Below the pieces are notes generated by a model that worked only from the letters and a program-made list of their open reading frames with translations, made no database searches and was not told the origin of the DNA. The translations under genes were made by a program, and so were the position numbers. Positions 1 through 64,000 of a stretch of DNA of 64,000 nt are shown piece by piece (positions within the stretch are counted from its first letter, which is position 1; each line of letters begins with the position of its first letter). Source of the DNA: Metaphire vulgaris (taxonomy: Eukaryota > Annelida > Clitellata > Crassiclitellata > Megascolecidae); NCBI GenBank assembly GCA_018105865.1, contig CM030870.1:2589501-2653500 (forward strand). Direction: 5' to 3'.

Positions 1-838
1 CATTGAGCTGTAACCAATTTGACTTCAACCATCTTGTCATCTCGGCTAAACACAGAGTGACACGCTGCGAGAGTAGTTGAGTGGCCACGGGTGGGCTGCT
101 CCCGTAGACCTGAGTGTTGTCTGTGTAGAGGTGGGCTTGTAGTCCGAACCGCTGGGTTATGCTTACCAAGTCAGCAACGTAGAGCACAAAAAGGATGGGT
201 CCCAGGACGGATCCCTGAGGAACCCCACGAGCTACACGAGTTGGCGACGTGGTGGAATTGGCGCAGCGTACGTACTGTATTCGATCCTCCAGGTAGGAGG
301 AAAACCATTGAAGCGCTGAGCCACTCACTCCGCACGTTACTTCCATCTTCCGTAGTAGCAGCTCATGATCCACTGTATCGAAAGCAGCAGTAAGATCCAA
401 TAACACCAAAACTGCCACATCGCCTGCATCCAGCGCCCGAAGTATGTTCATTGTGACCTTCAACATTGCCGTTTCGGTGGAGTGGAATATGCGGTATGCC
501 GACTGCAAGTCAGAGAGCAGATTGGAGGTCGTCAGATGACTAATAAGCTGACGGTATACAAGCCGTTCAAGGAGCTTTGATAGCACCGACAGATTGGATA
601 TCGGCCTATACGACCGGATGTCCGCCGCATCCATGTTGGGTTTCTTGAGTCTGGGGGTAATGAAGGCGGACTTGAAGGTCGTTGGCACTTTCCCATCAGT
701 CATCGATCGATTGAAGAGCTCTGTGATGAACGGCACAAGAATGTCGGAACATTCTTTAAGAAGACGAGTAGGCAGTGGGTCACTGGCACAATACTTGTCT
801 GGTAGTGCATGCACCTCCGAGGCCACCTCATCCTCTAG
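1..838 (-). mobile_element. LINE reverse transcriptase fragment, cut by left edge
   Basis: Read on the minus strand, this stretch is one open frame of a CR1/jockey-type reverse transcriptase: a thumb-to-palm start (ASDPLPTRLLKEC), then SYRPISNLSVLSKLLERLVY, then LLDLTAAFDTVDHELL, then [20 protein letters not shown]. The catalytic box reads YTDNT instead of YADDT, so the copy is probably inactive. The frame runs off the window at base 1. It meets the next LINE head to head near 838. The clade assignment is by motif memory only. Confidence 0.85.
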
Positions 839-1084
839 ACACTACCCTTCTACGGCAGGAACTCAAGTCTTCCAGACTCTGCCAACCTGAGGTATGGTCT
901 TTGATGGACGCCGAGGAGATGGCTCTACTATATGATCGGGAGATTACTGATGCTATAGACAGGCTGGTACCGGTGATGACCGTGAGCTGCCGGCGTCGTC
1001 CCTCAGACCCCTGGTTCGGCGAGGAGTGTCGGAAAGCTAAAAGGGAGCTACGACTCGCCAAACGGAAAGTACGCAAATCACACC
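838..1084 (+). mobile_element. LINE endonuclease-RT linker fragment
   Basis: The plus-strand frame contains WSLMDAEEMALLYDREITDA followed by CRRRPSDPWFGEECRKAKRE, the region normally found between the APE endonuclease and the reverse transcriptase in CR1/jockey-like LINEs. The frame ends in a GATGATGATGAT run. About 110 bp of unrelated AT-rich sequence (1085-1194) separates it from the RT fragment at 1195, so the element has an internal deletion or replacement. Confidence 0.75.
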
Positions 1085-1194
1085 CAGATGATGATGATGT
1101 CAGTTCATCCGGATATAGTACTAGTTGAATAATTATTTACATAAATTGCAATAACCTGATGTGAAACTAAAATTGTAGATAGAAATTTGCTATT

Positions 1195-2530
1195 TTGAAT
1201 AGTCACATCATCACCAGTCACGCCACGGAAACCGCCATACTTTGGATTTACAACGACATCGTCGACGCCACAGCGAATGGGCAGTTAGCCCTGCTCTGCC
1301 TACTCGATCTGTCGGCTGCATTAGACACTGTGGATTATGACATCATCCGCCGTCTTGAACTCACATACGGCATCAAGGATACTGTTCTCGTCTGGCTGCG
1401 TGACTACCTTACTGGTAGATCGCAGTCAGTCTGCTGGAGTGGCCACATGCCTGTCCTTCGCCAGGTTCTCTGCGGCGTGCCTCAGGGGTCTGTACTTGGA
1501 CCCCTGCTGTTTGTCCTCTACGTTGCAGACATTGGCCAAATTATCAAGTCGTGTGGTCTCGAAGCGCACTCCTACGCCGACGACATCCAGATGTATTCCT
1601 TCTGCCTTCCGAAGGATACAGAGCGGCTTCAAGCTCGCATCAGCGACTGTTTTATTAAGATCAAGCAATGGACTGTTTCTAACCGTCTTGCCTTAAATCC
1701 CTCCAAGACTGAGATACTGTGGATTGCGACCCCTAGAAAGAATCATCTGATCAACCACGCACCGTTCTTAATTGATGGGGTATATATTACCCCATCCACT
1801 GAAGTGCGCTTTCTGGGAGTGTTAATCGACGAATCGTTAACGTTTAATGGCCATGTAAGTAATGTGTCTCGATCCTGCTACTGTCAGCTCCGGCGGATTA
1901 GAGAGATCCGTCGCCACCTGCCAACCTCGTCAGTGATCGTTTTGGTCCGTGCATTCGTCCTCTCAAGGGTCGATTATGGCAATAGCATTCTTCTCGGCCT
2001 TCCTGCTAGCCAGCTGAACCGTCTACAGATGGTACTCAATGCCTCTGCCCAAATGATCTTCGGAGCTAGATGGAGTGATCATCTCACCCCTCTGCTGAAA
2101 GACAGGCTTCATTGGCTACGCATTCCAGAGCGTATAACCTATAAGCGATGTTGGCTAACATCTCGAGCTTTGTATGATCCAACTTTCCCCGGCTACCTCG
2201 CTGAACTAGTTCATAGGCCTTCGCCTACTGACCGTCGTCATCAGCTCCGATCTGGTCACAGTGTTAAGCTGCTTGTTCCCCCTCCCGCCAAGACCATGCA
2301 ACTTGGCAAGAGGTCTGTTACGCGTGGGAACCCTATCCTCTGGAACGCCCTACCTAACAACGTGTCCATGGAAACTAACCTCGAATTGTTTGCTAAGAAA
2401 CTTAAGATGCACTTGTTTGTTATATTATACTTATATCGTATAAGTGCAGAATGTAAAGTGTTCTTGACTTTGGCATTCAGCTATGATTATTGCGCTATAT
2501 AAATTCATGTTTTAACATAACATAACATAA
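1195..2530 (+). mobile_element. LINE reverse transcriptase, 3' half with tail
   Basis: A 435-residue frame (stop near 2502) holds [40 protein letters not shown] and the intact catalytic box SYADDIQMYS, then the thumb and the C-terminal domain ending in RGNPILWNALPNN. This is the 3' half of a CR1/jockey-type LINE. The sequence ends in a short AACAT repeat tail (about 2510-2530), a typical LINE 3' terminus. The start methionine is arbitrary because the 5' part is missing. The RT core looks undamaged, so this is one of the younger copies. Confidence 0.9.
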
Positions 2531-2978
2531 CCTGTCAACTTTATGCCATATCTTTATACCACATTATATCACAATTTCAACAAATGTGCATATATGCAGG
2601 ACTGCATTGTAACTTTCTTGAATTGGAATACATACTCCTATTATGTTATAACAAATTGCATTTGTATCAATGCACACTGTAGTGGTTACATACACAATTA
2701 AAATTTAACATTAAATACAAAGTACTTGGTGACCTTGTTTCTTGTTTATATTTGAAATGCTGTAATTTGATTGATAATACCAGCGACACTTGTTTCCATC
2801 AAATTAATATACTTTTGCTTTTTATACTTTTTATACTATTGCTTTTGGCAATAAACATTTACTTCTACAATTACGATGCACTTCTCTTCACAGATATCCA
2901 GTGATTCTGAAGTCAATGAGATCAGCTCTGGGCAAAAGACTGAATGAAATCTGTACTATAGTAAATCTGTAGTACTAG
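2531..2978. other. AT-rich stretch without a firm gene
   Basis: No LINE or MITE structure is visible. One hint: a pyrimidine-rich acceptor (CTCTTCACAG) ends at about 2892 on the plus strand and opens a short acidic frame (SSDSEVNEISSGQKTE, stop near 2946) that looks like a terminal exon. It has no partner exon in view, so it is not called as a gene. Confidence 0.3.
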
Positions 2979-3106
2979 CAGTGGCATGCAGAGAGCGGTG
3001 GGCAATGGGCATCCAGGGCCAAGTTGATAAAAAATGGTCGCCGAGTCAATTTTGGTGCCCCCATTTGGTCAGCACCTGGGTCACCATCCCCCTCTGCACT
3101 CTACTG
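2979..3106. mobile_element. hAT-type MITE, 128 bp
   Basis: The element begins CAGTGGCATGCAGAG and ends with the inverted form (CTCTACTG). It is flanked by a perfect 8-bp direct repeat AGTACTAG (2971-2978 and 3107-3114). The CAG start and 8-bp target duplication are hallmarks of hAT elements. A second copy of the family is at 56501-56640 in opposite orientation. Confidence 0.88.
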
Positions 3107-3139
3107 AGTACTAGAAGATGCTACTGCTGTTTCTAAAAG

Positions 3140-3930
3140 TACTTCTGCTTGCAGCCTGGGTGTGACATTTGATTCTTCCGCCTCTTTCACTAATCACATA
3201 AATTCAGTCTGCCATATTTCTCATTATCATATTCGAGATATCTATCATATCAGACATCTACTTCCTAGGCCTATCCTTATTCAATTAGCCAATGCATTGG
3301 TATCTTATTGCCTAGATTACTGCAATTCACTGCTTTTCAGCAACACAAATTCAAATATGCAGGAACTCCAGAAAGTACAAAATTCTTTAGTTAGAATCAT
3401 ACCCAAAATCTCCCAGGTTTGAACATATATCCCCAGATAGACAGTCCTTACATTGGCTTCCTATCAAACACCGAATTAATTATAAAACCTGTCTTTTAGT
3501 TATAAAACCAAGTTATATAATGAACTGAATTATCTTAAGACTTGACTTATCCCTCGACCTACTAATCACTCCACTAGATATTCAGTAGGACTTTCATTTG
3601 CTGTTCCTTATTCTCGCACAGTCATTGGCACTAGTTGTTTCTCAGTGTGAGGCCCAAGGCTCTGGAATTCATTACCAATATCACTTCGTATAACTAACAC
3701 TTTGGAATTCATTACCAAGAAGAATATCACTTCGTATAAGTAACACTATCAACTTTCAAATCCAGTCTTAAAACGAACCTGTTTGACTTTTCTTATCCCC
3801 TTACGTTGCTCCCCTGCTGTTCTGACTGATCTTTCTGGCTTGACCTGGCTCTAATTTGATTTGGATTTGGTGTGCCTTAGGCTCATCCTCTGGGCTTTAT
3901 GATAGTGGTGCCATAGAAGTTGATTGATTG
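3140..3930 (+). mobile_element. CR1/L2-like LINE 3' relic
   Basis: The plus strand encodes a decayed RT thumb and C-terminal region: TFDSSASFTNHINSVC, YCLDYCNSLLFSNTNS, then with stops GPRLWNSLPISLR, a segment partly duplicated at 3695-3730. It ends in a 3' UTR with GTGCCATAGAAGTTGATTGA, a tail also seen at about 31000 and 58480. Many stops and frameshifts mark it as old. It lies downstream of the last DPH1 exon found. Confidence 0.8.
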
Positions 3931-4084
3931 CTTGAAACAAGGATATAACTTTTAAGAGGGAAAGGTGGTGCTACTAATACTCTGGAAGAACAGTAATCTA
4001 GTTTAAAATCGAAAGAAAGAGAAAAATAAACTGCATTTTTGGAACTGTTCTTATCTCTTTCTAAACTGCTGAATGATTGTATAC

Positions 4085-4241
4085 TTGAAGGACTTTTGTA
4101 GAGCCTTGTCGGCCAAGTGTCCCAAGAACAACGCCAAAGTGTGTAGCTTGTGAAGCTTGAGCTATTGCCAGTTGACGATTCAAATGCAGTTGTTCAAAGT
4201 CATAGAATTCTCTTGAAAATATTTTGTTGTAAGGATCATAT
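4085..4241 (-). CDS. DPH1: DPH1 exon (eighth found)
   Basis: A 157-bp exon: acceptor TTGTTCAG, first base completes an AGA codon (R) with the previous exon, then 52 codons ([20 protein letters not shown] to [13 protein letters not shown]) and a donor GTATAC. It ends in phase 0. Downstream exons with the WVQ-ACPRLS-like cluster-binding region were looked for between 1 and 4084 and not seen, so they lie left of the window or are lost. Confidence 0.9.
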
Positions 4242-7200
4242 CTGAACAATTAAAACAATTTAACAAAACATAATAATTTATGAAATTATAGAACATCAGC
4301 CCTCTATTTGTCTATGAAATTTTAAATACAAGCTATAAAAAATTTGCAACCTAATTAGAGATGCTGATGCAAATCAGCCCCATACATATACGAATGATAT
4401 GCTTAATACTGCATTAGCATAAACTAGAAAATTGTATATGGGCTCGTCCACAAATGATGTAACGCGCCTAGGGGAGAGGGGGTCCGGACATTTGTTACGA
4501 AGTGTGACGAAGGGGGGTTCCATAAATGTGACGTAACGGTGACCGGACAATTCGGAGACGGACAATTCGGAGTGGACAATTCAGAGAAGGACAAAAATCG
4601 CCCCAAAAGTTGTAAAACTGTTTTAAAATATGACTTTTTATAATGGTTAGGGTTAGGGTGAGGTTTAGGGTTAGAGTTAAGGTTAAACTGTGCTCCGAAT
4701 TGTCCGTCTCCGAATTGTCCGCTCCGAATTGTCTGTCTCCGAATTGTCCTAGAACCGACGTAACGCAACACAAAATATTTAAGTGACGACCTTTTTTCTT
4801 TTTTTGCTTGTCAGGGTATTTGGAGAGGGAAAAATACAAGGATGACCTTTTTTGCTTGTCAGTATGTTTGGAGAGGGAAAAAATAGAAGGATGAATGACC
4901 TTATTTGCTTGTCAAGATTTTTTGGAAGACAAAAAGGGTGTCTGACTTTTTGTTAAGTCGCTTTACGTAGGGGGAGGACTCCGGAGGAGGTAAAAAAGTG
5001 CCAAAATTGCATTATGTCATTTATGGACGACCCCTATCTGTCTAGTTGGCGCTGTGCAACCGGTTCCCATCAGAATGCTGATGCTAAGCAACATCAAGTG
5101 CAGTCCTATTTGGATGGTGACCATACCAGGATCGAGTCATGATGCCGGTGCCCAACCAAGCCTTTCATTGGTAACAACATTAAGCTGTGCAGATCAAACA
5201 CAGGTCTAGAGAATGCAATGGCAAACTACTCTAGACTAATGGCGTAAGTTACCTGTGCCGTTGCTTGCCTAGCACACAGAGATCAGCACTTGATCCTACA
5301 TCTGTTTGAGTATGGGACTACATTTTAATATTGTATAGCAATGTGGCTTTATCTAGATATAAAACTGAAGGTAGCGAAAAATGAAATGCAATTGAGCTTT
5401 TTGAAACTTTTTGGAAAGGTTCTAATCCTTTCTCAGCAATACTATGAAATAGGGGTGCAATGATTGTGCCCCTGGCCGATTATCGGTCTCAAACAATCGG
5501 CTGATTACTGATTACCGATTTTTAAGTTCACCAGTACTCATTGTAACCAATCTCTCTCAGCTATGATCATTAAGCACTGCCCCTCAACTTGCTACTCAAT
5601 CTTAGAAACCAGGCACTTTAGGTTTCACTTGTTTCTGTTGCTCTGCTGTTGTAATGACTTCTATTTTCTGCTATAATTAACATTAGTATCATGAATGGCT
5701 GTGCATTAATTGGTCGATAATTAATTGGCTGACGCTGATTGTTGTCCATGGATATCAATTAATCAGCTGCTGGGTTGATAATCGGTAGATACTGATTATC
5801 GGTGCACCTCTACTATGAATGTATTCTTCTTGCCAATGTCCTTGTCAGCAGTAGGCTTGATTATTGAAAGTCCCTTTACAATGGTATGGCCAAATCTAAT
5901 ATGTAAAAGCTTCAAGGATTCAGAATTCTGTGGGCCGGGCCATTACAAAAACTCGCAAACATGATCACATTAAACATGTCCTTCAAAAATTACACTGGCT
6001 GCCAGTAGAATAAAGAATTGTATTTAAGACTGGTGTCCTTGTTTTTAAAATACTGATATCTGGCCAACCTCAATGTTTAAAATCTATGTTAAACCATCGA
6101 AACATTGTCATTCAACAAGGTTTGCTGATTCATTGCTAAATGTACCTAGAACCAATGCTGAAATTGTTCATCATCATCATCATGTTCTCTGTCCTGGGAC
6201 AGGTTCAGGGCTCCATTGTTTTCATTCCTTTCTGCGTCTTGCTTCTTCTTTGATTTCTGCATAGGTCATATGACGCTGTGTATCTGTTTTCATCATCCAA
6301 TCCAATAGCATCTTCCTTGGTCTTTCTTTTGTCTTTCTTCCTCATATACTTCCTCAACTACTGTTCTAAGCAATGTTTCTCCTCTTAGTACATGTCCAAT
6401 CCAGTTCCTCTGTCTTTTTTTGATGGTACTGATTATCATCGATCTTTGTTCGTCCACCATCTGTAGTACTTCATTGTTTGTTTTCTTGTCCCTCCACTTG
6501 ATGTTTTCCATTCTTCTCCATATCCACATTTAGAATGCTTCCAGCTTTTGTATGTCCTTCTGGAGAGTCGAGGTTTCTGAGGCATATAAAGTGACACTCC
6601 ATATTAACGTTTTTATCTGTCTCTTCTTTAGTTCCCTATTTAGCCCTCCTCTTACCAGTTCTCCTCTGTCCAAAAAGGCTTGTTTTCCCATCGCTATTCT
6701 TCTCTTTATCTCTTCCTGGCATTTGGAATCTTCTGTTATTAGGCTCCCAAGGTAGTAGAATTGTGTATCCTGTTCCAGTTCTGTTCCATCAACCGTTATG
6801 GTGAATCTAAGTGGATTTTTGCTCTTTGTTATTACCATGATTTTTGTTTTTAGAGTGTTTATTTTCATGCCATATTCTTTTGATGTTGTATTTAGTTTGT
6901 CCATTATTCTTTGTAGTTCTCTTTAACTCCCTGTTAGCATCGCTTGATCGTCTGCAAAAAGTATGGCTTGTATCAGTTTCCCTCCAATGTTTATTTCCGC
7001 TCTTTCTTCCTCTAGTGCCTCTCTTATTAGTTCCTCAATGTAGATGTTGAATAGCAGCGGTGATATTGGACAGCGTTGTCGTGATCCCCTTCCGATTTCT
7101 CCAGTCTCCGAGTTATCATTCCCAATCCGTATTTGTATTGTTTGTTCCATGTATAAATTCCTAATCAGCCTTCTGTCCCTCCAATCAATTCCTAGTCTTT

Positions 7201-10200
7201 TCAATACTTTATATAATTTACGCCACTGCATTTGGTCGAATGCCTTTTAGTAATCAACAAAACACACATACACATCTTTTCCACATTCAATGTTTCTTTC
7301 ACCTATGACCCTCATCATACCGATGGCATCTCTCATGCTTCTTCCTCTCCGAAATCCAAATTGATCCTCTCCCAGATGATTTAAAGCCTCTACTTTTGCT
7401 TCAATTCACTCTTTCATCACTTTTAACAGGATCTTTGATGCATGGCAAATGAGGCTTATTGTTCGGAAGTCTTGACAATTTTTTGCATTTGCTTTCTTTT
7501 CTGTAGGTATCATTATAGAGTCTTTGAAGTCTTTTGGCCATTCCCCAGTCTTATAAATTTCTTGGCATATCTCTACTAATTCTTTTGCTGCTTCTTCTCC
7601 CAGACATTTAAGCATCTCTGCCGGTATTTCATCAACTCCGAGAGCCTTGTTATTTTTCAGTTCTTTTACTGCTTTTATTATTTCTTCTTTTAGTAGTTCA
7701 GGTCCTTTATCTTCTACTTCTTCCTGTGGTTCTAACGGGATTTCTTCAGGTCTTCCTTCTTTGTTATATAATTCTTCGATGTATTGCTTCCATCTTTTCC
7801 TTTATTTGTCAATAAAATGCCATCTTTATCATTGATCACCTCATTTGATCTTCCTCTTTTTCCTTTCTTACTGAGTTTCTTCACTTTGTCATATACTAAG
7901 TCATGTCTTCCTTGTTGTTGTAGTTCTTCTAGTCCTATGCATTGTTGTTTCCACCATTCCTCTCGGGCTTTGTGTGTTTCTCTTCTTAGTTCATTGTTTA
8001 GTCTTTTATATTCTTTTCTGGCTTGATCTGACCATTGTTGTTTCCATTTCCTTCTTTCATACATTTTCTCAATCATTTCTTTTGTGATTCAAAGCTTTCT
8101 AGGGTCTTTATCTGTTTTGTGTTCTATTATTTCCATGGCCTCTTCTTTTATTATTCCTTTCAGCTTCTCCCATCTTGTTTCTGTTGTTCCTTCAGTGTTC
8201 TGTTCTTTTACTTTGCTGTCCACTCTTATAGCCAGCTGTTCCCCTTTTTTCTTCAAGTCTTGAAATTGGTAAGAGAGCATTTTCAATTTCTGGGCCAAAA
8301 ATCTGGAACTCTCTCCCCTGGTTGTCAGATCTTCCAATATACTGAGTATTTTCAGATCTCGGCTTAAAACACATCTCTTCCAATTAGCATTCCCTCCATA
8401 GTCAGTCTTACTCTTTCCCTCTGACTGATCTCTAGAATGACCTGGTCTTTTGCGGATGGATTTGAAGTACCATTGATTGATACCCTTAGGTATTAGAACT
8501 GGTGCTATAGAAGTGCATAATTATTATTATTATTTATTATTAAGCAATTTTCAGAATGCCTTGCTGGCAAATTAAGTTTAACAATGTCTGAAGTTTGTAT
8601 GCATCAGTGTCATTGCAATCTACTCAACCTCCACTAATGCTAACATTTATTCTAATGCTAGCATTTATTCTAACGCTAACATTTATTGAGCAATCTGCAC
8701 ATTCAAACTTGACTGGTGTCAACCAGCAGATTTGGCTGCAATTAAAATTATAGTTTAAATAATAAGTAGAAATGAGTAATTGTCCAAAAGAACTGTGAGA
8801 TTAAAACTCTCCATAAGCATTAAGTAGAGACAGAATAATTGCATCAGACAGCTTAAATGACATCAGCACCTGAAGGCAGGAACTTCAGGATTTGCTATCA
8901 TTACTGATTCAAGATGAAAGCGACCATCGCCCAAGTATCTGCGACAAAGTCACAATAAAATGGCAGCATTGTTATCTGAACACTGTAGAAAAAAATATCT
9001 CATTAGTACAAGTGACAATCAAAATTCAAATTTAGAAATCAAATCAAGGCATAAAATGAAATCTTCTTCTTCAGGTGTCGTGTATTTCTACGTTGACAAC
9101 TATGGACTTCCATTTCTCTCTGTTGTGTGTTGCTTGTATGAGTTCTAATCCTGTAGTTACCCCTTTACAACAGTCAGTAAACTACTCATATATGTCATTC
9201 TTTGTCTTCCTCTTGATCTCTTGCCTTCGACTTTTCCAGTAGTTACCAGGTTTTCTATGCCTTTCTACCTCATTACATGTCTGAAAAAATTGAAGTTGTC
9301 TTTTACGTATTGTAGATAGCAATTTTTTGTGTGTGCCTGCCATTTCAAGTACTATTTCATTCGTTTTCTTTTCAGTCCAAGATATTTTCAACATTTTTCT
9401 TAAGAACCACATTTCTGCAGTTTCATGCTTTTTCTTCGTGACTTAAGAGATAGTCCACGTTTCTGCACCATATAACATGATTGGCCAAACATAGCATTCC
9501 AGAACCCTGATCTTTGTTTTCATTGTTAAATGTCTGTTTGTTAATATGTGTTCTAAATTCCCAAAGGCTGCTTTGGCAATTCCTATTTTTGCTTTTATGT
9601 CTGAAATGAAATAAGACTCTAAAAATGATCCACCAAAGTGCTAGACTTTAGATCTTGAAAAAATTTGAAAGTGCAAAATGGTGCACTATATTTCAGTATT
9701 CAAAGCAAGACAATGAAGCCTCTGACAGACTGAAATATACAGCAGAACTCAATACCATTTTGTAATTTTCAGCTGAAAATAAATTTTAACTATGATTTAG
9801 AACATTTGAGGTTTATTCAAATGGCAACTATCAGTCCTCCAACAATTTGTAAGTCTTCCAAAACTTGGAAGAATACATTAAAAAAATAAAATGCAATTAA
9901 AAGATACTGACAAAATAAAGCCATCTGCATAAATTTATACACTCAACTTTTTTAGTTCTAGAGATGCCAGATATTTCAAAGTAATTCAAAGACAACCCAA
10001 TGACCTGGTGAAAATCTGTTCAAGAAGGAATCGGACAAAGGACTAAGATATTCAGTTAAATGACAAGGATCGTCTCTAGGACCTAATTTGACGTCAAGTG
10101 CCTTTTATGATATTTTGGGCAAAAATTCATCGGTTAATGATCACTGACTAAACCAACTCAATAATGTAACCTCCATGGAAAAACAACTTACATGACACCA

Positions 10201-13200
10201 TTTAGATCCTTTGGCAGGCATGGGGATGTACACCCAAGAATTTCACCCGGAGACAAAGGTTTACACTGAGGTATCACCAGACGAAACTCTTTATCTAGTT
10301 CTTTACTCACAGCCTTGAAAGAATGCATAAAATCAAGCATTTCTCATCAGTAAAGCTGATCTACTAGTAGAGCTAGCATTTATTTTAAAAGACTTGGATT
10401 GATTGAGACACGAAGATGGCAGGTTGGTAACATGCTTAGAGCTGACTGAACTGGATCAACTACCACAGGAGCCCTAAGGACTCATCCATATAGTACGTAT
10501 GCAAAAAAGGCATATTTCAACACCCTCCTCCATTTCACATAGCATATATACAAAAAAATAGAAGAAAGTGAAGTTTCCTTTGTTTGATCATGGTAAGTAA
10601 GTAAAATCTCATTAACTTCTATAGCGCTTTCAAAAGAAGCACAGAAGTAGCTCCTTATTCCTATGCTCTTAATCTCAAAATGAAGTAGCTATAGCCAAAG
10701 GTGGGGTCATTCATGCTGGATCATTTAATCAAAAGGGCGAGTGGCTGGGACATTGCAGCTATGGAGGAAATGATTTTTTGAAGAGAAATGATTTTAATTT
10801 AGAAAGAAAAACATGAGGAGATGTTGCAAGAAGGAGAAAAATTGTGACTCAGAGTTTGTTATTTGGCTTTGATGTAGACGGTGGAGGGATATTGGAATTG
10901 AGTTCCAAAGCTCTGGTGCAGCGTATGAAAAAGCATGATTGTAAATTTTTAGAGATGATTGATTCAGAGGTCGAAGGAGAGTTACATGAGAAGAAGATCT
11001 AGTAGATCGAGGTTGTTGTGGAATTATCAGATTTCTTATGTAGACTGGTTTTGATGTATGAAGTGAGTTATAAGTCAATGGTAGTCACATTGCTGTCAAT
11101 TTACTGTCAATTTACTGTTGCTGTCAACCCCTTCAGTGCCTGTTGACAAGGTTAATTCAGCATTCACTCACTAGAGGGTGGTGGTAAATGAGGAGCAGCA
11201 ATAAGCTGTGAAAGTAAACGTGGGGCTAGAGGCATGATTGCCAAACTATATTCAAGATTAATGGCATAAGCCACCTGTGTTGCTGCTTGCCTCAGAATCT
11301 GGAGATCAGCACTGACTCCAAAGCTTAAAATTGAGTATGAGAACCTTTACAGATTGATAGAAGAGGAAGTGTGTAAATCATGAAGTTTTAAAGGAGAAAG
11401 AAAAATGTAATAGAAAATATTTCAACTCTGTAAGAAACTTTAAGCAAGATTAATAAAAAATTATATATATTTTTATGCCATTGGCACTTTGTTCCCGAGG
11501 AACTTATGATTAAAAAAATTGTCACGTTATGTTCCAGTTAAAGACAAGTCATTGGACAACATGCCAGAGCATTTAGAAAAAAAGTACTATATCAGAAAGC
11601 ATTTGGCTGAATAAAATATGGCAGGAAAAACAGTCACGCCTGCCTGTCATGCTTGACGGGCAAACAGCAAATAATTAAATAAGACATAAATAAATCAGAA
11701 CTGGGGAAAATATATCAAAGCAAGTAGGATTGATTCAACTCCAAGTGCATTTTTGCTTTCAACTCAGCTTAAAACTTCCCAAAGAAAAATCAAACTAATT
11801 TTTAAAATAACAAAGTAGGTAAATATAGGCTCCAACATCACATTGGCCAAAATCAAGCCTCTTCTTTCTTATCTCTAATAATAATAAAAAACCACATCAC
11901 ATAATTTTTCTTCACAGAACACAGTTGCATAAATGCACAACAAGTGCACATACAGTATAAATAATAATTATGCACTTCTATAGCACCAGTTCTAATACCC
12001 AAGATATCAATCAATGGTACTTCAAAATCAATCCGCAAAAGATCCAGGTCATTCCAGAGATCAGTCAGAGGGAGAGAGTGAGACGGACTATGGAGGAAAC
12101 GCCAATGGAAAGACATGTGTCTTAAGTCTGGATCGGAAGATGCTTAATGAATTGGAAGATCTGACAGCCGGAGGGAGAGAGTTCCAGATTTTAGGCCCAG
12201 AAATAGAAAAAGCTCTCTTATAATCACAGAATCTGCTTGTCTTATAAAAATGTGTAACATGCAAATTGCATGTATGAAAATATGGCATATGTATGACCAA
12301 TGTACATGTATTCAGCAATAATAGAATATGTGAGAAGCATTAATTTATATAATTTATGTAGATCTTTTAGACCAAGAACTGCATTCTGCTTAACCCCTTA
12401 AGTGCCATGTTGACAAGCGCTGCCTGTCATATACTGTATACCATAGACACCATACATTTGACACCATCGAAAGGGTTAAAATAGCTTACAGAGCTCTTAC
12501 AGTAAATGATAACAAAAGAAAATAATAAAAGACCTGCACAGTTGTCACAAACTGAATTGTACTGACGAAAGCCAAATAAGAATTTGGCTCAAAGTTGTGA
12601 CGAATGGTTTCCATGAAGTGCAGTGTGTCTATTTTAATGTCAACAAACACATACAGCATGTTGATTCCGGCTGTAGTGTCAATTGGAACTGTTGAAAAAC
12701 AACTGCAAAACATTAAATTGTATTCCCTCTAATAACACAATTACATAGTTATTTCATGGTGCTTTGCCTGAAAGATATAAATAGCAAGCAGATAGCATTT
12801 CATGAAACCTTTTAATAATTTTTAATAAAAATTAATTATTAGTTCATTTAAAATTTTCAATCAAACATAATGTATTCCAAGCAAGAAATGCAAGAATGTT
12901 AACCGAATCTCTTAATATAAATCTCAAATTTTCACTTTTAAATTTTCAACTCAAACTGTAAAATCATTGATGGATGGAAATAGTGTGAGTAGAAGAGTTA
13001 TGCTATCTTGGAAGATTAACAAACATCAAATGTCAGAAAAAAATAAAGGAAAGAATTGCCATGGGAAAGAAGGCTTTACAAACAGAAGAGAACTACTGAG
13101 AAGAAACCTAAGCCGCAACCTGAGAAAACGATCGGTCAAAACACTGATTTGGCCAGTGATGCTCTATGGGTCAGAAACATGGAACTTAGAAAAGAGGGCA

Positions 13201-16200
13201 CAGGAAGAATAGAGGCATTCAAGACATGGATTTGATGATGGATAGAAAAAATCAGCTGGATCAAAAAGATAACCAACAAAGAAATCTGGCAAAAGAATAG
13301 AAGAAAGAAGAGCCTGATAAAATTTGTACTAGACAAGAGAGAACGATAGGTCGTGTTCTGAGAGAAGAAACGTGCCTACTAAGAGAAGTACTAGAGGAGA
13401 AGATGGAAGGGATAGCACAAAGAGCACGACCAAGGACAACAATGCTACTAGCATGGATGCTCGACCCGACAGCAAAAATCAAGCATGAGATCTGAAATAT
13501 CCTGAAATCCTATAGACCAGTATCTATACTACCCGTATTTTCAAAAATATTTGAAAAGGCGATGTTCAATATACTCCTAAATTACTTAGATAAATATAAC
13601 ATGCTTTCTGATTCTCAATTTGGCTTCAGGCCCAATCATGCTAAATATATGCCCATACTTAAATTAACAGGTGAAATTTCAGAAAATTTTGAAAATAATA
13701 AATATACTATTGGTATTTTTCTTGATTTAGCAAAAAGCATTTGATGTAATAGACCATAAACTATTATTACATAAATTGCAATATTATAGAATTAAGGGTA
13801 CTTCTCACAGCTGGTTTTCTAGCTATCTGACAAATCGCATGCAATTCACCTACGTAAATTCTACTATTTCCAATAAACTAAATATCAAATTTGGTGTTCC
13901 TCAAGGCTCTATTCTAGGGCCACTCCTATTTATTATTTTTATAAATGACTTTCCAAATGTTACATCTTACTTTAATTACTTATTATTTGCAGATGATACC
14001 AATTTAGTGGCTAGTCACTCCAATTTAAACGAACTCATCTCTCAAATAAATATTGAACTACCGGTACTTAAAATTACTGATTGGTTTACAAATAATAAAC
14101 TATTATTAAATATTGATAAAACCAATTTTATAATTTTTAGACCTAAATGCAAATTAATACCTAACTGTATTCCTAAACTGAAAATCAATAACATAGAAAT
14201 TCTATAAAAAAACATCTACAAAATTCCTGGGAATAATAATTGATGAGAATCTTAACTGGAATGAATATACAGAATTGCTGATTAACAAATTATCTAAGAA
14301 ATTAAATATTATTAGGCATATAATGAAATTTATTAATAAAAAAGCCCTTTTAAGCATTTACTTTACAATGATTCACCCCCTACCTAACATATTGTAATAT
14401 TATTTGGAGTTTTAATTATAAATGTATTACTGATAAGATTAAAAAAATTCAAAATAAGGCACTCAGATTAGCTATTAAAGAAAATCAATATAGCAATTCA
14501 ATAAATCTATATCTATAATATTAAAATCCTTCCTCTGTATGTCTGTTACCTTCAAGTGTTCTGATTGGTTGGCTGTGTGAGCGTTCTGATTGTTAGCTGT
14601 GTGATGTTCTCATTGGTTACCTTCAAGCGTTCTGATTGGTCGTTCTGGAATATTCATTGCCTCAAGCGAAGCGAAGCGAGCCTGCACTGCGAGCAAAGTG
14701 AGCAAAGCGAGCATTGCGCGATGTAGATAGATATTAGTATTATCCTGCACGCGGGCGAAGCGAGCATCTTTCTAGTGTTTAATTAAAACCTCTTTCAGAT
14801 TTATGAAAAATGGTGCACTCTGACATTTCCTTACTTATGAGAAGACAAAAAGGCATTTAAATTTTAAATATTTCCCTTTTATACACCAATAATTTCACAT
14901 GAATTATTCTCACGCAAAAAACACGGTTTTAGTCATAGTCGAAACCGTTTAAAGAGGTGAGATGTACTTAACCTTCAGGTTTTCTCTTGTCTAAAATATT
15001 AAAATCCTTCCTCTGTATGTCTGTTACCTTCAAGCATTCCGATTGGTTGGCTGTGTGAGCATTCTGATTGGTTACCTTCAGGCGTTCTGATTGGTTGGCT
15101 GTGTGAGCGTTCTGATTGGTTGGCTGTGTGATGTTCTCATTGGTTGGCTGTGTGATGTTCTCATTGGTTACCTTCAAGCGTTCTGATTGGTTGGCTGGGT
15201 GAGCGTTCTGATTGGTCGTTCTGGAATATTCGTTGCCTCGAGCGAAGCAAAGCGAGCCTGCACTGCGAGCGAAGTGAGCATTGCGCGATGTGGATAGATA
15301 TTAGTATTATCCTGCATGCGAGCGAAGCGAGCATCTTTCTAGTAAAACTTAAAATATTCTTAATATTGCCGATATTCATAAACAACAAACCTCAATCTTT
15401 ATGTTTAAATATACTAACAAACTTTTTATAAAAATGAATATTTTAAAATAATTAACAAATTACATAATCACAATGTAAGAAGTAATAACCAATATACTAT
15501 TCCTTTTGCTAAAACTAACACTAGAATATTTACTATAAAAGTTTTTGGACCTCGAATATGGAATGCCCTCCCCGCCTATATAACTAATATAATAAATTTA
15601 AATGAATTTAAAAGAGAAATTTAAAAATATATACTACTTTCCAAATAACAAACTTATCTAAGTAATTAATTAAATTTATTGCTATCTCAATGACTTATGT
15701 TAAAATTGTCTAGTGTCTACTAATTATTACATATTTAGAATTTACTAAACTTCTAAGTAAGAACCTTATCAAGTCTATCATATTAAGATCCTTCCTCTGT
15801 GCCTGTGCAAGCGTTCTGATTGGTTGGCTGTGTGAGCGTTCTGATTGGTTACCTTCAAGCGTTCGAGCGTTTCAATTGCTTGGCTGTGTGAATGTTCTCA
15901 TTGGTTGGCTGTGTGATGTTCTCATTGGTTACCTTCAAGCGTTCTGATTGGATGGCTGGGTGAGCATTCTGATTGGTCGTTCTGGAATATTAAAACCAAG
16001 AGCTTTCGACTGGTAGCTCAAGTGTGCCTTAAAGCAGCCTAAAACGAGAGATCTGGCGAGGCCGGATCTTAGAAAAACCACGCTAACATCGCAGGCACAA
16101 AATTTATGCTTAAAACTGCTCAAATAATCGACTCTAAAATCTAATCTACATATACGATTACAGACTAAATATCAGAGCTTCGGTTTACAATGATGGTTTT

Positions 16201-19200
16201 GTGCAAAAGATGCAATTAGCGCACAATATGTGCGCTAAAAGAGTCTTGACACAGCCATGGACAAGCATAGGCGCATAATCAACGTAACCAAAAATCAGCT
16301 ATAACTTTTGAAATATGCGACCCATCGTTCTAATTTCAGCTTTCGCTCATGCGCTAATTTATTTAAGATCGTATTTCAGTGAGATATTTGATGGATGGCT
16401 TTTAATAAACTGAAAATAAGGGTTTTGAAGGTCCCATGGTAAGAATCAGATCTCCAGTAGTTATCCGTAGACGTGCGGCTATGACGCCGTAGGTTCCAGT
16501 AGCTGGTAACAATAGACGAGAAATGCAAATTCTCCACAATAGTATACTGCACTGCGAGCGAAGCGATCATCTTTCTAGTTAATATCTTAAGGACTTATGT
16601 TAACTGTATGCTATTTATTTCTCAGACATATCAAGGACTTAGGTTAATTGTCTGCTAGTTATAGTTATTTCATATTTATTACCACATTCTTAGGGTACCT
16701 CCCTGCGAGAACATCGTTCCCTTTTGGTACCTTTAAAATAAAATTCTTATAATAATTCTATAATTCTTGTTCTTCTTCTTTAGGTGCTGTGTATTTCTAC
16801 ATTAGCGACCATGGATGCGGGCAATGTGAGGGTGTAGGCTTTCTGATTAAAATTTTACAGGATATAAATTTTTTGCAGGCTATCCGCGGGTGCGGACTAC
16901 CCGCAGGGTGCAGGCAGTTTGCACAAAATACGGTATTATTCCCATGCCCACAACAGCGTAGTAGGCAACTACAAGTAACTATGGGGCCTCTACGGAACTG
17001 TTATAAGCGCACAAAGTAAAATGACAAAAGCCAAAATACAAATAATAAATTTTAGACTTTATGACAGCATATTAGCAATTCCTACTTGAAAAATGTTTTT
17101 AAGGTCATTAGTTCTTGTAATGGGGTCTGGAATGAAGCCCCAGTCGCAGAAATTTTTAGTAATATTAGAATTAAATGGTGAGCTTTGGTGCATATTTTAA
17201 AGACTTTAATCATGATCAATAACTGCTTGACCAAAAGCTGTAATGTAACTACGCATATCGATTCTGTTAACAATCACCCTTCCCATAAAAAATTATCGCT
17301 TTTGAGCAAATCCAATTACTGATCCCAGCCCGAATAGGGGTGTATGGCCCTCCTTGTGGCTAAGTCAATTTTGCCAAGAACCTTTGCGATTCTTTACGAC
17401 GCTTCTATAAAGTTTATTTACTTGAGGAAGAGGTTTCCAGCAACAACTTAAAGGCCATACCTAGATTTTATCTGATTGGAAGGTTGACTGTGGCTTTGAT
17501 GGATATTTTTCATTGTAAGATTGAGCATGTGCTGACTCAAAATGTCTCTTGATATTGATATTTTTAATTACACTTGGGGTCTCGTGGCAGATAGGCCTAA
17601 TAGACACCAGCTGTGTATTGTGTCGGTCAAGTAAAATAAAGAAATAATCATCTGTTCATGACTTATGCCTCTCCGCCATATGTACAGGGTGTAAAAGTGA
17701 AAAGGGCACCCCTTTATGATATTTAATATCTCGGCTGCGTGTATAGCGATTTCAATGAAATTTATAGGCCATATACCTGGGAATGTTTTTGATGCAATTG
17801 CCAAATTTCATGCTGATACCTTTAGAGTTTGCTGAAATATGGCCAAAAAACTAAAGAGACCCACATTTTGAAATTGACATTGGAATATTACGTCATAATA
17901 AAGTGATAAAAACATTTTAAAAAGTTTTTTTGGCCCTGAACGTAAAGGGGGTTTCAGATGATTTGTTGCGTGAGCAGGTGCTCAAAATGCCCATGCACCC
18001 TTAGCCTTCACACATGCTGACAAGCGCTTCTTCACTGACAATATCGACTTCTCAATCTGGTCTTCAGGCAAACTCTCCCAGATATTCTTCAGCACAGTCT
18101 TCAACTCCGTGATGTTCTGTGGCTTTGGCTGATACTTTTGATATCTGTCGAGCATGATTCCTCAGACGTGGAAGTCAAGTGGATTGATATCTGGGGAGTT
18201 GGGTGGCCAGTCATCTTTCTTGATGAAATCTGGACAATGTTGCTACAGAAAATCCTGGGTCCTGAGAGCAGAGTGTGCAGGTGTTCCGTCTTGCTGGAAT
18301 ATGAAATCTTCTCCAAGCATATCATGACATTCCTGCAGCCAATCATAATGCTGCTGTGTTTATCTGTTGGCCGTAAGTAACCATTGACCTTGTCTGGCCC
18401 GATGACAACGACGCTATTTTAGACTTAAAAACGATACAAATTACTATGACGTTATCTTCTGTTTGTCAATTTTAAAATTTGGGTCTCTTTAGTTTTTTGG
18501 CCATATTTTAGCAAACTCTGAAGCTATCAGCATGAAATTTGGCAATTGCATTAAAAACATACCCAGGTATATGGCCTATAAATTTCATTGAAATCGCTAT
18601 ACAAGCAGCCGAGATATTAAATAACATAAAGGGGTGCCCTTTTCACTTTTACACCCTGTACAATTTCAGCTGATTCAATAAAATGTTAGCCCACAATTAA
18701 TAAAGAACAGTATGAAGATAGAAGAAATAAATCAACTTATGATTGCAATTACAACAGAAAGTAAGTAAACTAACATTTATAATAATAAATGGATTTTAGG
18801 TGTTTTAGTATGTATTCTACTCTGTTGAAAGCCACTGAAATTCAGGCTCAAAATTTTTCCTACACATATTCAAAGCTGTGGCGGTCCACAAGAACCATCC
18901 TTGCGGTCCAGACTGTGGGCCGCAGTTTGAGTATCCCTGCGCTAGAATGTGGAGCCTGTCTCAGGACAGAGTATGTAATGATGATGGTGATACTGCATAT
19001 TTGCCACGATAGAAGCTTAGCTTTTATTATATTCTCTCCTTTCATTAAATTTATAAATTCATAAAAAGAAATGATCTTGAAAATATATTTATAATCATTA
19101 TTATATCATAGGAAGAAGTTCACATCAACACTTTCTTACCTAGACAGCTATGCCCATAATGAACAAGGAGATCAGCTCCAAGTGCCCTGGCCGTGTAGTC

Positions 19201-22200
19201 ATCAACACAGCAGGCACCATAAGTAACATCCCCCATAATTAAAGTATCAGCCTCTGTAAAACTTCACACATAAATGCCTGATGCAGAAAAACAATCAAGT
19301 ATATATAATTTCTTAATCCAGTAATAATTAGTTGATGAAAATATTCTAATAAATGATAACAATCAATTTTATAATAATATAAACTGAATGACAAAACTAC
19401 TGATTTTAAGAAAATCACATGATTACTACATATGCTAATAACCTTTCGAGAATATCCGCAATCGTACAAGCAAAGATCAGCAGACCCTCTGGAAACTGTA
19501 ATGCAACTGAATGAGACAAAATCACAGGAAAATATTTTAATTGACTGATTTCAGCAGATATCTTATGCAAAAATTCTTTGTCGACACAGTAACTAACTAC
19601 ATTAATCACGGCAATCATGATTTGAATTTATAGAAATCAGTAATCTCCATAATGACAACAAAATTTCAAACAATCACAAAAGAAATGGTTTCAATAACTT
19701 GAAATTAGTCCATATTTATTTGTTTCTTGAAATTAGTATTTGCTCCAGCTTATTTTAGTTTTTCATGCTTTGCTTAATTGTATCTAATTTTCAAGAATAT
19801 TAGGTATATGACCTAGGAACATGGACATTCATATGAATAATAGAGCAGAGCAAGTGAAGGGAAGTAGAAGAAAATGGTGGTGAAAAGGTTCAGTAGTGTA
19901 AGAAGATGCCTGACCTTGAAGTGCTGCAGAAGCAAGAACTCAATTTGATCAGAGATTGATAGGGGCCAGTGAGTGGTGGTCTGCATAAAATCTGAGATAC
20001 TGTTGTAGTAAGGAGCTTTTGCCACAAGAGGCAGCATTTAATACAGATTGCTAAGTAGAAAGAAGGTTTTTAGGGAGACCAAAGTAAAGTGCATTGCAAT
20101 AGTTTAACCTACTGGCAGTAAAGGCATGAACCAATGATTTGGTGGCAGACAGAAAGTGAAGAGCGAATCAATATAATTTGTCTAAATTGGTAGAAGCAGG
20201 AACGAGATAGGCTAAGCAGTCTGACGATCGTCAGGTTTCTAGCTCGCGATAATGCCACATATAGTTGGCCATAGGAAAAGACTGGCTGTGAGTACATGTA
20301 ATAATGTTTGCTCGCTCCTTCTCCTACTCGGTCTACATTAGTATGCGCACCAGTAGTTTGCGCACCTGGGAGTATGCGCACTAGGAATTTGCGCACCAGG
20401 GGCGTACCAGGGTTAGGATTAGAGTTAGGGTTAAAGTTAACCCTCAACCTAACTCTAACCCTCACCCTAACCCTAAACCTAACCCTAACCCTGGTGCGCA
20501 AATTCCTAGTGCGCAAACTCACAGGTGCGCAAACTACTGGTGCTCATACTATGCTACACCTACTCCACCTCATAATCATGTGCTGTATCATGTATTCCTA
20601 CCCTACAATCCTACATGTTCAATTGTTAGAAATTTCAACCTGTTGATGTTCATTGCAAATACAGGGATAGGTAAAGGTAAATGTTCATCTGTAGGCTCAT
20701 TGCCCATAGGAGCCGGTGCTGATCTCTGGTTTTTTGGTCATCAGCCCATGGGTGGCTAAGCCATTCAACAGCGGCCAGTCATTCCACTGAACCTGTGGTT
20801 ACCCTCTTAATGCTTCCATTGCTACTCATTTTACCATTGTAATTGAGCGAAGGCTGAGTCAACTTCTGTGCAAATGCAGAGAGCACTGGGAATTACTGGT
20901 ACTTAAAAATGAGGAAGGTGGGAAAGGTGGAGTATAAAGGGGAGGAGATCTAATCTAATCTAAAACTTCTATAGCGCCATTTCATAATGCACAAGAGCAT
21001 CAACCAATGGCACACCAAATCCAAATAATTAAAGATCCAGGTCAAATCCAGGGTATCTGTCCAGGCAAATGGGTGACAGTCTATGGTGGATAGGCCAGGT
21101 CAAAAAGACGGGGTTTTAATATTTTTCTAAAAATCTGTAATGAATTTGCAATGCGGAATATGGAAGGAAGAGAGAGTTGAGAGGGAAATAAAGGAATGAG
21201 AGGAGTGGGCAGGGAAAGGAGAGGTAGAAGTGAGAAGAATGGCAAAGAAGGGCTTGGAAATGGGAAAGGTAGGTTTGTGCAGTATAGTTGGAGAGGTGAA
21301 ATGGAGGGAGAGGGAGGTTGTAGACAGTGGCGGCTCTAGGATTTGGCAAGTGGGGGGGCCGTTGGGAGGCAACTTCTAATCATGGGGGCCAACCATTTGT
21401 TGTTTAATGTATGTAGCATTAAGTATAGGGTCCCAACTGGGGGGCCACTGGGGGGCCAGGCTCTCAATAGGGGGGGCACGGGCCCCCCTGTGGAGCCGCC
21501 ACTGGTTGTAGAGTTGGAGATAGAGGAGCGAGCGGAGAGGGGCGCGGAAAAGAGATTGGAAGAAGTGGAAGATGGAGGGTAGAAGAGTGGAAGAAGAAGG
21601 AAAGGAACAGAGAAGGGAGAGATTGGAAAAAATGATGGGATATACATGCACACAAAGTTATAAGTTATAGCCTATAAGCTATAAGATATACAGAGCCAAG
21701 CATTAATTAAAAATGATGTTGAGCTCATAATGGTGGTCATGATGATGATCATTAAGCTCTGCCCATTATGAAATTTGATGTTACCCATAGCAATGACAGT
21801 AGCGTGTCATCCAATGAGAACATGGTTATCCACAAATAACACACATTAGGAAATTATATACACAATTACTGAGTGCCCCACAGCACAACTAGGCCTACAT
21901 ACAGTATATAGATTCTGTTGACAATCACCATACCCCTCCCAAAACAATTCTCATAGGTTTTGCGCAAATTCTATGACTGATTCCAGCCCGATTAGAGGGC
22001 CAGGCCCCCTGGGCCCTCTCTTGACTGTGCCACTGTTTCCGCAACACCACTGAAAACCACAGTAATGCACTCTTTATTCAGCATGGTCAAGTGTACCGTG
22101 TACTATTATCATTATGTTTATCCCTATGGATAACAGCAATTTCTTTTGTGTGCCAGCCATCTTGAGTATCAATTCATTTATTTTCACTTTGATCCAAGAT

Positions 22201-23618
22201 ATTTTCAACATTTTTCCTAAAAGTTTCAAAATTCAGCATGATGGGAATTCCATGAAATGAGAATTTGATGAGATGGGATTTTGCAAAATGGGAGAACACC
22301 TAAAAAAGAGGGCTATAGAATAAGCAGTTGCTAAACTACATATACTAGGGTCCAGAGCATTTCATAGAATAGGACCAACTGACTTGAAACTTCATTTCAA
22401 GAATAAGGAGGCTTATGCTTGAGGCACACTGAGAAGACTGAGTTGTGGACCAAAGACAAGCCAACAACGGATAGAGCTAAGAGGATGGAGTAGCGCTGTA
22501 GCTCTGATATACATGATAGAGAGGTACCAATAAAAGAGAGTGCAACCACTCTCAAGACACGAAACTCAACTCGAGCAGGATAAGGCAGCCAGTGTAGAAC
22601 ATAAAACAGACATCATATATTCACTAGTGTGATCATGTCTTTTGACACCAGCAATCACCCTGGCTGCCAACAAAGAACCATCTGGAGTTTATCGAGGTAC
22701 ACCAATGGAAGACCAGCAAAAAGTGAACCTCAGTAGTATTAGCCTAGAGCAAATAAGAGCATGAATCAAAGTAGAAGCAGATGGCATGTCCAATGTATGC
22801 CAAATAACTCTGAGCTGGCAGAGATGATAGAAGCAACTGCAGCAAAGTGAGTTAATATGTTCCATAAAGGTTAACTCAGAGTCTGCAATTATGCAAAGAT
22901 CACAGACAGAAGAGGAGAAAGAGAGGTCAAGGAAGGCAGACTGCAAAAAGACAGATGATCAATTATTGAGAGCTGACCTCGAGTACCAAGCCAGATGAGC
23001 TGAGTTTTAGCTGGATTAAGTACAAGACGGTTTAAGTGCATCCATGAACGAAGTAAATCAGAGATGAACAAGCGAACTAATAAACGAGCATAGGCCAGTT
23101 GTATAGAGCAGAGGACCAAGCACTGATCCTTGGGGCATACCAAATGGACAATCACTTTGGCATTTCAAGATATCAAAGCATTTTAACACAAGCGGAAATG
23201 TCACATATATAAACACCTACCCCTTTTGCATTTAAGCGACCGAATTTTCCAGATGGTTTTTGGTATTTCAAAATTGTAATTTTCTGGAAGCTAAATAAAA
23301 AGCAAGATTCATGATGCCAATTATGCAACTTTCGTTTAAAATTTCACAAAATTTAATATTTAGTTATTAAAATTAAAAAGTTACTACAAGAAAAATAGTA
23401 GCATAACAGAAACAATAAGGCTGATAATAAATAAATAATACCGATAAACATTAAACCATAGATATGTAAAAATTGTGAGAAAATAAGACAAACCTAATTC
23501 TCTGGCAATATATGATTGATAAAACAGTAATTAATCTTAAAAATGTAAGTGATTACTTGACAAATTGCTTGCTTTAGTGACTCGTCATTTAAAATATCTG
23601 AAGGAATCATGTGTGACA
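4085..23618 (-). CDS. DPH1: DPH1, 2-(3-amino-3-carboxypropyl)histidine synthase subunit 1 (eight exons, both ends missing)
   Basis: Eight minus-strand exons join in phase to about 273 of the roughly 440 residues usual for DPH1. In the family, DPH1 pairs with DPH2, binds a 4Fe-4S cluster and moves the aminocarboxypropyl group of SAM to a histidine of elongation factor 2, the first step of diphthamide synthesis in the cytosol. Visible signatures are [67 protein letters not shown] [35 protein letters not shown] and [14 protein letters not shown]. Two of the three cluster cysteines are expected in GAC-C and LGCT and both are present; the third lies in the missing C-terminal part. Order in mRNA: 23618-23557, 23290-23221, 19506-19443, 19261-19140, 12688-12534, 10313-10192, 8938-8870, 4241-4085. 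No stop interrupts any exon, so the gene looks functional. Introns are packed with transposons. The start exon was not found up to 31 kb. Confidence 0.94.
4440..5034. mobile_element. MITE with GGGCTCGTCCA-type ends
   Basis: The left end GGGCTCGTCCACAAATGATG and the inverse of the right end GGGGTCGTCCATAAATGACA form terminal inverted repeats, flanked by TAT on both sides. The interior has three tandem-like copies of the TGACCTTTTTTGCTTGTCAG motif (4786-4915), and a telomere-core element (4545-4750) is inserted in the left half. The superfamily is unclear; the 3-bp flank suggests Harbinger-like but does not fit TWA exactly. A family with related ends is at 54873-55290. Confidence 0.75.
4545..4750. 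mobile_element. Foldback element with telomere-like core (copy 1)
   Basis: The left arm has three tandem copies of GGACAATTCGGAGAC or close variants; the right arm has four inverted copies. Between them is a GTTAGGGTTAGGGTGAGG-type tract, i.e. degenerate vertebrate/metazoan telomere repeat on the G strand. It sits inside the MITE 4440-5034. No clear target duplication could be fixed. It shares its architecture, not its arm sequence, with 20342-20550. Confidence 0.75.
5045..5320 (+). mobile_element. 5S rRNA-derived SINE (SINE3-like)
   Basis: Positions 5075-5155 resemble the internal-promoter half of 5S rRNA: GATGCTAAGCA matches the A box region and TTTGGATGGTGACCATACCA followed by GATGCCGGTGC matches the C box region (TTGGATGGGAGACC...CCGGGTGC in 5S). 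The 3' body (AATGGCGTAAGTTACCTGTG...GAGATCAGCAC) is shared with SINE copies at 11110-11340 and 59668-59945, which lack the 5S head. Confidence 0.75.
5449..5811. mobile_element. hAT-type MITE, 363 bp
   Basis: The left end ATAGGGGTGCAATGATTGTG and the inverse of the right end AGAGGTGCACCGATAATCAG form imperfect inverted repeats. A perfect 8-bp direct repeat ACTATGAA flanks it (5441-5448 and 5812-5819). The subterminal CGATTATCGG and GATTACCGATT repeats are typical of hAT MITEs. It lies in a DPH1 intron. Confidence 0.87.
5925..6166 (+). mobile_element. CR1-like LINE relic, left part
   Basis: The plus strand reads [12 protein letters not shown] followed by [19 protein letters not shown], the RT thumb region of CR1/L2-type LINEs, with a few stops. 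The frame breaks after RTNAEI where the LINE 6167-8260 is inserted. It continues in frame at 8261. Confidence 0.85.
6167..8260 (-). mobile_element. APE-type LINE, 5'-truncated, inserted in CR1 relic
   Basis: On the minus strand from 8260 downward: an endonuclease-RT linker ([18 protein letters not shown]), a lysine-rich segment, RT motifs ([20 protein letters not shown]; catalytic LFADDQAML) and the C-terminal region ([68 protein letters not shown]). It ends in a CATCATCATCAT-type tail at 6168-6181. Exact direct repeats TGAAATTG flank it (6159-6166 and 8261-8268), proving insertion by target-primed reverse transcription. It has several frameshifts. It belongs to the group often labelled endonuclease-reverse transcriptase; the clade is not certain. 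Confidence 0.92.
8261..8530 (+). mobile_element. CR1-like LINE relic, right part with tail
   Basis: The frame broken at 6166 resumes after the target duplication with [16 protein letters not shown], followed by the 3' UTR (GTGCTATAGAAGTGCATAAT) and an ATT-repeat tail (8521-8545). The same 3' end occurs at 11950-12320 (minus) and 36115-36275 (plus). Confidence 0.85.
8870..8938 (-). CDS. DPH1: DPH1 exon (seventh found)
   Basis: A 69-bp exon with acceptor TTGTCGCAG. Its first base A completes ATA (I) with the previous exon, then 22 codons read [20 protein letters not shown] and AF. The last two bases AG join the A of the next exon to make R. Donor is GTGCTG, weaker than consensus. Confidence 0.93.
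9040..9625 (-). mobile_element. LINE C-terminal relic
   Basis: The minus strand reads [20 protein letters not shown], then [34 protein letters not shown] and [20 protein letters not shown], the C-terminal region of an APE-type LINE. Stops are present. A related relic is at 22130-22240. The sequence around 9065-9130 (GGTGTCGTGTATTTCTAC) also occurs near 16780 and may be the family's 3' end. Confidence 0.75.
10192..10313 (-). CDS. DPH1: DPH1 exon (sixth found)
   Basis: A 122-bp exon with acceptor TTTCAAG and a consensus donor GTAAGT. Forty codons read [40 protein letters not shown], plus AT. The GCT after LG carries the second expected iron-sulfur cysteine. Confidence 0.94.
10592..11085 (-). 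mobile_element. CR1-like LINE 3' relic
   Basis: The minus strand encodes [20 protein letters not shown] (the conserved 3' end of CR1/L2-like RTs) and ends with GCGCTATAGAAGTTAATGAG and a TTAC-repeat tail at about 10592-10605. It is 5'-truncated. Confidence 0.78.
11110..11340 (+). mobile_element. SINE relic
   Basis: This has the body shared with other SINEs in the window: TGGTAAATGAGGAGCAGCAA, GATTAATGGCATAAGCCACC and GGAGATCAGCACTGACTCC. The Pol III head is not recognisable here. Confidence 0.6.
11341..11945. other. DPH1 intron, no further feature seen
   Basis: AT-rich intron sequence between a SINE relic and a CR1 tail; no repeat structure or coding signal was recognised. Confidence 0.5.
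11946..12320 (-). mobile_element. CR1-like LINE 3' relic
   Basis: The minus strand reads [20 protein letters not shown], then [20 protein letters not shown], then a 3' UTR ending in TAGAAGTGCATAATTATTAT. It is the same family as 8261-8530 but in the opposite direction. Confidence 0.85.
12394..12475. mobile_element. Very short TTAA-flanked MITE
   Basis: An 82-bp segment begins CCCCTTAAGTGCC and ends ATCGAAAGGG between two TTAA sites (12390-12393, 12476-12479). TTAA flanks and a CCC start suggest a piggyBac-type MITE. Inverted repeats are short, so this is tentative. Confidence 0.5.
12534..12688 (-). CDS. DPH1: DPH1 exon (fifth found)
   Basis: A 155-bp exon with acceptor TTTTCAACAG; two bases TT complete GTT (V), then 51 codons include [20 protein letters not shown] and [15 protein letters not shown]. 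Donor GTCTTT follows a CAG codon. Confidence 0.94.
12960..13495 (+). mobile_element. LINE C-terminal relic
   Basis: The plus strand reads [20 protein letters not shown], then [17 protein letters not shown], then after a frameshift a decayed helical region (a minus-frame shadow is longer than the real frame). It matches the C-terminal part of the endonuclease-RT LINEs seen at 6167-8260. It abuts the LINE that starts at about 13498. Confidence 0.75.
14506..15342 (+). mobile_element. Composite non-autonomous Helitron
   Basis: It begins TCTATATCTATAATATTAAA after a host A and ends GAAGCGAGCATCTTTCTAG before a host T, the exact A^T insertion and TC...CTAG termini of Helitrons. Removing it rejoins the LINE around it. 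Inside are a second 3' terminus (CTAG at 14772-14775) and a second 5'-like start (about 14985), so it holds two short Helitron units with a 209-bp spacer. No Rep/helicase gene is present. Confidence 0.85.
15030..15215 (+). repeat. 24-bp minisatellite in Helitron
   Basis: Seven to eight tandem variants of TTCTGATTGGTTGGCTGTGT+GAGC, each carrying ATTGGT (a reversed CCAAT box). Shorter arrays of the same unit occur at 14555-14650 and 15805-15990 in the sister Helitron units. Confidence 0.85.
15769..16578 (+). mobile_element. Non-autonomous Helitron, second site
   Basis: The 5' part (TCTATCATATTAAGATCC, with start TC taken at 15769 where the preceding base is A) and the 3' end GAAGCGATCATCTTTCTAG before T match the element at 14506-15342. 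It carries about eight minisatellite units and then about 550 bp of unique AT-rich sequence absent from the first copy. The exact 5' base is uncertain. Confidence 0.78.
16771..17680. other. Repeat-derived intron sequence, unclassified
   Basis: No coding signal. The segment 17259-17350 (GATTCTGTTAACAATCACCC ... CCCAGCCCGAATAGG) recurs at 21911-22000, so an unclassified dispersed repeat is present. The part at 16860-16910 is a short GC-rich inverted motif (CCGCGGGTGCGG). Confidence 0.5.
17685..18658 (-). mobile_element. Tc1/mariner-type transposon with about 200-bp inverted repeats
   Basis: The ends are CAGGGTGTAAAAGTGAAAAG and its inverse, between TA dinucleotides (17683-17684, 18659-18660). 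The inverted repeats extend about 200 bp (to about 17884 and from about 18465). The minus strand between them (about 18380-17975) encodes the C-terminal half of a transposase: [20 protein letters not shown], then [17 protein letters not shown], with the first two catalytic aspartate positions visible. Two stops and loss of the N-terminal half make it inactive. Confidence 0.92.
18780..19070. mobile_element. hAT-like end fragment
   Basis: The inverse of 18895-18945 reads CAGGGATACTCAAACTGCGG CCCAC-like sequence, the typical start of a hAT family whose other ends appear at 30402 and 48953. The partner end was not found, so this is a relic. Confidence 0.5.
19140..19261 (-). CDS. DPH1: DPH1 exon (fourth found)
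   Basis: A 122-bp exon with a GTAAGA donor. Forty codons read [40 protein letters not shown]. The GAC-C motif holds the first expected cluster cysteine. The acceptor was chosen at ...TGTGAAG because it gives an in-frame join (CTC GAA AG+T); the alternative TTTTACAG acceptor gives a stop. The chosen site has a poor pyrimidine tract. Confidence 0.92.
19443..19506 (-). CDS. DPH1: DPH1 exon (third found)
   Basis: A 64-bp exon with acceptor TCTCATTCAG; TT completes GTT (V), then 20 codons [20 protein letters not shown] and two bases AG. The donor is GTTATT, not consensus. The resulting junction residue is S where R is common in other DPH1 proteins. Confidence 0.93.
19810..20160 (-). mobile_element. 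CR1/L2-like LINE relic
   Basis: The minus strand reads [16 protein letters not shown], stop, [20 protein letters not shown] and HHSLAPINL, a decayed RT thumb region. It is heavily mutated. Confidence 0.7.
20342..20550. mobile_element. Foldback element with telomere-like core (copy 2)
   Basis: Two arms of about 60 bp, built from TGCGCACCAGTAGTTTGCGC-type repeats, are near-perfect inverted copies (20343-20400 and 20490-20548). The core runs GGTTAGGATTAGAGTTAGGG then switches strand to AACCCTCAACCTAACTCTAA and CCCTAACCCTAAACC, so the whole unit can fold into one long hairpin. No protein is encoded; frames seen here are repeat artefacts. Confidence 0.85.
20665..20885 (-). mobile_element. SINE relic
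   Basis: Read on the minus strand it carries GGTAAAATGAGTAGCAATGG and AGAGATCAGCACCGGCTCC, matching the body of the tRNA-SINE at 59668-59945. It is diverged and headless. Confidence 0.55.
20940..21640 (-). mobile_element. CR1-like LINE 3' relic split by a MITE
   Basis: The minus strand has the 3' tail signature (ATGGCGCTATAGAAGTTTTA then an AGATT repeat) at 20955-20985 and the CTGGATTTGACCTGGATCTT-like 3' UTR. Upstream is a purine-rich decayed region interrupted at 21325 by a hAT MITE. No RT motif survives; assignment rests on the tail. Confidence 0.55.
21325..21504. mobile_element. hAT-type MITE, 180 bp
   Basis: The ends CAGTGGCGGCTCTAGGATTT and GGAGCCGCCACTG are inverted repeats, with a perfect 8-bp duplication GTTGTAGA (21317-21324, 21505-21512). 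The interior is a string of GGGGGCC and GGGGGGCCA runs. Confidence 0.93.
21641..22129. other. Unclassified repeat sequence
   Basis: No coding signal. 21911-22000 is a diverged copy of 17259-17350. A CAGTG-type hAT end (TGTGCCACTG, 22023-22032) may mark a MITE fragment. Confidence 0.4.
22130..22245 (-). mobile_element. LINE C-terminal relic
   Basis: The minus strand TTTTAGGAAAAATGTTGAAA onward matches the segment at 9300-9410 closely ([12 protein letters not shown] coding). It is a short piece of the same LINE family. Confidence 0.65.
22250..23160 (-). mobile_element. CR1-like LINE relic with RT
   Basis: The minus strand reads, across frameshifts, a [16 protein letters not shown] box near 23130, [20 protein letters not shown], then [20 protein letters not shown] and HALICSRL, followed by a long 3' UTR. 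This is an inactive RT with its catalytic box destroyed. It ends 60 bp from a DPH1 exon. Confidence 0.8.
23221..23290 (-). CDS. DPH1: DPH1 exon (second found)
   Basis: A 70-bp exon with acceptor TTTTATTTAG and donor GTAGGT. Twenty-three codons read [20 protein letters not shown] and CKR, plus G that becomes V with the next exon. The NYNFEI-KTIW block is diagnostic of DPH1. Confidence 0.95.
23557..23618 (-). CDS. DPH1: DPH1 exon (first found)
   Basis: A 62-bp exon with acceptor TGCTGTAG and donor GTAATC. TG completes a codon (probably V), then [20 protein letters not shown], which aligns with the VANQIP-EIL block near residue 60-80 of DPH1 proteins. At least one upstream exon with the start codon is missing; none was recognised up to 31 kb. 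Confidence 0.88.
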
Positions 23619-23899
23619 CTACAGCACAAGCACAAATTATCCATTAAACATGAATAATCAAATGCGTAAGAATAATGACACAAATTTCTAGCAGAACAAC
23701 TTAATCAAACAAATATACAAAGTAATTTAAAATACAGAAAATGCAAGTCCATATTCACAGTTGCATATAATGTTCCTTCTAATTTTTGTAGATTGTGTGC
23801 ACACGAAATTTCTAAGTGCAAAATTCTGTATGAAAAGTCAACTTTTGTGCACACTGAGGATTTGGCTAAAATCAACATTAGTTACTTATTAACAAGTTA

Positions 23900-24756
23900 C
23901 CGTATTTTCGCGCATATAAGACGCACCCGCGTATAAGACGCACCCGCGTATAAGACGCGGGTTTTGATGATTTGTGTTAAAATAATTATGGATAAGACGC
24001 ACCCACATATAAGACGCACCAAAAGGCGCTCCCGGCAACCCGTCAGCGCTCCCGGCGACCCGTCGGCGCTCCCGGCAACCCGTCGGCGCTCTCGGCGACA
24101 CGTTGGCGCTCCCGGCAACCCGTCGGCGCTCTAGGCGACCCGTCGGCACTCCCGGCGACCCATCGGCGCTCCCGGCAACCCGCCGGGCGCCCGCCGGCAC
24201 CCGGCGTCCCGCCGGCGCCCCGAGACCCGCCGGCGTCCCAGCGCTCCGTCGGCGTCCCAGCAACCTGTCGGTGCTCCCGGCGCCCCGTCGGCGCCCGGCG
24301 TCCCGTCGGCGCTCCTGGCAACCCGTCGGCGCTCTAGGCGACCCGTCAGCGCTCCGGCAACCCGTCGGCGCTCTAGGCGACCGTCGGCGCTCCTGGCAAC
24401 CCGTCGGGCGCTCGGCACCCGCCGGGCGCTCTCAGCGACCCGTCGGTGGCTCCCGGCGACCCGCCGGCGCCCCGAGACCCGTCGGCGCTCTAGACGACCC
24501 GTCGGCGCTCCCGGCAACCCGTCGGCGCTCCCGGCAACCTGTCGGCACCCCGTCGGCGTCCCAGCGACCCGTCGGCGCTCTTGGCGCTCCCGGCGTCCTG
24601 CCGACGCCCCGCCGGCGCTCTAGGTGAGCCGTCGGCGCAGTTATTCATGTTCCAAAAAATTTAGATAAGATGCACCCGAGTAAAAGACGCACCAAGGGGG
24701 CTAATTGTGTAAAAATTTGTATAAGCCGCGGCTTATATGCGCGAAAATACGGTAAT
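23900..24756. mobile_element. MITE with internal GC-rich minisatellite
   Basis: The 24-bp terminal repeats start TTACCGTATTTTCGCGCATA and are perfect inverse copies at each end. Subterminal ATAAGACGCACC repeats flank both sides. The centre (about 24026-24640) is a GC-rich array of a roughly 20-bp unit (GGCGCTCCCGGCAACCCGTC). The TATAAGACGCACC end type is widespread in animal MITEs; the superfamily is not certain. It lies upstream of the first DPH1 exon found. Confidence 0.88.
24026..24640. repeat. GC-rich 20-bp minisatellite
   Basis: About 30 diverged copies of GGCGCTCCCGGCAACCCGTC, with CGGCGACC and CGCCGGGC variants. It is over 70 percent G+C in a region that is otherwise AT-rich. It leaves all frames open on both strands (arginine, proline and alanine-rich), but these are repeat artefacts, not genes. 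Confidence 0.9.
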
Positions 24757-25007
24757 ATGCTCCAGAATACTGTCATCAGGCAATGATCCAAATTTCTGCA
24801 ACAATTTAGAATAAAAACACATGCGGTTTAACACTATAATACATTTATTAGTTAAAAATCAGGCATCACAAATCAAGCATTACAAACTTGCAAAAGGGCT
24901 GATAGTCATGCCTTTTTAGAGTTTATCTCTTTGATTTTTACTATGCACCCATTCAGAATAGACTCGATGCAGGTCAATTGTGCTGCCTCCAAGAAGATGA
25001 CTCTTAA

Positions 25008-26030
25008 CCCCTTAATGGTGTTCGCTGTTTATAAACGGCACGTGTCAAACGTTCATCAACGGTGCTCGCCGTTTATAAACGGCGCGCAACTTCAGCGTCT
25101 GTTCCGCAATGGGGTTCGCTGTTTATAAACGTTCTAATGTAATAATCCGATTTTGTTGTTATCCATTCTGTAGATGGCAGCTCTTTTTTAGCTATTGTGC
25201 ACACTATAAGCTAGGAAAATAGGTTTTATTCGACAGAGGGCCGGATTTTGGCTTTGAAAAAGTGTCATTTCTAGGGTTCAAAAAATGATAACTACCCCAC
25301 ATTTGGTCCGATCTACAAAATTTTTGAACTGTTCTGTTCCAATTACACCCCTCTACAAATTTTCCGCTCACATAAGGAGGCCACTGCTGAAAATGTTGTG
25401 CTATTGAGCTTTGAAAAATTTTTTGGAGAAGGTCCGATTTTAAGCTGTAGAGTGGACCCTACCCCCAAAATTTATTTTTTGGCAGATGGTTAGAAAGAAC
25501 AATAAAAATGCTAAACAACGGTACAAACCTCATTTCTTTAACTTCTATATAGCCTGAAATATACTGAAATGTAATTTTTAGCTTGCAAAATTTGCAGAAA
25601 AAATTTTTCTCCGAGCAATGAGTTCTAGGGTTCGAAAAGTGATAACTACCCCAATTTGGGTCCGATCTTCAAAATTTTGAACTATTTTGTTCCAATTACA
25701 CCCCTCTATAACTTTGCCGCTCACAAAAGTGGGGTTACTGCTGAAAACGTTTTGCTATTGAACTTTGAACAAAATTTTGGGGAGGGGGTCCGATTTTAGG
25801 CTGTAGAGTGGACCCAACCCCCAATTTTTTATCACGGATGGTTAGAAAGAACAATAAAAATGCTAAACAGCGGTGCAAACCTAATTTCTTTTGCTTCTAA
25901 ATAGCCTGAGATATAGTAAGATATAGTAAATTTAAAACGTATATGTTCACAGTTCATATGAACGCTTTTCCCCAAAATTAATTACTTTGAATGGTGACGA
26001 CTTTTAAAATTTAATTACACCATTAAGGGG
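25008..26030. mobile_element. piggyBac-type non-autonomous element
   Basis: The ends CCCCTTAATGGTGT and its perfect inverse lie between TTAA sites (25004-25007, 26031-26034), the piggyBac target. Inside, a segment of about 300 bp is duplicated in tandem (about 25230-25560 and 25600-25920), and three ACGGCACGTG- or TTTATAAACGGC-type repeats lie near the left end. No transposase. A third copy of the internal unit is at 57440-57740. Confidence 0.88.
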
Positions 26031-26814
26031 TTAATGCGCACTATGTCTAAATTGATTCCTTCTCCTGTTCTTCAACATATTCATTAAACTAAATTGCCAT
26101 TCACAGCCTGCGCTGAAGGCTAGACTTGTTCTCCTATACTGTCAGCTTTGCAAGATCTTGAAACTGTTCACAATCAAGTGCAACCATGACCTTTCAAGTG
26201 AAGTCATTGCTCGTTTCATCTCCAAACTCTATTTTGAGACATTTCTATTGCTGACTTTCTTTTCTGTTCTCTAATTTTTATCGATATTCTGAACCACATG
26301 CTTTGCACACATAATTAAATGAAAGACCTTTCAGTCATAGTCTAGACCACAAGTTAGTAATTGTATTCAGCCATCACAAGTTCACAAGAAAGCGCAAAGA
26401 GTTGTGTGGCATCATCTTTATCAGTCACTTATGTGTATGAAAGCAATGAGAAATTTTTGGGGAAAAAGTGTACTGGCTATGAACTTCAGTAGTGAAGGGC
26501 TTCAGTTTTAAAAGAATGAAATCATATAATCAGTTACCTTTCCGGCTTGTAAACACTTTGTGCATAGAAGTTGATGGCAAAAACGACTCATTTTCCTTTG
26601 CTATTTCTTCAGCTGATGCCATGAGTGTCTTTAAATGCTCTTTATGTTTACTGATACAGAAAATGTATATGCTATAAAAAATAAATATGGGAGCTGTTAA
26701 TCTACAATGGATAGAAGTCCGTGATGGTACAGTATTGTATGAAATATAGCTTTACAAGAAATACAATTAAAATTTCAAAAATTAAATATAAATATAATTA
26801 TATTCAATTTTTAT
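26031..26814. other. No feature recognised
   Basis: AT-rich sequence between a piggyBac-type element and a LINE fragment. Short frames exist on the plus strand but show no family signature. Confidence 0.4.
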
Positions 26815-27235
26815 CTAGGCAAACCATGCCAGCAATTGGCTGCATGCGCTACCATTAACTCGCCTGCAGCCTGCATGACAAAACTGTTAAGAGTCGTCAT
26901 TAGTACCCGTCTCGGAGTCAACATTTGTGATAAACATCTTTGTTCTTGCAGTGACCAGGTATCGGAAGACGGTTCACAAGGACTGTCATGTCATTTGAGT
27001 ATAGGTCATGTCCCTCGACACTCCATGTTGAATGACCTGATCCAGAGGGCTTTAGTCAGGGCAGGAATCCCATCCATCAAGTAGCCGACTGGTCACTGTA
27101 GATCCGATGGGAAAATGCCACATGGCATGACCCTGATTTCTTGGAAAGCCAGCCGAAGTCTGAACCTACCTACCTCCCATGAATCCAGACTGCTTAGGCC
27201 AACGGTGGGATGTCAGTAAATAAATAAATAAATGA
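26815..27235 (+). mobile_element. LINE C-terminal fragment with TAAA tail
   Basis: The frame reads QQLAACATINSPAACMTKLL, then ICDKHLCSCSDQVSEDGSQG, LSCHLSIGHVPRHSMLNDLI and, after a stop, SDGKMPHGMTLISWKAS. This cysteine/histidine-containing domain is known from the C-terminus of a LINE group common in invertebrates. The tail AAATAAATAAATAAATGA (27216-27234) marks the 3' end. It is 5'-truncated. Confidence 0.78.
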
Positions 27236-28100
27236 CACTACTGAAAAATAACCCCAATATTGCTAATCGTCTATCAAATCACAACTATTACAGTTATGGA
27301 TTTGAAATGTCTTAAATTTGGCAATTTGAAACATTCTTGCAAAGATCAAAAGCACTTTGCACTTCCTGATTATTTTCTACCTCAACTCATGAGAGACTCT
27401 TGTCAATTGCTCATAAATTCTCTCTATTCCAAGCATATGCATTCCAGGATGCTAAAAGCAGCATTTATCCAGAAGTCGATATAGTTTCACACATATGTCT
27501 CCGCCTGTTTACAGCCTACGTGCATCAGTGTACCAGACAAATAGTTCACAGTATGCCAGATGATGCTTGGGAGCAATGAGCATCGGTTTTAATTATCCAA
27601 ATTCCTTCATATAATGTCCACATGAATAGCTACAGTCGTATATCAAACTTCCTCCTTTAAATCCAATACACTTAGACTAGGGTGTCTACCCGTGGCCCAC
27701 AGGCCAGAATGTGGCCCGCCGAGCCTTTTTATTTGGCCCATCGAGCCTTTCAGAAATTAGCTAAAATTTCATGCAAAGCAGTGTGGAGAACATACTGGAT
27801 CTATTTTATGCTTGATATGCCAAGAAACCATCACTGTCAATAAGTAATACAACATTAAGCAACATTACAAAACAAAGCTTGTCAGTAAGTTCGACAGCGC
27901 TGCAGATCAATTTTCAATTTCATACCGATCGCATAAATTTATTGAAACAAGGTATTGTCTGACAACAATCTGTCATCAAAAGAGCAAGAAAGAATTCCAA
28001 AGCAGCGACAAGGATCAGCTTCTTGTTAGCTGAGGCAATAGTTAATAGAGGAAAGACGTTTTCACATGGCGAGTTTGCTAAATATTGCTTGGAGAAATTT

Positions 28101-28102
28101 GC

Positions 28103-28146
<44 letters not shown>
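28101..28146. repeat. (TTA)n microsatellite
   Basis: About 15 uninterrupted TTA units, the 3' tail of the LINE at 28101-29275. Confidence 0.95.
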
Positions 28147-28149
<3 letters not shown>

Positions 28150-29275
28150 GACAATTTCTCCAGTGTAATAGACAAGACTAAGGTCCAGGACAAGAGCGCT
28201 TAACAAGTGGAGTCAAACCCTATCTTAAAAAAAATGGTTTAGGTTTTTGCAGAAAGATTCAGCTGAGGCTGCCTCGGTCACGACGTCAGGTAACTCGTTC
28301 CATAGAATCAGGTTAGCTTTCGAAAAGGACCTATCACCAAACACAGGGGTCTTCGATGGCGGGGGACGACCAGTCTCGTTCGTTGGCCCAACCGGAGTCA
28401 TGATCTTCGCTCATTCATGGTTGTTCGCTGGACCTGCGTAGTGAGGTATTCGGGACAGGACGGGTCATGAAGTACGCGGTAAGTGAACCAACAGCGTTTG
28501 AAAACAATCCGCTGTCGAACACAGAGCCAGTGGAGGCGGTCCCGCAGTAACGGTGAGATGTGGTCACTTGAAACAGCCGAAAATGACTCAAGCGGCCAGA
28601 TTCATCACTGACTGCAGGCAACACAGCTTGCTATCCAGTAGGCCAAGCAGGACACTGCTACAGTAGTCCGTTGATAATACAACCACCTGGACCAACTATA
28701 TCGCAGAGCTCACAGTAAGGTAGCGTCGGACCTGCTTGACTCTCCGTACCTGATAGTGACAGCATCAAACTACACTGTTCACATGGGCTTCAAGTGTCAG
28801 AGTTTCGCCCAATATCACTCCTAGAAGATGCAGACTTTCTGAAGGTGCGATGGAGACATTACCGACCACGAAAGGATCCCAGCTCAACAGCCACCTTCTG
28901 CCAGGGTGCTGATCCACATAAATTCCGTCTTGTCTAGGTTTAGTGCGAGACGGTTTTCCCGTGTCCAAAAGGTAACAGCGAAGAGGCAGCTATCGAAAGA
29001 CTTCTGGAGCTGCTCTGACTCTGACGAGGGACAAGAAGAATAAATATGCCCGTCATCTGCATATGCATGAAATGACAGCCCGAAGGACTTCACAGCTGTC
29101 CCAATGTCTAACACATAAAGAATAAAAAGCAGGGGTCCCAGGACCGAGCCTTGCGGGACACCATGTTGGACGTTTCCCATTGGTGACATTTCTCCATTGC
29201 ACCAGACTGACTGCGTCCTGTCAGCCAGGTAGCTTATGATCCACTCGAGAGACTTATGAAGTGGCCTGTCCAGAA
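28101..29275 (-). mobile_element. CR1-like LINE inserted in the hAT transposase
   Basis: The minus strand encodes [52 protein letters not shown] (intact YADD) and ENRLALNLDKTEFMWIS, then a long 3' UTR and a TAA-repeat tail (plus-strand TTA run, 28101-28146). It is 5'-truncated inside the RT and has frameshifts. Confidence 0.88.
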
Positions 29276-29942
29276 AATAAGTCAAAATGTTACTCCTTCT
29301 CGACAGACTGTTGCTCAAAGAGTCAACGATATGTCTACTAACATTGAACAGACCTTAAATAAGACACTTGCAGCATGCGAGTTTTACAGCCTGGCACTTG
29401 ATGAAAGCACAGACATAAGTGACACTGCTCAACTAGCAAAATATATCGTAGGTGTCAATACAGAGTTTTCTGTACTTGAGGAGATGCTTGATATTTGTTC
29501 AATGAAAAGCACGACAACTGGAAAATGCATATTTGATGCTGTTATGCATAATTAAATCTTAATGAGAACAAGAATGAAACATGCAAAACCAAGTTCAAGG
29601 TATTCCCTTACAGATGAACGCTTGGCAGCAATGTTAAGAATTGTGACTTCGAACATCGGAGCAGATATTGACTACCTGTACAAACAAAAGCAGTGCCAGA
29701 TTTCCCACTAAATTTGAGGTTCTGGTATAAAAGGTCTTTTTCTCATAAATGTTTAGTTTTACAATATACATTATACAACTATTCACAATTCCGGAATTTG
29801 TGAATTTTGTACAATGTTGATTGGGGATATTGTGCCTTAGTTAGAACGAATTTTTTATTTGTCTCTAATTTGGCCCTCCGATTTTTGTAAAACTGCTCAT
29901 GTGGCATTCCATGAAAAAAGGTTGGATACCCATGACTTAGAC

Positions 29943-30401
29943 TACATGTGTGAACGAAACCAGCATTAAATTGATAAAAATACTCATTTCGTTCATATTT
30001 ATAAATTTATTGTACACCTATTTAATATATCCTTAATTTTTTCGTTAATCCGGTACCGTGTGATCGATTTCTCTGGCGCACTGACGCACACAGGATGCAA
30101 ACAGGCGGGGACGTCTGTGTGAAACCATACCCCGATTGCAACCAAAGAGAACTTCGAAACAACACTACTGGTCAAAGTGCACTGGAATGCAAGCGCTATA
30201 GGTCGAATCATCGAAACATCGATCCCATCTATTCCGCTACACTCTACTCATGCGCCAGAATTGTATAATTAACTACAGAAAATATTTGTATTAGATATAA
30301 AAAAAATAACAACACGTGCTCAAATCAACACTGACCTCGGGACGGTACCTCATTTAACGCTCCACAACATAAACATGTTTCTTGAATCCATAGAATTCAG
30401 G
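29943..30401. other. No gene recognised
   Basis: Somewhat CpG-richer sequence (30010-30250). A 70-codon minus frame (30211-29999) has no recognisable family. It could be the 5' flank of either DPH1 or the THAP gene, but nothing proves a promoter. Confidence 0.3.
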
Positions 30402-30700
30402 GTTGTCCAATTGGCGGCCCGCGGGCCGCATCCGGCCCTTGGGCCACTTTCTTACTACCCGCCACCGAGTTTGGGAAAATAAAAATTTTAGCTATAGGGC
30501 CGGTTATTACCATTATTTTATAGGACTATACTAGGACTAGGAGGTTACTAATTGCTTACTTATCCACACTCCACAAGTTACGGCGTTATTAAACTTACTT
30601 ATTTCCTACTTATTACTAACTTACTTACATTTGTCACAATGAATTATTACTTACTAGGCGAGAATGGTAGTAGGCTGTAAATCGTGGGATTATCGCTCAA
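30402..30700. mobile_element. hAT-like end fragment
   Basis: CAGGGTTGTCCAATTGGCGG followed by CCCGCGGGCCGCATCCGGCC is a classic hAT left end. The segment 30640-30670 (AATTATTACTTACTAGGCGA) is found inverted near 47030-47060, so the same family may have a second copy there. The right end was not found. Confidence 0.55.
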
Positions 30701-30772
30701 TTAGGTAAAGTCACGTGACTGCTGTATGTTTGCTTATACAGCAATGCAGTATCGTGATTGAATAGTTTCAAA

Positions 30773-30852
30773 ATGCCATTTTATTGCTCAGCTTTCGGGT
30801 GTAAAAACAAGGACGGAAAGGAGACGAGAGCGAAGGGTATTTCCTTCCACAA
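30773..30852 (+). pseudogene. THAP pseudogene exon 1
   Basis: ATG at 30773 opens MPFYCSAFGCKNKDGKETRA then KGISFH and two bases AA before a GTTAGT donor. It is the first half of a THAP finger (C-x4-C). Splitting the finger by an intron right after FHK is common in THAP genes. Confidence 0.9.
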
Positions 30853-30889
30853 GTTAGTAGTAGTGTTGTGCTATTTATTCTTGTTTTTC

Positions 30890-31020
30890 GTTGATTGCAG
30901 CGATGTTTTGACCTAGCTCTAATGCTATTTGGATGTGGTGCGCCATCGGCTGATGCCCTGGGCAGTATGATAGTGGCGCTATAGAAGTTCATTGATTGAT
31001 TGATTGATGTTTTATCGATA
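30890..31020 (+). mobile_element. CR1-like LINE 3' tail
   Basis: TTTTGACCTAGCTCTAATGC ... GGCGCTATAGAAGTTCATTG followed by GATTGATTGATTGAT matches the LINE 3' end at 3835-3935. Confidence 0.75.
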
Positions 31021-31069
31021 GTCTGAGACGTTCAGAACCTGCCGGTCAAACGCTGGTGTGTGAGAGAAA

Positions 31070-31270
31070 TGCACCCCCATAAAGCTAGCAGCGACGTTTA
31101 ATTTTGGCGAAAACATTTTCTAGCGCGATACTTTAGGCCGACGGCCTAAAAGTCACCCCGAATGCATATGCCAGCGAGAATGTAAACTTTATAAAACCAT
31201 CTCGCTCACCATATGTGCCTCAGGGTTTTAAATACGACGAAAGAGACAATCTCAAGGAAAGATCTATGCA
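31070..31270 (+). repeat. Outer module related to the satellite-armed element
   Basis: ATAAAGCTAGCAGCGACG, then CTAGCGCGATACTTTAGGCC with a GGCCGACGGCC palindrome, then GAATGCATATGCCAGCGAGA. The same module occurs at 43050-43180 (plus) and 36360-36480 (minus), each time near 170-bp satellite monomers. Confidence 0.75.
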
Positions 31271-31504
31271 GTGTTTTATACAGACCTGTTAGGAGGGATA
31301 TTCTCCCCTCACACCTCAAAATCCCCCCCAAATCCCAGCACTTACACACACTTTGCATAGAACTGTTTCTTTTCCCCTCCAACCAAGTCGACCCCTCCCC
31401 CTCCGAAAGCCTCAATTTCTCCCCAAGGCCTGGAGACGTCTATAAAGCTAGCAGCGGATTCGATATTCAGATATTCGCACATTCGCTCCATAGAGATGTC
31501 CAAT

Positions 31505-33410
31505 AGCCTAAATATACTTCGTGATACAATTAACTATTTCTAATACTTTTTAAAATTCTGCCTATATCTACACCGAGTGCTAGCCCTATGGGCTCTATCT
31601 CTTCAATAATGTGTCAATATATCTTGCAGGTCAAAAGTGCTGCGCAATTTAGACATTCGCCAATGCTATTTAATAGCCTAAAAATTCATACAGGGTAAAA
31701 TAATTTTTTATGCAACTTTTTAAAATTCTGCCTATACTAGCACACACCGAGTGCTAGCCCTCTGGCTCTACCCTGAAATATTGTGTCAATATGTCTTGAA
31801 GGTCAAAAGTGCTGGGTCATTTAGACATTCACCAATGCTATTTAATAGCCTAAAAATTCATACTTGGTAAATTAGTTTTTTATGCAACTTTTAAAAATTC
31901 TCCCTATATCTACACCGAGTGCTAGCCCTCTGGGCTCTACCCTGAAATATTGTGTCAATATGTCTTGCAGGTCAAAAGTGCTGGGCCATTTAGACATTCA
32001 CCAATGCTATTTAATAGCCTAAAAATTCATACTTGGTAAATTGGTTTTTTATGCAACTTTTTTAAATTCTCCCTATACCTACACCGAGTGCTAGCCCTCT
32101 GGGCTCTACCCCTTCAATATTGAGTCAATATCTCTTGTACATCAAAAGTGCTGGGTCATTTAGACATTCACCAATGCTATTTAATAGCCTAAAAATTCAT
32201 ACAGGGTAAATTAGTTTTTTATGCAACTTTTTAAAATTCTGCCTATACCTACACCGAGTGCCAGCCCTCTGGGCACTACCCCTCCAATATTGAGTCAATA
32301 TCTCTTGTACATCAAAAGTGCTGGGTCATTCAGACATTCACCAATGCTATTTAATAGCCTAAAAATTCATACTTGGTAAATTAGTTTTTTATGCAACTTT
32401 TTAAAATTCTGCCTATATCTACGCTGAGTGCTAGCCCTCTGGGCTCTACCCCTGAAATATTGTGTCAATATGTCTTGCAGGTCAAAAGTGCTGGGCCATT
32501 TAGACATTCACCAATGCTATTTAATAGCCTAAAAATTCATACTTGGTAAATTGGTTTTTTATGCAACTTTTTTAATTCTCCTATACCTACACTGAGTGCT
32601 AGCCCTCTGGCTCTACCCCTTCAATATTGAGTCAATATCTCTTGTACATCAAAAGTGCTGGGTCATTTAGACATTCACCAATGCTATTTAATAGCCTAAA
32701 AATTCATACAGGGTAAATTAGTTTTTTATGCAACTTTTTAAAATTCTGCCTATACCTACACCGAGTGCTAGCCCTCTGGGCACTACCCCTCCAATATTGA
32801 GTCAATATCTCTTGTACATCAAAAGTGCTGGGTCATTCAGACATTCACCAATGCTATTTAATAGCCTAAAAATTCATACTTGGTAAATTAGTTTTTTATG
32901 CAACTTTTTAAAATTCTGCCTATATCTACACTGAGTGCTAGCCCTCTGGGCTCTACCCCTGAAATATTGTGTCAATATGTCTTACAGGTCAAAAGTGCTG
33001 GGCCATTTAGACATTCACCAATGCTATTTGATAGCCTAAAAATTCATACTTCTTAAATTGGTTTTCTATGCAACTTTTTACCTATACCTACACCGAGTGC
33101 TAGCCCTCTGGGCACTACCCCTCCAATATTGAGTCAATATCTCTTGTACATCAAAAGTGCTGGGTCATTCAGACATTCACCAATGCTATTTAATAGCCTA
33201 AAAATTCATACTTGGTAAATTAGTTTTTTATGCAACTTTTTAAAATTCTGCCTATACCTACACCGAGTGCTAGACCTCTGCGCTCTACCCCTGAAATATT
33301 GTGTCAATATGCCTTGCAGGTCAAAAGTGCTGGGCCATTTAGACATTCACCAATGCTATTTAATAGCCTAAAAATTCATACTCCGTACATTAATTCTTTA
33401 TGCAACTTTT
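31505..33410 (+). repeat. 170-bp satellite array, left arm
   Basis: About 11 head-to-tail monomers of about 170 bp, each with CCAATGCTATTTAATAGCCT and CACCGAGTGCTAGCCCTCTG. Monomer types recur in threes (GAAATATTGTGTCAATATG, then two TATTGAGTCAATATCTC types), giving a higher-order repeat of about 505 bp between 31930 and 33300. Confidence 0.93.
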
Positions 33411-34374
33411 GATATTTTAAAATAATTTTACAGTGATAGTGTTGGTCTAATGATTGGAAGAAATTGCAGATATTCTCTATTCTGAATTGAGAGAATTTGA
33501 TGATCTTGCTTAACTGTTTTAACAGATAAATGGCGGTTATGAATTTAACGGTGCAAAACCGTAAGTGATAGGTTGTATAGCAAAATGCCTTTAGTTTAGG
33601 CATGTCTCTGATATTAATCAGTAGGCAAATTAGACTTTTGAAATTTTAATTGTTTTTAAGGCATAATTATAATCAGCTTATTTTTATGTACAGAAGAGTG
33701 TAGGCCTATGCAATTTGAATGTATATTACCGGTACATTGGGTACAATGACATTGATTTTATATCATTTATTTTATTGCAAAATTTTTCTCCTAAGGTATA
33801 CATGCCTACCAGATATTTCTTTAGTATTTGCATTTGAAGGAAGTATTCACTGAACAACATACCGGCATATATATTTTTAAAGCCAACAATTTTCATAAGG
33901 ATGCCTTTTTAATGAACACTGTTTAGCTTAAAGTTTTTCAACTACAGACAGTCAGCCAAAGCAACATTGCACATGCAAAGCATGGGAAGATAGGAATACT
34001 GTTATATAAACATGTGCAGTGGCGCTTCCACTATGGTGATGATGGGGATGCCTTCACCCACCAGGACTCCGGATGACCATTTTAGCCTGTCAACCTATTT
34101 TCTGGTGAGTGTTTAAAAATATAGTGAAAAATACTGTTAATGATCTTTTTGCTTGTCGGCCCTTTTTTTGGCAAGGTTTATTAACATTTAGTGGGCAAAG
34201 CACCAACATTGACCTTTTTTCCTTTCTTTTTTTCTTCACATTCCACCCCACCACCATGCAACTTACTATAAACTTTTATCCATCCTCCCCACCAATAATT
34301 TCTGGGATTGCCACATATAATATGTGGCAAAGCATTTGCTCACCATTAGTAGATTGAACATTCATGAAAATACC

Positions 34375-34665
34375 TTTTTTAAAAAAAGCGAGAAACCGTA
34401 TTCTCTATACAAGCAATACAAAATAATTCAATTAAGTCACCTTAAACAACATGAAGCAATTCTTACAGGAGTAAAGCCGTCTGCTTGTAAAATATGTGAT
34501 AAACCATGAAGACATTTATCAGCCTTCAACGCCCTGAAAGAACTAATACCGAGAAAAACCGAATGTTTTAGGTATTTTAGGCAATCATTATTAAGTCATG
34601 TAATCACTCTTGAATGCCATTATATAATTCATGCCGGAGAAATAATCTTAATTGAATTTCACATT
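34375..34665 (+). pseudogene. C2H2 zinc-finger relic
   Basis: The frame reads EKPYSLYKQYKIIQLSHLKQ, then HEAILTGVKPSACKICDKP, stop, RHLSAFNAL. The TG-KP linkers and C-x2-C are clear but several ligands are lost (Y for C, L for H). Confidence 0.72.
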
Positions 34666-35624
34666 AATTTCATTAAAATAATTGACAATTAAATGACTTC
34701 AATTGATTGAAATTAAAATAATACTTTATTATATCAAACGTTTACTATATGCGTTAGCATTGTTAATATATACGATAAGGGGAGGTGTAGTATTCTGCAT
34801 GATCTATAGAAAGGAAGGAAATAGCAACATATTTTAATAGTTAACATAAGGACGAGGTTGAATTTAGGCTATGAAATAAATTTGTATAAACACTGAATGG
34901 GCAGAAACTTTTTACGTAAAGGAACTGCAACCTGCAAAATGATTGATACACATAAGTCAATTAAAATTGTTAAGGTGTTCCAATATATACATATATGAAT
35001 AGGCATACATATATTCCGGTGACAGAAAAAAGTTTCATAAAATCGTGAGGTCTCCTTTGAATCTAATAAGCTAACTATTCTAAATAACAATCTGCACAGA
35101 AGTGTAAAAACAATATAACTTTTACATAGAATAAGAACTATAAATTGTATGGTACAACTTACAATTACTCTACTTGAAATGTTAATGAAAAATATATTTC
35201 AGTAACTTTCTCTCACATACAATCTTATATAACCAATACCAAAAAACCACCAAAATTAATTACATCCATATTTGCAAACCATACAGTAATGGTTTCTCTT
35301 AATTCATATGCATTACACTCTATTGTACTCAAAGCTTATTGTCTCGTTCTCAGATGGCAAATCCTTGTAATGTTTTTAAAACATTTATGTGACTATAATA
35401 ATGATGGGTAACATATTTACATGAAGCACAATAAGCACAGTGAAGAGTACGTAAACTAATAAACTTGTTATATTGTACAAATATGTCATCGCCAAAAAAC
35501 TGCATAAGAATGTTCTTTAAAAGGATTCCCAGTCCAACATCTAAATTTTTAAAATGATTCAAGAGCTGCACTTTGGAGTAAAATAGATTTCTCCAAAGGC
35601 ATCCAAGAGTGGAAAAATACTGAA

Positions 35625-35775
35625 TGATTTATCACTCATTTCACCAACATCCCGCTTGTTGTCTGTATGAACTCTTTCTTGGCATTCATGACTGGTTTAA
35701 TGACTACATAATTTGTCACATACTGTGCTCAAATACGGTTTCTCTCCTCTTAATTCTTGGAAAGCTCTCAAGACT
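35625..35775 (-). pseudogene. C2H2 zinc-finger relic
   Basis: The minus strand reads LRGEKPYLSTVCDKLCSH, stop, TSHECQERVHTDNKRDV. It has an EKP linker, one cysteine pair partly kept and an H-x3-H-T end. Confidence 0.6.
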
Positions 35776-35798
35776 CACTGGTCAAGAGTTAACCTGTG

Positions 35799-35832
35799 AT
35801 TGCCCGTCGGGGTCGCGACCCCGACGGGCAAT
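35799..35832. repeat. Perfect 34-bp GC-rich palindrome
   Basis: The half ATTGCCCGTCGGGGTCG is followed directly by its exact inverse with no spacer. It is about 70 percent G+C inside AT-rich DNA in the centre of the satellite-armed element. Confidence 0.97.
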
Positions 35833-35929
35833 GGCGGTTCGAGGATTTCAGGTTTGGGCTTAAATGAATTCATATGAAGTTGGCGGGGATGAAAAATGTT
35901 GCATAAGAAAATAATTTACCGAGTATTAA

Positions 35930-36290
35930 TTTTTTAGGCTATTAAATAGCATTGGCCAAATTCTAGGCGGGCCAACACTTTTTATTTACGAGATATTTTG
36001 ACATAATATTGGAGTTGTATAGTCCAGAGGGCTAACTCATGGTCTGTAAATAGCCAAATATTTTATAAGTGATATAACAAACTAATTTAACAATGATGTC
36101 TATTTTAGGCTCATTTTTCACTCTGACTGATCACTGGAATGACCTGGTCTTCTGCGGATGTATTTGAAGTACCATCGATTGATACCCTTGGGTGTTTGAA
36201 ATGGTGCTATAGTAGTGCATAATTATTGTTATTATTATTAATATTACTATTATTATTATTATTATTATTATTAGGCTATTAAATAGCATT
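35930..36290. repeat. Stray satellite monomers and a LINE tail
   Basis: 35930-36060 is one diverged inverted monomer (GGCTATTAAATAGCATTGGC). 36115-36275 is a CR1-like 3' tail (GACCTGGTCTTCTGCGGATG ... ATT repeats), followed by another monomer start at 36271. Confidence 0.75.
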
Positions 36291-36359
36291 GGCAAAAGTC
36301 GAAATGGCATAGAACTTTTCCCTGCAGATTTAATCTTTCGTCATTTGTAAAATCCCAAA

Positions 36360-36545
36360 AGCACACAAAGTCAACGAGATGGTTTTCTAAATTTGACATT
36401 CTCGCTGGCATGTGCATTCAGGGGTGACTGTTAGGCCGTCGGCCTAAAATTTCGCGCTATGAGATGTCCTCACCACAATTACACCAATTACACGTTGGCA
36501 TCTCTATGGAGCGAATGTGTGAATATCTGAATATCAATGAATCGA
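36360..36545 (-). repeat. Inverted copy of the terminal modules
   Basis: It contains GACATTCTCGCTGGCATGTG, a GGCCGTCGGCC palindrome and GGAGCGAATGTGTGAATATC, the inverse of the modules at 31070-31270 and 31455-31500. It is probably a remnant end of a related element. Confidence 0.7.
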
Positions 36546-36839
36546 AGGAATAAACATGTAAACTAATATTATATATATATATATATTGATTCAAATCAAT
36601 GAATTGCTGCAGCTCTAACCTGGACACATGCAATAGCTTACCGGTATTCTTAAAATATTCTGGCAGTCCCCAATTTGTGTGATAGAGAAAGAGAAATTTG
36701 GGCACTTCAAGTTAATGCTAAAAATTTGCAATATGCTATCACTTTACTTTATAGGATAGTTTGACTTAAGAAAATAAAGGAACTACATAATATATAGTGG
36801 TTCGAGGAAACAGCAAGAAATTGAAGATATTGCAGATTT

Positions 36840-37005
36840 ATAAATTAGATACAAACACATCCTCTATTCTTGAATGTCATGAGAAAATTCATTGTGGGGG
36901 AAAACCATATGTTTGTAAAATTGGTGAAAAACATTCAGTGTTTAAGCCATGAAAGAAATCATTTTGGAGAAAAGCCATATGCATGTCAAATATGAGCTAT
37001 TGCTC
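36840..37005 (+). pseudogene. C2H2 zinc-finger relic
   Basis: The frame reads LECHEKIHCGGKPYVCKIGE, then KHSVFKP, stop, and after a shift EKPYACQI. It holds L-x2-H-x3-H, a G-KPY linker and single cysteines. Confidence 0.65.
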
Positions 37006-37339
37006 TATCTCTAAGTAATGATATGTCAATTTTATTGCCTGGTCATGATGATATATAACTGGTCTAATAAGCAACGCTGATAAATTGTTTCAAATGTTAA
37101 CATTACCCTATCCCCATTTACCACCAAAACACAAAGTTTCATTTTTTGCTTTTGTCCCTCAGCTGCCATTGAATGCAACATGCCTGTCACAGAGGAGGGG
37201 AAGACTGAATTCACTGGTGGGTATGTCAATAGCCACTTCAGTGGGAGGAGACTCAGGAGAGTGGGTTAGTTTGGCAGTGGGCTAACACTAGCATTAGAAA
37301 TACCTAGAAATTTAAAAAATTACATAAAAAATTATTTTG

Positions 37340-40300
37340 CAAGGCATGAATTTCTTAGGCTATTAAATAGCATTGGTGAAGGTCTAAATGACCAAACACT
37401 TTTGACCTGCAAGAGATATTGACTCAATATTGGAGGGGTAGTGCCCAGAGGGCTAGCACTCGGTGTAGGTATAGGCAGAATTATAAAAAGTTGCATAAAA
37501 ATTAATTTACCAAGTATGAATTTTTAGGCTATTAAATAGCATTGGTGAATGTCTAAATGACCCAGCACTTTTGATGTACAAGAGATATTGACTCAATATT
37601 GGAGGGACAGAGCCCAGAGGGCTAGCACTCGGTGTAGGTATAGGCAGAATTATAAAAAGTTGCATAAAAAATTAATTTACCCTGTATGAATATTTTAGGC
37701 TATTAAATAGCATTGGCGAATGTCTAAATGGCCTAGCACTTTCGACCTGCAAGTGATATAGACACAATATTGGAGGGGTAGAGCCCAGAGGGCTAGCACT
37801 CGGTGTAGATATAGGCAGAATTTTAAAAAGTTGCATAAAAATTAATTTACCCTGTACGAATATTTTAGGCTATTAAATAGCATTGGTGAATGTCTGAGTG
37901 ACCCAGCACTTTTGATGTACAAGAGATATTGACTCAATATTGAAGGGGTAGAGCCCAGAGGGCTAGCACTCGGTGTAGGTATAGGCAGAATTTTAAAAAG
38001 TTGCATAAAAAATTATTTTACCCTGTATGAATATTTTAGGCTATTAAATAGCATTGGTGAATGCCTAAATGGCCCAGCACTTTTGACCTTCAAGACATAT
38101 TGACACAATATTTCAGGGGTAGAGCCCAGAGGCCTAGCACTCGGTGTAGGTATAGGCAGAATTTTAAAAAGTTGCATAAAAAATTAATTTACCAAGTATG
38201 AATTTTTAGGCTATTAAATAGCATTGGTGAATGTCTAAATGGCCCAGCACTTTTGACCTGCAAGAGATATAGACACAATATTGGAGGGGTAGAGGCCAGA
38301 GGGCTAGCACTCGGTGTAGGTATAGGCAGAATTATAAAAAGTTGCATAAACAATTAATTTACCAAGTATGAAATTTTAGGCTATTAAATAGCATTGGCGA
38401 ATGTCTAAATGACCCAGCACTTTTGATGTACAAGAGATATTGACTCAATATTGGAGGGACAGAGCCCAGAGGGCTAGCACTCGGTGTAGGTATAGGCAGA
38501 ATTTTAAAAAGTTGCATAAAAAACTAATTTATCAAGTATGAATTTTTAGGCTATTAAATAGCATTGGTGAATGTCTAAATGGCCCAGCACTTTTGACCTG
38601 CAAGAGATATAGACACAATATTGGAGGGGTAGAGCCCAGAGGGCTAGCACTCGGTGTAGGTATAGGCAGAATTTTAAAAAGTTGCATAAAAAACTAATTT
38701 ACCAAGTATGAATTTTTAGGCTATTAATTAGCATTGGTGAATGTCTGAATGACCCAGCACTTTTGATGTACAAGAGATATTGACTGAATATTGAAGGGGT
38801 AGAGCCCAGAGGGCTAGCACTCGGTGTAGGTATAGGCAGAATTTTAAAAAGTTGCATAAAAAATTATTTTACCCTGTATGAATATTTTAGGCTATTAAAT
38901 AGCATTGGTGAATGTCTAAATGGCCCAGCACTTTTGATGTACAAGAAATATTGACTCAATATTGGAGGGGTAGAGCCCAGAGGGCTAGCACTCGGTGTAG
39001 GTATAGGCAGAATTATAAAAAGTTGCATAAACAATTAATTTACCAAGTATGAAATTTTAGGCTATTAAATAGCATTGGCGAATGTCTAAATGGCCTAGCA
39101 CTTTCGACCTGCAAGTGATATAGACACAATATTGGAGGGGTAGAGCCCAGAGGGCTAGCACTCGGTGTAGATATAGGCAGAATTTTAAAAAGTTGCATAA
39201 AAATTAATTTACCCTGTACGAATATTTTAGGCTATTAAATAGCATTGGTGAATGTCTAAATGGCCCAGCACTTTTGACCTTCAAGACATATTGACACAAT
39301 ATTTCAGGGGTAGAGCCCAGAGGGCTAGCACTCGGTGTAGGTATAGACAGAATTTTAAAAAGTTGCATAAAAAATTAATTTACCAAGTATGAATTTTTAG
39401 GCTATTAAATAGCATTGGCGAATGTCTAAATGACCCAGCACTTTTGATGTACAAGAGATATTGACTCAATATTGGAGGGACAGAGCCCAGAGGGCTAGCA
39501 CTCGGTGTAGGTATAGGCAGAATTTTAAAAAGTTGCATAAAAAACTAATTTATCAAGTATGAATTTTTAGGCTATTAAATAGCATTGGTGAATGTCTAAA
39601 TGGCCCAGCACTTTTGACCTGCAAGAGATATAGACACAATATTGGAGGGGTAGAGGCCAGAGGGCTAGCACTCGGTGTAGGTATAGGCAGAATTATAAAA
39701 AGTTGCATAAACAATTAATTTACCAAGTATGAAATTTTAGGCTATTAAATAGCATTGGCGAATGTCTAAATGGCCTAGCACTTTCGACCTGCAAGTGATA
39801 TAGACACAATATTGGAGGGGTAGAGCCCAGAGGGCTAGCACTCGGTGTAGATATAGGCAGAATTTTAAAAAGTTGCATAAAAATTAATTTACCCTGTACG
39901 AATATTTTAGGCTATTAAATAGCATTGGTGAATGTCTAAATGACCCAGCACTTTTGATGTACAAGAAATATTGACTCAATATTGGAGGGGTAGAGCCCAG
40001 AGGGCTAGCACTCGGTGTAGGTATAGGCAGAATTTTAAAAAGTTGCATAAAAAACTAATTTACCAAGTATGAATTTTTAGGCTATTAAATAGCATTGGTG
40101 AATGTCTACATGGCCCAGCACTTTTGACCTGCAAGAGATATTGACTCAATATTGGAGGGGTAGTGCCCAGAGGGCTAGCACTCGGTGTAGGTATAGGCAG
40201 AATTATAAAAAGTTGCATAAAAAATTAATTTACCAAGTATGAAATTTTAGGCTATTAAATAGCATTGGCGAATGTCTAAATGGCCTAGCACTTTCGACCT

Positions 40301-40740
40301 GCAAGTGATATAGACACAATATTGGAGGGGTAGAGCCCAGAGGGCTAGCACTCGGTGTAGATATAGGCAGAATTTTAAAAAGTTGCATAAAAAATTATTT
40401 TACCCTGTATGAATATTTTAGGCTATTAAATAGCATTGGTGAATGTCTAAATGGCCCAGCACTTTTGACCTTCAAGACATATTGACACAATATTTCAGGG
40501 GTAGAGCCCAGAGGGCTAGCACTCGGTGTAGATATAGGCAGAAATTTAAAAAGTTGCGTACAAAATAATTTTACAAGACATGATTTTTTAGGCTATTAGA
40601 TAGCATTGACGAATGTCTAACTGGCCTAGCACTTTTGACCTGGAAGAGATATAGACACAAAATTGGAGGGGTACACCCCAGAGGGCTAGCACTCGATGTA
40701 GATATAGGCAGATATTAAAATATATTAGAAATATTTAATT
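37340..40740 (-). repeat. 170-bp satellite array, right arm
   Basis: About 20 monomers of about 170 bp, inverted relative to the left arm, each with GGCTATTAAATAGCATTGG and CAGAGGGCTAGCACTCGGTG. At least five subtypes can be told apart by the segment after CAGCACTTT (for example GATGTACAAGAGATATTGAC, GACCTGCAAGAGATATAGAC, GACCTTCAAGACATATTGAC, CGACCTGCAAGTGATATAGA) and they recur in blocks, indicating higher-order amplification. Confidence 0.95.
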
Positions 40741-40924
40741 GTATGACGGAGTTATATTTAGGCTATTGGTCATATCTATGGATCGAATGTGTGAATATCT
40801 GAATATCGAATCCGCTGCTAGCTTTATAGACGTAGGCCTGGAGTCTGGATACAACACTGGATCTATGCCATTCAGATTTTCGTCAATGCTATATATATAC
40901 CCGCTAGATAGTATAAGAACGCTT

Positions 40925-41012
40925 GGTACCCAGGCTAGCACTGAGCATCCTATTTACGGCAAGCTGGAGGTACCCAGGCTAGCACTGAGCATCCTATTTA
41001 CGGCAAGCTGGA
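40925..41012. repeat. 44-bp tandem duplication
   Basis: Two perfect copies of a 44-bp unit that starts GGTACCCAGGCTAGCACTGA, just outside the right end of the satellite-armed element. Confidence 0.95.
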
Positions 41013-41855
41013 TTCATGTAGTTTTGGCACTGTTACCTGCACTACTTAACTGTCAATATACTGTACTAATGAATGTTACATTACTCACATATGACATTAA
41101 AGCAGCGTACATTCCACCTGATGCATGAATACTTTAACCTATGTTAGAATGGTGGGATTGCCTATAGAATGCCAATACGTCTGCTTTTAAACTACCATGA
41201 CAATGCATGCAATAGCTATATAGCTAGCTTTGTGTTTGCCTGTGCACTTCAATGGTGATGTGCTTATAAAATATATCACTTACAGTGTCTTCAACTAGCA
41301 TAGTTTTATTTGTTAATAGATTTATCACTATTAAACCATGTTTTTGTAAGAACAGACTGCACTGTAGGCCAGAACTATGAGCATGCATATTCTCATTGTT
41401 ATGTAATTTGTCTGTGCTTGCTTGCTTACTTGGTGTATATTTTTAAAAATGTATCTTAATTTGTTAAATGAAACTATGCAATTAGTGTTTAATTGTGTAC
41501 TACAATAGTAGTGTGTCGATAGCAAGTCTGTGTGTGCAGGCTGGCTCACACTTTTCATACGGTATCGTCACTGCTTTTATGTGGCTTGCAAAGACTTAAA
41601 CTTTCATATATCTCTAATACATTTGGTATGGTTATCGAAAGTGAACTGATTAAAAACTGGCAGAAAAATATCGTCATTGGTGCCTAAAGGCATTGCTTGG
41701 TGTATCGGTGTGTGCTTATCTATGCTTTTCAATACTTTCTTCCAGCATGTTTATGCCAAAAAATTAATTTATTCTTGAATGTGAAATTTTTCAAAGGTGA
41801 CATTTGTCTTTTTTATAGTGATTATTTGCATTACAAAAATTGTTCATTATTGCAG
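41013..41855 (+). other. Remainder of THAP intron 1
   Basis: Ordinary AT-rich intron; no repeats or coding signal recognised. It ends with the acceptor TTCATTATTGCAG. Confidence 0.6.
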
Positions 41856-42777
41856 GTTTCCATCCGACAAGCAACGAAGTGACCGATGGGCAGTTAAACA
41901 CGCCGACAAGGTGAATCAACTGGCAGTTTGTGGAAGCCTGGCAATCGGGCTGTTGTGTGCTCTGAACACTTTCTTCCAGCGATTTCTTCTGGCAGTGGGG
42001 CAGAAAATTGATAAAACCAGATGCTGAACCAACCGTCTTCTCTTTCGCTAAAGCTGTTAAAAGGCGAAAGGTTCATGCTGATAGAAGTTTTCCGACTGCA
42101 GCAAATCAAGAAGTGGTGAGCCAAGGTCATAGTTCAAAGGAGATGGACACGTTGCCAGAAGTCTATGTAACTGCTGGTGCTACTGCTCTGGTTACTGCAA
42201 GTGTTACATTGCCTGATCACGAATACTGCATAAACCAAAGTCCGAGAAAGTTGGCAGGAACAGTACGTTCTCTTGTGCAACGACTGCACGACAGAACTGC
42301 TACTTTGCGAAATGCACAACGCCGTGAAAGCAGACTTAGAGGTAAAGTTGCCGATTTGCTGAAAAGAATGAAGAGCATGCAGCTGTTGACTTCCAAGGCT
42401 GAAGACTTGTTAGAAGTGTATAAAGACATGCCTCTGAACCTACTGGCAGGCAAAATTGGCAGGCAATTTGGTAATGAACAGAAACAGTTCGCTCTGACAC
42501 TACATTATTACAGCCCTGCTGCATACCAGTTTGTTCGACGCCTTTGCGTCTTTGCCGTGCCCTCGCACGATTCGTAGCTGGCTGTCATCATTTGATGGGA
42601 GTCCAGGACTTACTATGCATTCGTTTGATACCATCGCAGCAAAGAACAGAAATTGTAATACAATGCAATCAATTTACAAGTTATGTGCTCTGCATGTGGA
42701 TGAAATGGAGATAAAAAAGCAACTGGATTTCGACAGAACGTGTGGCAAAGTGTACGGCTTCACTGACATTGGATCTG
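41856..42777 (+). pseudogene. THAP pseudogene exon 2
   Basis: It starts in phase (G+TTT) with FPSDKQRSDRW. A one-base shift near 41930 leads to WKPGNRAVVCSEHFLP, and another near 41975 to SDFFWQWGRKLIKPDAEPTV, completing the finger (C-x2-H in CSEH). Then comes a 170-codon frame with a basic helix (RRESRLRGKVADLLKRMKSM) and HYYSPAAYQFVR. A third shift near 42540 leads to DAFASLPCPRTIRSWLSSFD and LCALHVDEMEIKKQLDFDRT, with the first catalytic-type aspartate. The donor is GTTAGT at 42778. Confidence 0.85.
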
Positions 42778-43039
42778 GTTAGTGATAATTTCATGTGTTT
42801 AAACATTTACACACTGGCATACCTGTGCTTATTTTACAGACCTAAACAAAGAGTATGCTTATTCTTATTCAGTGGCATTCCTAGGGGGTGCGGACCACAC
42901 CGGGTGGCATTTTTCGAAATTGTAACATTAATTTGCTAATGCAGATAATCACAGCCAATAGGATGTCGGTTAACAAATTATCAATAAGCCATGTGATCGG
43001 CTAGGCTTATGCGTATTAAAAACATGGAAGGTAATGTAA

Positions 43040-43405
43040 AAATAATAACATTTTCTAGCACGATATTTTAGGCCAATGGCCTAAAAGTCACCCCCGAATG
43101 CACATGCCAGCGAGAATGTGAACGTTAGAAATCCATCTCGCTGACCTTGTGTGCCTCAGGGGTTTTAAAATACGACGAAAGAAGCAAGGAAACGTTCTAT
43201 GCCCTTTAGATATTCGCCAATGCTATTTAACTAAAGGGGTATCCTTCTTAAATTTTTATTTAACTTTTTAAAATTTCTACCTTCATCTACGCCGACCGTT
43301 AGCCTAGATGATTACACAACAACGATATTGAGTCAATATCTCTTGTGCATTCAAAGTGTTTGGCCATTTAGATATTCGTCAATGCTTTTTAATAGCCTAC
43401 ACTAT
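43040..43405 (+). repeat. Module plus two diverged 170-bp monomers
   Basis: Starts TTCTAGCACGATATTTTAGG with a GGCCAATGGCC palindrome, then two diverged satellite monomers (CCAATGCTATTTAACT at 43217; TATTGAGTCAATATCTCTTG at 43330). It is a small relative of the 31.4-40.8 kb element. Confidence 0.75.
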
Positions 43406-43449
43406 ATAAGGCTTTGGATTTTGTTCATCTTTGTTGCAGACTTTTCGCA

Positions 43450-43463
43450 TCATCCGCTCTCTC

Positions 43464-43520
<57 letters not shown>
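43450..43520. repeat. (CT)n microsatellite
   Basis: About 35 CT units. The serine-leucine frames over it are artefacts. Confidence 0.97.
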
Positions 43521-43524
<4 letters not shown>

Positions 43525-43847
43525 ATCACTGCTTGCCTTATTAATATGCATGAGCCTAGTCATGATTTCTTAAGCAACATCCTATTGGCTGTCATTATCT
43601 GCATTAGCAAATCAATTTACAATTTCGAAAAATGCCACCGGGTGACACCCAGTAGAGGGGTGACACCAAACTAAGAATTTTTTTGCTTGTCACTCACCAA
43701 CGTTTTCATCTCCAGAATGACGATAACCGTTTTTTGCTTGTCACTGCATTTCAGAAGGGAGATAATTTTTTTTGATTGTCACCACATTTCCGCACCGGGT
43801 GACACCAAGCCTAGGAACACCACTGTTGTTATTGTTCTGTCAAATTG

Positions 43848-43849
<2 letters not shown>

Positions 43850-43881
<32 letters not shown>

Positions 43882-43886
43882 TATTA

Positions 43887-43955
<69 letters not shown>
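43850..43955. repeat. (CT)n followed by (ATT)n microsatellite
   Basis: About 14 CT units, then about 24 ATT units, next to a CR1/SINE-like tail (AAAGCGCAGTAACATAGCTA) at 43965-44020. It lies in THAP intron 2. Confidence 0.95.
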
Positions 43956-43956
<1 letters not shown>

Positions 43957-44368
43957 CTTGACAATTTCTAAAGCGCAGTAACATAGCTAGGTGGCTAAAG
44001 TCAAAGGCGCTGTACAGGGGCTAAACGTTAAACAAATCGTCTATCTCTGTCATCTTTGACTGTGTCCAGCCTTTGATTCCAAATGATTTGTTTTGTACGA
44101 GTTAGCTTTTAGGCATCCAGCATAAGAGAATGTGTGTAGAATCCTAAACTGTAATTAACTTCTTTCTGCCAGTTGCAAATTGGCTGTTACAATGATACAT
44201 TAAACATTGAACACATGTTGCATTCAAGTTAGGTAGCCACAGTAATTTTTATGTCACTTTAAACTGTTAAATAGTTAAGCATCATGCACTAATAAAAAAT
44301 TTTCAATGCCTTTTTCTGCTGTTCCACATCAAACTCAAGACAATTTCTGAATGTTCTCATATGTTCAG

Positions 44369-44823
44369 GACCGCTTGACGATGATCAGCAACCTCAAGCG
44401 ACAAAGGTTCTCATGGTTTTAGCGGTTGGCATAAATGGTCACTGGCGTCTGCCATTGGCATACTGTTTGACTGATGGAACAAATGCAGAGTTGCAAGAAA
44501 CGTTACTGCGGTCAGTCATTTGCAAATTGTGGGATTGTGGCTGTTTAGCTAATGTCAATGCAATTTCACAGTTGGGGTGTCAGTTGGAAATTGCAGTTAT
44601 AAAAGACATTGATTGCTGCAGTGTCTTTGGACCCACAACAACCAGTCATATGAACAATACAGTTGTTGGCATTGACAATCATATATCAAGTTTAATTCGT
44701 CAGATAGTCAGATTTTATTTGGATATCAGAAAGTTTCATATTGTGAGAAATTTGAACATTCAACAGAAAGGCACCATCGTTCGTCAGTCAATGACCAAAC
44801 TAGTGTTATTCAGAAACCAATAG
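44369..44823 (+). pseudogene. THAP pseudogene exon 3
   Basis: Acceptor ATGTTCAG; GA completes GGA, then PLDDDQQPQATKVLMVLAVG, INGHWRLPLAYCLTDGTNAE and later ISQLGCQLEIAVIKDIDCC, stop at 44823. The segment that should carry the second catalytic aspartate (between CGCLANVNA and QLGC) is missing, and the frame ends early compared with THAP9-type proteins. Confidence 0.85.
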
Positions 44824-46050
44824 CAAATAATAACTTTGTGGTATTGACCTGCTTTGATTTATTGACATTTGTGTTTTGTTGTTCAGGATTTTGGCATATT
44901 ACAGCTGGTTACATAATCTTATTCTGTTAAGTGACCAATTAAGTAAAAGTGTTGTTCTATATAATTGCATTGTTTGATCTGATCCTTAGCACTTTCATAT
45001 ACGCTTATGCAAGTACAGTATCACCATACAGGTGGATGCTCGTCTGTATTTCATGACAATCACTCTTTTAAAGTGCATATGCAAAGCTTTGTGTCAGAAT
45101 TTTAGGCTTATAATTACAGTAGAACTTAGCATAGAGCTTTGTGTCAGAATTTTAGGCTTATAATTACAGTAGAACTTAGCATAAAGCTTTGTGTCAGAAT
45201 TTTAGGCTTATAATTACAGTAGAACTTAGCATACAAAATTTTGCCTTGGTTGAATTAATAGAAGCGGCAGAATGTATTTGAATTGTGGAATTGTGGGCAC
45301 CTAGATGTTGTTTTGGAAATAATCTACTCACCTCTGGCTTAAGTTTGAATTTTATGGGGTCCATGTTTTCTTGAGGTACGGTTTGAGATGCGATATTTTG
45401 GCCACATCTTTTAATTAAATGATGATGTTTGCGTATTTTTATTATGCAACTGTGCAGAAGTATTCGTGGCTTAGAATTTGCTTTTGAAATTTTAGTGTTT
45501 TGTATTGACCCAACTGGAAAACTGACAAAACTTCTAATGCACAGCTTTAAAAGTTCTGTAATTGGATTGAATTCTTGGCAGTGGCTATTCTAGACATTGG
45601 GGGAGTTTAAAATTGTTGTGGGTAACAGACATTGGGGAGGTCATACTACTTGTTTAAATGTCAAAAAAATTGGGTGAATATTTCAAACTTTTGGGAGAAA
45701 TTCCTCCCCTCCACAGAAGTCCTGGAATAAACACTGATTCTTTGGGTATAAGTTTGAGTAAATAGTATTGCTTTGTTTTTTGTCTTATTATCTTAGTCTT
45801 TTGACAGCTGTATGTTGATTTTGATTATGTCGTGGATTTGTGGAAAGCCAAGTTGTTTTTGCAAAATTAAATAAAATAGCTTTTTTGAAAAATTGATTTT
45901 TATTTCTTCTGGTATGAATCAGTTATTATTATCAGTTATTACTGCTATGGGCAATATTCGCAGAATATTAACCTGCATTTTATTCTGAATATTATGAGAA
46001 ATTGTAACTCTTTTAGTTTTATTATGTCTAATATAATGATAGTATCATGA
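44824..46050. other. AT-rich sequence, one tandem repeat
   Basis: No gene. 45083-45232 holds three near-perfect 50-bp tandem units (GCTTTGTGTCAGAATTTTAG...). The rest is featureless apart from degenerate MITE-like text at 45590-45730. Confidence 0.6.
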
Positions 46051-46058
46051 GCTGGAAC

Positions 46059-46364
46059 CAGGGATATTTTAAGTTTTTACAACCCCCAAAACACACCCAA
46101 CAACCCCCATTTGAGGTCGACACCCCAAAATTTGGTTATGTGACAATGGTATGTATACAAAATGCATATTAATTAGGCTTGGACACCCCAAATTTAGAAG
46201 GACTCCCACTTTTTTGTTGGATGACCTTTTTGCTTTTCAGGGTTTTTCGAGGGTAGATAGCGTTTTTTTCTTGTCAGACTTTCGGCAGACACTTCCAAAC
46301 TCCAACACCCCCGGATTTTCCCTGACACCCCTAAAAAAAAATCACAATCCTAGAAATGACCCCA
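46059..46364. mobile_element. hAT-type MITE
   Basis: Begins CAGGGATATTTTAAG and ends CTAGAAATGACCCCA, flanked by GCTGGAAC and GCTGGGAC (7 of 8 match). It carries two copies of the TTTTTGCTTTTCAG/CTTGTCAG motif (46221-46280). It is the same family as 47348-48039. Confidence 0.78.
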
Positions 46365-46515
46365 GCTGGGACTAACATTTAACTACCATTCGATAATTAT
46401 AGGTATAGACCCAGTGTTGGAGTTGTGAAATTTGAGCGAGGAGGGAGGGTTGAGGACTGAAATTCAATGCATGACAGAAACTGCATGTACCGGATATGCG
46501 ATTTTTGGGAGGGTT

Positions 46516-46688
46516 CAGTGGCGTCGCCAGGATTTTTGGTTGGGGGCAAAAGTGGGGTGGCGTGTCAGATTTCTTATCCACCCTACCCCTCCACAAAAAA
46601 ATTTATCACCTGGTTTGCGCGAATCTGGTAGGTGGTCTGGGACAGGTTGGGGCAGTTATTTTCGCCCTCCCCGGTGGCGACGCTAATG
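46516..46688. mobile_element. hAT-type MITE, 173 bp
   Basis: Begins CAGTGGCGTCGCCAGGATTT and ends GGTGGCGACGCTAATG, with a perfect 8-bp duplication GGAGGGTT (46508-46515, 46689-46696). Confidence 0.9.
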
Positions 46689-47347
46689 GGAGGGTTTCAA
46701 AGTTAGCTGGGGTTCAACCCCCCGGCAACTTAAACCCTGCATAGACCAACTACGCCCTCTTACAAAGTTGCGTTTTTTAACAATGGTCAATCTTATTAAC
46801 AAAATGAGTACTAACGAACGAAAACAATTAAATTATTGATTAATTTAGGTGTACTTAGAAAGGTTGTCAGTTGCGGAACATTTCACTATAGGTTAATTTA
46901 ATAGTGTAAATCATGAGATTCATGACTGTCTTGCACTGGCATAGCTTAAATCGTACAGGCGTCACGTGACATCCGCCTGGACAGCGAGTGTGCCATTTGC
47001 TGATTCGGACTATGCGCGACGCTGCCATTCTCGCCTAGTAAGTAATAATTCATTGATTTGTCATCTCGCTACAAGTCTCGTTCTCGCTCAGTTAAAATTT
47101 GACGCCGTTTTGAGCAGTTTGCTAACGTAATAACTAGAGCTGGGTCGATTACGATTATTTTTTCCGATTACGATTACGCTTATTTTCGATTATTTTTCAC
47201 GATTACGATTTCGATTACGATTACGGTTTTTTATATAATCGCGATTTCGATTTCGATTATTTCACAGTACCTTTAGAAACTGGCTTTCCCGCCATATTTT
47301 ACAGTATTCGGCAATCCTCTGTGTATCGATGTTCAGTTGGTCTTCAA

Positions 47348-48039
47348 CAGGGATATTTCTACACCTCTAACACCCCCCAACACCCCAATTTGAGGTCGAC
47401 ACCCCCTAAAATTTGGTAATGTGACAATGGTATGCATACAGAATGCATATTGATTAGCCCTGAACACTCTCAAACAGGCCCATTCAGAGGGAGGCCAGGA
47501 GGGCCATTCGGCCCGGGCCTCCATCATTTGGGGGCCTCCCTTTGTTTCCTTGTCTAGAATTCTGGGAGAGCTAGAAAGCTAGATAGCTACTACTAGAAGG
47601 GGCCTCACAATTTGGTGATGACCTTTTTTGCTTGTCGACAATTTTGGGATTTTGGGAATGCTAGGAAGGTATTCTGCGGTCCTCAAAATTGGTGATTACC
47701 TTTTTCGCTTGTCAAAATTTTAATTGTTGGGAAGGCTAGGAGAGGCCTCGAAATTCCAACTGGCCTGGGCCTCCTTCAGCCTCTAAAGGGCCTGCCCCCA
47801 AATGGAGAAATACACCCCACAACTTTTATCCTCGGATGACTTTTTTTGCTTGTCAGACTTTTTGTGAGTCTCTATAAGGTTTTTTTGCTTGTCAGCCTTT
47901 TTCGGTAGAGACTTCCAAATTTCTGACACCCCAGATTTTCCTGACACCCCCAAATTCACAATCCTACAATCCTAGAAATAAACACACCCCAGATTTTTCC
48001 GAGACCCCACCCCAATTCACAATCCTAGAAATAACCCTG
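47348..48039. mobile_element. hAT-type element, third layer
   Basis: The ends CAGGGATATTTCTA and TAGAAATAACCCTG are inverse copies, between perfect 8-bp repeats GTCTTCAA (47340-47347, 48040-48047). It interrupts the LINE reading frame. Two GCTTGTCAG motifs lie in the right part. Confidence 0.93.
47475..47794. mobile_element. hAT-type MITE, innermost layer
   Basis: Begins CAGGCCCATTCAGAGGGAGG and ends AGCCTCTAAAGGGCCTG (inverse CAGGCCCTTTAGAGGCT), flanked by CTCTCAAA and CCCCCAAA (6 of 8). It has its own two GCTTGTC motifs (47620, 47700). Confidence 0.8.
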
Positions 48040-48952
48040 GTCTTCAATCTCCTTAAAGGATCGAGCCTGGGTGGCAAGACCGATATCGTCAGCGTATCCA
48101 AACTTCCTACCTATGGTATCCGGTAAGTCGTGTGTAGGCCTATAAGCCTACAAATTGAATAACATAGGTGCTAGAACTGAACACTGTGTTAGACCGTTTC
48201 GCTGGCGTCTCCAGGAGCTTGACATCTACCAAGTGAACTAAGAACCGTCTGTCAGAGATGAGTAATTCCACAAGTTGACAGAACCAGGGTGGCAAATTGA
48301 GCGAGAGTTTGTACATTAAACCCGCATGCCACACCGCATCGAAAGCTGCTGTCAAATCCAGAAAGATGGTGCCTGTCTTTATACGCAGTTGAATCCTTTT
48401 TCAATGAAATCTGATAATCAATGGTAAATTGATCTTTCTTTGAATCGGAAATATTGTATAATATAACTTACGGGAATAATCGAAAAATAATCGCGATTTC
48501 GATTATTTTTTCGACGATTATCGATTATTTCGATTTATTTAATAATCGTCTCGATTACGATTTCGGTTTTTCCAAAAATCGCGATTTCGATTACGATTTC
48601 GATTAATCGACCCACCTCTAGTAATAACACTTTCGTTTCTTGTATCCAACCTGGTGCCACACGCATTGATATTGACATTGCTGATATAGTTAGAGAAAAT
48701 CATTTTCCGCAGTGCTCGCACCAGATTAGAAAGTCTCCATTCAATAGAATAGAATGGATCATTAGATTGAAATTGAACAGAATCAATCGAAATTATCGAA
48801 TGACTGTCACTATAGTCTTACTAAGTCTAACTAGACACCAAGTCGGTAGAATACAGTGATGCAGTTGATACTTACTTACTACTTAATTTTAACTGGAATA
48901 CTATGTTAAAAGGATAATATTATAGCAATATAGCTGTCTATAGCAGAGATGG

Positions 48953-49691
48953 GCAAAGTGCGGCCCGCGGGCCACATGCGGCCCTCGAAGCCCTTTTGTG
49001 CGGTCCCCGACATCGAGAGAAATTACATTAATGTGCGGCCCCCTAAACATTATGAAACATTTGACAACACCTTAATGGAAAATTCAGCATTCAAATTGGA
49101 TTTACACTTTGGCACCTAATCGTTAACTAGAAATAATGCTTTTAATATTTACTAACTTTTCTTCGACTTGACAGTCTTGGCTTATTAATAATTACTTATA
49201 CTGCACAGTAGGCCATCTAATACATTATGTTAAAGTCGTGTTGGAAACTGCTTGAAAATTTAATTCCAAATGGCGAAAAATGCGTGCGGCCATCGGCTTT
49301 CATCGCAGAAACTTTTGCGGCCCTCGGATAAAAATTTGTGCCCATGTAGTGGGTCTATAGTATTTACCACCGAAGTTTTTTTTCATTTCTTGGTTAACAC
49401 TCAGTCTTATACTAGGGCCGGGTTATGGTTAGGATTAACTTTAACTCTAACTCTAAACACTAACCCTAAACCTTACCGAAACCCTAACCCCTACTGATAC
49501 GCGTAGTGATACCTTACGCCGCTCGTCTTTACCCCTACCGGCTAGTCTTATTTTATAACAGTTTTATATATGGCATGCCATACATATAATATCAGAATTA
49601 TGCCAACTATTTAATGCTACATCTTGCTTGGCCCGCCAAGGGCCTAAGCATTTTTGTGCGGCCCGCAATAGCATGAAGGTTGGACAACGCC
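48953..49691. mobile_element. hAT-like element
   Basis: The left end CAGAGATGGGCAAAGTGCGG with CCCGCGGGCC and a right end GCATGAAGGTTGGACAACGC form a degenerate inverted pair typical of hAT. Several AAGCCC- and GTGCGGCCC-type repeats lie inside, plus a telomere-like tract (49430-49495). No clean target duplication; ends are approximate. Confidence 0.6.
49413..49560. repeat. Telomere-like tract (copy 3)
   Basis: GGTTATGGTTAGGATTAACT then AACTCTAACTCTAAACACTA and CCCTAAACC...CCCTAACCCC, a degenerate TTAGGG/CCCTAA palindrome, followed by CTACTGATACGCGTAGTGAT and by CTTACGCC and ACCCCTACCGGC repeats. The inverted arms are weak, unlike copies 1 and 2. Confidence 0.65.
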
Positions 49692-49727
49692 GCCATAGAT
49701 GAAAAGATTTCAGGCAGTGCCGCAGTG

Positions 49728-50130
49728 CAGTGGCGTTATTTCACACTTTTCTTGGGGAAGGGGGCGGGGCGGCGAGAAATTTGTAAAAATTTTTCTTTTA
49801 AAATTTTTCGACTTGACGAGTTTCCCAAAAAGTTGACGACCTTTTTTTGCTCGTCAGTTTTTTTTACGATTACTTACTTCAGCTTCCTCAACATCAAACT
49901 CGAGTTTCCAAAAAGCTGACGACCTTTTTTTGCTTGTCGGCCCTTTTTTACGATTAGTTACTTCAGGTTACTCTCGACGTCAAGCACTTGCTGGCCTTTC
50001 TTTTGCCCCCCCCCAAACGCAAATGACGTCCCTGTTTTTGTTTGTTGTTGCACATTAATACATTATAAACTAATATTTTCATTTTCTTGGGGGGCCACGG
50101 CCCCCCCAGCCCCCCCAAATGACGCCTCTG
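49728..50130 (+). mobile_element. hAT-type MITE, 403 bp (family shared with 52975-53271)
   Basis: Begins CAGTGGCGTTATTTCACACT and ends AAATGACGCCTCTG, with a perfect 8-bp duplication CCGCAGTG (49720-49727, 50131-50138). It has two GACGACCTTTTTTTGCTYGT motifs (49836, 49918). Confidence 0.95.
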
Positions 50131-50138
50131 CCGCAGTG

Positions 50139-50327
50139 GCTATTTTGCGGGCAGTCCGATATAGCAGCTGGGTCTACGGATCACGGTATTCTATCTTATA
50201 TTGGATACGTTAAGAGACAAATAAAATTTGATTCCGCAATTTTTGCAGTTGGAACGGAGATTATTTTGGTGTCAGGAGCCAAAACTAGCTTAGGATTGTC
50301 AATTGTTTGAGTAGTTGGGGTAGGCTA
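50139..50327 (+). other. Unassigned open frame
   Basis: A plus frame ending at 50310 reads AAGSTDHGILSYIGYVKRQI then FAVGTEIILVSGAKTSLG. It has no recognised family; part of the frame lies in the MITE. It may be a fragment of a host exon or chance. Confidence 0.25.
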
Positions 50328-50769
50328 CAGTGGCGGTTCCAAGGACTCTTGGTGGTTGGGGGATTCAATGAATTTCTAGTAAGTTGGTGGGGAATGCAAT
50401 GAAGATCTAGGAAGTTGGTGCGGGGTGCAATGACGATATAGGAAGATCCAGCCAATTTTCAAAGGAATTATATGTAAACAGTTTAGAAGAAATCTGTAGA
50501 TTTGATTTATAAAATATAATGTTCAAAATTGACAATGCATTAAAGCCATTTTAGTCTGGTTGTACAAATCATAGTGCAAAATCCGATTTCTCTATTGCTG
50601 GAAGCGAATTTGTCGATGACATTGTCTAACCTGTCTATGGATATGTTCATATCTTTGTGGATATACATCAAGGCTAATCCGTTTTGATGATCATCTTCCA
50701 TTTAAGACGCATTTTAATGGGCCGGTGGGGGTTGCATCTCCAGTCATCCCCAACGTGGAACCACCCCTG
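50328..50769. mobile_element. hAT-type MITE (old copy)
   Basis: The ends CAGTGGCGGTTCCAAGG and GTGGAACCACCCCTG are inverse. A GTTGGTGGGGAATGCAATGA-type unit is repeated near the left end. The flanking 8-mers do not match, so the copy is old or rearranged. Confidence 0.7.
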
Positions 50770-51164
50770 CTAGTCCAATTATAAGAAATTCTGTATTAGA
50801 TTGGTTAAGAGCAGAGATTAGACGACCAGTGTTGTAATAAATACTTCACTGAAGTATTGAAAGACTTTCATAAATACTTGGTTCTCAGTAGTATTTAAAG
50901 TATTTAAATACCCAAATACCAGGGTAAGTATTTAAATACTGGCAAATAAGTTTTAAATACTTTTTAAAATACTTGATAATGTATTTGACACATGATTCGC
51001 CACAACCGTATTTTTGTGTAAAGAAATGTTAGTTAAAATTATTTCTAACAATGTCAATGTAGGCCTACTTAATGTTCCACTGTCTAAACCATCAGTAAAG
51101 AAAATGTAAAAATGAACATTGCAATAAATCAAAAGTATTTAAATTTCTTAAATACATCCAATAC

Positions 51165-54100
51165 AACCACTGGTTGAGTAGAGCACTGCAGTGAAACGAA
51201 TGGGTGAGGATTGGCACCCAGCTGTGGGTTAAACAGTGTGGGGAAGGACACGGGAAACCACCCCACTACACAAACCATGAGAGCACTGGTCACCACATGG
51301 AAACTCAGACCACAGAAACTGAATGAGGGCAAAGCAAGAAATTACATGCCGGCTCGGTCGTCGCCCGGATCAACAAGGACCGCAATTCATGTTGGACAAC
51401 CACGACATGAACGAGAAGTTAGCTACTGGGAAAAGACAGACAGAAACTGCAATTTCTGGATATCAAAAAAGACATATATATAGGAACATGGAATGTAAGA
51501 ACTCTAAACCAAACAGGACAATTAGATATACTAATACATCAGTTAAGAAGAATTCAATGGACAATACTGGAATTATGTGAAACAAGATGGACAGGGAATA
51601 GAGAAATAAACAAAGACGACGTCAAAATCATATACGCAGGAAGAGACGATAATAAACACCAAGGAGTAGGTATTATGATCAGATAAGAAGCAATAAAAGC
51701 TTTAATTGGATACAAGGCAATATCGGAAAGAATAATAAAACAAGATTTCACATAAACTACGGGAAAATGACAATCTTTCAAGTATATGCACCAGCATCAA
51801 CAGTAAAAGATGAAGAACTAGAAAAATGCTATGAAATGTTACAGGACGAAATCAAACAAATACCAAGACATGACTTATTAATTGTAATGGGCGATTATAA
51901 TGTCAAAGTAGGGCATTCATGGAAAAATTGGATGGGACCAATTGGAAAATTTGGATATAGAGAAGAAAATGAAAGAGGACGAAGATTATTGAACTTCTGC
52001 CTGACATATGACTTAGCAATAAGCAACACCTTTTCAAAGCAAGAAAAAAGAAGCATAAATACACATGGGAATCACCAGATGGTAAAGTGAAAAATATGAT
52101 AGACTATATAATCATAAATAAAAAATGGAAATCAAGCATACTTGCTTGCAGGTTATTCCCCAATGCAGATATAGGAAGTGACCACCAGCTAGTTATAGCA
52201 AAACTAAGACTGAGGTTAAAGAATAAAAAAACACCAAAGCCACAAAAGAAATTTAATATAGACAAACTCAAGGATGAATCGACTAAAGAACAATATAAGA
52301 GCAAATTGAAAGAGGAAATGGAAAAGAAAAATCTGCTAAAAGACAAAAAAGAGATAGACCAACTATGGGAAGAAATAAAAGAAATGTACATTAAAACTGC
52401 TGAAGAACAAATAGGATATATAGAGAAGAACAAGAAAAAGCCATGGATAACACAAATAGTACTGCAACTGAGTGATGAAAGGAAAAACCTAAAAGCGAAG
52501 AAAGAGAAAGGGGATAAAGAAGCCAAAAAGGAATACAATAGGATAACAAAAGAAATAAAAAGGAAATGTAAAGAGTAAAAAGAAAACTGGATACTTGGAA
52601 AATGCACAGAAATAGAACGGTCAAACTTACACAACGATTCAAGGAAATTGTACCAGACGATCAAAGAATTATGTGGACAAATCCAATTGAAGACAATCAC
52701 AATAAAAGACAAGAATGGTAAAGTATTAAAAAACAAAAAAGACATAATGACAAGATGGAAAGACTATTTTGAAGAATACAACACAGCAGACAATAACAAT
52801 GAAGACACCAACATAAGGAAGGAGAACAGAGAAGAGAATGATGGAGAAGAAATAGCAAACTTTACAGAAGAGGAAATAAAAGAAGCCATAAAAAGATTGA
52901 AAGTTAGAAAATCTCCAGGAACAGATATGATAACAACAGAAATGCTACAAGCAGGAGAGGAACTTACAGTGAATCAGAGGCGTCATGGGGCTGGGGGCTG
53001 GGGGCCGTGGCCCCAAGGAAATGAAAATATTAATTTCTAATGTATTAATGTGCAAAAAACAGGGACGTCATTTGGAATTGGGGGGGGGGGCATGTTTGTG
53101 TTATGTGCTTGATGTCGAGCAAAATCTGAAGTAACTAATCGTAAAAAGGACTGACAAGCAAAAAAAAGGTCAACTTTTTTGGAAACTCAAAACTCGTCAG
53201 GTCGAAAAATCGCAAAAAAATTGAAAAAAAAAATTTCTCGCCCCCAAGAAAAGTGTGAAATGACGCCACTGCAGTGAATATATTCCACAACCTATGCAAT
53301 AAAATATTCGAAGAAGAAAAATCACCAGAGGAATGGGGAAAAGCCATAATAGTACCAATACATAAAAAGGGGATAAAACAAACTGCAATAATTATAGAGG
53401 AATAAGCTTACTCAGTATACCAGGGAAAATATATACAAATGTGCTACAACAAAGACTCAAACACTACTCAGAAGAAATATTGACAGAGGAACAAGCAGGC
53501 TTCAGAATGAGAAGTACAATTGATCAAATACATACGATCAGAAGGATAGTAGAAAAATATTGCGAAACAAATAAGAAAATATACCACAATTTCATTGACT
53601 TCAAACAAGCATTTGACAGCATACAGCATGAAGATCTATGGCAAGCACTGAAGCACTACGGTATTCCAGAGAAGCTAGTGAATCTCATAAAAAACTTATA
53701 CAGTAAAACAATGAGCAGAGTGAAAATTAATGGGGAACTAACAGAATGGTTTGAGATAACAATTGGAACGAGACAAGGATGTGGCTTATCTCCACTGCTA
53801 TTCAATATAATGCTAGATGTGGTAATGCAAAAAGCAATACAAAACACAAAAGAAGAAGATGCTGGAGTAAAAGTATATGGACAAACAACAATAAATAATT
53901 TAAGGTTTGCAGATGACATAGATGTGATAACAACAAAAGCAGACCACCTACAAACATTAACCAATGAAATAAGCAAGGCCGGAGAAGAAGTGGGGCTAAA
54001 AATAAATACACAGAAAACTAAAGCAATGGTCACGGGGAACAAGAAAGGGAAAGTTAATCTAGAATGCTGGACCATAAAGAAGAAAGACGAAAGAAGATGA

Positions 54101-54492
54101 CTGCAGAAATGAACTGGTTAAGAGGAATAGCAGGAGTCAGCAGAAGACAAAGAATAAGAAATGAAACGATCAGAGAAAAGACAGAGCAAAAAGAAACGAT
54201 ACTCTAATCAATACAGAAACGAAGACTGAAATGGTTTGGTCATGTTGAAAGAATGAAGGAAGAAAGACTACCAAAGAAAGCACTATACAACTATGTTGAA
54301 GGGAAAAGGTGAAAAGGAAGACCAAGAAAAACATGGATATAAAACTTAAAAGAGGATTCAGAAGAAATGCAAATGAACTTTATCCAATTGACCAGAGCAG
54401 CAAGAGACAGACAGAAGTGGAAGGAACTCATTTAGAACCATCGTCCAACCCAATAGGGAAAGACGGAAGGAAAGAAAGAAGAAGAGAAGAAG
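51165..54492 (+). mobile_element. APE-type LINE, nearly full length, second layer
   Basis: A near-identical duplication AAATACATCCAATAC / AAATACATCCAAATAC flanks it (51150-51164, 54493-54508). The endonuclease reads GTWNVRTLNQTGQLDILI, LELCETRWTG, FQVYAPAS, LIVMGDYNVKVGHSW and NADIGSDHQLV (51483-52230). A lysine-rich linker follows, then RT: KVRKSPGTDMITTEMLQAGE (52890-52965), KAIIVPIHKKG, EEQAGFRMRSTIDQIHTIRR, IDFKQAFDSIQHEDLW, GTRQGCGLSPLLFNIMLDVV and LRFADDIDVITTKADH (53340-53940). The C-terminal part (54100-54440) is frameshifted (RRLKWFGHVERMKEERLPKK). A hAT MITE splits the RT at 52975. A handful of stops and shifts make it inactive. Confidence 0.95.
52975..53271 (-). mobile_element. hAT-type MITE, 297 bp, innermost layer
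   Basis: A perfect 8-bp duplication CAGTGAAT (52967-52974, 53272-53279) flanks ends CAGAGGCGTCATGG and AAATGACGCCACTG. It is the same family as 49728-50130, in the opposite orientation and about 100 bp shorter. It carries one inverted CTGACAAGCAAAAAAAGGTC motif (53151). Removing it and one repeat restores the RT frame. Confidence 0.96.
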
Positions 54493-54689
54493 AAATACAT
54501 CCAAATACTCTATGGTATTTAAATACTATTTAAATACTTAATTTTGAATGGGTATTTCAAAACTTTCTTAAATACTGGACAAAGTATTTAAATAGTATTT
54601 AAATACTAAAGTATTTAAATACTGTACAACACTGTAGACGACGTCCATGCAGAGATTACTGAAAATGCTACAATCTAAATGACTACTTG

Positions 54690-54865
54690 ACGTCAGGACA
54701 CCGAAGTCAAGCAACGTCGAGCGCGACTCACACAGTCGGATTCAGATTTGGAAATGGTTGACTATCCCAGGACCGAGTTGTGCTGCCGGTTGCCAACAAA
54801 CTGTTCACCGCATAGGCGTGGATAAATTGGTAGCAGCCTTAGGCTGCAATGGTAAAATGTGAGTA
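54690..54865 (+). mobile_element. 5S-derived SINE relic
   Basis: TTTGGAAATGGTTGACTATC, CCAGGACCGAG and GTGCTGCCGGTTGCCAACAA align with the 5S-like part of the SINE at 5045-5320 (TTTGGATGGTGACCATACCA ... GATGCCGGTGCCCAACCAA). The A box is only GTCAAGCAACGTC. It is diverged. Confidence 0.6.
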
Positions 54866-54872
54866 CATGTAA

Positions 54873-55290
54873 GGGGCTGTCCATTAATTACGTCAACAAA
54901 ATAGGGGGAGGGGACTTAAAAAAGTTTGACAGTTGTTGACAGGGGAAAGGGGGGTCAAGAGAAGTTGACATCAGCAAATTCATTTTTTTACAAATGATAA
55001 AAAATAGGAAATTTCATGGAATACTATCTATTACAATGGAAAAGCCCGACAAGCGAAAAAAACAAGGTCATCATCACCACATCATGACACTTGAACAAAA
55101 GAAAGAGAAAATGGTCATAGCTGCAGAAATAATAACCTTCTAAACTTTTTAGGGAGACCCATCACTGATCCTAGTTGGGGGGATCAAAAGTTTTTGACAT
55201 AATTATAGGGGTCACTGAAAGTACAGTTGTTGACAAGGGGAGGGGTCAAAAATTGCCCAAAAATTGTTGACATAATTAATGGACAGCCCC
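54873..55290. mobile_element. MITE with GGGGCTGTCCATTAATTA ends
   Basis: The ends GGGGCTGTCCATTAATTACG and inverse (CATAATTAATGGACAGCCCC) lie between TAA trinucleotides (54870-54872, 55291-55293), which fits Harbinger-type TWA targets. The interior has an inverted CCCGACAAGCGAAAAAAAC motif. A diverged relative lies at 55320-55445. Confidence 0.85.
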
Positions 55291-55293
55291 TAA

Positions 55294-56500
55294 AGCAAAT
55301 GCATGTCACTCTAGATTAGGGTCCGTCCATGCTATTTCGACAGTTTTTGACCCCTCATCTTGTCACAAACCTCAGACCCTCTTAAAGTACTCTACGTCAC
55401 AAACCACGGATCCCCTAAAGCGACGTCCATAATTTACGTCACCCAGATTTTCTATCTATTCAATTAGTTTCTCGTTCAGTTTTCAATAGCGAAACAAAGC
55501 TCCCAGCAATGATGATGAATATAATTGGGATCTAAAATTTCAAGTACCTTGCATAATATAATTACTTTACACTATTAGAATACATTAACACAAAAAGAAA
55601 GTATAATAGCACTGCATATCTCAGGTCTATATGTACAGAGAGTGTGATGTCACGGTGGTCTTTACAAGTTTACCTCTCCCTCTGTCACAGCGCCACACTT
55701 TCTTAGACCCCTCCCCTCATGGGCGCCCGCACCCTGGTAAATGCAAATATAATTAATTATTTCACAATGAAATTTGAAAACCTTGCTAAAATATTAACCG
55801 TGACCATTGTGTTAAAATGTGTTTTGCTCCTCCTAGAAAAATTTCTGTGGGCGGCATTGGGCGATCATGCCTCCCCTAGAGTGTAACATACTTTATGAAT
55901 GGCGGTCATGGCATATTAAGTCACCCGCAGTGCTGCCATCTAGTCTGGTTTGTTAAGGTTCTTTTCTTATCTTTACCTTGAATCCCATTTCTTGTATACA
56001 AATCATGAAAATCATAAAAATTGCCGTTATGGACAATGAGATCCCATTTCAACAAACTCATTCATTTACTGTGATAAGTTTATTTAGAAACACTGCCAAG
56101 TTAAGACAATGAGTGTCCGTTTCCTAAAAAGCTTACTGACTTTTGAAAGATGAGACCAGACAGACAAATGTTAATGGTGCATTTCGTAGTCTATGCATTT
56201 TAATGTCTATGACAGTTTAAATGTATGAAAAAGCCATGCAACAGCTATGAAAAAATAAATCTATAGGCCAACAGAATATCTATGCAGTTTCAGATAGTAG
56301 AACTCAGGTCATGACACATTTTATATCATATACATGTATTGTAATTTATAAAAAGTCTTCTCATCAATTACAGTCATATTTATACTACATAATCACCATT
56401 ATGGTTTAGCCAAAAAATCCTAACAAATAATCATGTGTTAGGGTAATCAATTAAAACAATGTTGTGAGCATGAAATACAATCACAGGATTGAATGAAAGC
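55294..56500. other. Intergenic sequence downstream of MsrB
   Basis: Contains a MITE-like relic at 55320-55445 (GTCCGTCCATGCTATTTCGA ... GACGTCCATAATTTACGTCA); otherwise AT-rich with no gene seen. Confidence 0.5.
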
Positions 56501-56640
56501 CAGTACCATGCAGAGGGGGGCTGGTGGGGCGGTGGCCCCAGGTGCTGACCAGATGGGGGTGCCAAAATTGATTCAGCGACCGTATTTTGTTCGTCTTATC
56601 GACTTGGACCTGGGCGCCCACCACTCTCTGCACGCCACTG
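56501..56640. mobile_element. hAT-type MITE, 140 bp
   Basis: A perfect 8-bp duplication ATGAAAGC (56493-56500, 56641-56648) flanks ends CAGTACCATGCAGAGGG and CTCTCTGCACGCCACTG. It is the opposite-strand relative of 2979-3106, and lies just past the MsrB polyadenylation signal. Confidence 0.92.
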
Positions 56641-56663
56641 ATGAAAGCATATTGCACAAGTGC

Positions 56664-56669
56664 TTTATT
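56664..56669 (-). promoter_or_regulatory. Candidate polyadenylation signal of MsrB
   Basis: AATAAA on the minus strand, 55 bp downstream of the MsrB stop codon, a usual distance for a short 3' UTR. Confidence 0.55.
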
Positions 56670-56723
56670 TAGTTTCACTGCTCAAAAACTAAGTACCGGT
56701 AACTCTGGCTATCTCAACCCAAC

Positions 56724-58866
<2,143 letters not shown>

Positions 58867-59074
58867 CTACAATGAAACATCAAGAAATATCATAATAAAA
58901 TCTTGTACCGTAAATGCAAAATCAAAATTTAAAAGCATTCAAATTTAACTGTTTAGAAATTTCTTAATCCCCTTACCGTTTAACATGAGCCAGACTTGGG
59001 TAACGTTATTGACGCTTAACCATTTACCTCAAAATGGATTCGTGTAGTACTTTCCAAGCTGACAGCTACAATAT

Positions 59075-59545
59075 TATCTCGTGTATAAGAAACTTTTTGC
59101 CTCAAAAATTGGTGCAAAGTGTGGGTGCGTATTATACATAGGAATCAATTTGATGTACATACAATTTTATGTAAATAAATGTACATAATTTTAAATTTAC
59201 CGTATATTCGTGCATATAACATGCACATTATAGGCATTTTTACCTACAGTCAACAGTGGAGTTATAAGCCTATATGCTTCAAATTCCAGACAGAATTTGA
59301 AAGAAAATTGTGACTGTCTAGGTAATACAATACAGATTTTGACAAAGATAGTTAAACAATTGATGTAGGACAACTGCCGGTGGGGAAACTGCCTGCATTT
59401 CTAATTCTAAGCAGGTTGCTGAATAGAGATTCCCAGGTGAATTTTTGGGTGCGTATTATACATAGGTATTAAAATTTTTACATTATGATAACTCTAGAAA
59501 CTAAGGGTGTGTATTATATGCAGGTGCATTTTATACCAGAAATAA
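59075..59545. mobile_element. Degenerate MITE related to 23900-24756
   Basis: Repeated GGTGCGTATTATACATAGG and GTGTATAAGAAAC-type segments and ACCGTATATTCGTGCATATA resemble the ATAAGACGCACC ends of the 23.9-kb MITE. Boundaries are unclear. Confidence 0.5.
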
Positions 59546-59565
59546 TACTGTAATTGTTTCACCTG

Positions 59566-59566
59566 A

Positions 59567-59644
<78 letters not shown>

Positions 59645-59666
59645 ACACACACACACACACACACAT
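59566..59666. repeat. (TA)n and (CA)n microsatellite
   Basis: About 32 TA units followed by about 14 CA units, immediately before the tRNA-SINE. A second TA patch lies at 59950-59990 on the other side. Confidence 0.97.
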
Positions 59667-59667
59667 A

Positions 59668-59945
59668 TGGGCGGGAAGTTAGCAGAGTGGTAACAACGTT
59701 GGGTGATGGAGCAGGAGGTCACGGATTTGAGCCCTGCAGGAGCCCTAAAGGTCAACTCAGCTTTTTTGTGGTGGTAAAATGAGGAGCATTGGTAAAAATC
59801 CCTGTGATAAGTAAAACAGGTACGCTACGTGCTACACTAGCCCCGTATGGGCCGTATCCATACTATTGCACGCCTGGCTGAGGGCTATAGCAACAGAGAT
59901 CAGCGCCGCCCTATGAGCCCGTGAGGCTTTGGAAGGACTTTGACT
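59668..59945 (+). mobile_element. tRNA-derived SINE
   Basis: The head GGGCGGGAAGTTAGCAGAGT+GGTAACAACG carries an A box (TTAGCAGAGTGG) and about 40 bp later a B box (GGATTTGAGCCC), the Pol III promoter of a tRNA-like unit. The body has GGTAAAATGAGGAGCATTGG and AGAGATCAGCGCC, shared with the other SINEs. It sits between two TA-rich runs, so its target duplication cannot be told from the microsatellite. Confidence 0.85.
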
Positions 59946-59999
59946 TTTGACTTATATATATATATTATATATATATACTGTATATATGGGTTTATGGGT

Positions 60000-60500
60000 T
60001 TAGTATCCATTTATCCGCCAATTGGTGCTTATTTTTAGAATATTTATGCTGGTAGCACTAGAAAATTGGAACTGACCCCTTGGACTTTGCCTATAATGGC
60101 AGTGCCTTGTCGACCGGAGATTCGTTGCTATGGGGCAAGATTCTTCTAGAAAGTGGGGATAAGTCGCTTGAAATCAAAAACAAATCTAAATAGAATTAAA
60201 GCAATTTTGAGGTTTCTGGTCGTAGTTAAATGGAATTTTATGATGTTGAACCCGAGTTCCCTTGGCTCCAGTCAGAGGTCTTTCACACAGCATTTGTAGG
60301 ACCTCATTCTTTTGATCTCCAAGTACAAATTCAATGAATGAGGATGTAAAGTGATAAAGGAATACCAAATCTGACCTTTATATCAATTTTTTAAAGTTTT
60401 CTTAATTTCTACATTTTAAAATCTGAAGTATTCAAATATTTTCAAGTAATGCGTTGCCATACTAAAATAAATTGCGGACATGACAACGGATTAAAAAATT
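60000..60500. other. No gene recognised
   Basis: A 60-codon minus frame (60368-60186; VLQMLCERPLTGAKGTRVQH) looks vaguely protein-like but matches no family known to the annotator and lacks clear splice sites. Confidence 0.3.
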
Positions 60501-60509
60501 TTAATGAAT

Positions 60510-63500
60510 GGTAAATGGCAAATCACCGAGTATCTGCCGGGATAAGCAGAGCCCATATGGGCAAGGTTTGGTGCACCTGACAGTCGGAGGAAATGCCGAC
60601 GACAGAAAGCACCCCTAGCCCAGGGTATGGGTGAAGTCCTCAACGGCGATGATGGCATCCTCTAATTATAAAGAAGGCAGGCATCAAAGGCGGACGTAGG
60701 CAGAGCATGCAGGTATGCTTAGAGGGCGGGTGTGAACCAGATAGGACACACTACGGCCAACCTGATACACCAGGAAAGGAATGGTCACCGCCTGGCGAGT
60801 CAAAAGACTACAAATCAACATGACATTACAAACCAAAGATTACCATACTGGCCCGGACGTCGCCCAGGATAAAAAGGTCCGCGCTGATCGTCGATGCACT
60901 CTGGCAGTGACAGTGTTAAGTGAGAGAAGAGGCAAAATCCAATACAGAATCCTAGATAAAGATAAAGTGGCAAGAAGCAATGTAATCTCAGCCAAAAAGA
61001 AAGAAAGGGTAGGGCATTGGAACGCATTTAACACTGTATAGCACTGGGAAGTCATTTTGTCTGACGTGAAGGAACTAAGGAGACTGAACATTAAGATATG
61101 TGGCAAGCGAGACTCATTGGGTAGGATGTGGCAGAATGACAATAAATGGATACACAATTTGGTACAGTGGAACAGAGACAGGAATTCATGAACATGGAGT
61201 GGCAATTGCCTTGGAGTCATGTTTCACGAAGTCAGTTACTGATGTGATTTTCCTTAGTGACCGACTAATTAAAATTCGAATGAGATGCAAGAATGTTGAC
61301 GTCACCATAATTGAGGCATATGCACCCACAGAAGGAGATTCAGATGAGGAGAAGGAAAAATTCTACAACAATTTGCAACATCTGATAGACAAAAACACCA
61401 AGACATGACCTTATTTTGCTCCTAGGAGATTTTAATGCAAAAGTTGGGAGTAATTTTGGAGTATGGGGAAAAATTTTAGGAAAACATGGAATCCAAGGGA
61501 ATGAAAATGACAATGGCAACAGATTACTTGAATTATGCAGCAACAATAATTTGTGCATAACCAACACTCAATTTATACAAAAATGTGTAGGAAACTCACA
61601 TGGACCTCTCCAGATAGCAAAACTGAAAACCTGATAGATTATATCATCACTAGAGAAGAGTGGTTGACATCAGTGAGAAAGACAAGAGTATATAGATCTG
61701 CAGAAATTAATTCGGATCACCATCTTATTGTGTCGGAGATAAAAGTTAAATTAGTGGGGAAAAAGTGCCAAGGAAAAAAACGTTTCGACACAGAAAAATT
61801 AAATGAAATGGATGTAAAAATAAATTTCAGATCAAAATCAAAACAGATTTGAGGTGCTAACAAACCTGACAGATGACAAAGATCCAGAGACAGAATGGGA
61901 AAATTTCAAGACTGAAATTAACAAAGTGGCAGAGGAAGAACTTGGATACAGAAAGATTGAGAAAAGGAACTGGATATCAAAAGAAACAGAAGAACTACAG
62001 GCAGAAATAAGAAAATCTAAAGAAGCAGCCATGAATCCTGGTAAGGGTGGAACCGAAAAGACTACTGAATTAAATGAATTAAGAATACAGCTAAAGAAAA
62101 GATTAATCAGGGATAAGAATAAAATGTTGGAAGAAATGGCAAATGAGATGGAAGATGCTTACAAAAGAGGAGATAGCAAAAACTCTTTGCAAATGTCAAC
62201 AAACTAAGTGGAAGCACAATCACAAAGATAATAAGCATTGAACCAGTTAAGGATAGAAATGGAGAAATATTAACAGAGAAGGAAAGGATCATGGCCAGAT
62301 GGAAACAACATTTTGATGAGATACTAAACCGCAAAGACCTAACAACACAGAAGAAACATTTAATGAAATCGATCAATCAGAGGATAGATGTAAATTAGAG
62401 GATGAGTTAGAGGATGAAGACGATATCACAATGGAAGAGATAGAAAGGGCAGTGAAACAGATGAGAAAAACAAAGCCCCAGGACTCTGCAATATCACAGC
62501 AGAAATGCTCCAAAACACTGGTGTATATACAATCAGATGGCTACATCGGGTCATAACAGCAGTATGGGAAACCGAGAAAACACCATTAGACTGGAGAAAA
62601 GCAATTATAATACCAATACACAAGAAAGGAGACAGAAAGGAATGCAACAATGCCAGAGGAATCAGTCTTTTAAGTGTACCAGGAAAGTTTTCACCAGAGT
62701 CATGTTAAACAGAATAAATGACACAGTGGATGAAACTCTCAGGGAAAACCAGTGTGGATTCAGGAAAGGAAGAGGATGCGCTGACCAAATCTTCATCCTT
62801 CGACAACTCATTGAAAAAAACTAGAATTTAATGAAGATTTGGTTATGTGCTTCATTGATTTTGCCCAAGCTTATGACTCAATCTGGAGAGAAGGGCATGG
62901 AAACTCTTGAGAAATATGGCATTCATGCCAAAATAATAAGGCTAATTGAAAATTTATATAGCACAGTTTTAGCATGTATCAGAATTGATGGAGAAGAAAC
63001 TGAGTGGTTCAAAATTAAAACAGGATTTAGACAAGGATGTATTCTATCACCGATACTCTTCAACATTATATTAGATTACATCATGAGACGGATTGAAAAC
63101 ACGAATGGGTTGGGAACATCTCTAAAGCCAGGAAGCATAGATGATGCAGAATATGCTGATGATACATGTCTAATAGCGGAATGCCTCTCAAGGATTGTAG
63201 AGTTAACACTGGCCTTAATAACGGAGAGTGGAAAATTTGGACTAAAAATAAACACTAATAAAACAAAAATTATGCCAATTACAAAAACAGTTGGGGAATG
63301 GCCAATAGTATCACACAACGGAAAAGAAATTGAAATAGTGAAGAATTTTGTTTACTTGGGAAGTGAATTGGAAGCAAAAGGAGGCTCGGACTTGGAGATT
63401 AAACGAAGAATAGCAATGGCAGGATCAACTTTCAACAGGCTACATACCAATATTTTCAAAAGACATGACATTGGGATGAAAACAAAATTAAGAATTCTCA

Positions 63501-64000
63501 ACACTTGTGTAATACCAATACTAATTTATGGATGTGAATCTTGGACCATAAAAAAGGAATTTGAGAAAAAACTAGTAGCAACAGAAAATAAATGGCTTAG
63601 AAGAATACTAAGGATTGGATACAAAGAACATATAACAAATGAAGAAGTTAGAGAGAGAACACTGCAACCGAGCATCGTGGAAGTTATCAGAAAACGAAGA
63701 ATGAAATGGACTGGACACATACTCAGAATGGAAGAAATAAGAAACCCAAAACGAATTTTCAACTACAAACCAGAGGGGAGAAGATCTAAAGGAAGACCTA
63801 AAAGACGATGGGTGGACAGTTTGGAAGAGGATCTGCACATGGCAGGGATGAACCTCAATGGAAAAACTGATGGAAGACATCGAATGACTTTGGAAGAAAT
63901 AGCAAAGGACAGAGAACTTTGGAGAGATGTCATGGAGAAGTCAATAGCTGGACACAGCTGGAGGACGAAGACCTGACCTGAAATGGCAAATATCTACGGC
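60510..64000 (+). mobile_element. APE-type LINE, runs to the right edge
   Basis: A GC-richer leader (60540-60900) precedes a decayed endonuclease: VTIIEAYAPTEGDSDEEKEK, LLGDFNAKVGSNFG and RSAEINSDHHLIVSEIKVK (61300-61760). After a lysine-rich linker comes RT: LRENQCGFRKGRGCADQIFI (62740-62800), then a 381-codon frame (62831-63976) with FKIKTGFRQGCILSPILFNI, an intact AEYADDTCLIAE box, LGLKINTNKTKI-type FGLKINTNKTKIMPITK, IKRRIAMAGSTFNRL, LIYGCESWTIKKEF, RMKWTGHILRMEE and RSKGRPKRRWVDSLEEDL. Upstream frames carry shifts, but the last third is intact. The 3' UTR and tail are beyond base 64000. It is related to, but clearly different from, the LINE at 51165. Confidence 0.93.

Follow-up and report, generated by a model that had tools for sequence, protein, structure and literature searches.

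A foldback-type element with 170-bp satellite arms, and probable degraded relatives of it, in the earthworm Metaphire vulgaris

The window analysed here is a 64-kb stretch (64,000 nucleotides) of the Metaphire vulgaris genome with a GC content of 38%, in which LINE reverse-transcriptase pieces and P-type transposase domains are present. It contains an element of 9.4 kb at 31436-40833, both limits of which are exact, and three degraded relatives lie within the same 12 kb. The features of the locus, in window positions, are as follows.

31073..31269, plus strand: degraded relative 1, in the left flank; terminus ATAAAGCTAGCAGCG (15 of 15 bp, at 31079-31093), then a unit called X
31426..31435, plus strand: target-site duplication, left copy AGGCCTGGAG; 10 bp, exact
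31436..31501, plus strand: left terminal domain; its first 41 bp equal the right end; no clear similarity to the monomer
31502..33410, minus strand: left satellite arm; one partial, degenerate monomer followed by 11 of ~170 bp, in which groups of three form a higher-order repeat
33411..37274, no strand assigned: centre, 3.9 kb; no recognised transposase; contains zinc-finger-like remnants as well as an old relative of the element
34361..34700, plus strand: degenerate C2H2 zinc-finger-like remnant A; zf-H2C2_2 at E 0.041 and 0.073, which miss the curated cut-off
35521..35790, minus strand: degenerate C2H2 zinc-finger-like remnant B; inverted with respect to A; no Pfam match of its own
35893..36535, plus strand: degraded relative 2, inside the centre; ~1.6 old monomers, an X unit and a terminal-domain piece (36495-36535)
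36801..37080, plus strand: degenerate C2H2 zinc-finger-like remnant C; two pieces, of which one has zf-H2C2_2 at E 0.0011, again short of the curated cut-off, and one has no match
37275..40767, plus strand: right satellite arm; 20 monomers of ~170 bp, with partial monomers on both sides
40768..40833, minus strand: right terminal domain; inverse of the left end
40834..40843, plus strand: target-site duplication, right copy; 10 bp, exact
43048..43399, minus strand: degraded relative 3, in the right flank; an X unit and ~1.3 monomers, inside an inverted-end element (42898-43644)

The sequence ACGTCTATAAAGCTAGC occurs exactly at 31436-31452 on the plus strand and at 40817-40833 on the minus strand, and a further site resembling it, with three mismatches (31073-31089), is part of the degraded relative in the left flank. 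In shuffled sequence the mean number of such sites was 0.14, and three sites were reached in none of 100 shuffles. The inverse ends are identical over 41 bp and differ at four positions within the outer 66 bp. The 10-bp duplication AGGCCTGGAG abuts both ends exactly; two random 10-mers from the flanking DNA would agree by chance with a probability of 6.9e-6, and a scan at the same spacing, which takes in the element's own site, gave a 10-bp match at 1 of 54,562 positions. The inverse ends and 10-bp duplication claimed in an earlier note on this DNA are both present, and the perfect end match extends over 41 bp, not only 17. Because there is a target-site duplication, insertion by a transposase or integrase is indicated. 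The locus has the features by which foldback elements are recognised: a target-site duplication at both ends (10 bp, exact) and long inverted ends of tandem repeats around a middle domain.

Each 66-bp terminal domain is followed inwards by a partial, worn monomer and then by the array. Tandem arrays with a period of 170 and 90% matches were found at 31545-33410 and 37306-40720, and were cut into 11 monomers on the left and 20 on the right, in opposite orientation and pointing towards each other; the description of two facing arrays of one 170-bp satellite around a 3.9-kb centre was therefore accurate. The left arm together with its end (31436-33410) aligns to 40833-38847 with 90.9% identity over 1,995 columns. 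Its counterpart in the right arm is thus the outermost 2.0 kb, and the right arm is consequently about 1.5 kb longer, on its inner side. The 31 monomers are on average 89.7% identical to one another inside the left arm and 91.2% inside the right one, and monomers of different arms average 89.6%; since the between-arm mean is about the same as the within-left mean, the arms are not cleanly separate groups.

Higher-order structure, also proposed earlier for the arms, was found in both of them, in threes on the left and as irregularly recurring types on the right. In the left arm, monomers three apart have a mean identity of 93.3%, as against 84.3-90.8% at other shifts, and monomers 3/6, 4/7 and 5/8 are identical at 98, 98 and 99%. 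The right arm has no single outstanding shift (means 84.4-92.7%), and several of its monomer types recur at 97-100% in irregular order, for example monomers 3, 6, 10 and 18, monomers 7, 13 and 15, and monomers 8, 14 and 19. Of the 31 monomers, 27 (8 of 11 on the left, 19 of 20 on the right) are most similar to a monomer of their own arm, the others being L01, L02, L11 and R12, the last of which matches L08 at 97.6%; in 25 of 31 the closest match is at least 94.7%. Judged from the monomer sequences, this would fit mostly local amplification from a common monomer pool, with exchange between the arms being possible. Within the 64-kb window, matches to the monomer (E up to 1e-3) occur only in the arms and in two of the relics.

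Conservation in the monomer is highest over 20 bp, TTAGGCTATTAAATAGCATT, with a mean diversity of 0.009 versus 0.088 overall, and an equally conserved 20-bp window arose in 33 of 2000 column permutations. The palindrome inside this block, GCTATTAAATAGC, is exact in 28 of the 31 monomers; the 13-bp palindrome alone is not singular, because equal conservation is reached by 12 of 170 windows of that length. The junction of array and terminus falls within the TTAGGCTATTAAATAGCATT block, and the interspersed repeat of the relic in the centre also sits at it. Any role of the block in binding or breakage is guesswork. Folded as a single strand, one monomer was unremarkable (z -1.78).

A derivation of the monomer from the terminus was considered and found unsupported: for the outer 75 bp, the observed score was reached by 180 of 1000 shuffles on the left and by 40 of 1000 on the right, the latter a borderline similarity. 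The best monomer match of the left end consists of the last 9 of those 75 bp, where the worn monomer starts. When only the outer 66 bp were compared with the monomer in two orientations, 39 and 138 of 200 controls reached the score for the left end, and 73 and 17 of 200 for the right end; these outer 66 bp are not clearly satellite-like at the sequence level. The idea that the flanks hold further old satellite was likewise unsupported, with scores reached by 96 and 11 of 200 controls on the right and by 127 and 12 of 200 on the left, of which the lower figures are borderline.

The three degraded relatives share parts with the element and with one another. The terminus ATAAAGCTAGCAGCG of the left-flank relative has a mean of 0.11 sites in shuffles in which up to two mismatches were allowed. 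The relative inside the centre ends in a piece with 95.2% identity to left-end positions 27-68, and is split at ~36112-36266 by an interspersed repeat that is also found at 8414-8542 (89%) and 11960-12073 (87%). Common to all three is X, a unit of 180 bp, with pairwise identities of 79.8, 88.2 and 80.5%. The junction between monomer and X in relatives 2 and 3 falls at roughly the same point of the monomer, position 92-100. Compared with one array monomer, the relic monomers have identities of ~80, 76 and 84% in the centre and of 72 and 81% at 43 kb, set against within-arm means of 89.7 and 91.2%.

Both ends were seen in none of the three relics, and relative 1 has no clear monomer; the status of these sequences as relatives therefore rests on the common pieces, and their limits are partly guesswork. 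In a FastTree tree of the monomers, rooted on one relic monomer as outgroup with the root unsettled, not all relic monomers fall outside the array monomers, two short ones lying inside on long branches. The monomer, X and the terminus nonetheless appear to belong to a single family, in which the monomer had a low copy number. Because low-copy monomers are joined to X, and X to the terminus, in the relics, the satellite is probably family-owned and was amplified inside the family rather than captured late. Between them, the inverse ends, the duplicated target site and the relatives found within the window give good support to the earlier proposal of a mobile unit with satellite arms.

In the centre, none of the five overlapping ORFs of at least 80 aa matched a transposase family (Pfam, E up to 0.01). 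The Pfam scan covered 98 of the 122 stop-to-stop ORFs of at least 80 aa in the window, the 24 omitted being mostly overlaps with LINE or GC-repeat ORFs, and stop-broken frames entered it only as the zinc-finger pieces and one short exon. Eight families were matched at E up to 0.01 among 91 ORFs of the window, namely RVT_1, two endonuclease families, TNP-like RNase H, Diphthamide_syn and three weak ones, and there was no MULE family among these matches. A PHD-finger transposase was likewise not among the families matched in the 98 of 122 ORFs, and a non-autonomous copy would lack one.

The centre does hold three worn zinc-finger-like remnants, whose translations resemble C2H2 zinc-finger links. 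Four of the five places in the window where the motif G[EGV]KP[YFS] occurs in six-frame translation fall in these 3.9 kb, and four such motifs were reached in none of 200 Markov-model centres. Remnants A and B align with a score of 102 versus a best of 60 in 200 mononucleotide shuffles, and A and C with 100 versus 68, while B and C (70, shuffle best 65) are only just above. The remnants may be captured pieces of host genes or the remains of a gene of the element. According to the available text of one source (PMC6446971), MULEs are known to capture pieces of host genes, and Spectre is a MULE clade with a C2H2 ORF. At 35799-35832, just before the old relative, there is a perfect 34-bp palindrome that is GC-rich within the AT-rich centre.

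We regard the element as a foldback with satellite arms, which is a known kind; a Mutator-like affinity is likely but unproven. The foldbacks TU of sea urchin and FB of Drosophila have long inverted ends of tandem repeats whose units are short. The element described here differs from TU and FB in that its arms consist of a 170-bp satellite and not of short repeat units. The paper on Tetris, a non-autonomous foldback of Drosophila virilis with TIR-220, cites foldbacks known from sea urchin and D. melanogaster (PMC4079207). From the available text of that paper, Tetris has an outer flanking domain and an array of a ~220-bp repeat in each inverted end; the ends reach 1,735 bp, the middle is variable and non-coding, the duplications measure 8-10 bp, and there is a shorter relative, DAIBAM. 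The length of the duplication led the authors to suggest Mutator (PMC4079207).

The order of parts is the same in Tetris as here (outer domain, array, middle), and the duplication lies in the same 8-10-bp range. The differences are that the monomer is 170 bp here versus ~220 bp (lengths, not sequences, being compared), that the arms are 2.0 and 3.6 kb, that the outer domain is 66 bp versus up to 866 bp, and that higher-order repeats are present, the term 'higher-order' being absent from the main text of PMC4079207.

A second comparison is with Rehavkus-1_TC of Tribolium castaneum, the element of satellite TCsat23, which is described in the available text as 9.5 kb long, with a 164-bp satellite in inverted termini and arrays mostly of 5 and 8 (PMC10218199). 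As far as descriptions rather than sequences can be compared, the two are alike in their near-equal length, in the satellite in inverted ends and in having short arrays; they differ in that there are 11 and 20 monomers here and mostly 5 and 8 there. In the available text of PMC6446971, the Rehavkus group duplicates 9 bp, its ends are 26-400 bp long, it has a mini-satellite and a PHD-finger transposase, and it is listed from arthropods and annelids, while the MULE superfamily as a whole duplicates 8-11 bp of target.

The M. vulgaris element has a satellite beside its inverted end, as would be expected for Rehavkus, and its 10-bp duplication falls within the MULE range. We do not file it as Rehavkus, because the duplication is 10 and not 9 bp and because no PHD transposase was recognised in the scanned ORFs. 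The Rehavkus-type comparison drawn earlier was apt as regards architecture (9.5 kb and a 164-bp satellite in the termini of Rehavkus-1_TC), whereas membership is unproven, no transposase being recognised here. To call the arms unusual, as the earlier note did, was too strong, given that Rehavkus-1_TC and Tetris already have satellite-bearing inverted ends. What differs is a matter of degree, namely the 11 and 20 monomers, the higher-order repeats and the short outer domain.

The available text of a review of transposon-derived satellites makes no mention of Rehavkus or Mutator (PMC12628747), and in that of a survey of arthropod MULEs neither 'satellite' nor 'tandem repeat' appears (PMC13359780). 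No earlier report of the element was found in the open-access literature, which holds few of the subscription papers; an open-access search on sea urchin TU elements found nothing, and a text search for three sequence strings returned a single paper, about a human gene. The end pattern had no match in viral and prokaryote contigs and the monomer block none in viral contigs, both being uninformative for an animal element. Rfam gave no match at the gathering score.

In our view it is probable that the element is a non-autonomous foldback-type DNA transposon, served by a Mutator-like transposase that another copy would supply, with a satellite that was amplified inside the family. A cut-and-paste reaction, probably by a MULE- or Rehavkus-like enzyme, would have involved recognition of the ~66-bp ends and a 10-bp staggered cut. 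The 170-bp satellite would be a family-specific subterminal unit, present as one or two monomers in older copies if the direction of change is as we suppose, and amplified inside the element. Unequal exchange or conversion within each arm could then have produced 11 and 20 monomers, each arm with its own higher-order pattern. The Mutator-like affinity is inferred because a 10-bp duplication is combined with long inverted ends; the duplication suits Mutator-like elements and identifies no transposase.

An alternative that parts from this explanation solely over where the monomer came from is that the transposon captured monomers of a pre-existing genomic satellite, which then grew in the arms. 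In its favour, the outer 66 bp do not clearly resemble the monomer, and nothing thus points to a satellite made by duplicating the terminus; however, the two relics with 1.3-1.6 monomers have about the same monomer-to-X junction, so that the monomer seems to have been in the family before the arrays grew, and we consider capture possible but rather unlikely. Less probable still is a composite, in which two one-armed copies of the family, in inverted orientation, moved jointly with the host DNA between them (macro-transposition). Such an origin would account for a centre that resembles ordinary host DNA, in that it carries an interspersed repeat and a degraded relative besides zinc-finger-like remnants in either orientation, and for arms that are unlike in length and higher-order pattern. 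It sits poorly with a single monomer pool for both arms (89.6% between, 89.7 and 91.2% within), and the inner ends of two full copies were not seen, the sole inner end piece being the ~42 bp at 36495-36535.

It is very unlikely that the element is a P-superfamily foldback (Galileo-like) instead of a Mutator-like one: P-element-type domains occur at 41966-42577 and 44296-44823, the nearer 1.1 kb right of the element, but these transposase pieces are located outside the element ends, and P-type elements duplicate 7-8 bp, not 10. Finally, although only one full copy was seen and inverted arrays are difficult to assemble, it is scarcely credible that the locus is not a transposon but a satellite array duplicated in inverted orientation, or misassembled, whose flanking repeats match by chance, in view of the exact 10-bp duplication directly at 41-bp inverse ends, of arms too unlike in sequence (90.9%) and length to be one copy assembled twice, and of the recurrence of the 15-bp terminus at 31079.

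Returning to the non-autonomous foldback with a satellite amplified inside its family, we note that it bears on a debated question, namely whether satellites arise from transposons or transposons pick satellites up. Both amplified arms lie within 12 kb together with the three degraded relatives, of which two have low-copy monomers and one lacks them, and since arms and relatives have parts in common, the order of events could be readable from a census of the genome. If such a census agrees, M. vulgaris would provide a further genome beside those of Tetris and Rehavkus-1_TC, with longer arms and with higher-order repeats in a mobile unit. As a speculation that we hold to be more doubtful than not by some distance, the 170-bp satellite may have been born and kept inside the transposon family, with its palindromic TTAGGCTATTAAATAGCATT block held by the transposition machinery, so that each transposition would seed an inverted pair of arrays that grow their own higher-order repeats; the family would then be a transposon-borne satellite nursery.

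Several other features of the window may be recorded. Just beyond the right end of the element, at 40925-41012, there is a 44-bp exact tandem duplication. P-element-type transposase pieces (Tnp_P_element, TNP-like RNase H) extend over 41966-44823, and the 747-bp element at 42898-43644, which has inverted ends of ~97 bp and holds relative 3, lies between them. A LINE ORF is located at 1183. A 47-codon open stretch on the minus strand at 19123-19263 matches Pfam Diphthamide_syn (E 4.5e-19) and is presumably an exon of a host gene of the DPH1 type; a second Diphthamide_syn match was obtained among the 91 scanned ORFs. The GC-rich array at 24025-24546 consists of ~26 copies of a degenerate 20-bp repeat, and a 982-bp unit at 17681-18662 has inverted ends of ~220 bp with 93% identity. 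At 4543-4749 and 20339-20551 there are small palindromic units in which 15-bp tandem repeats form inverted arms around telomere-like hexamers (GGTTAG / TAACCC); the 15-mers differ, the plan is the same, and the two units look like miniature foldback elements.
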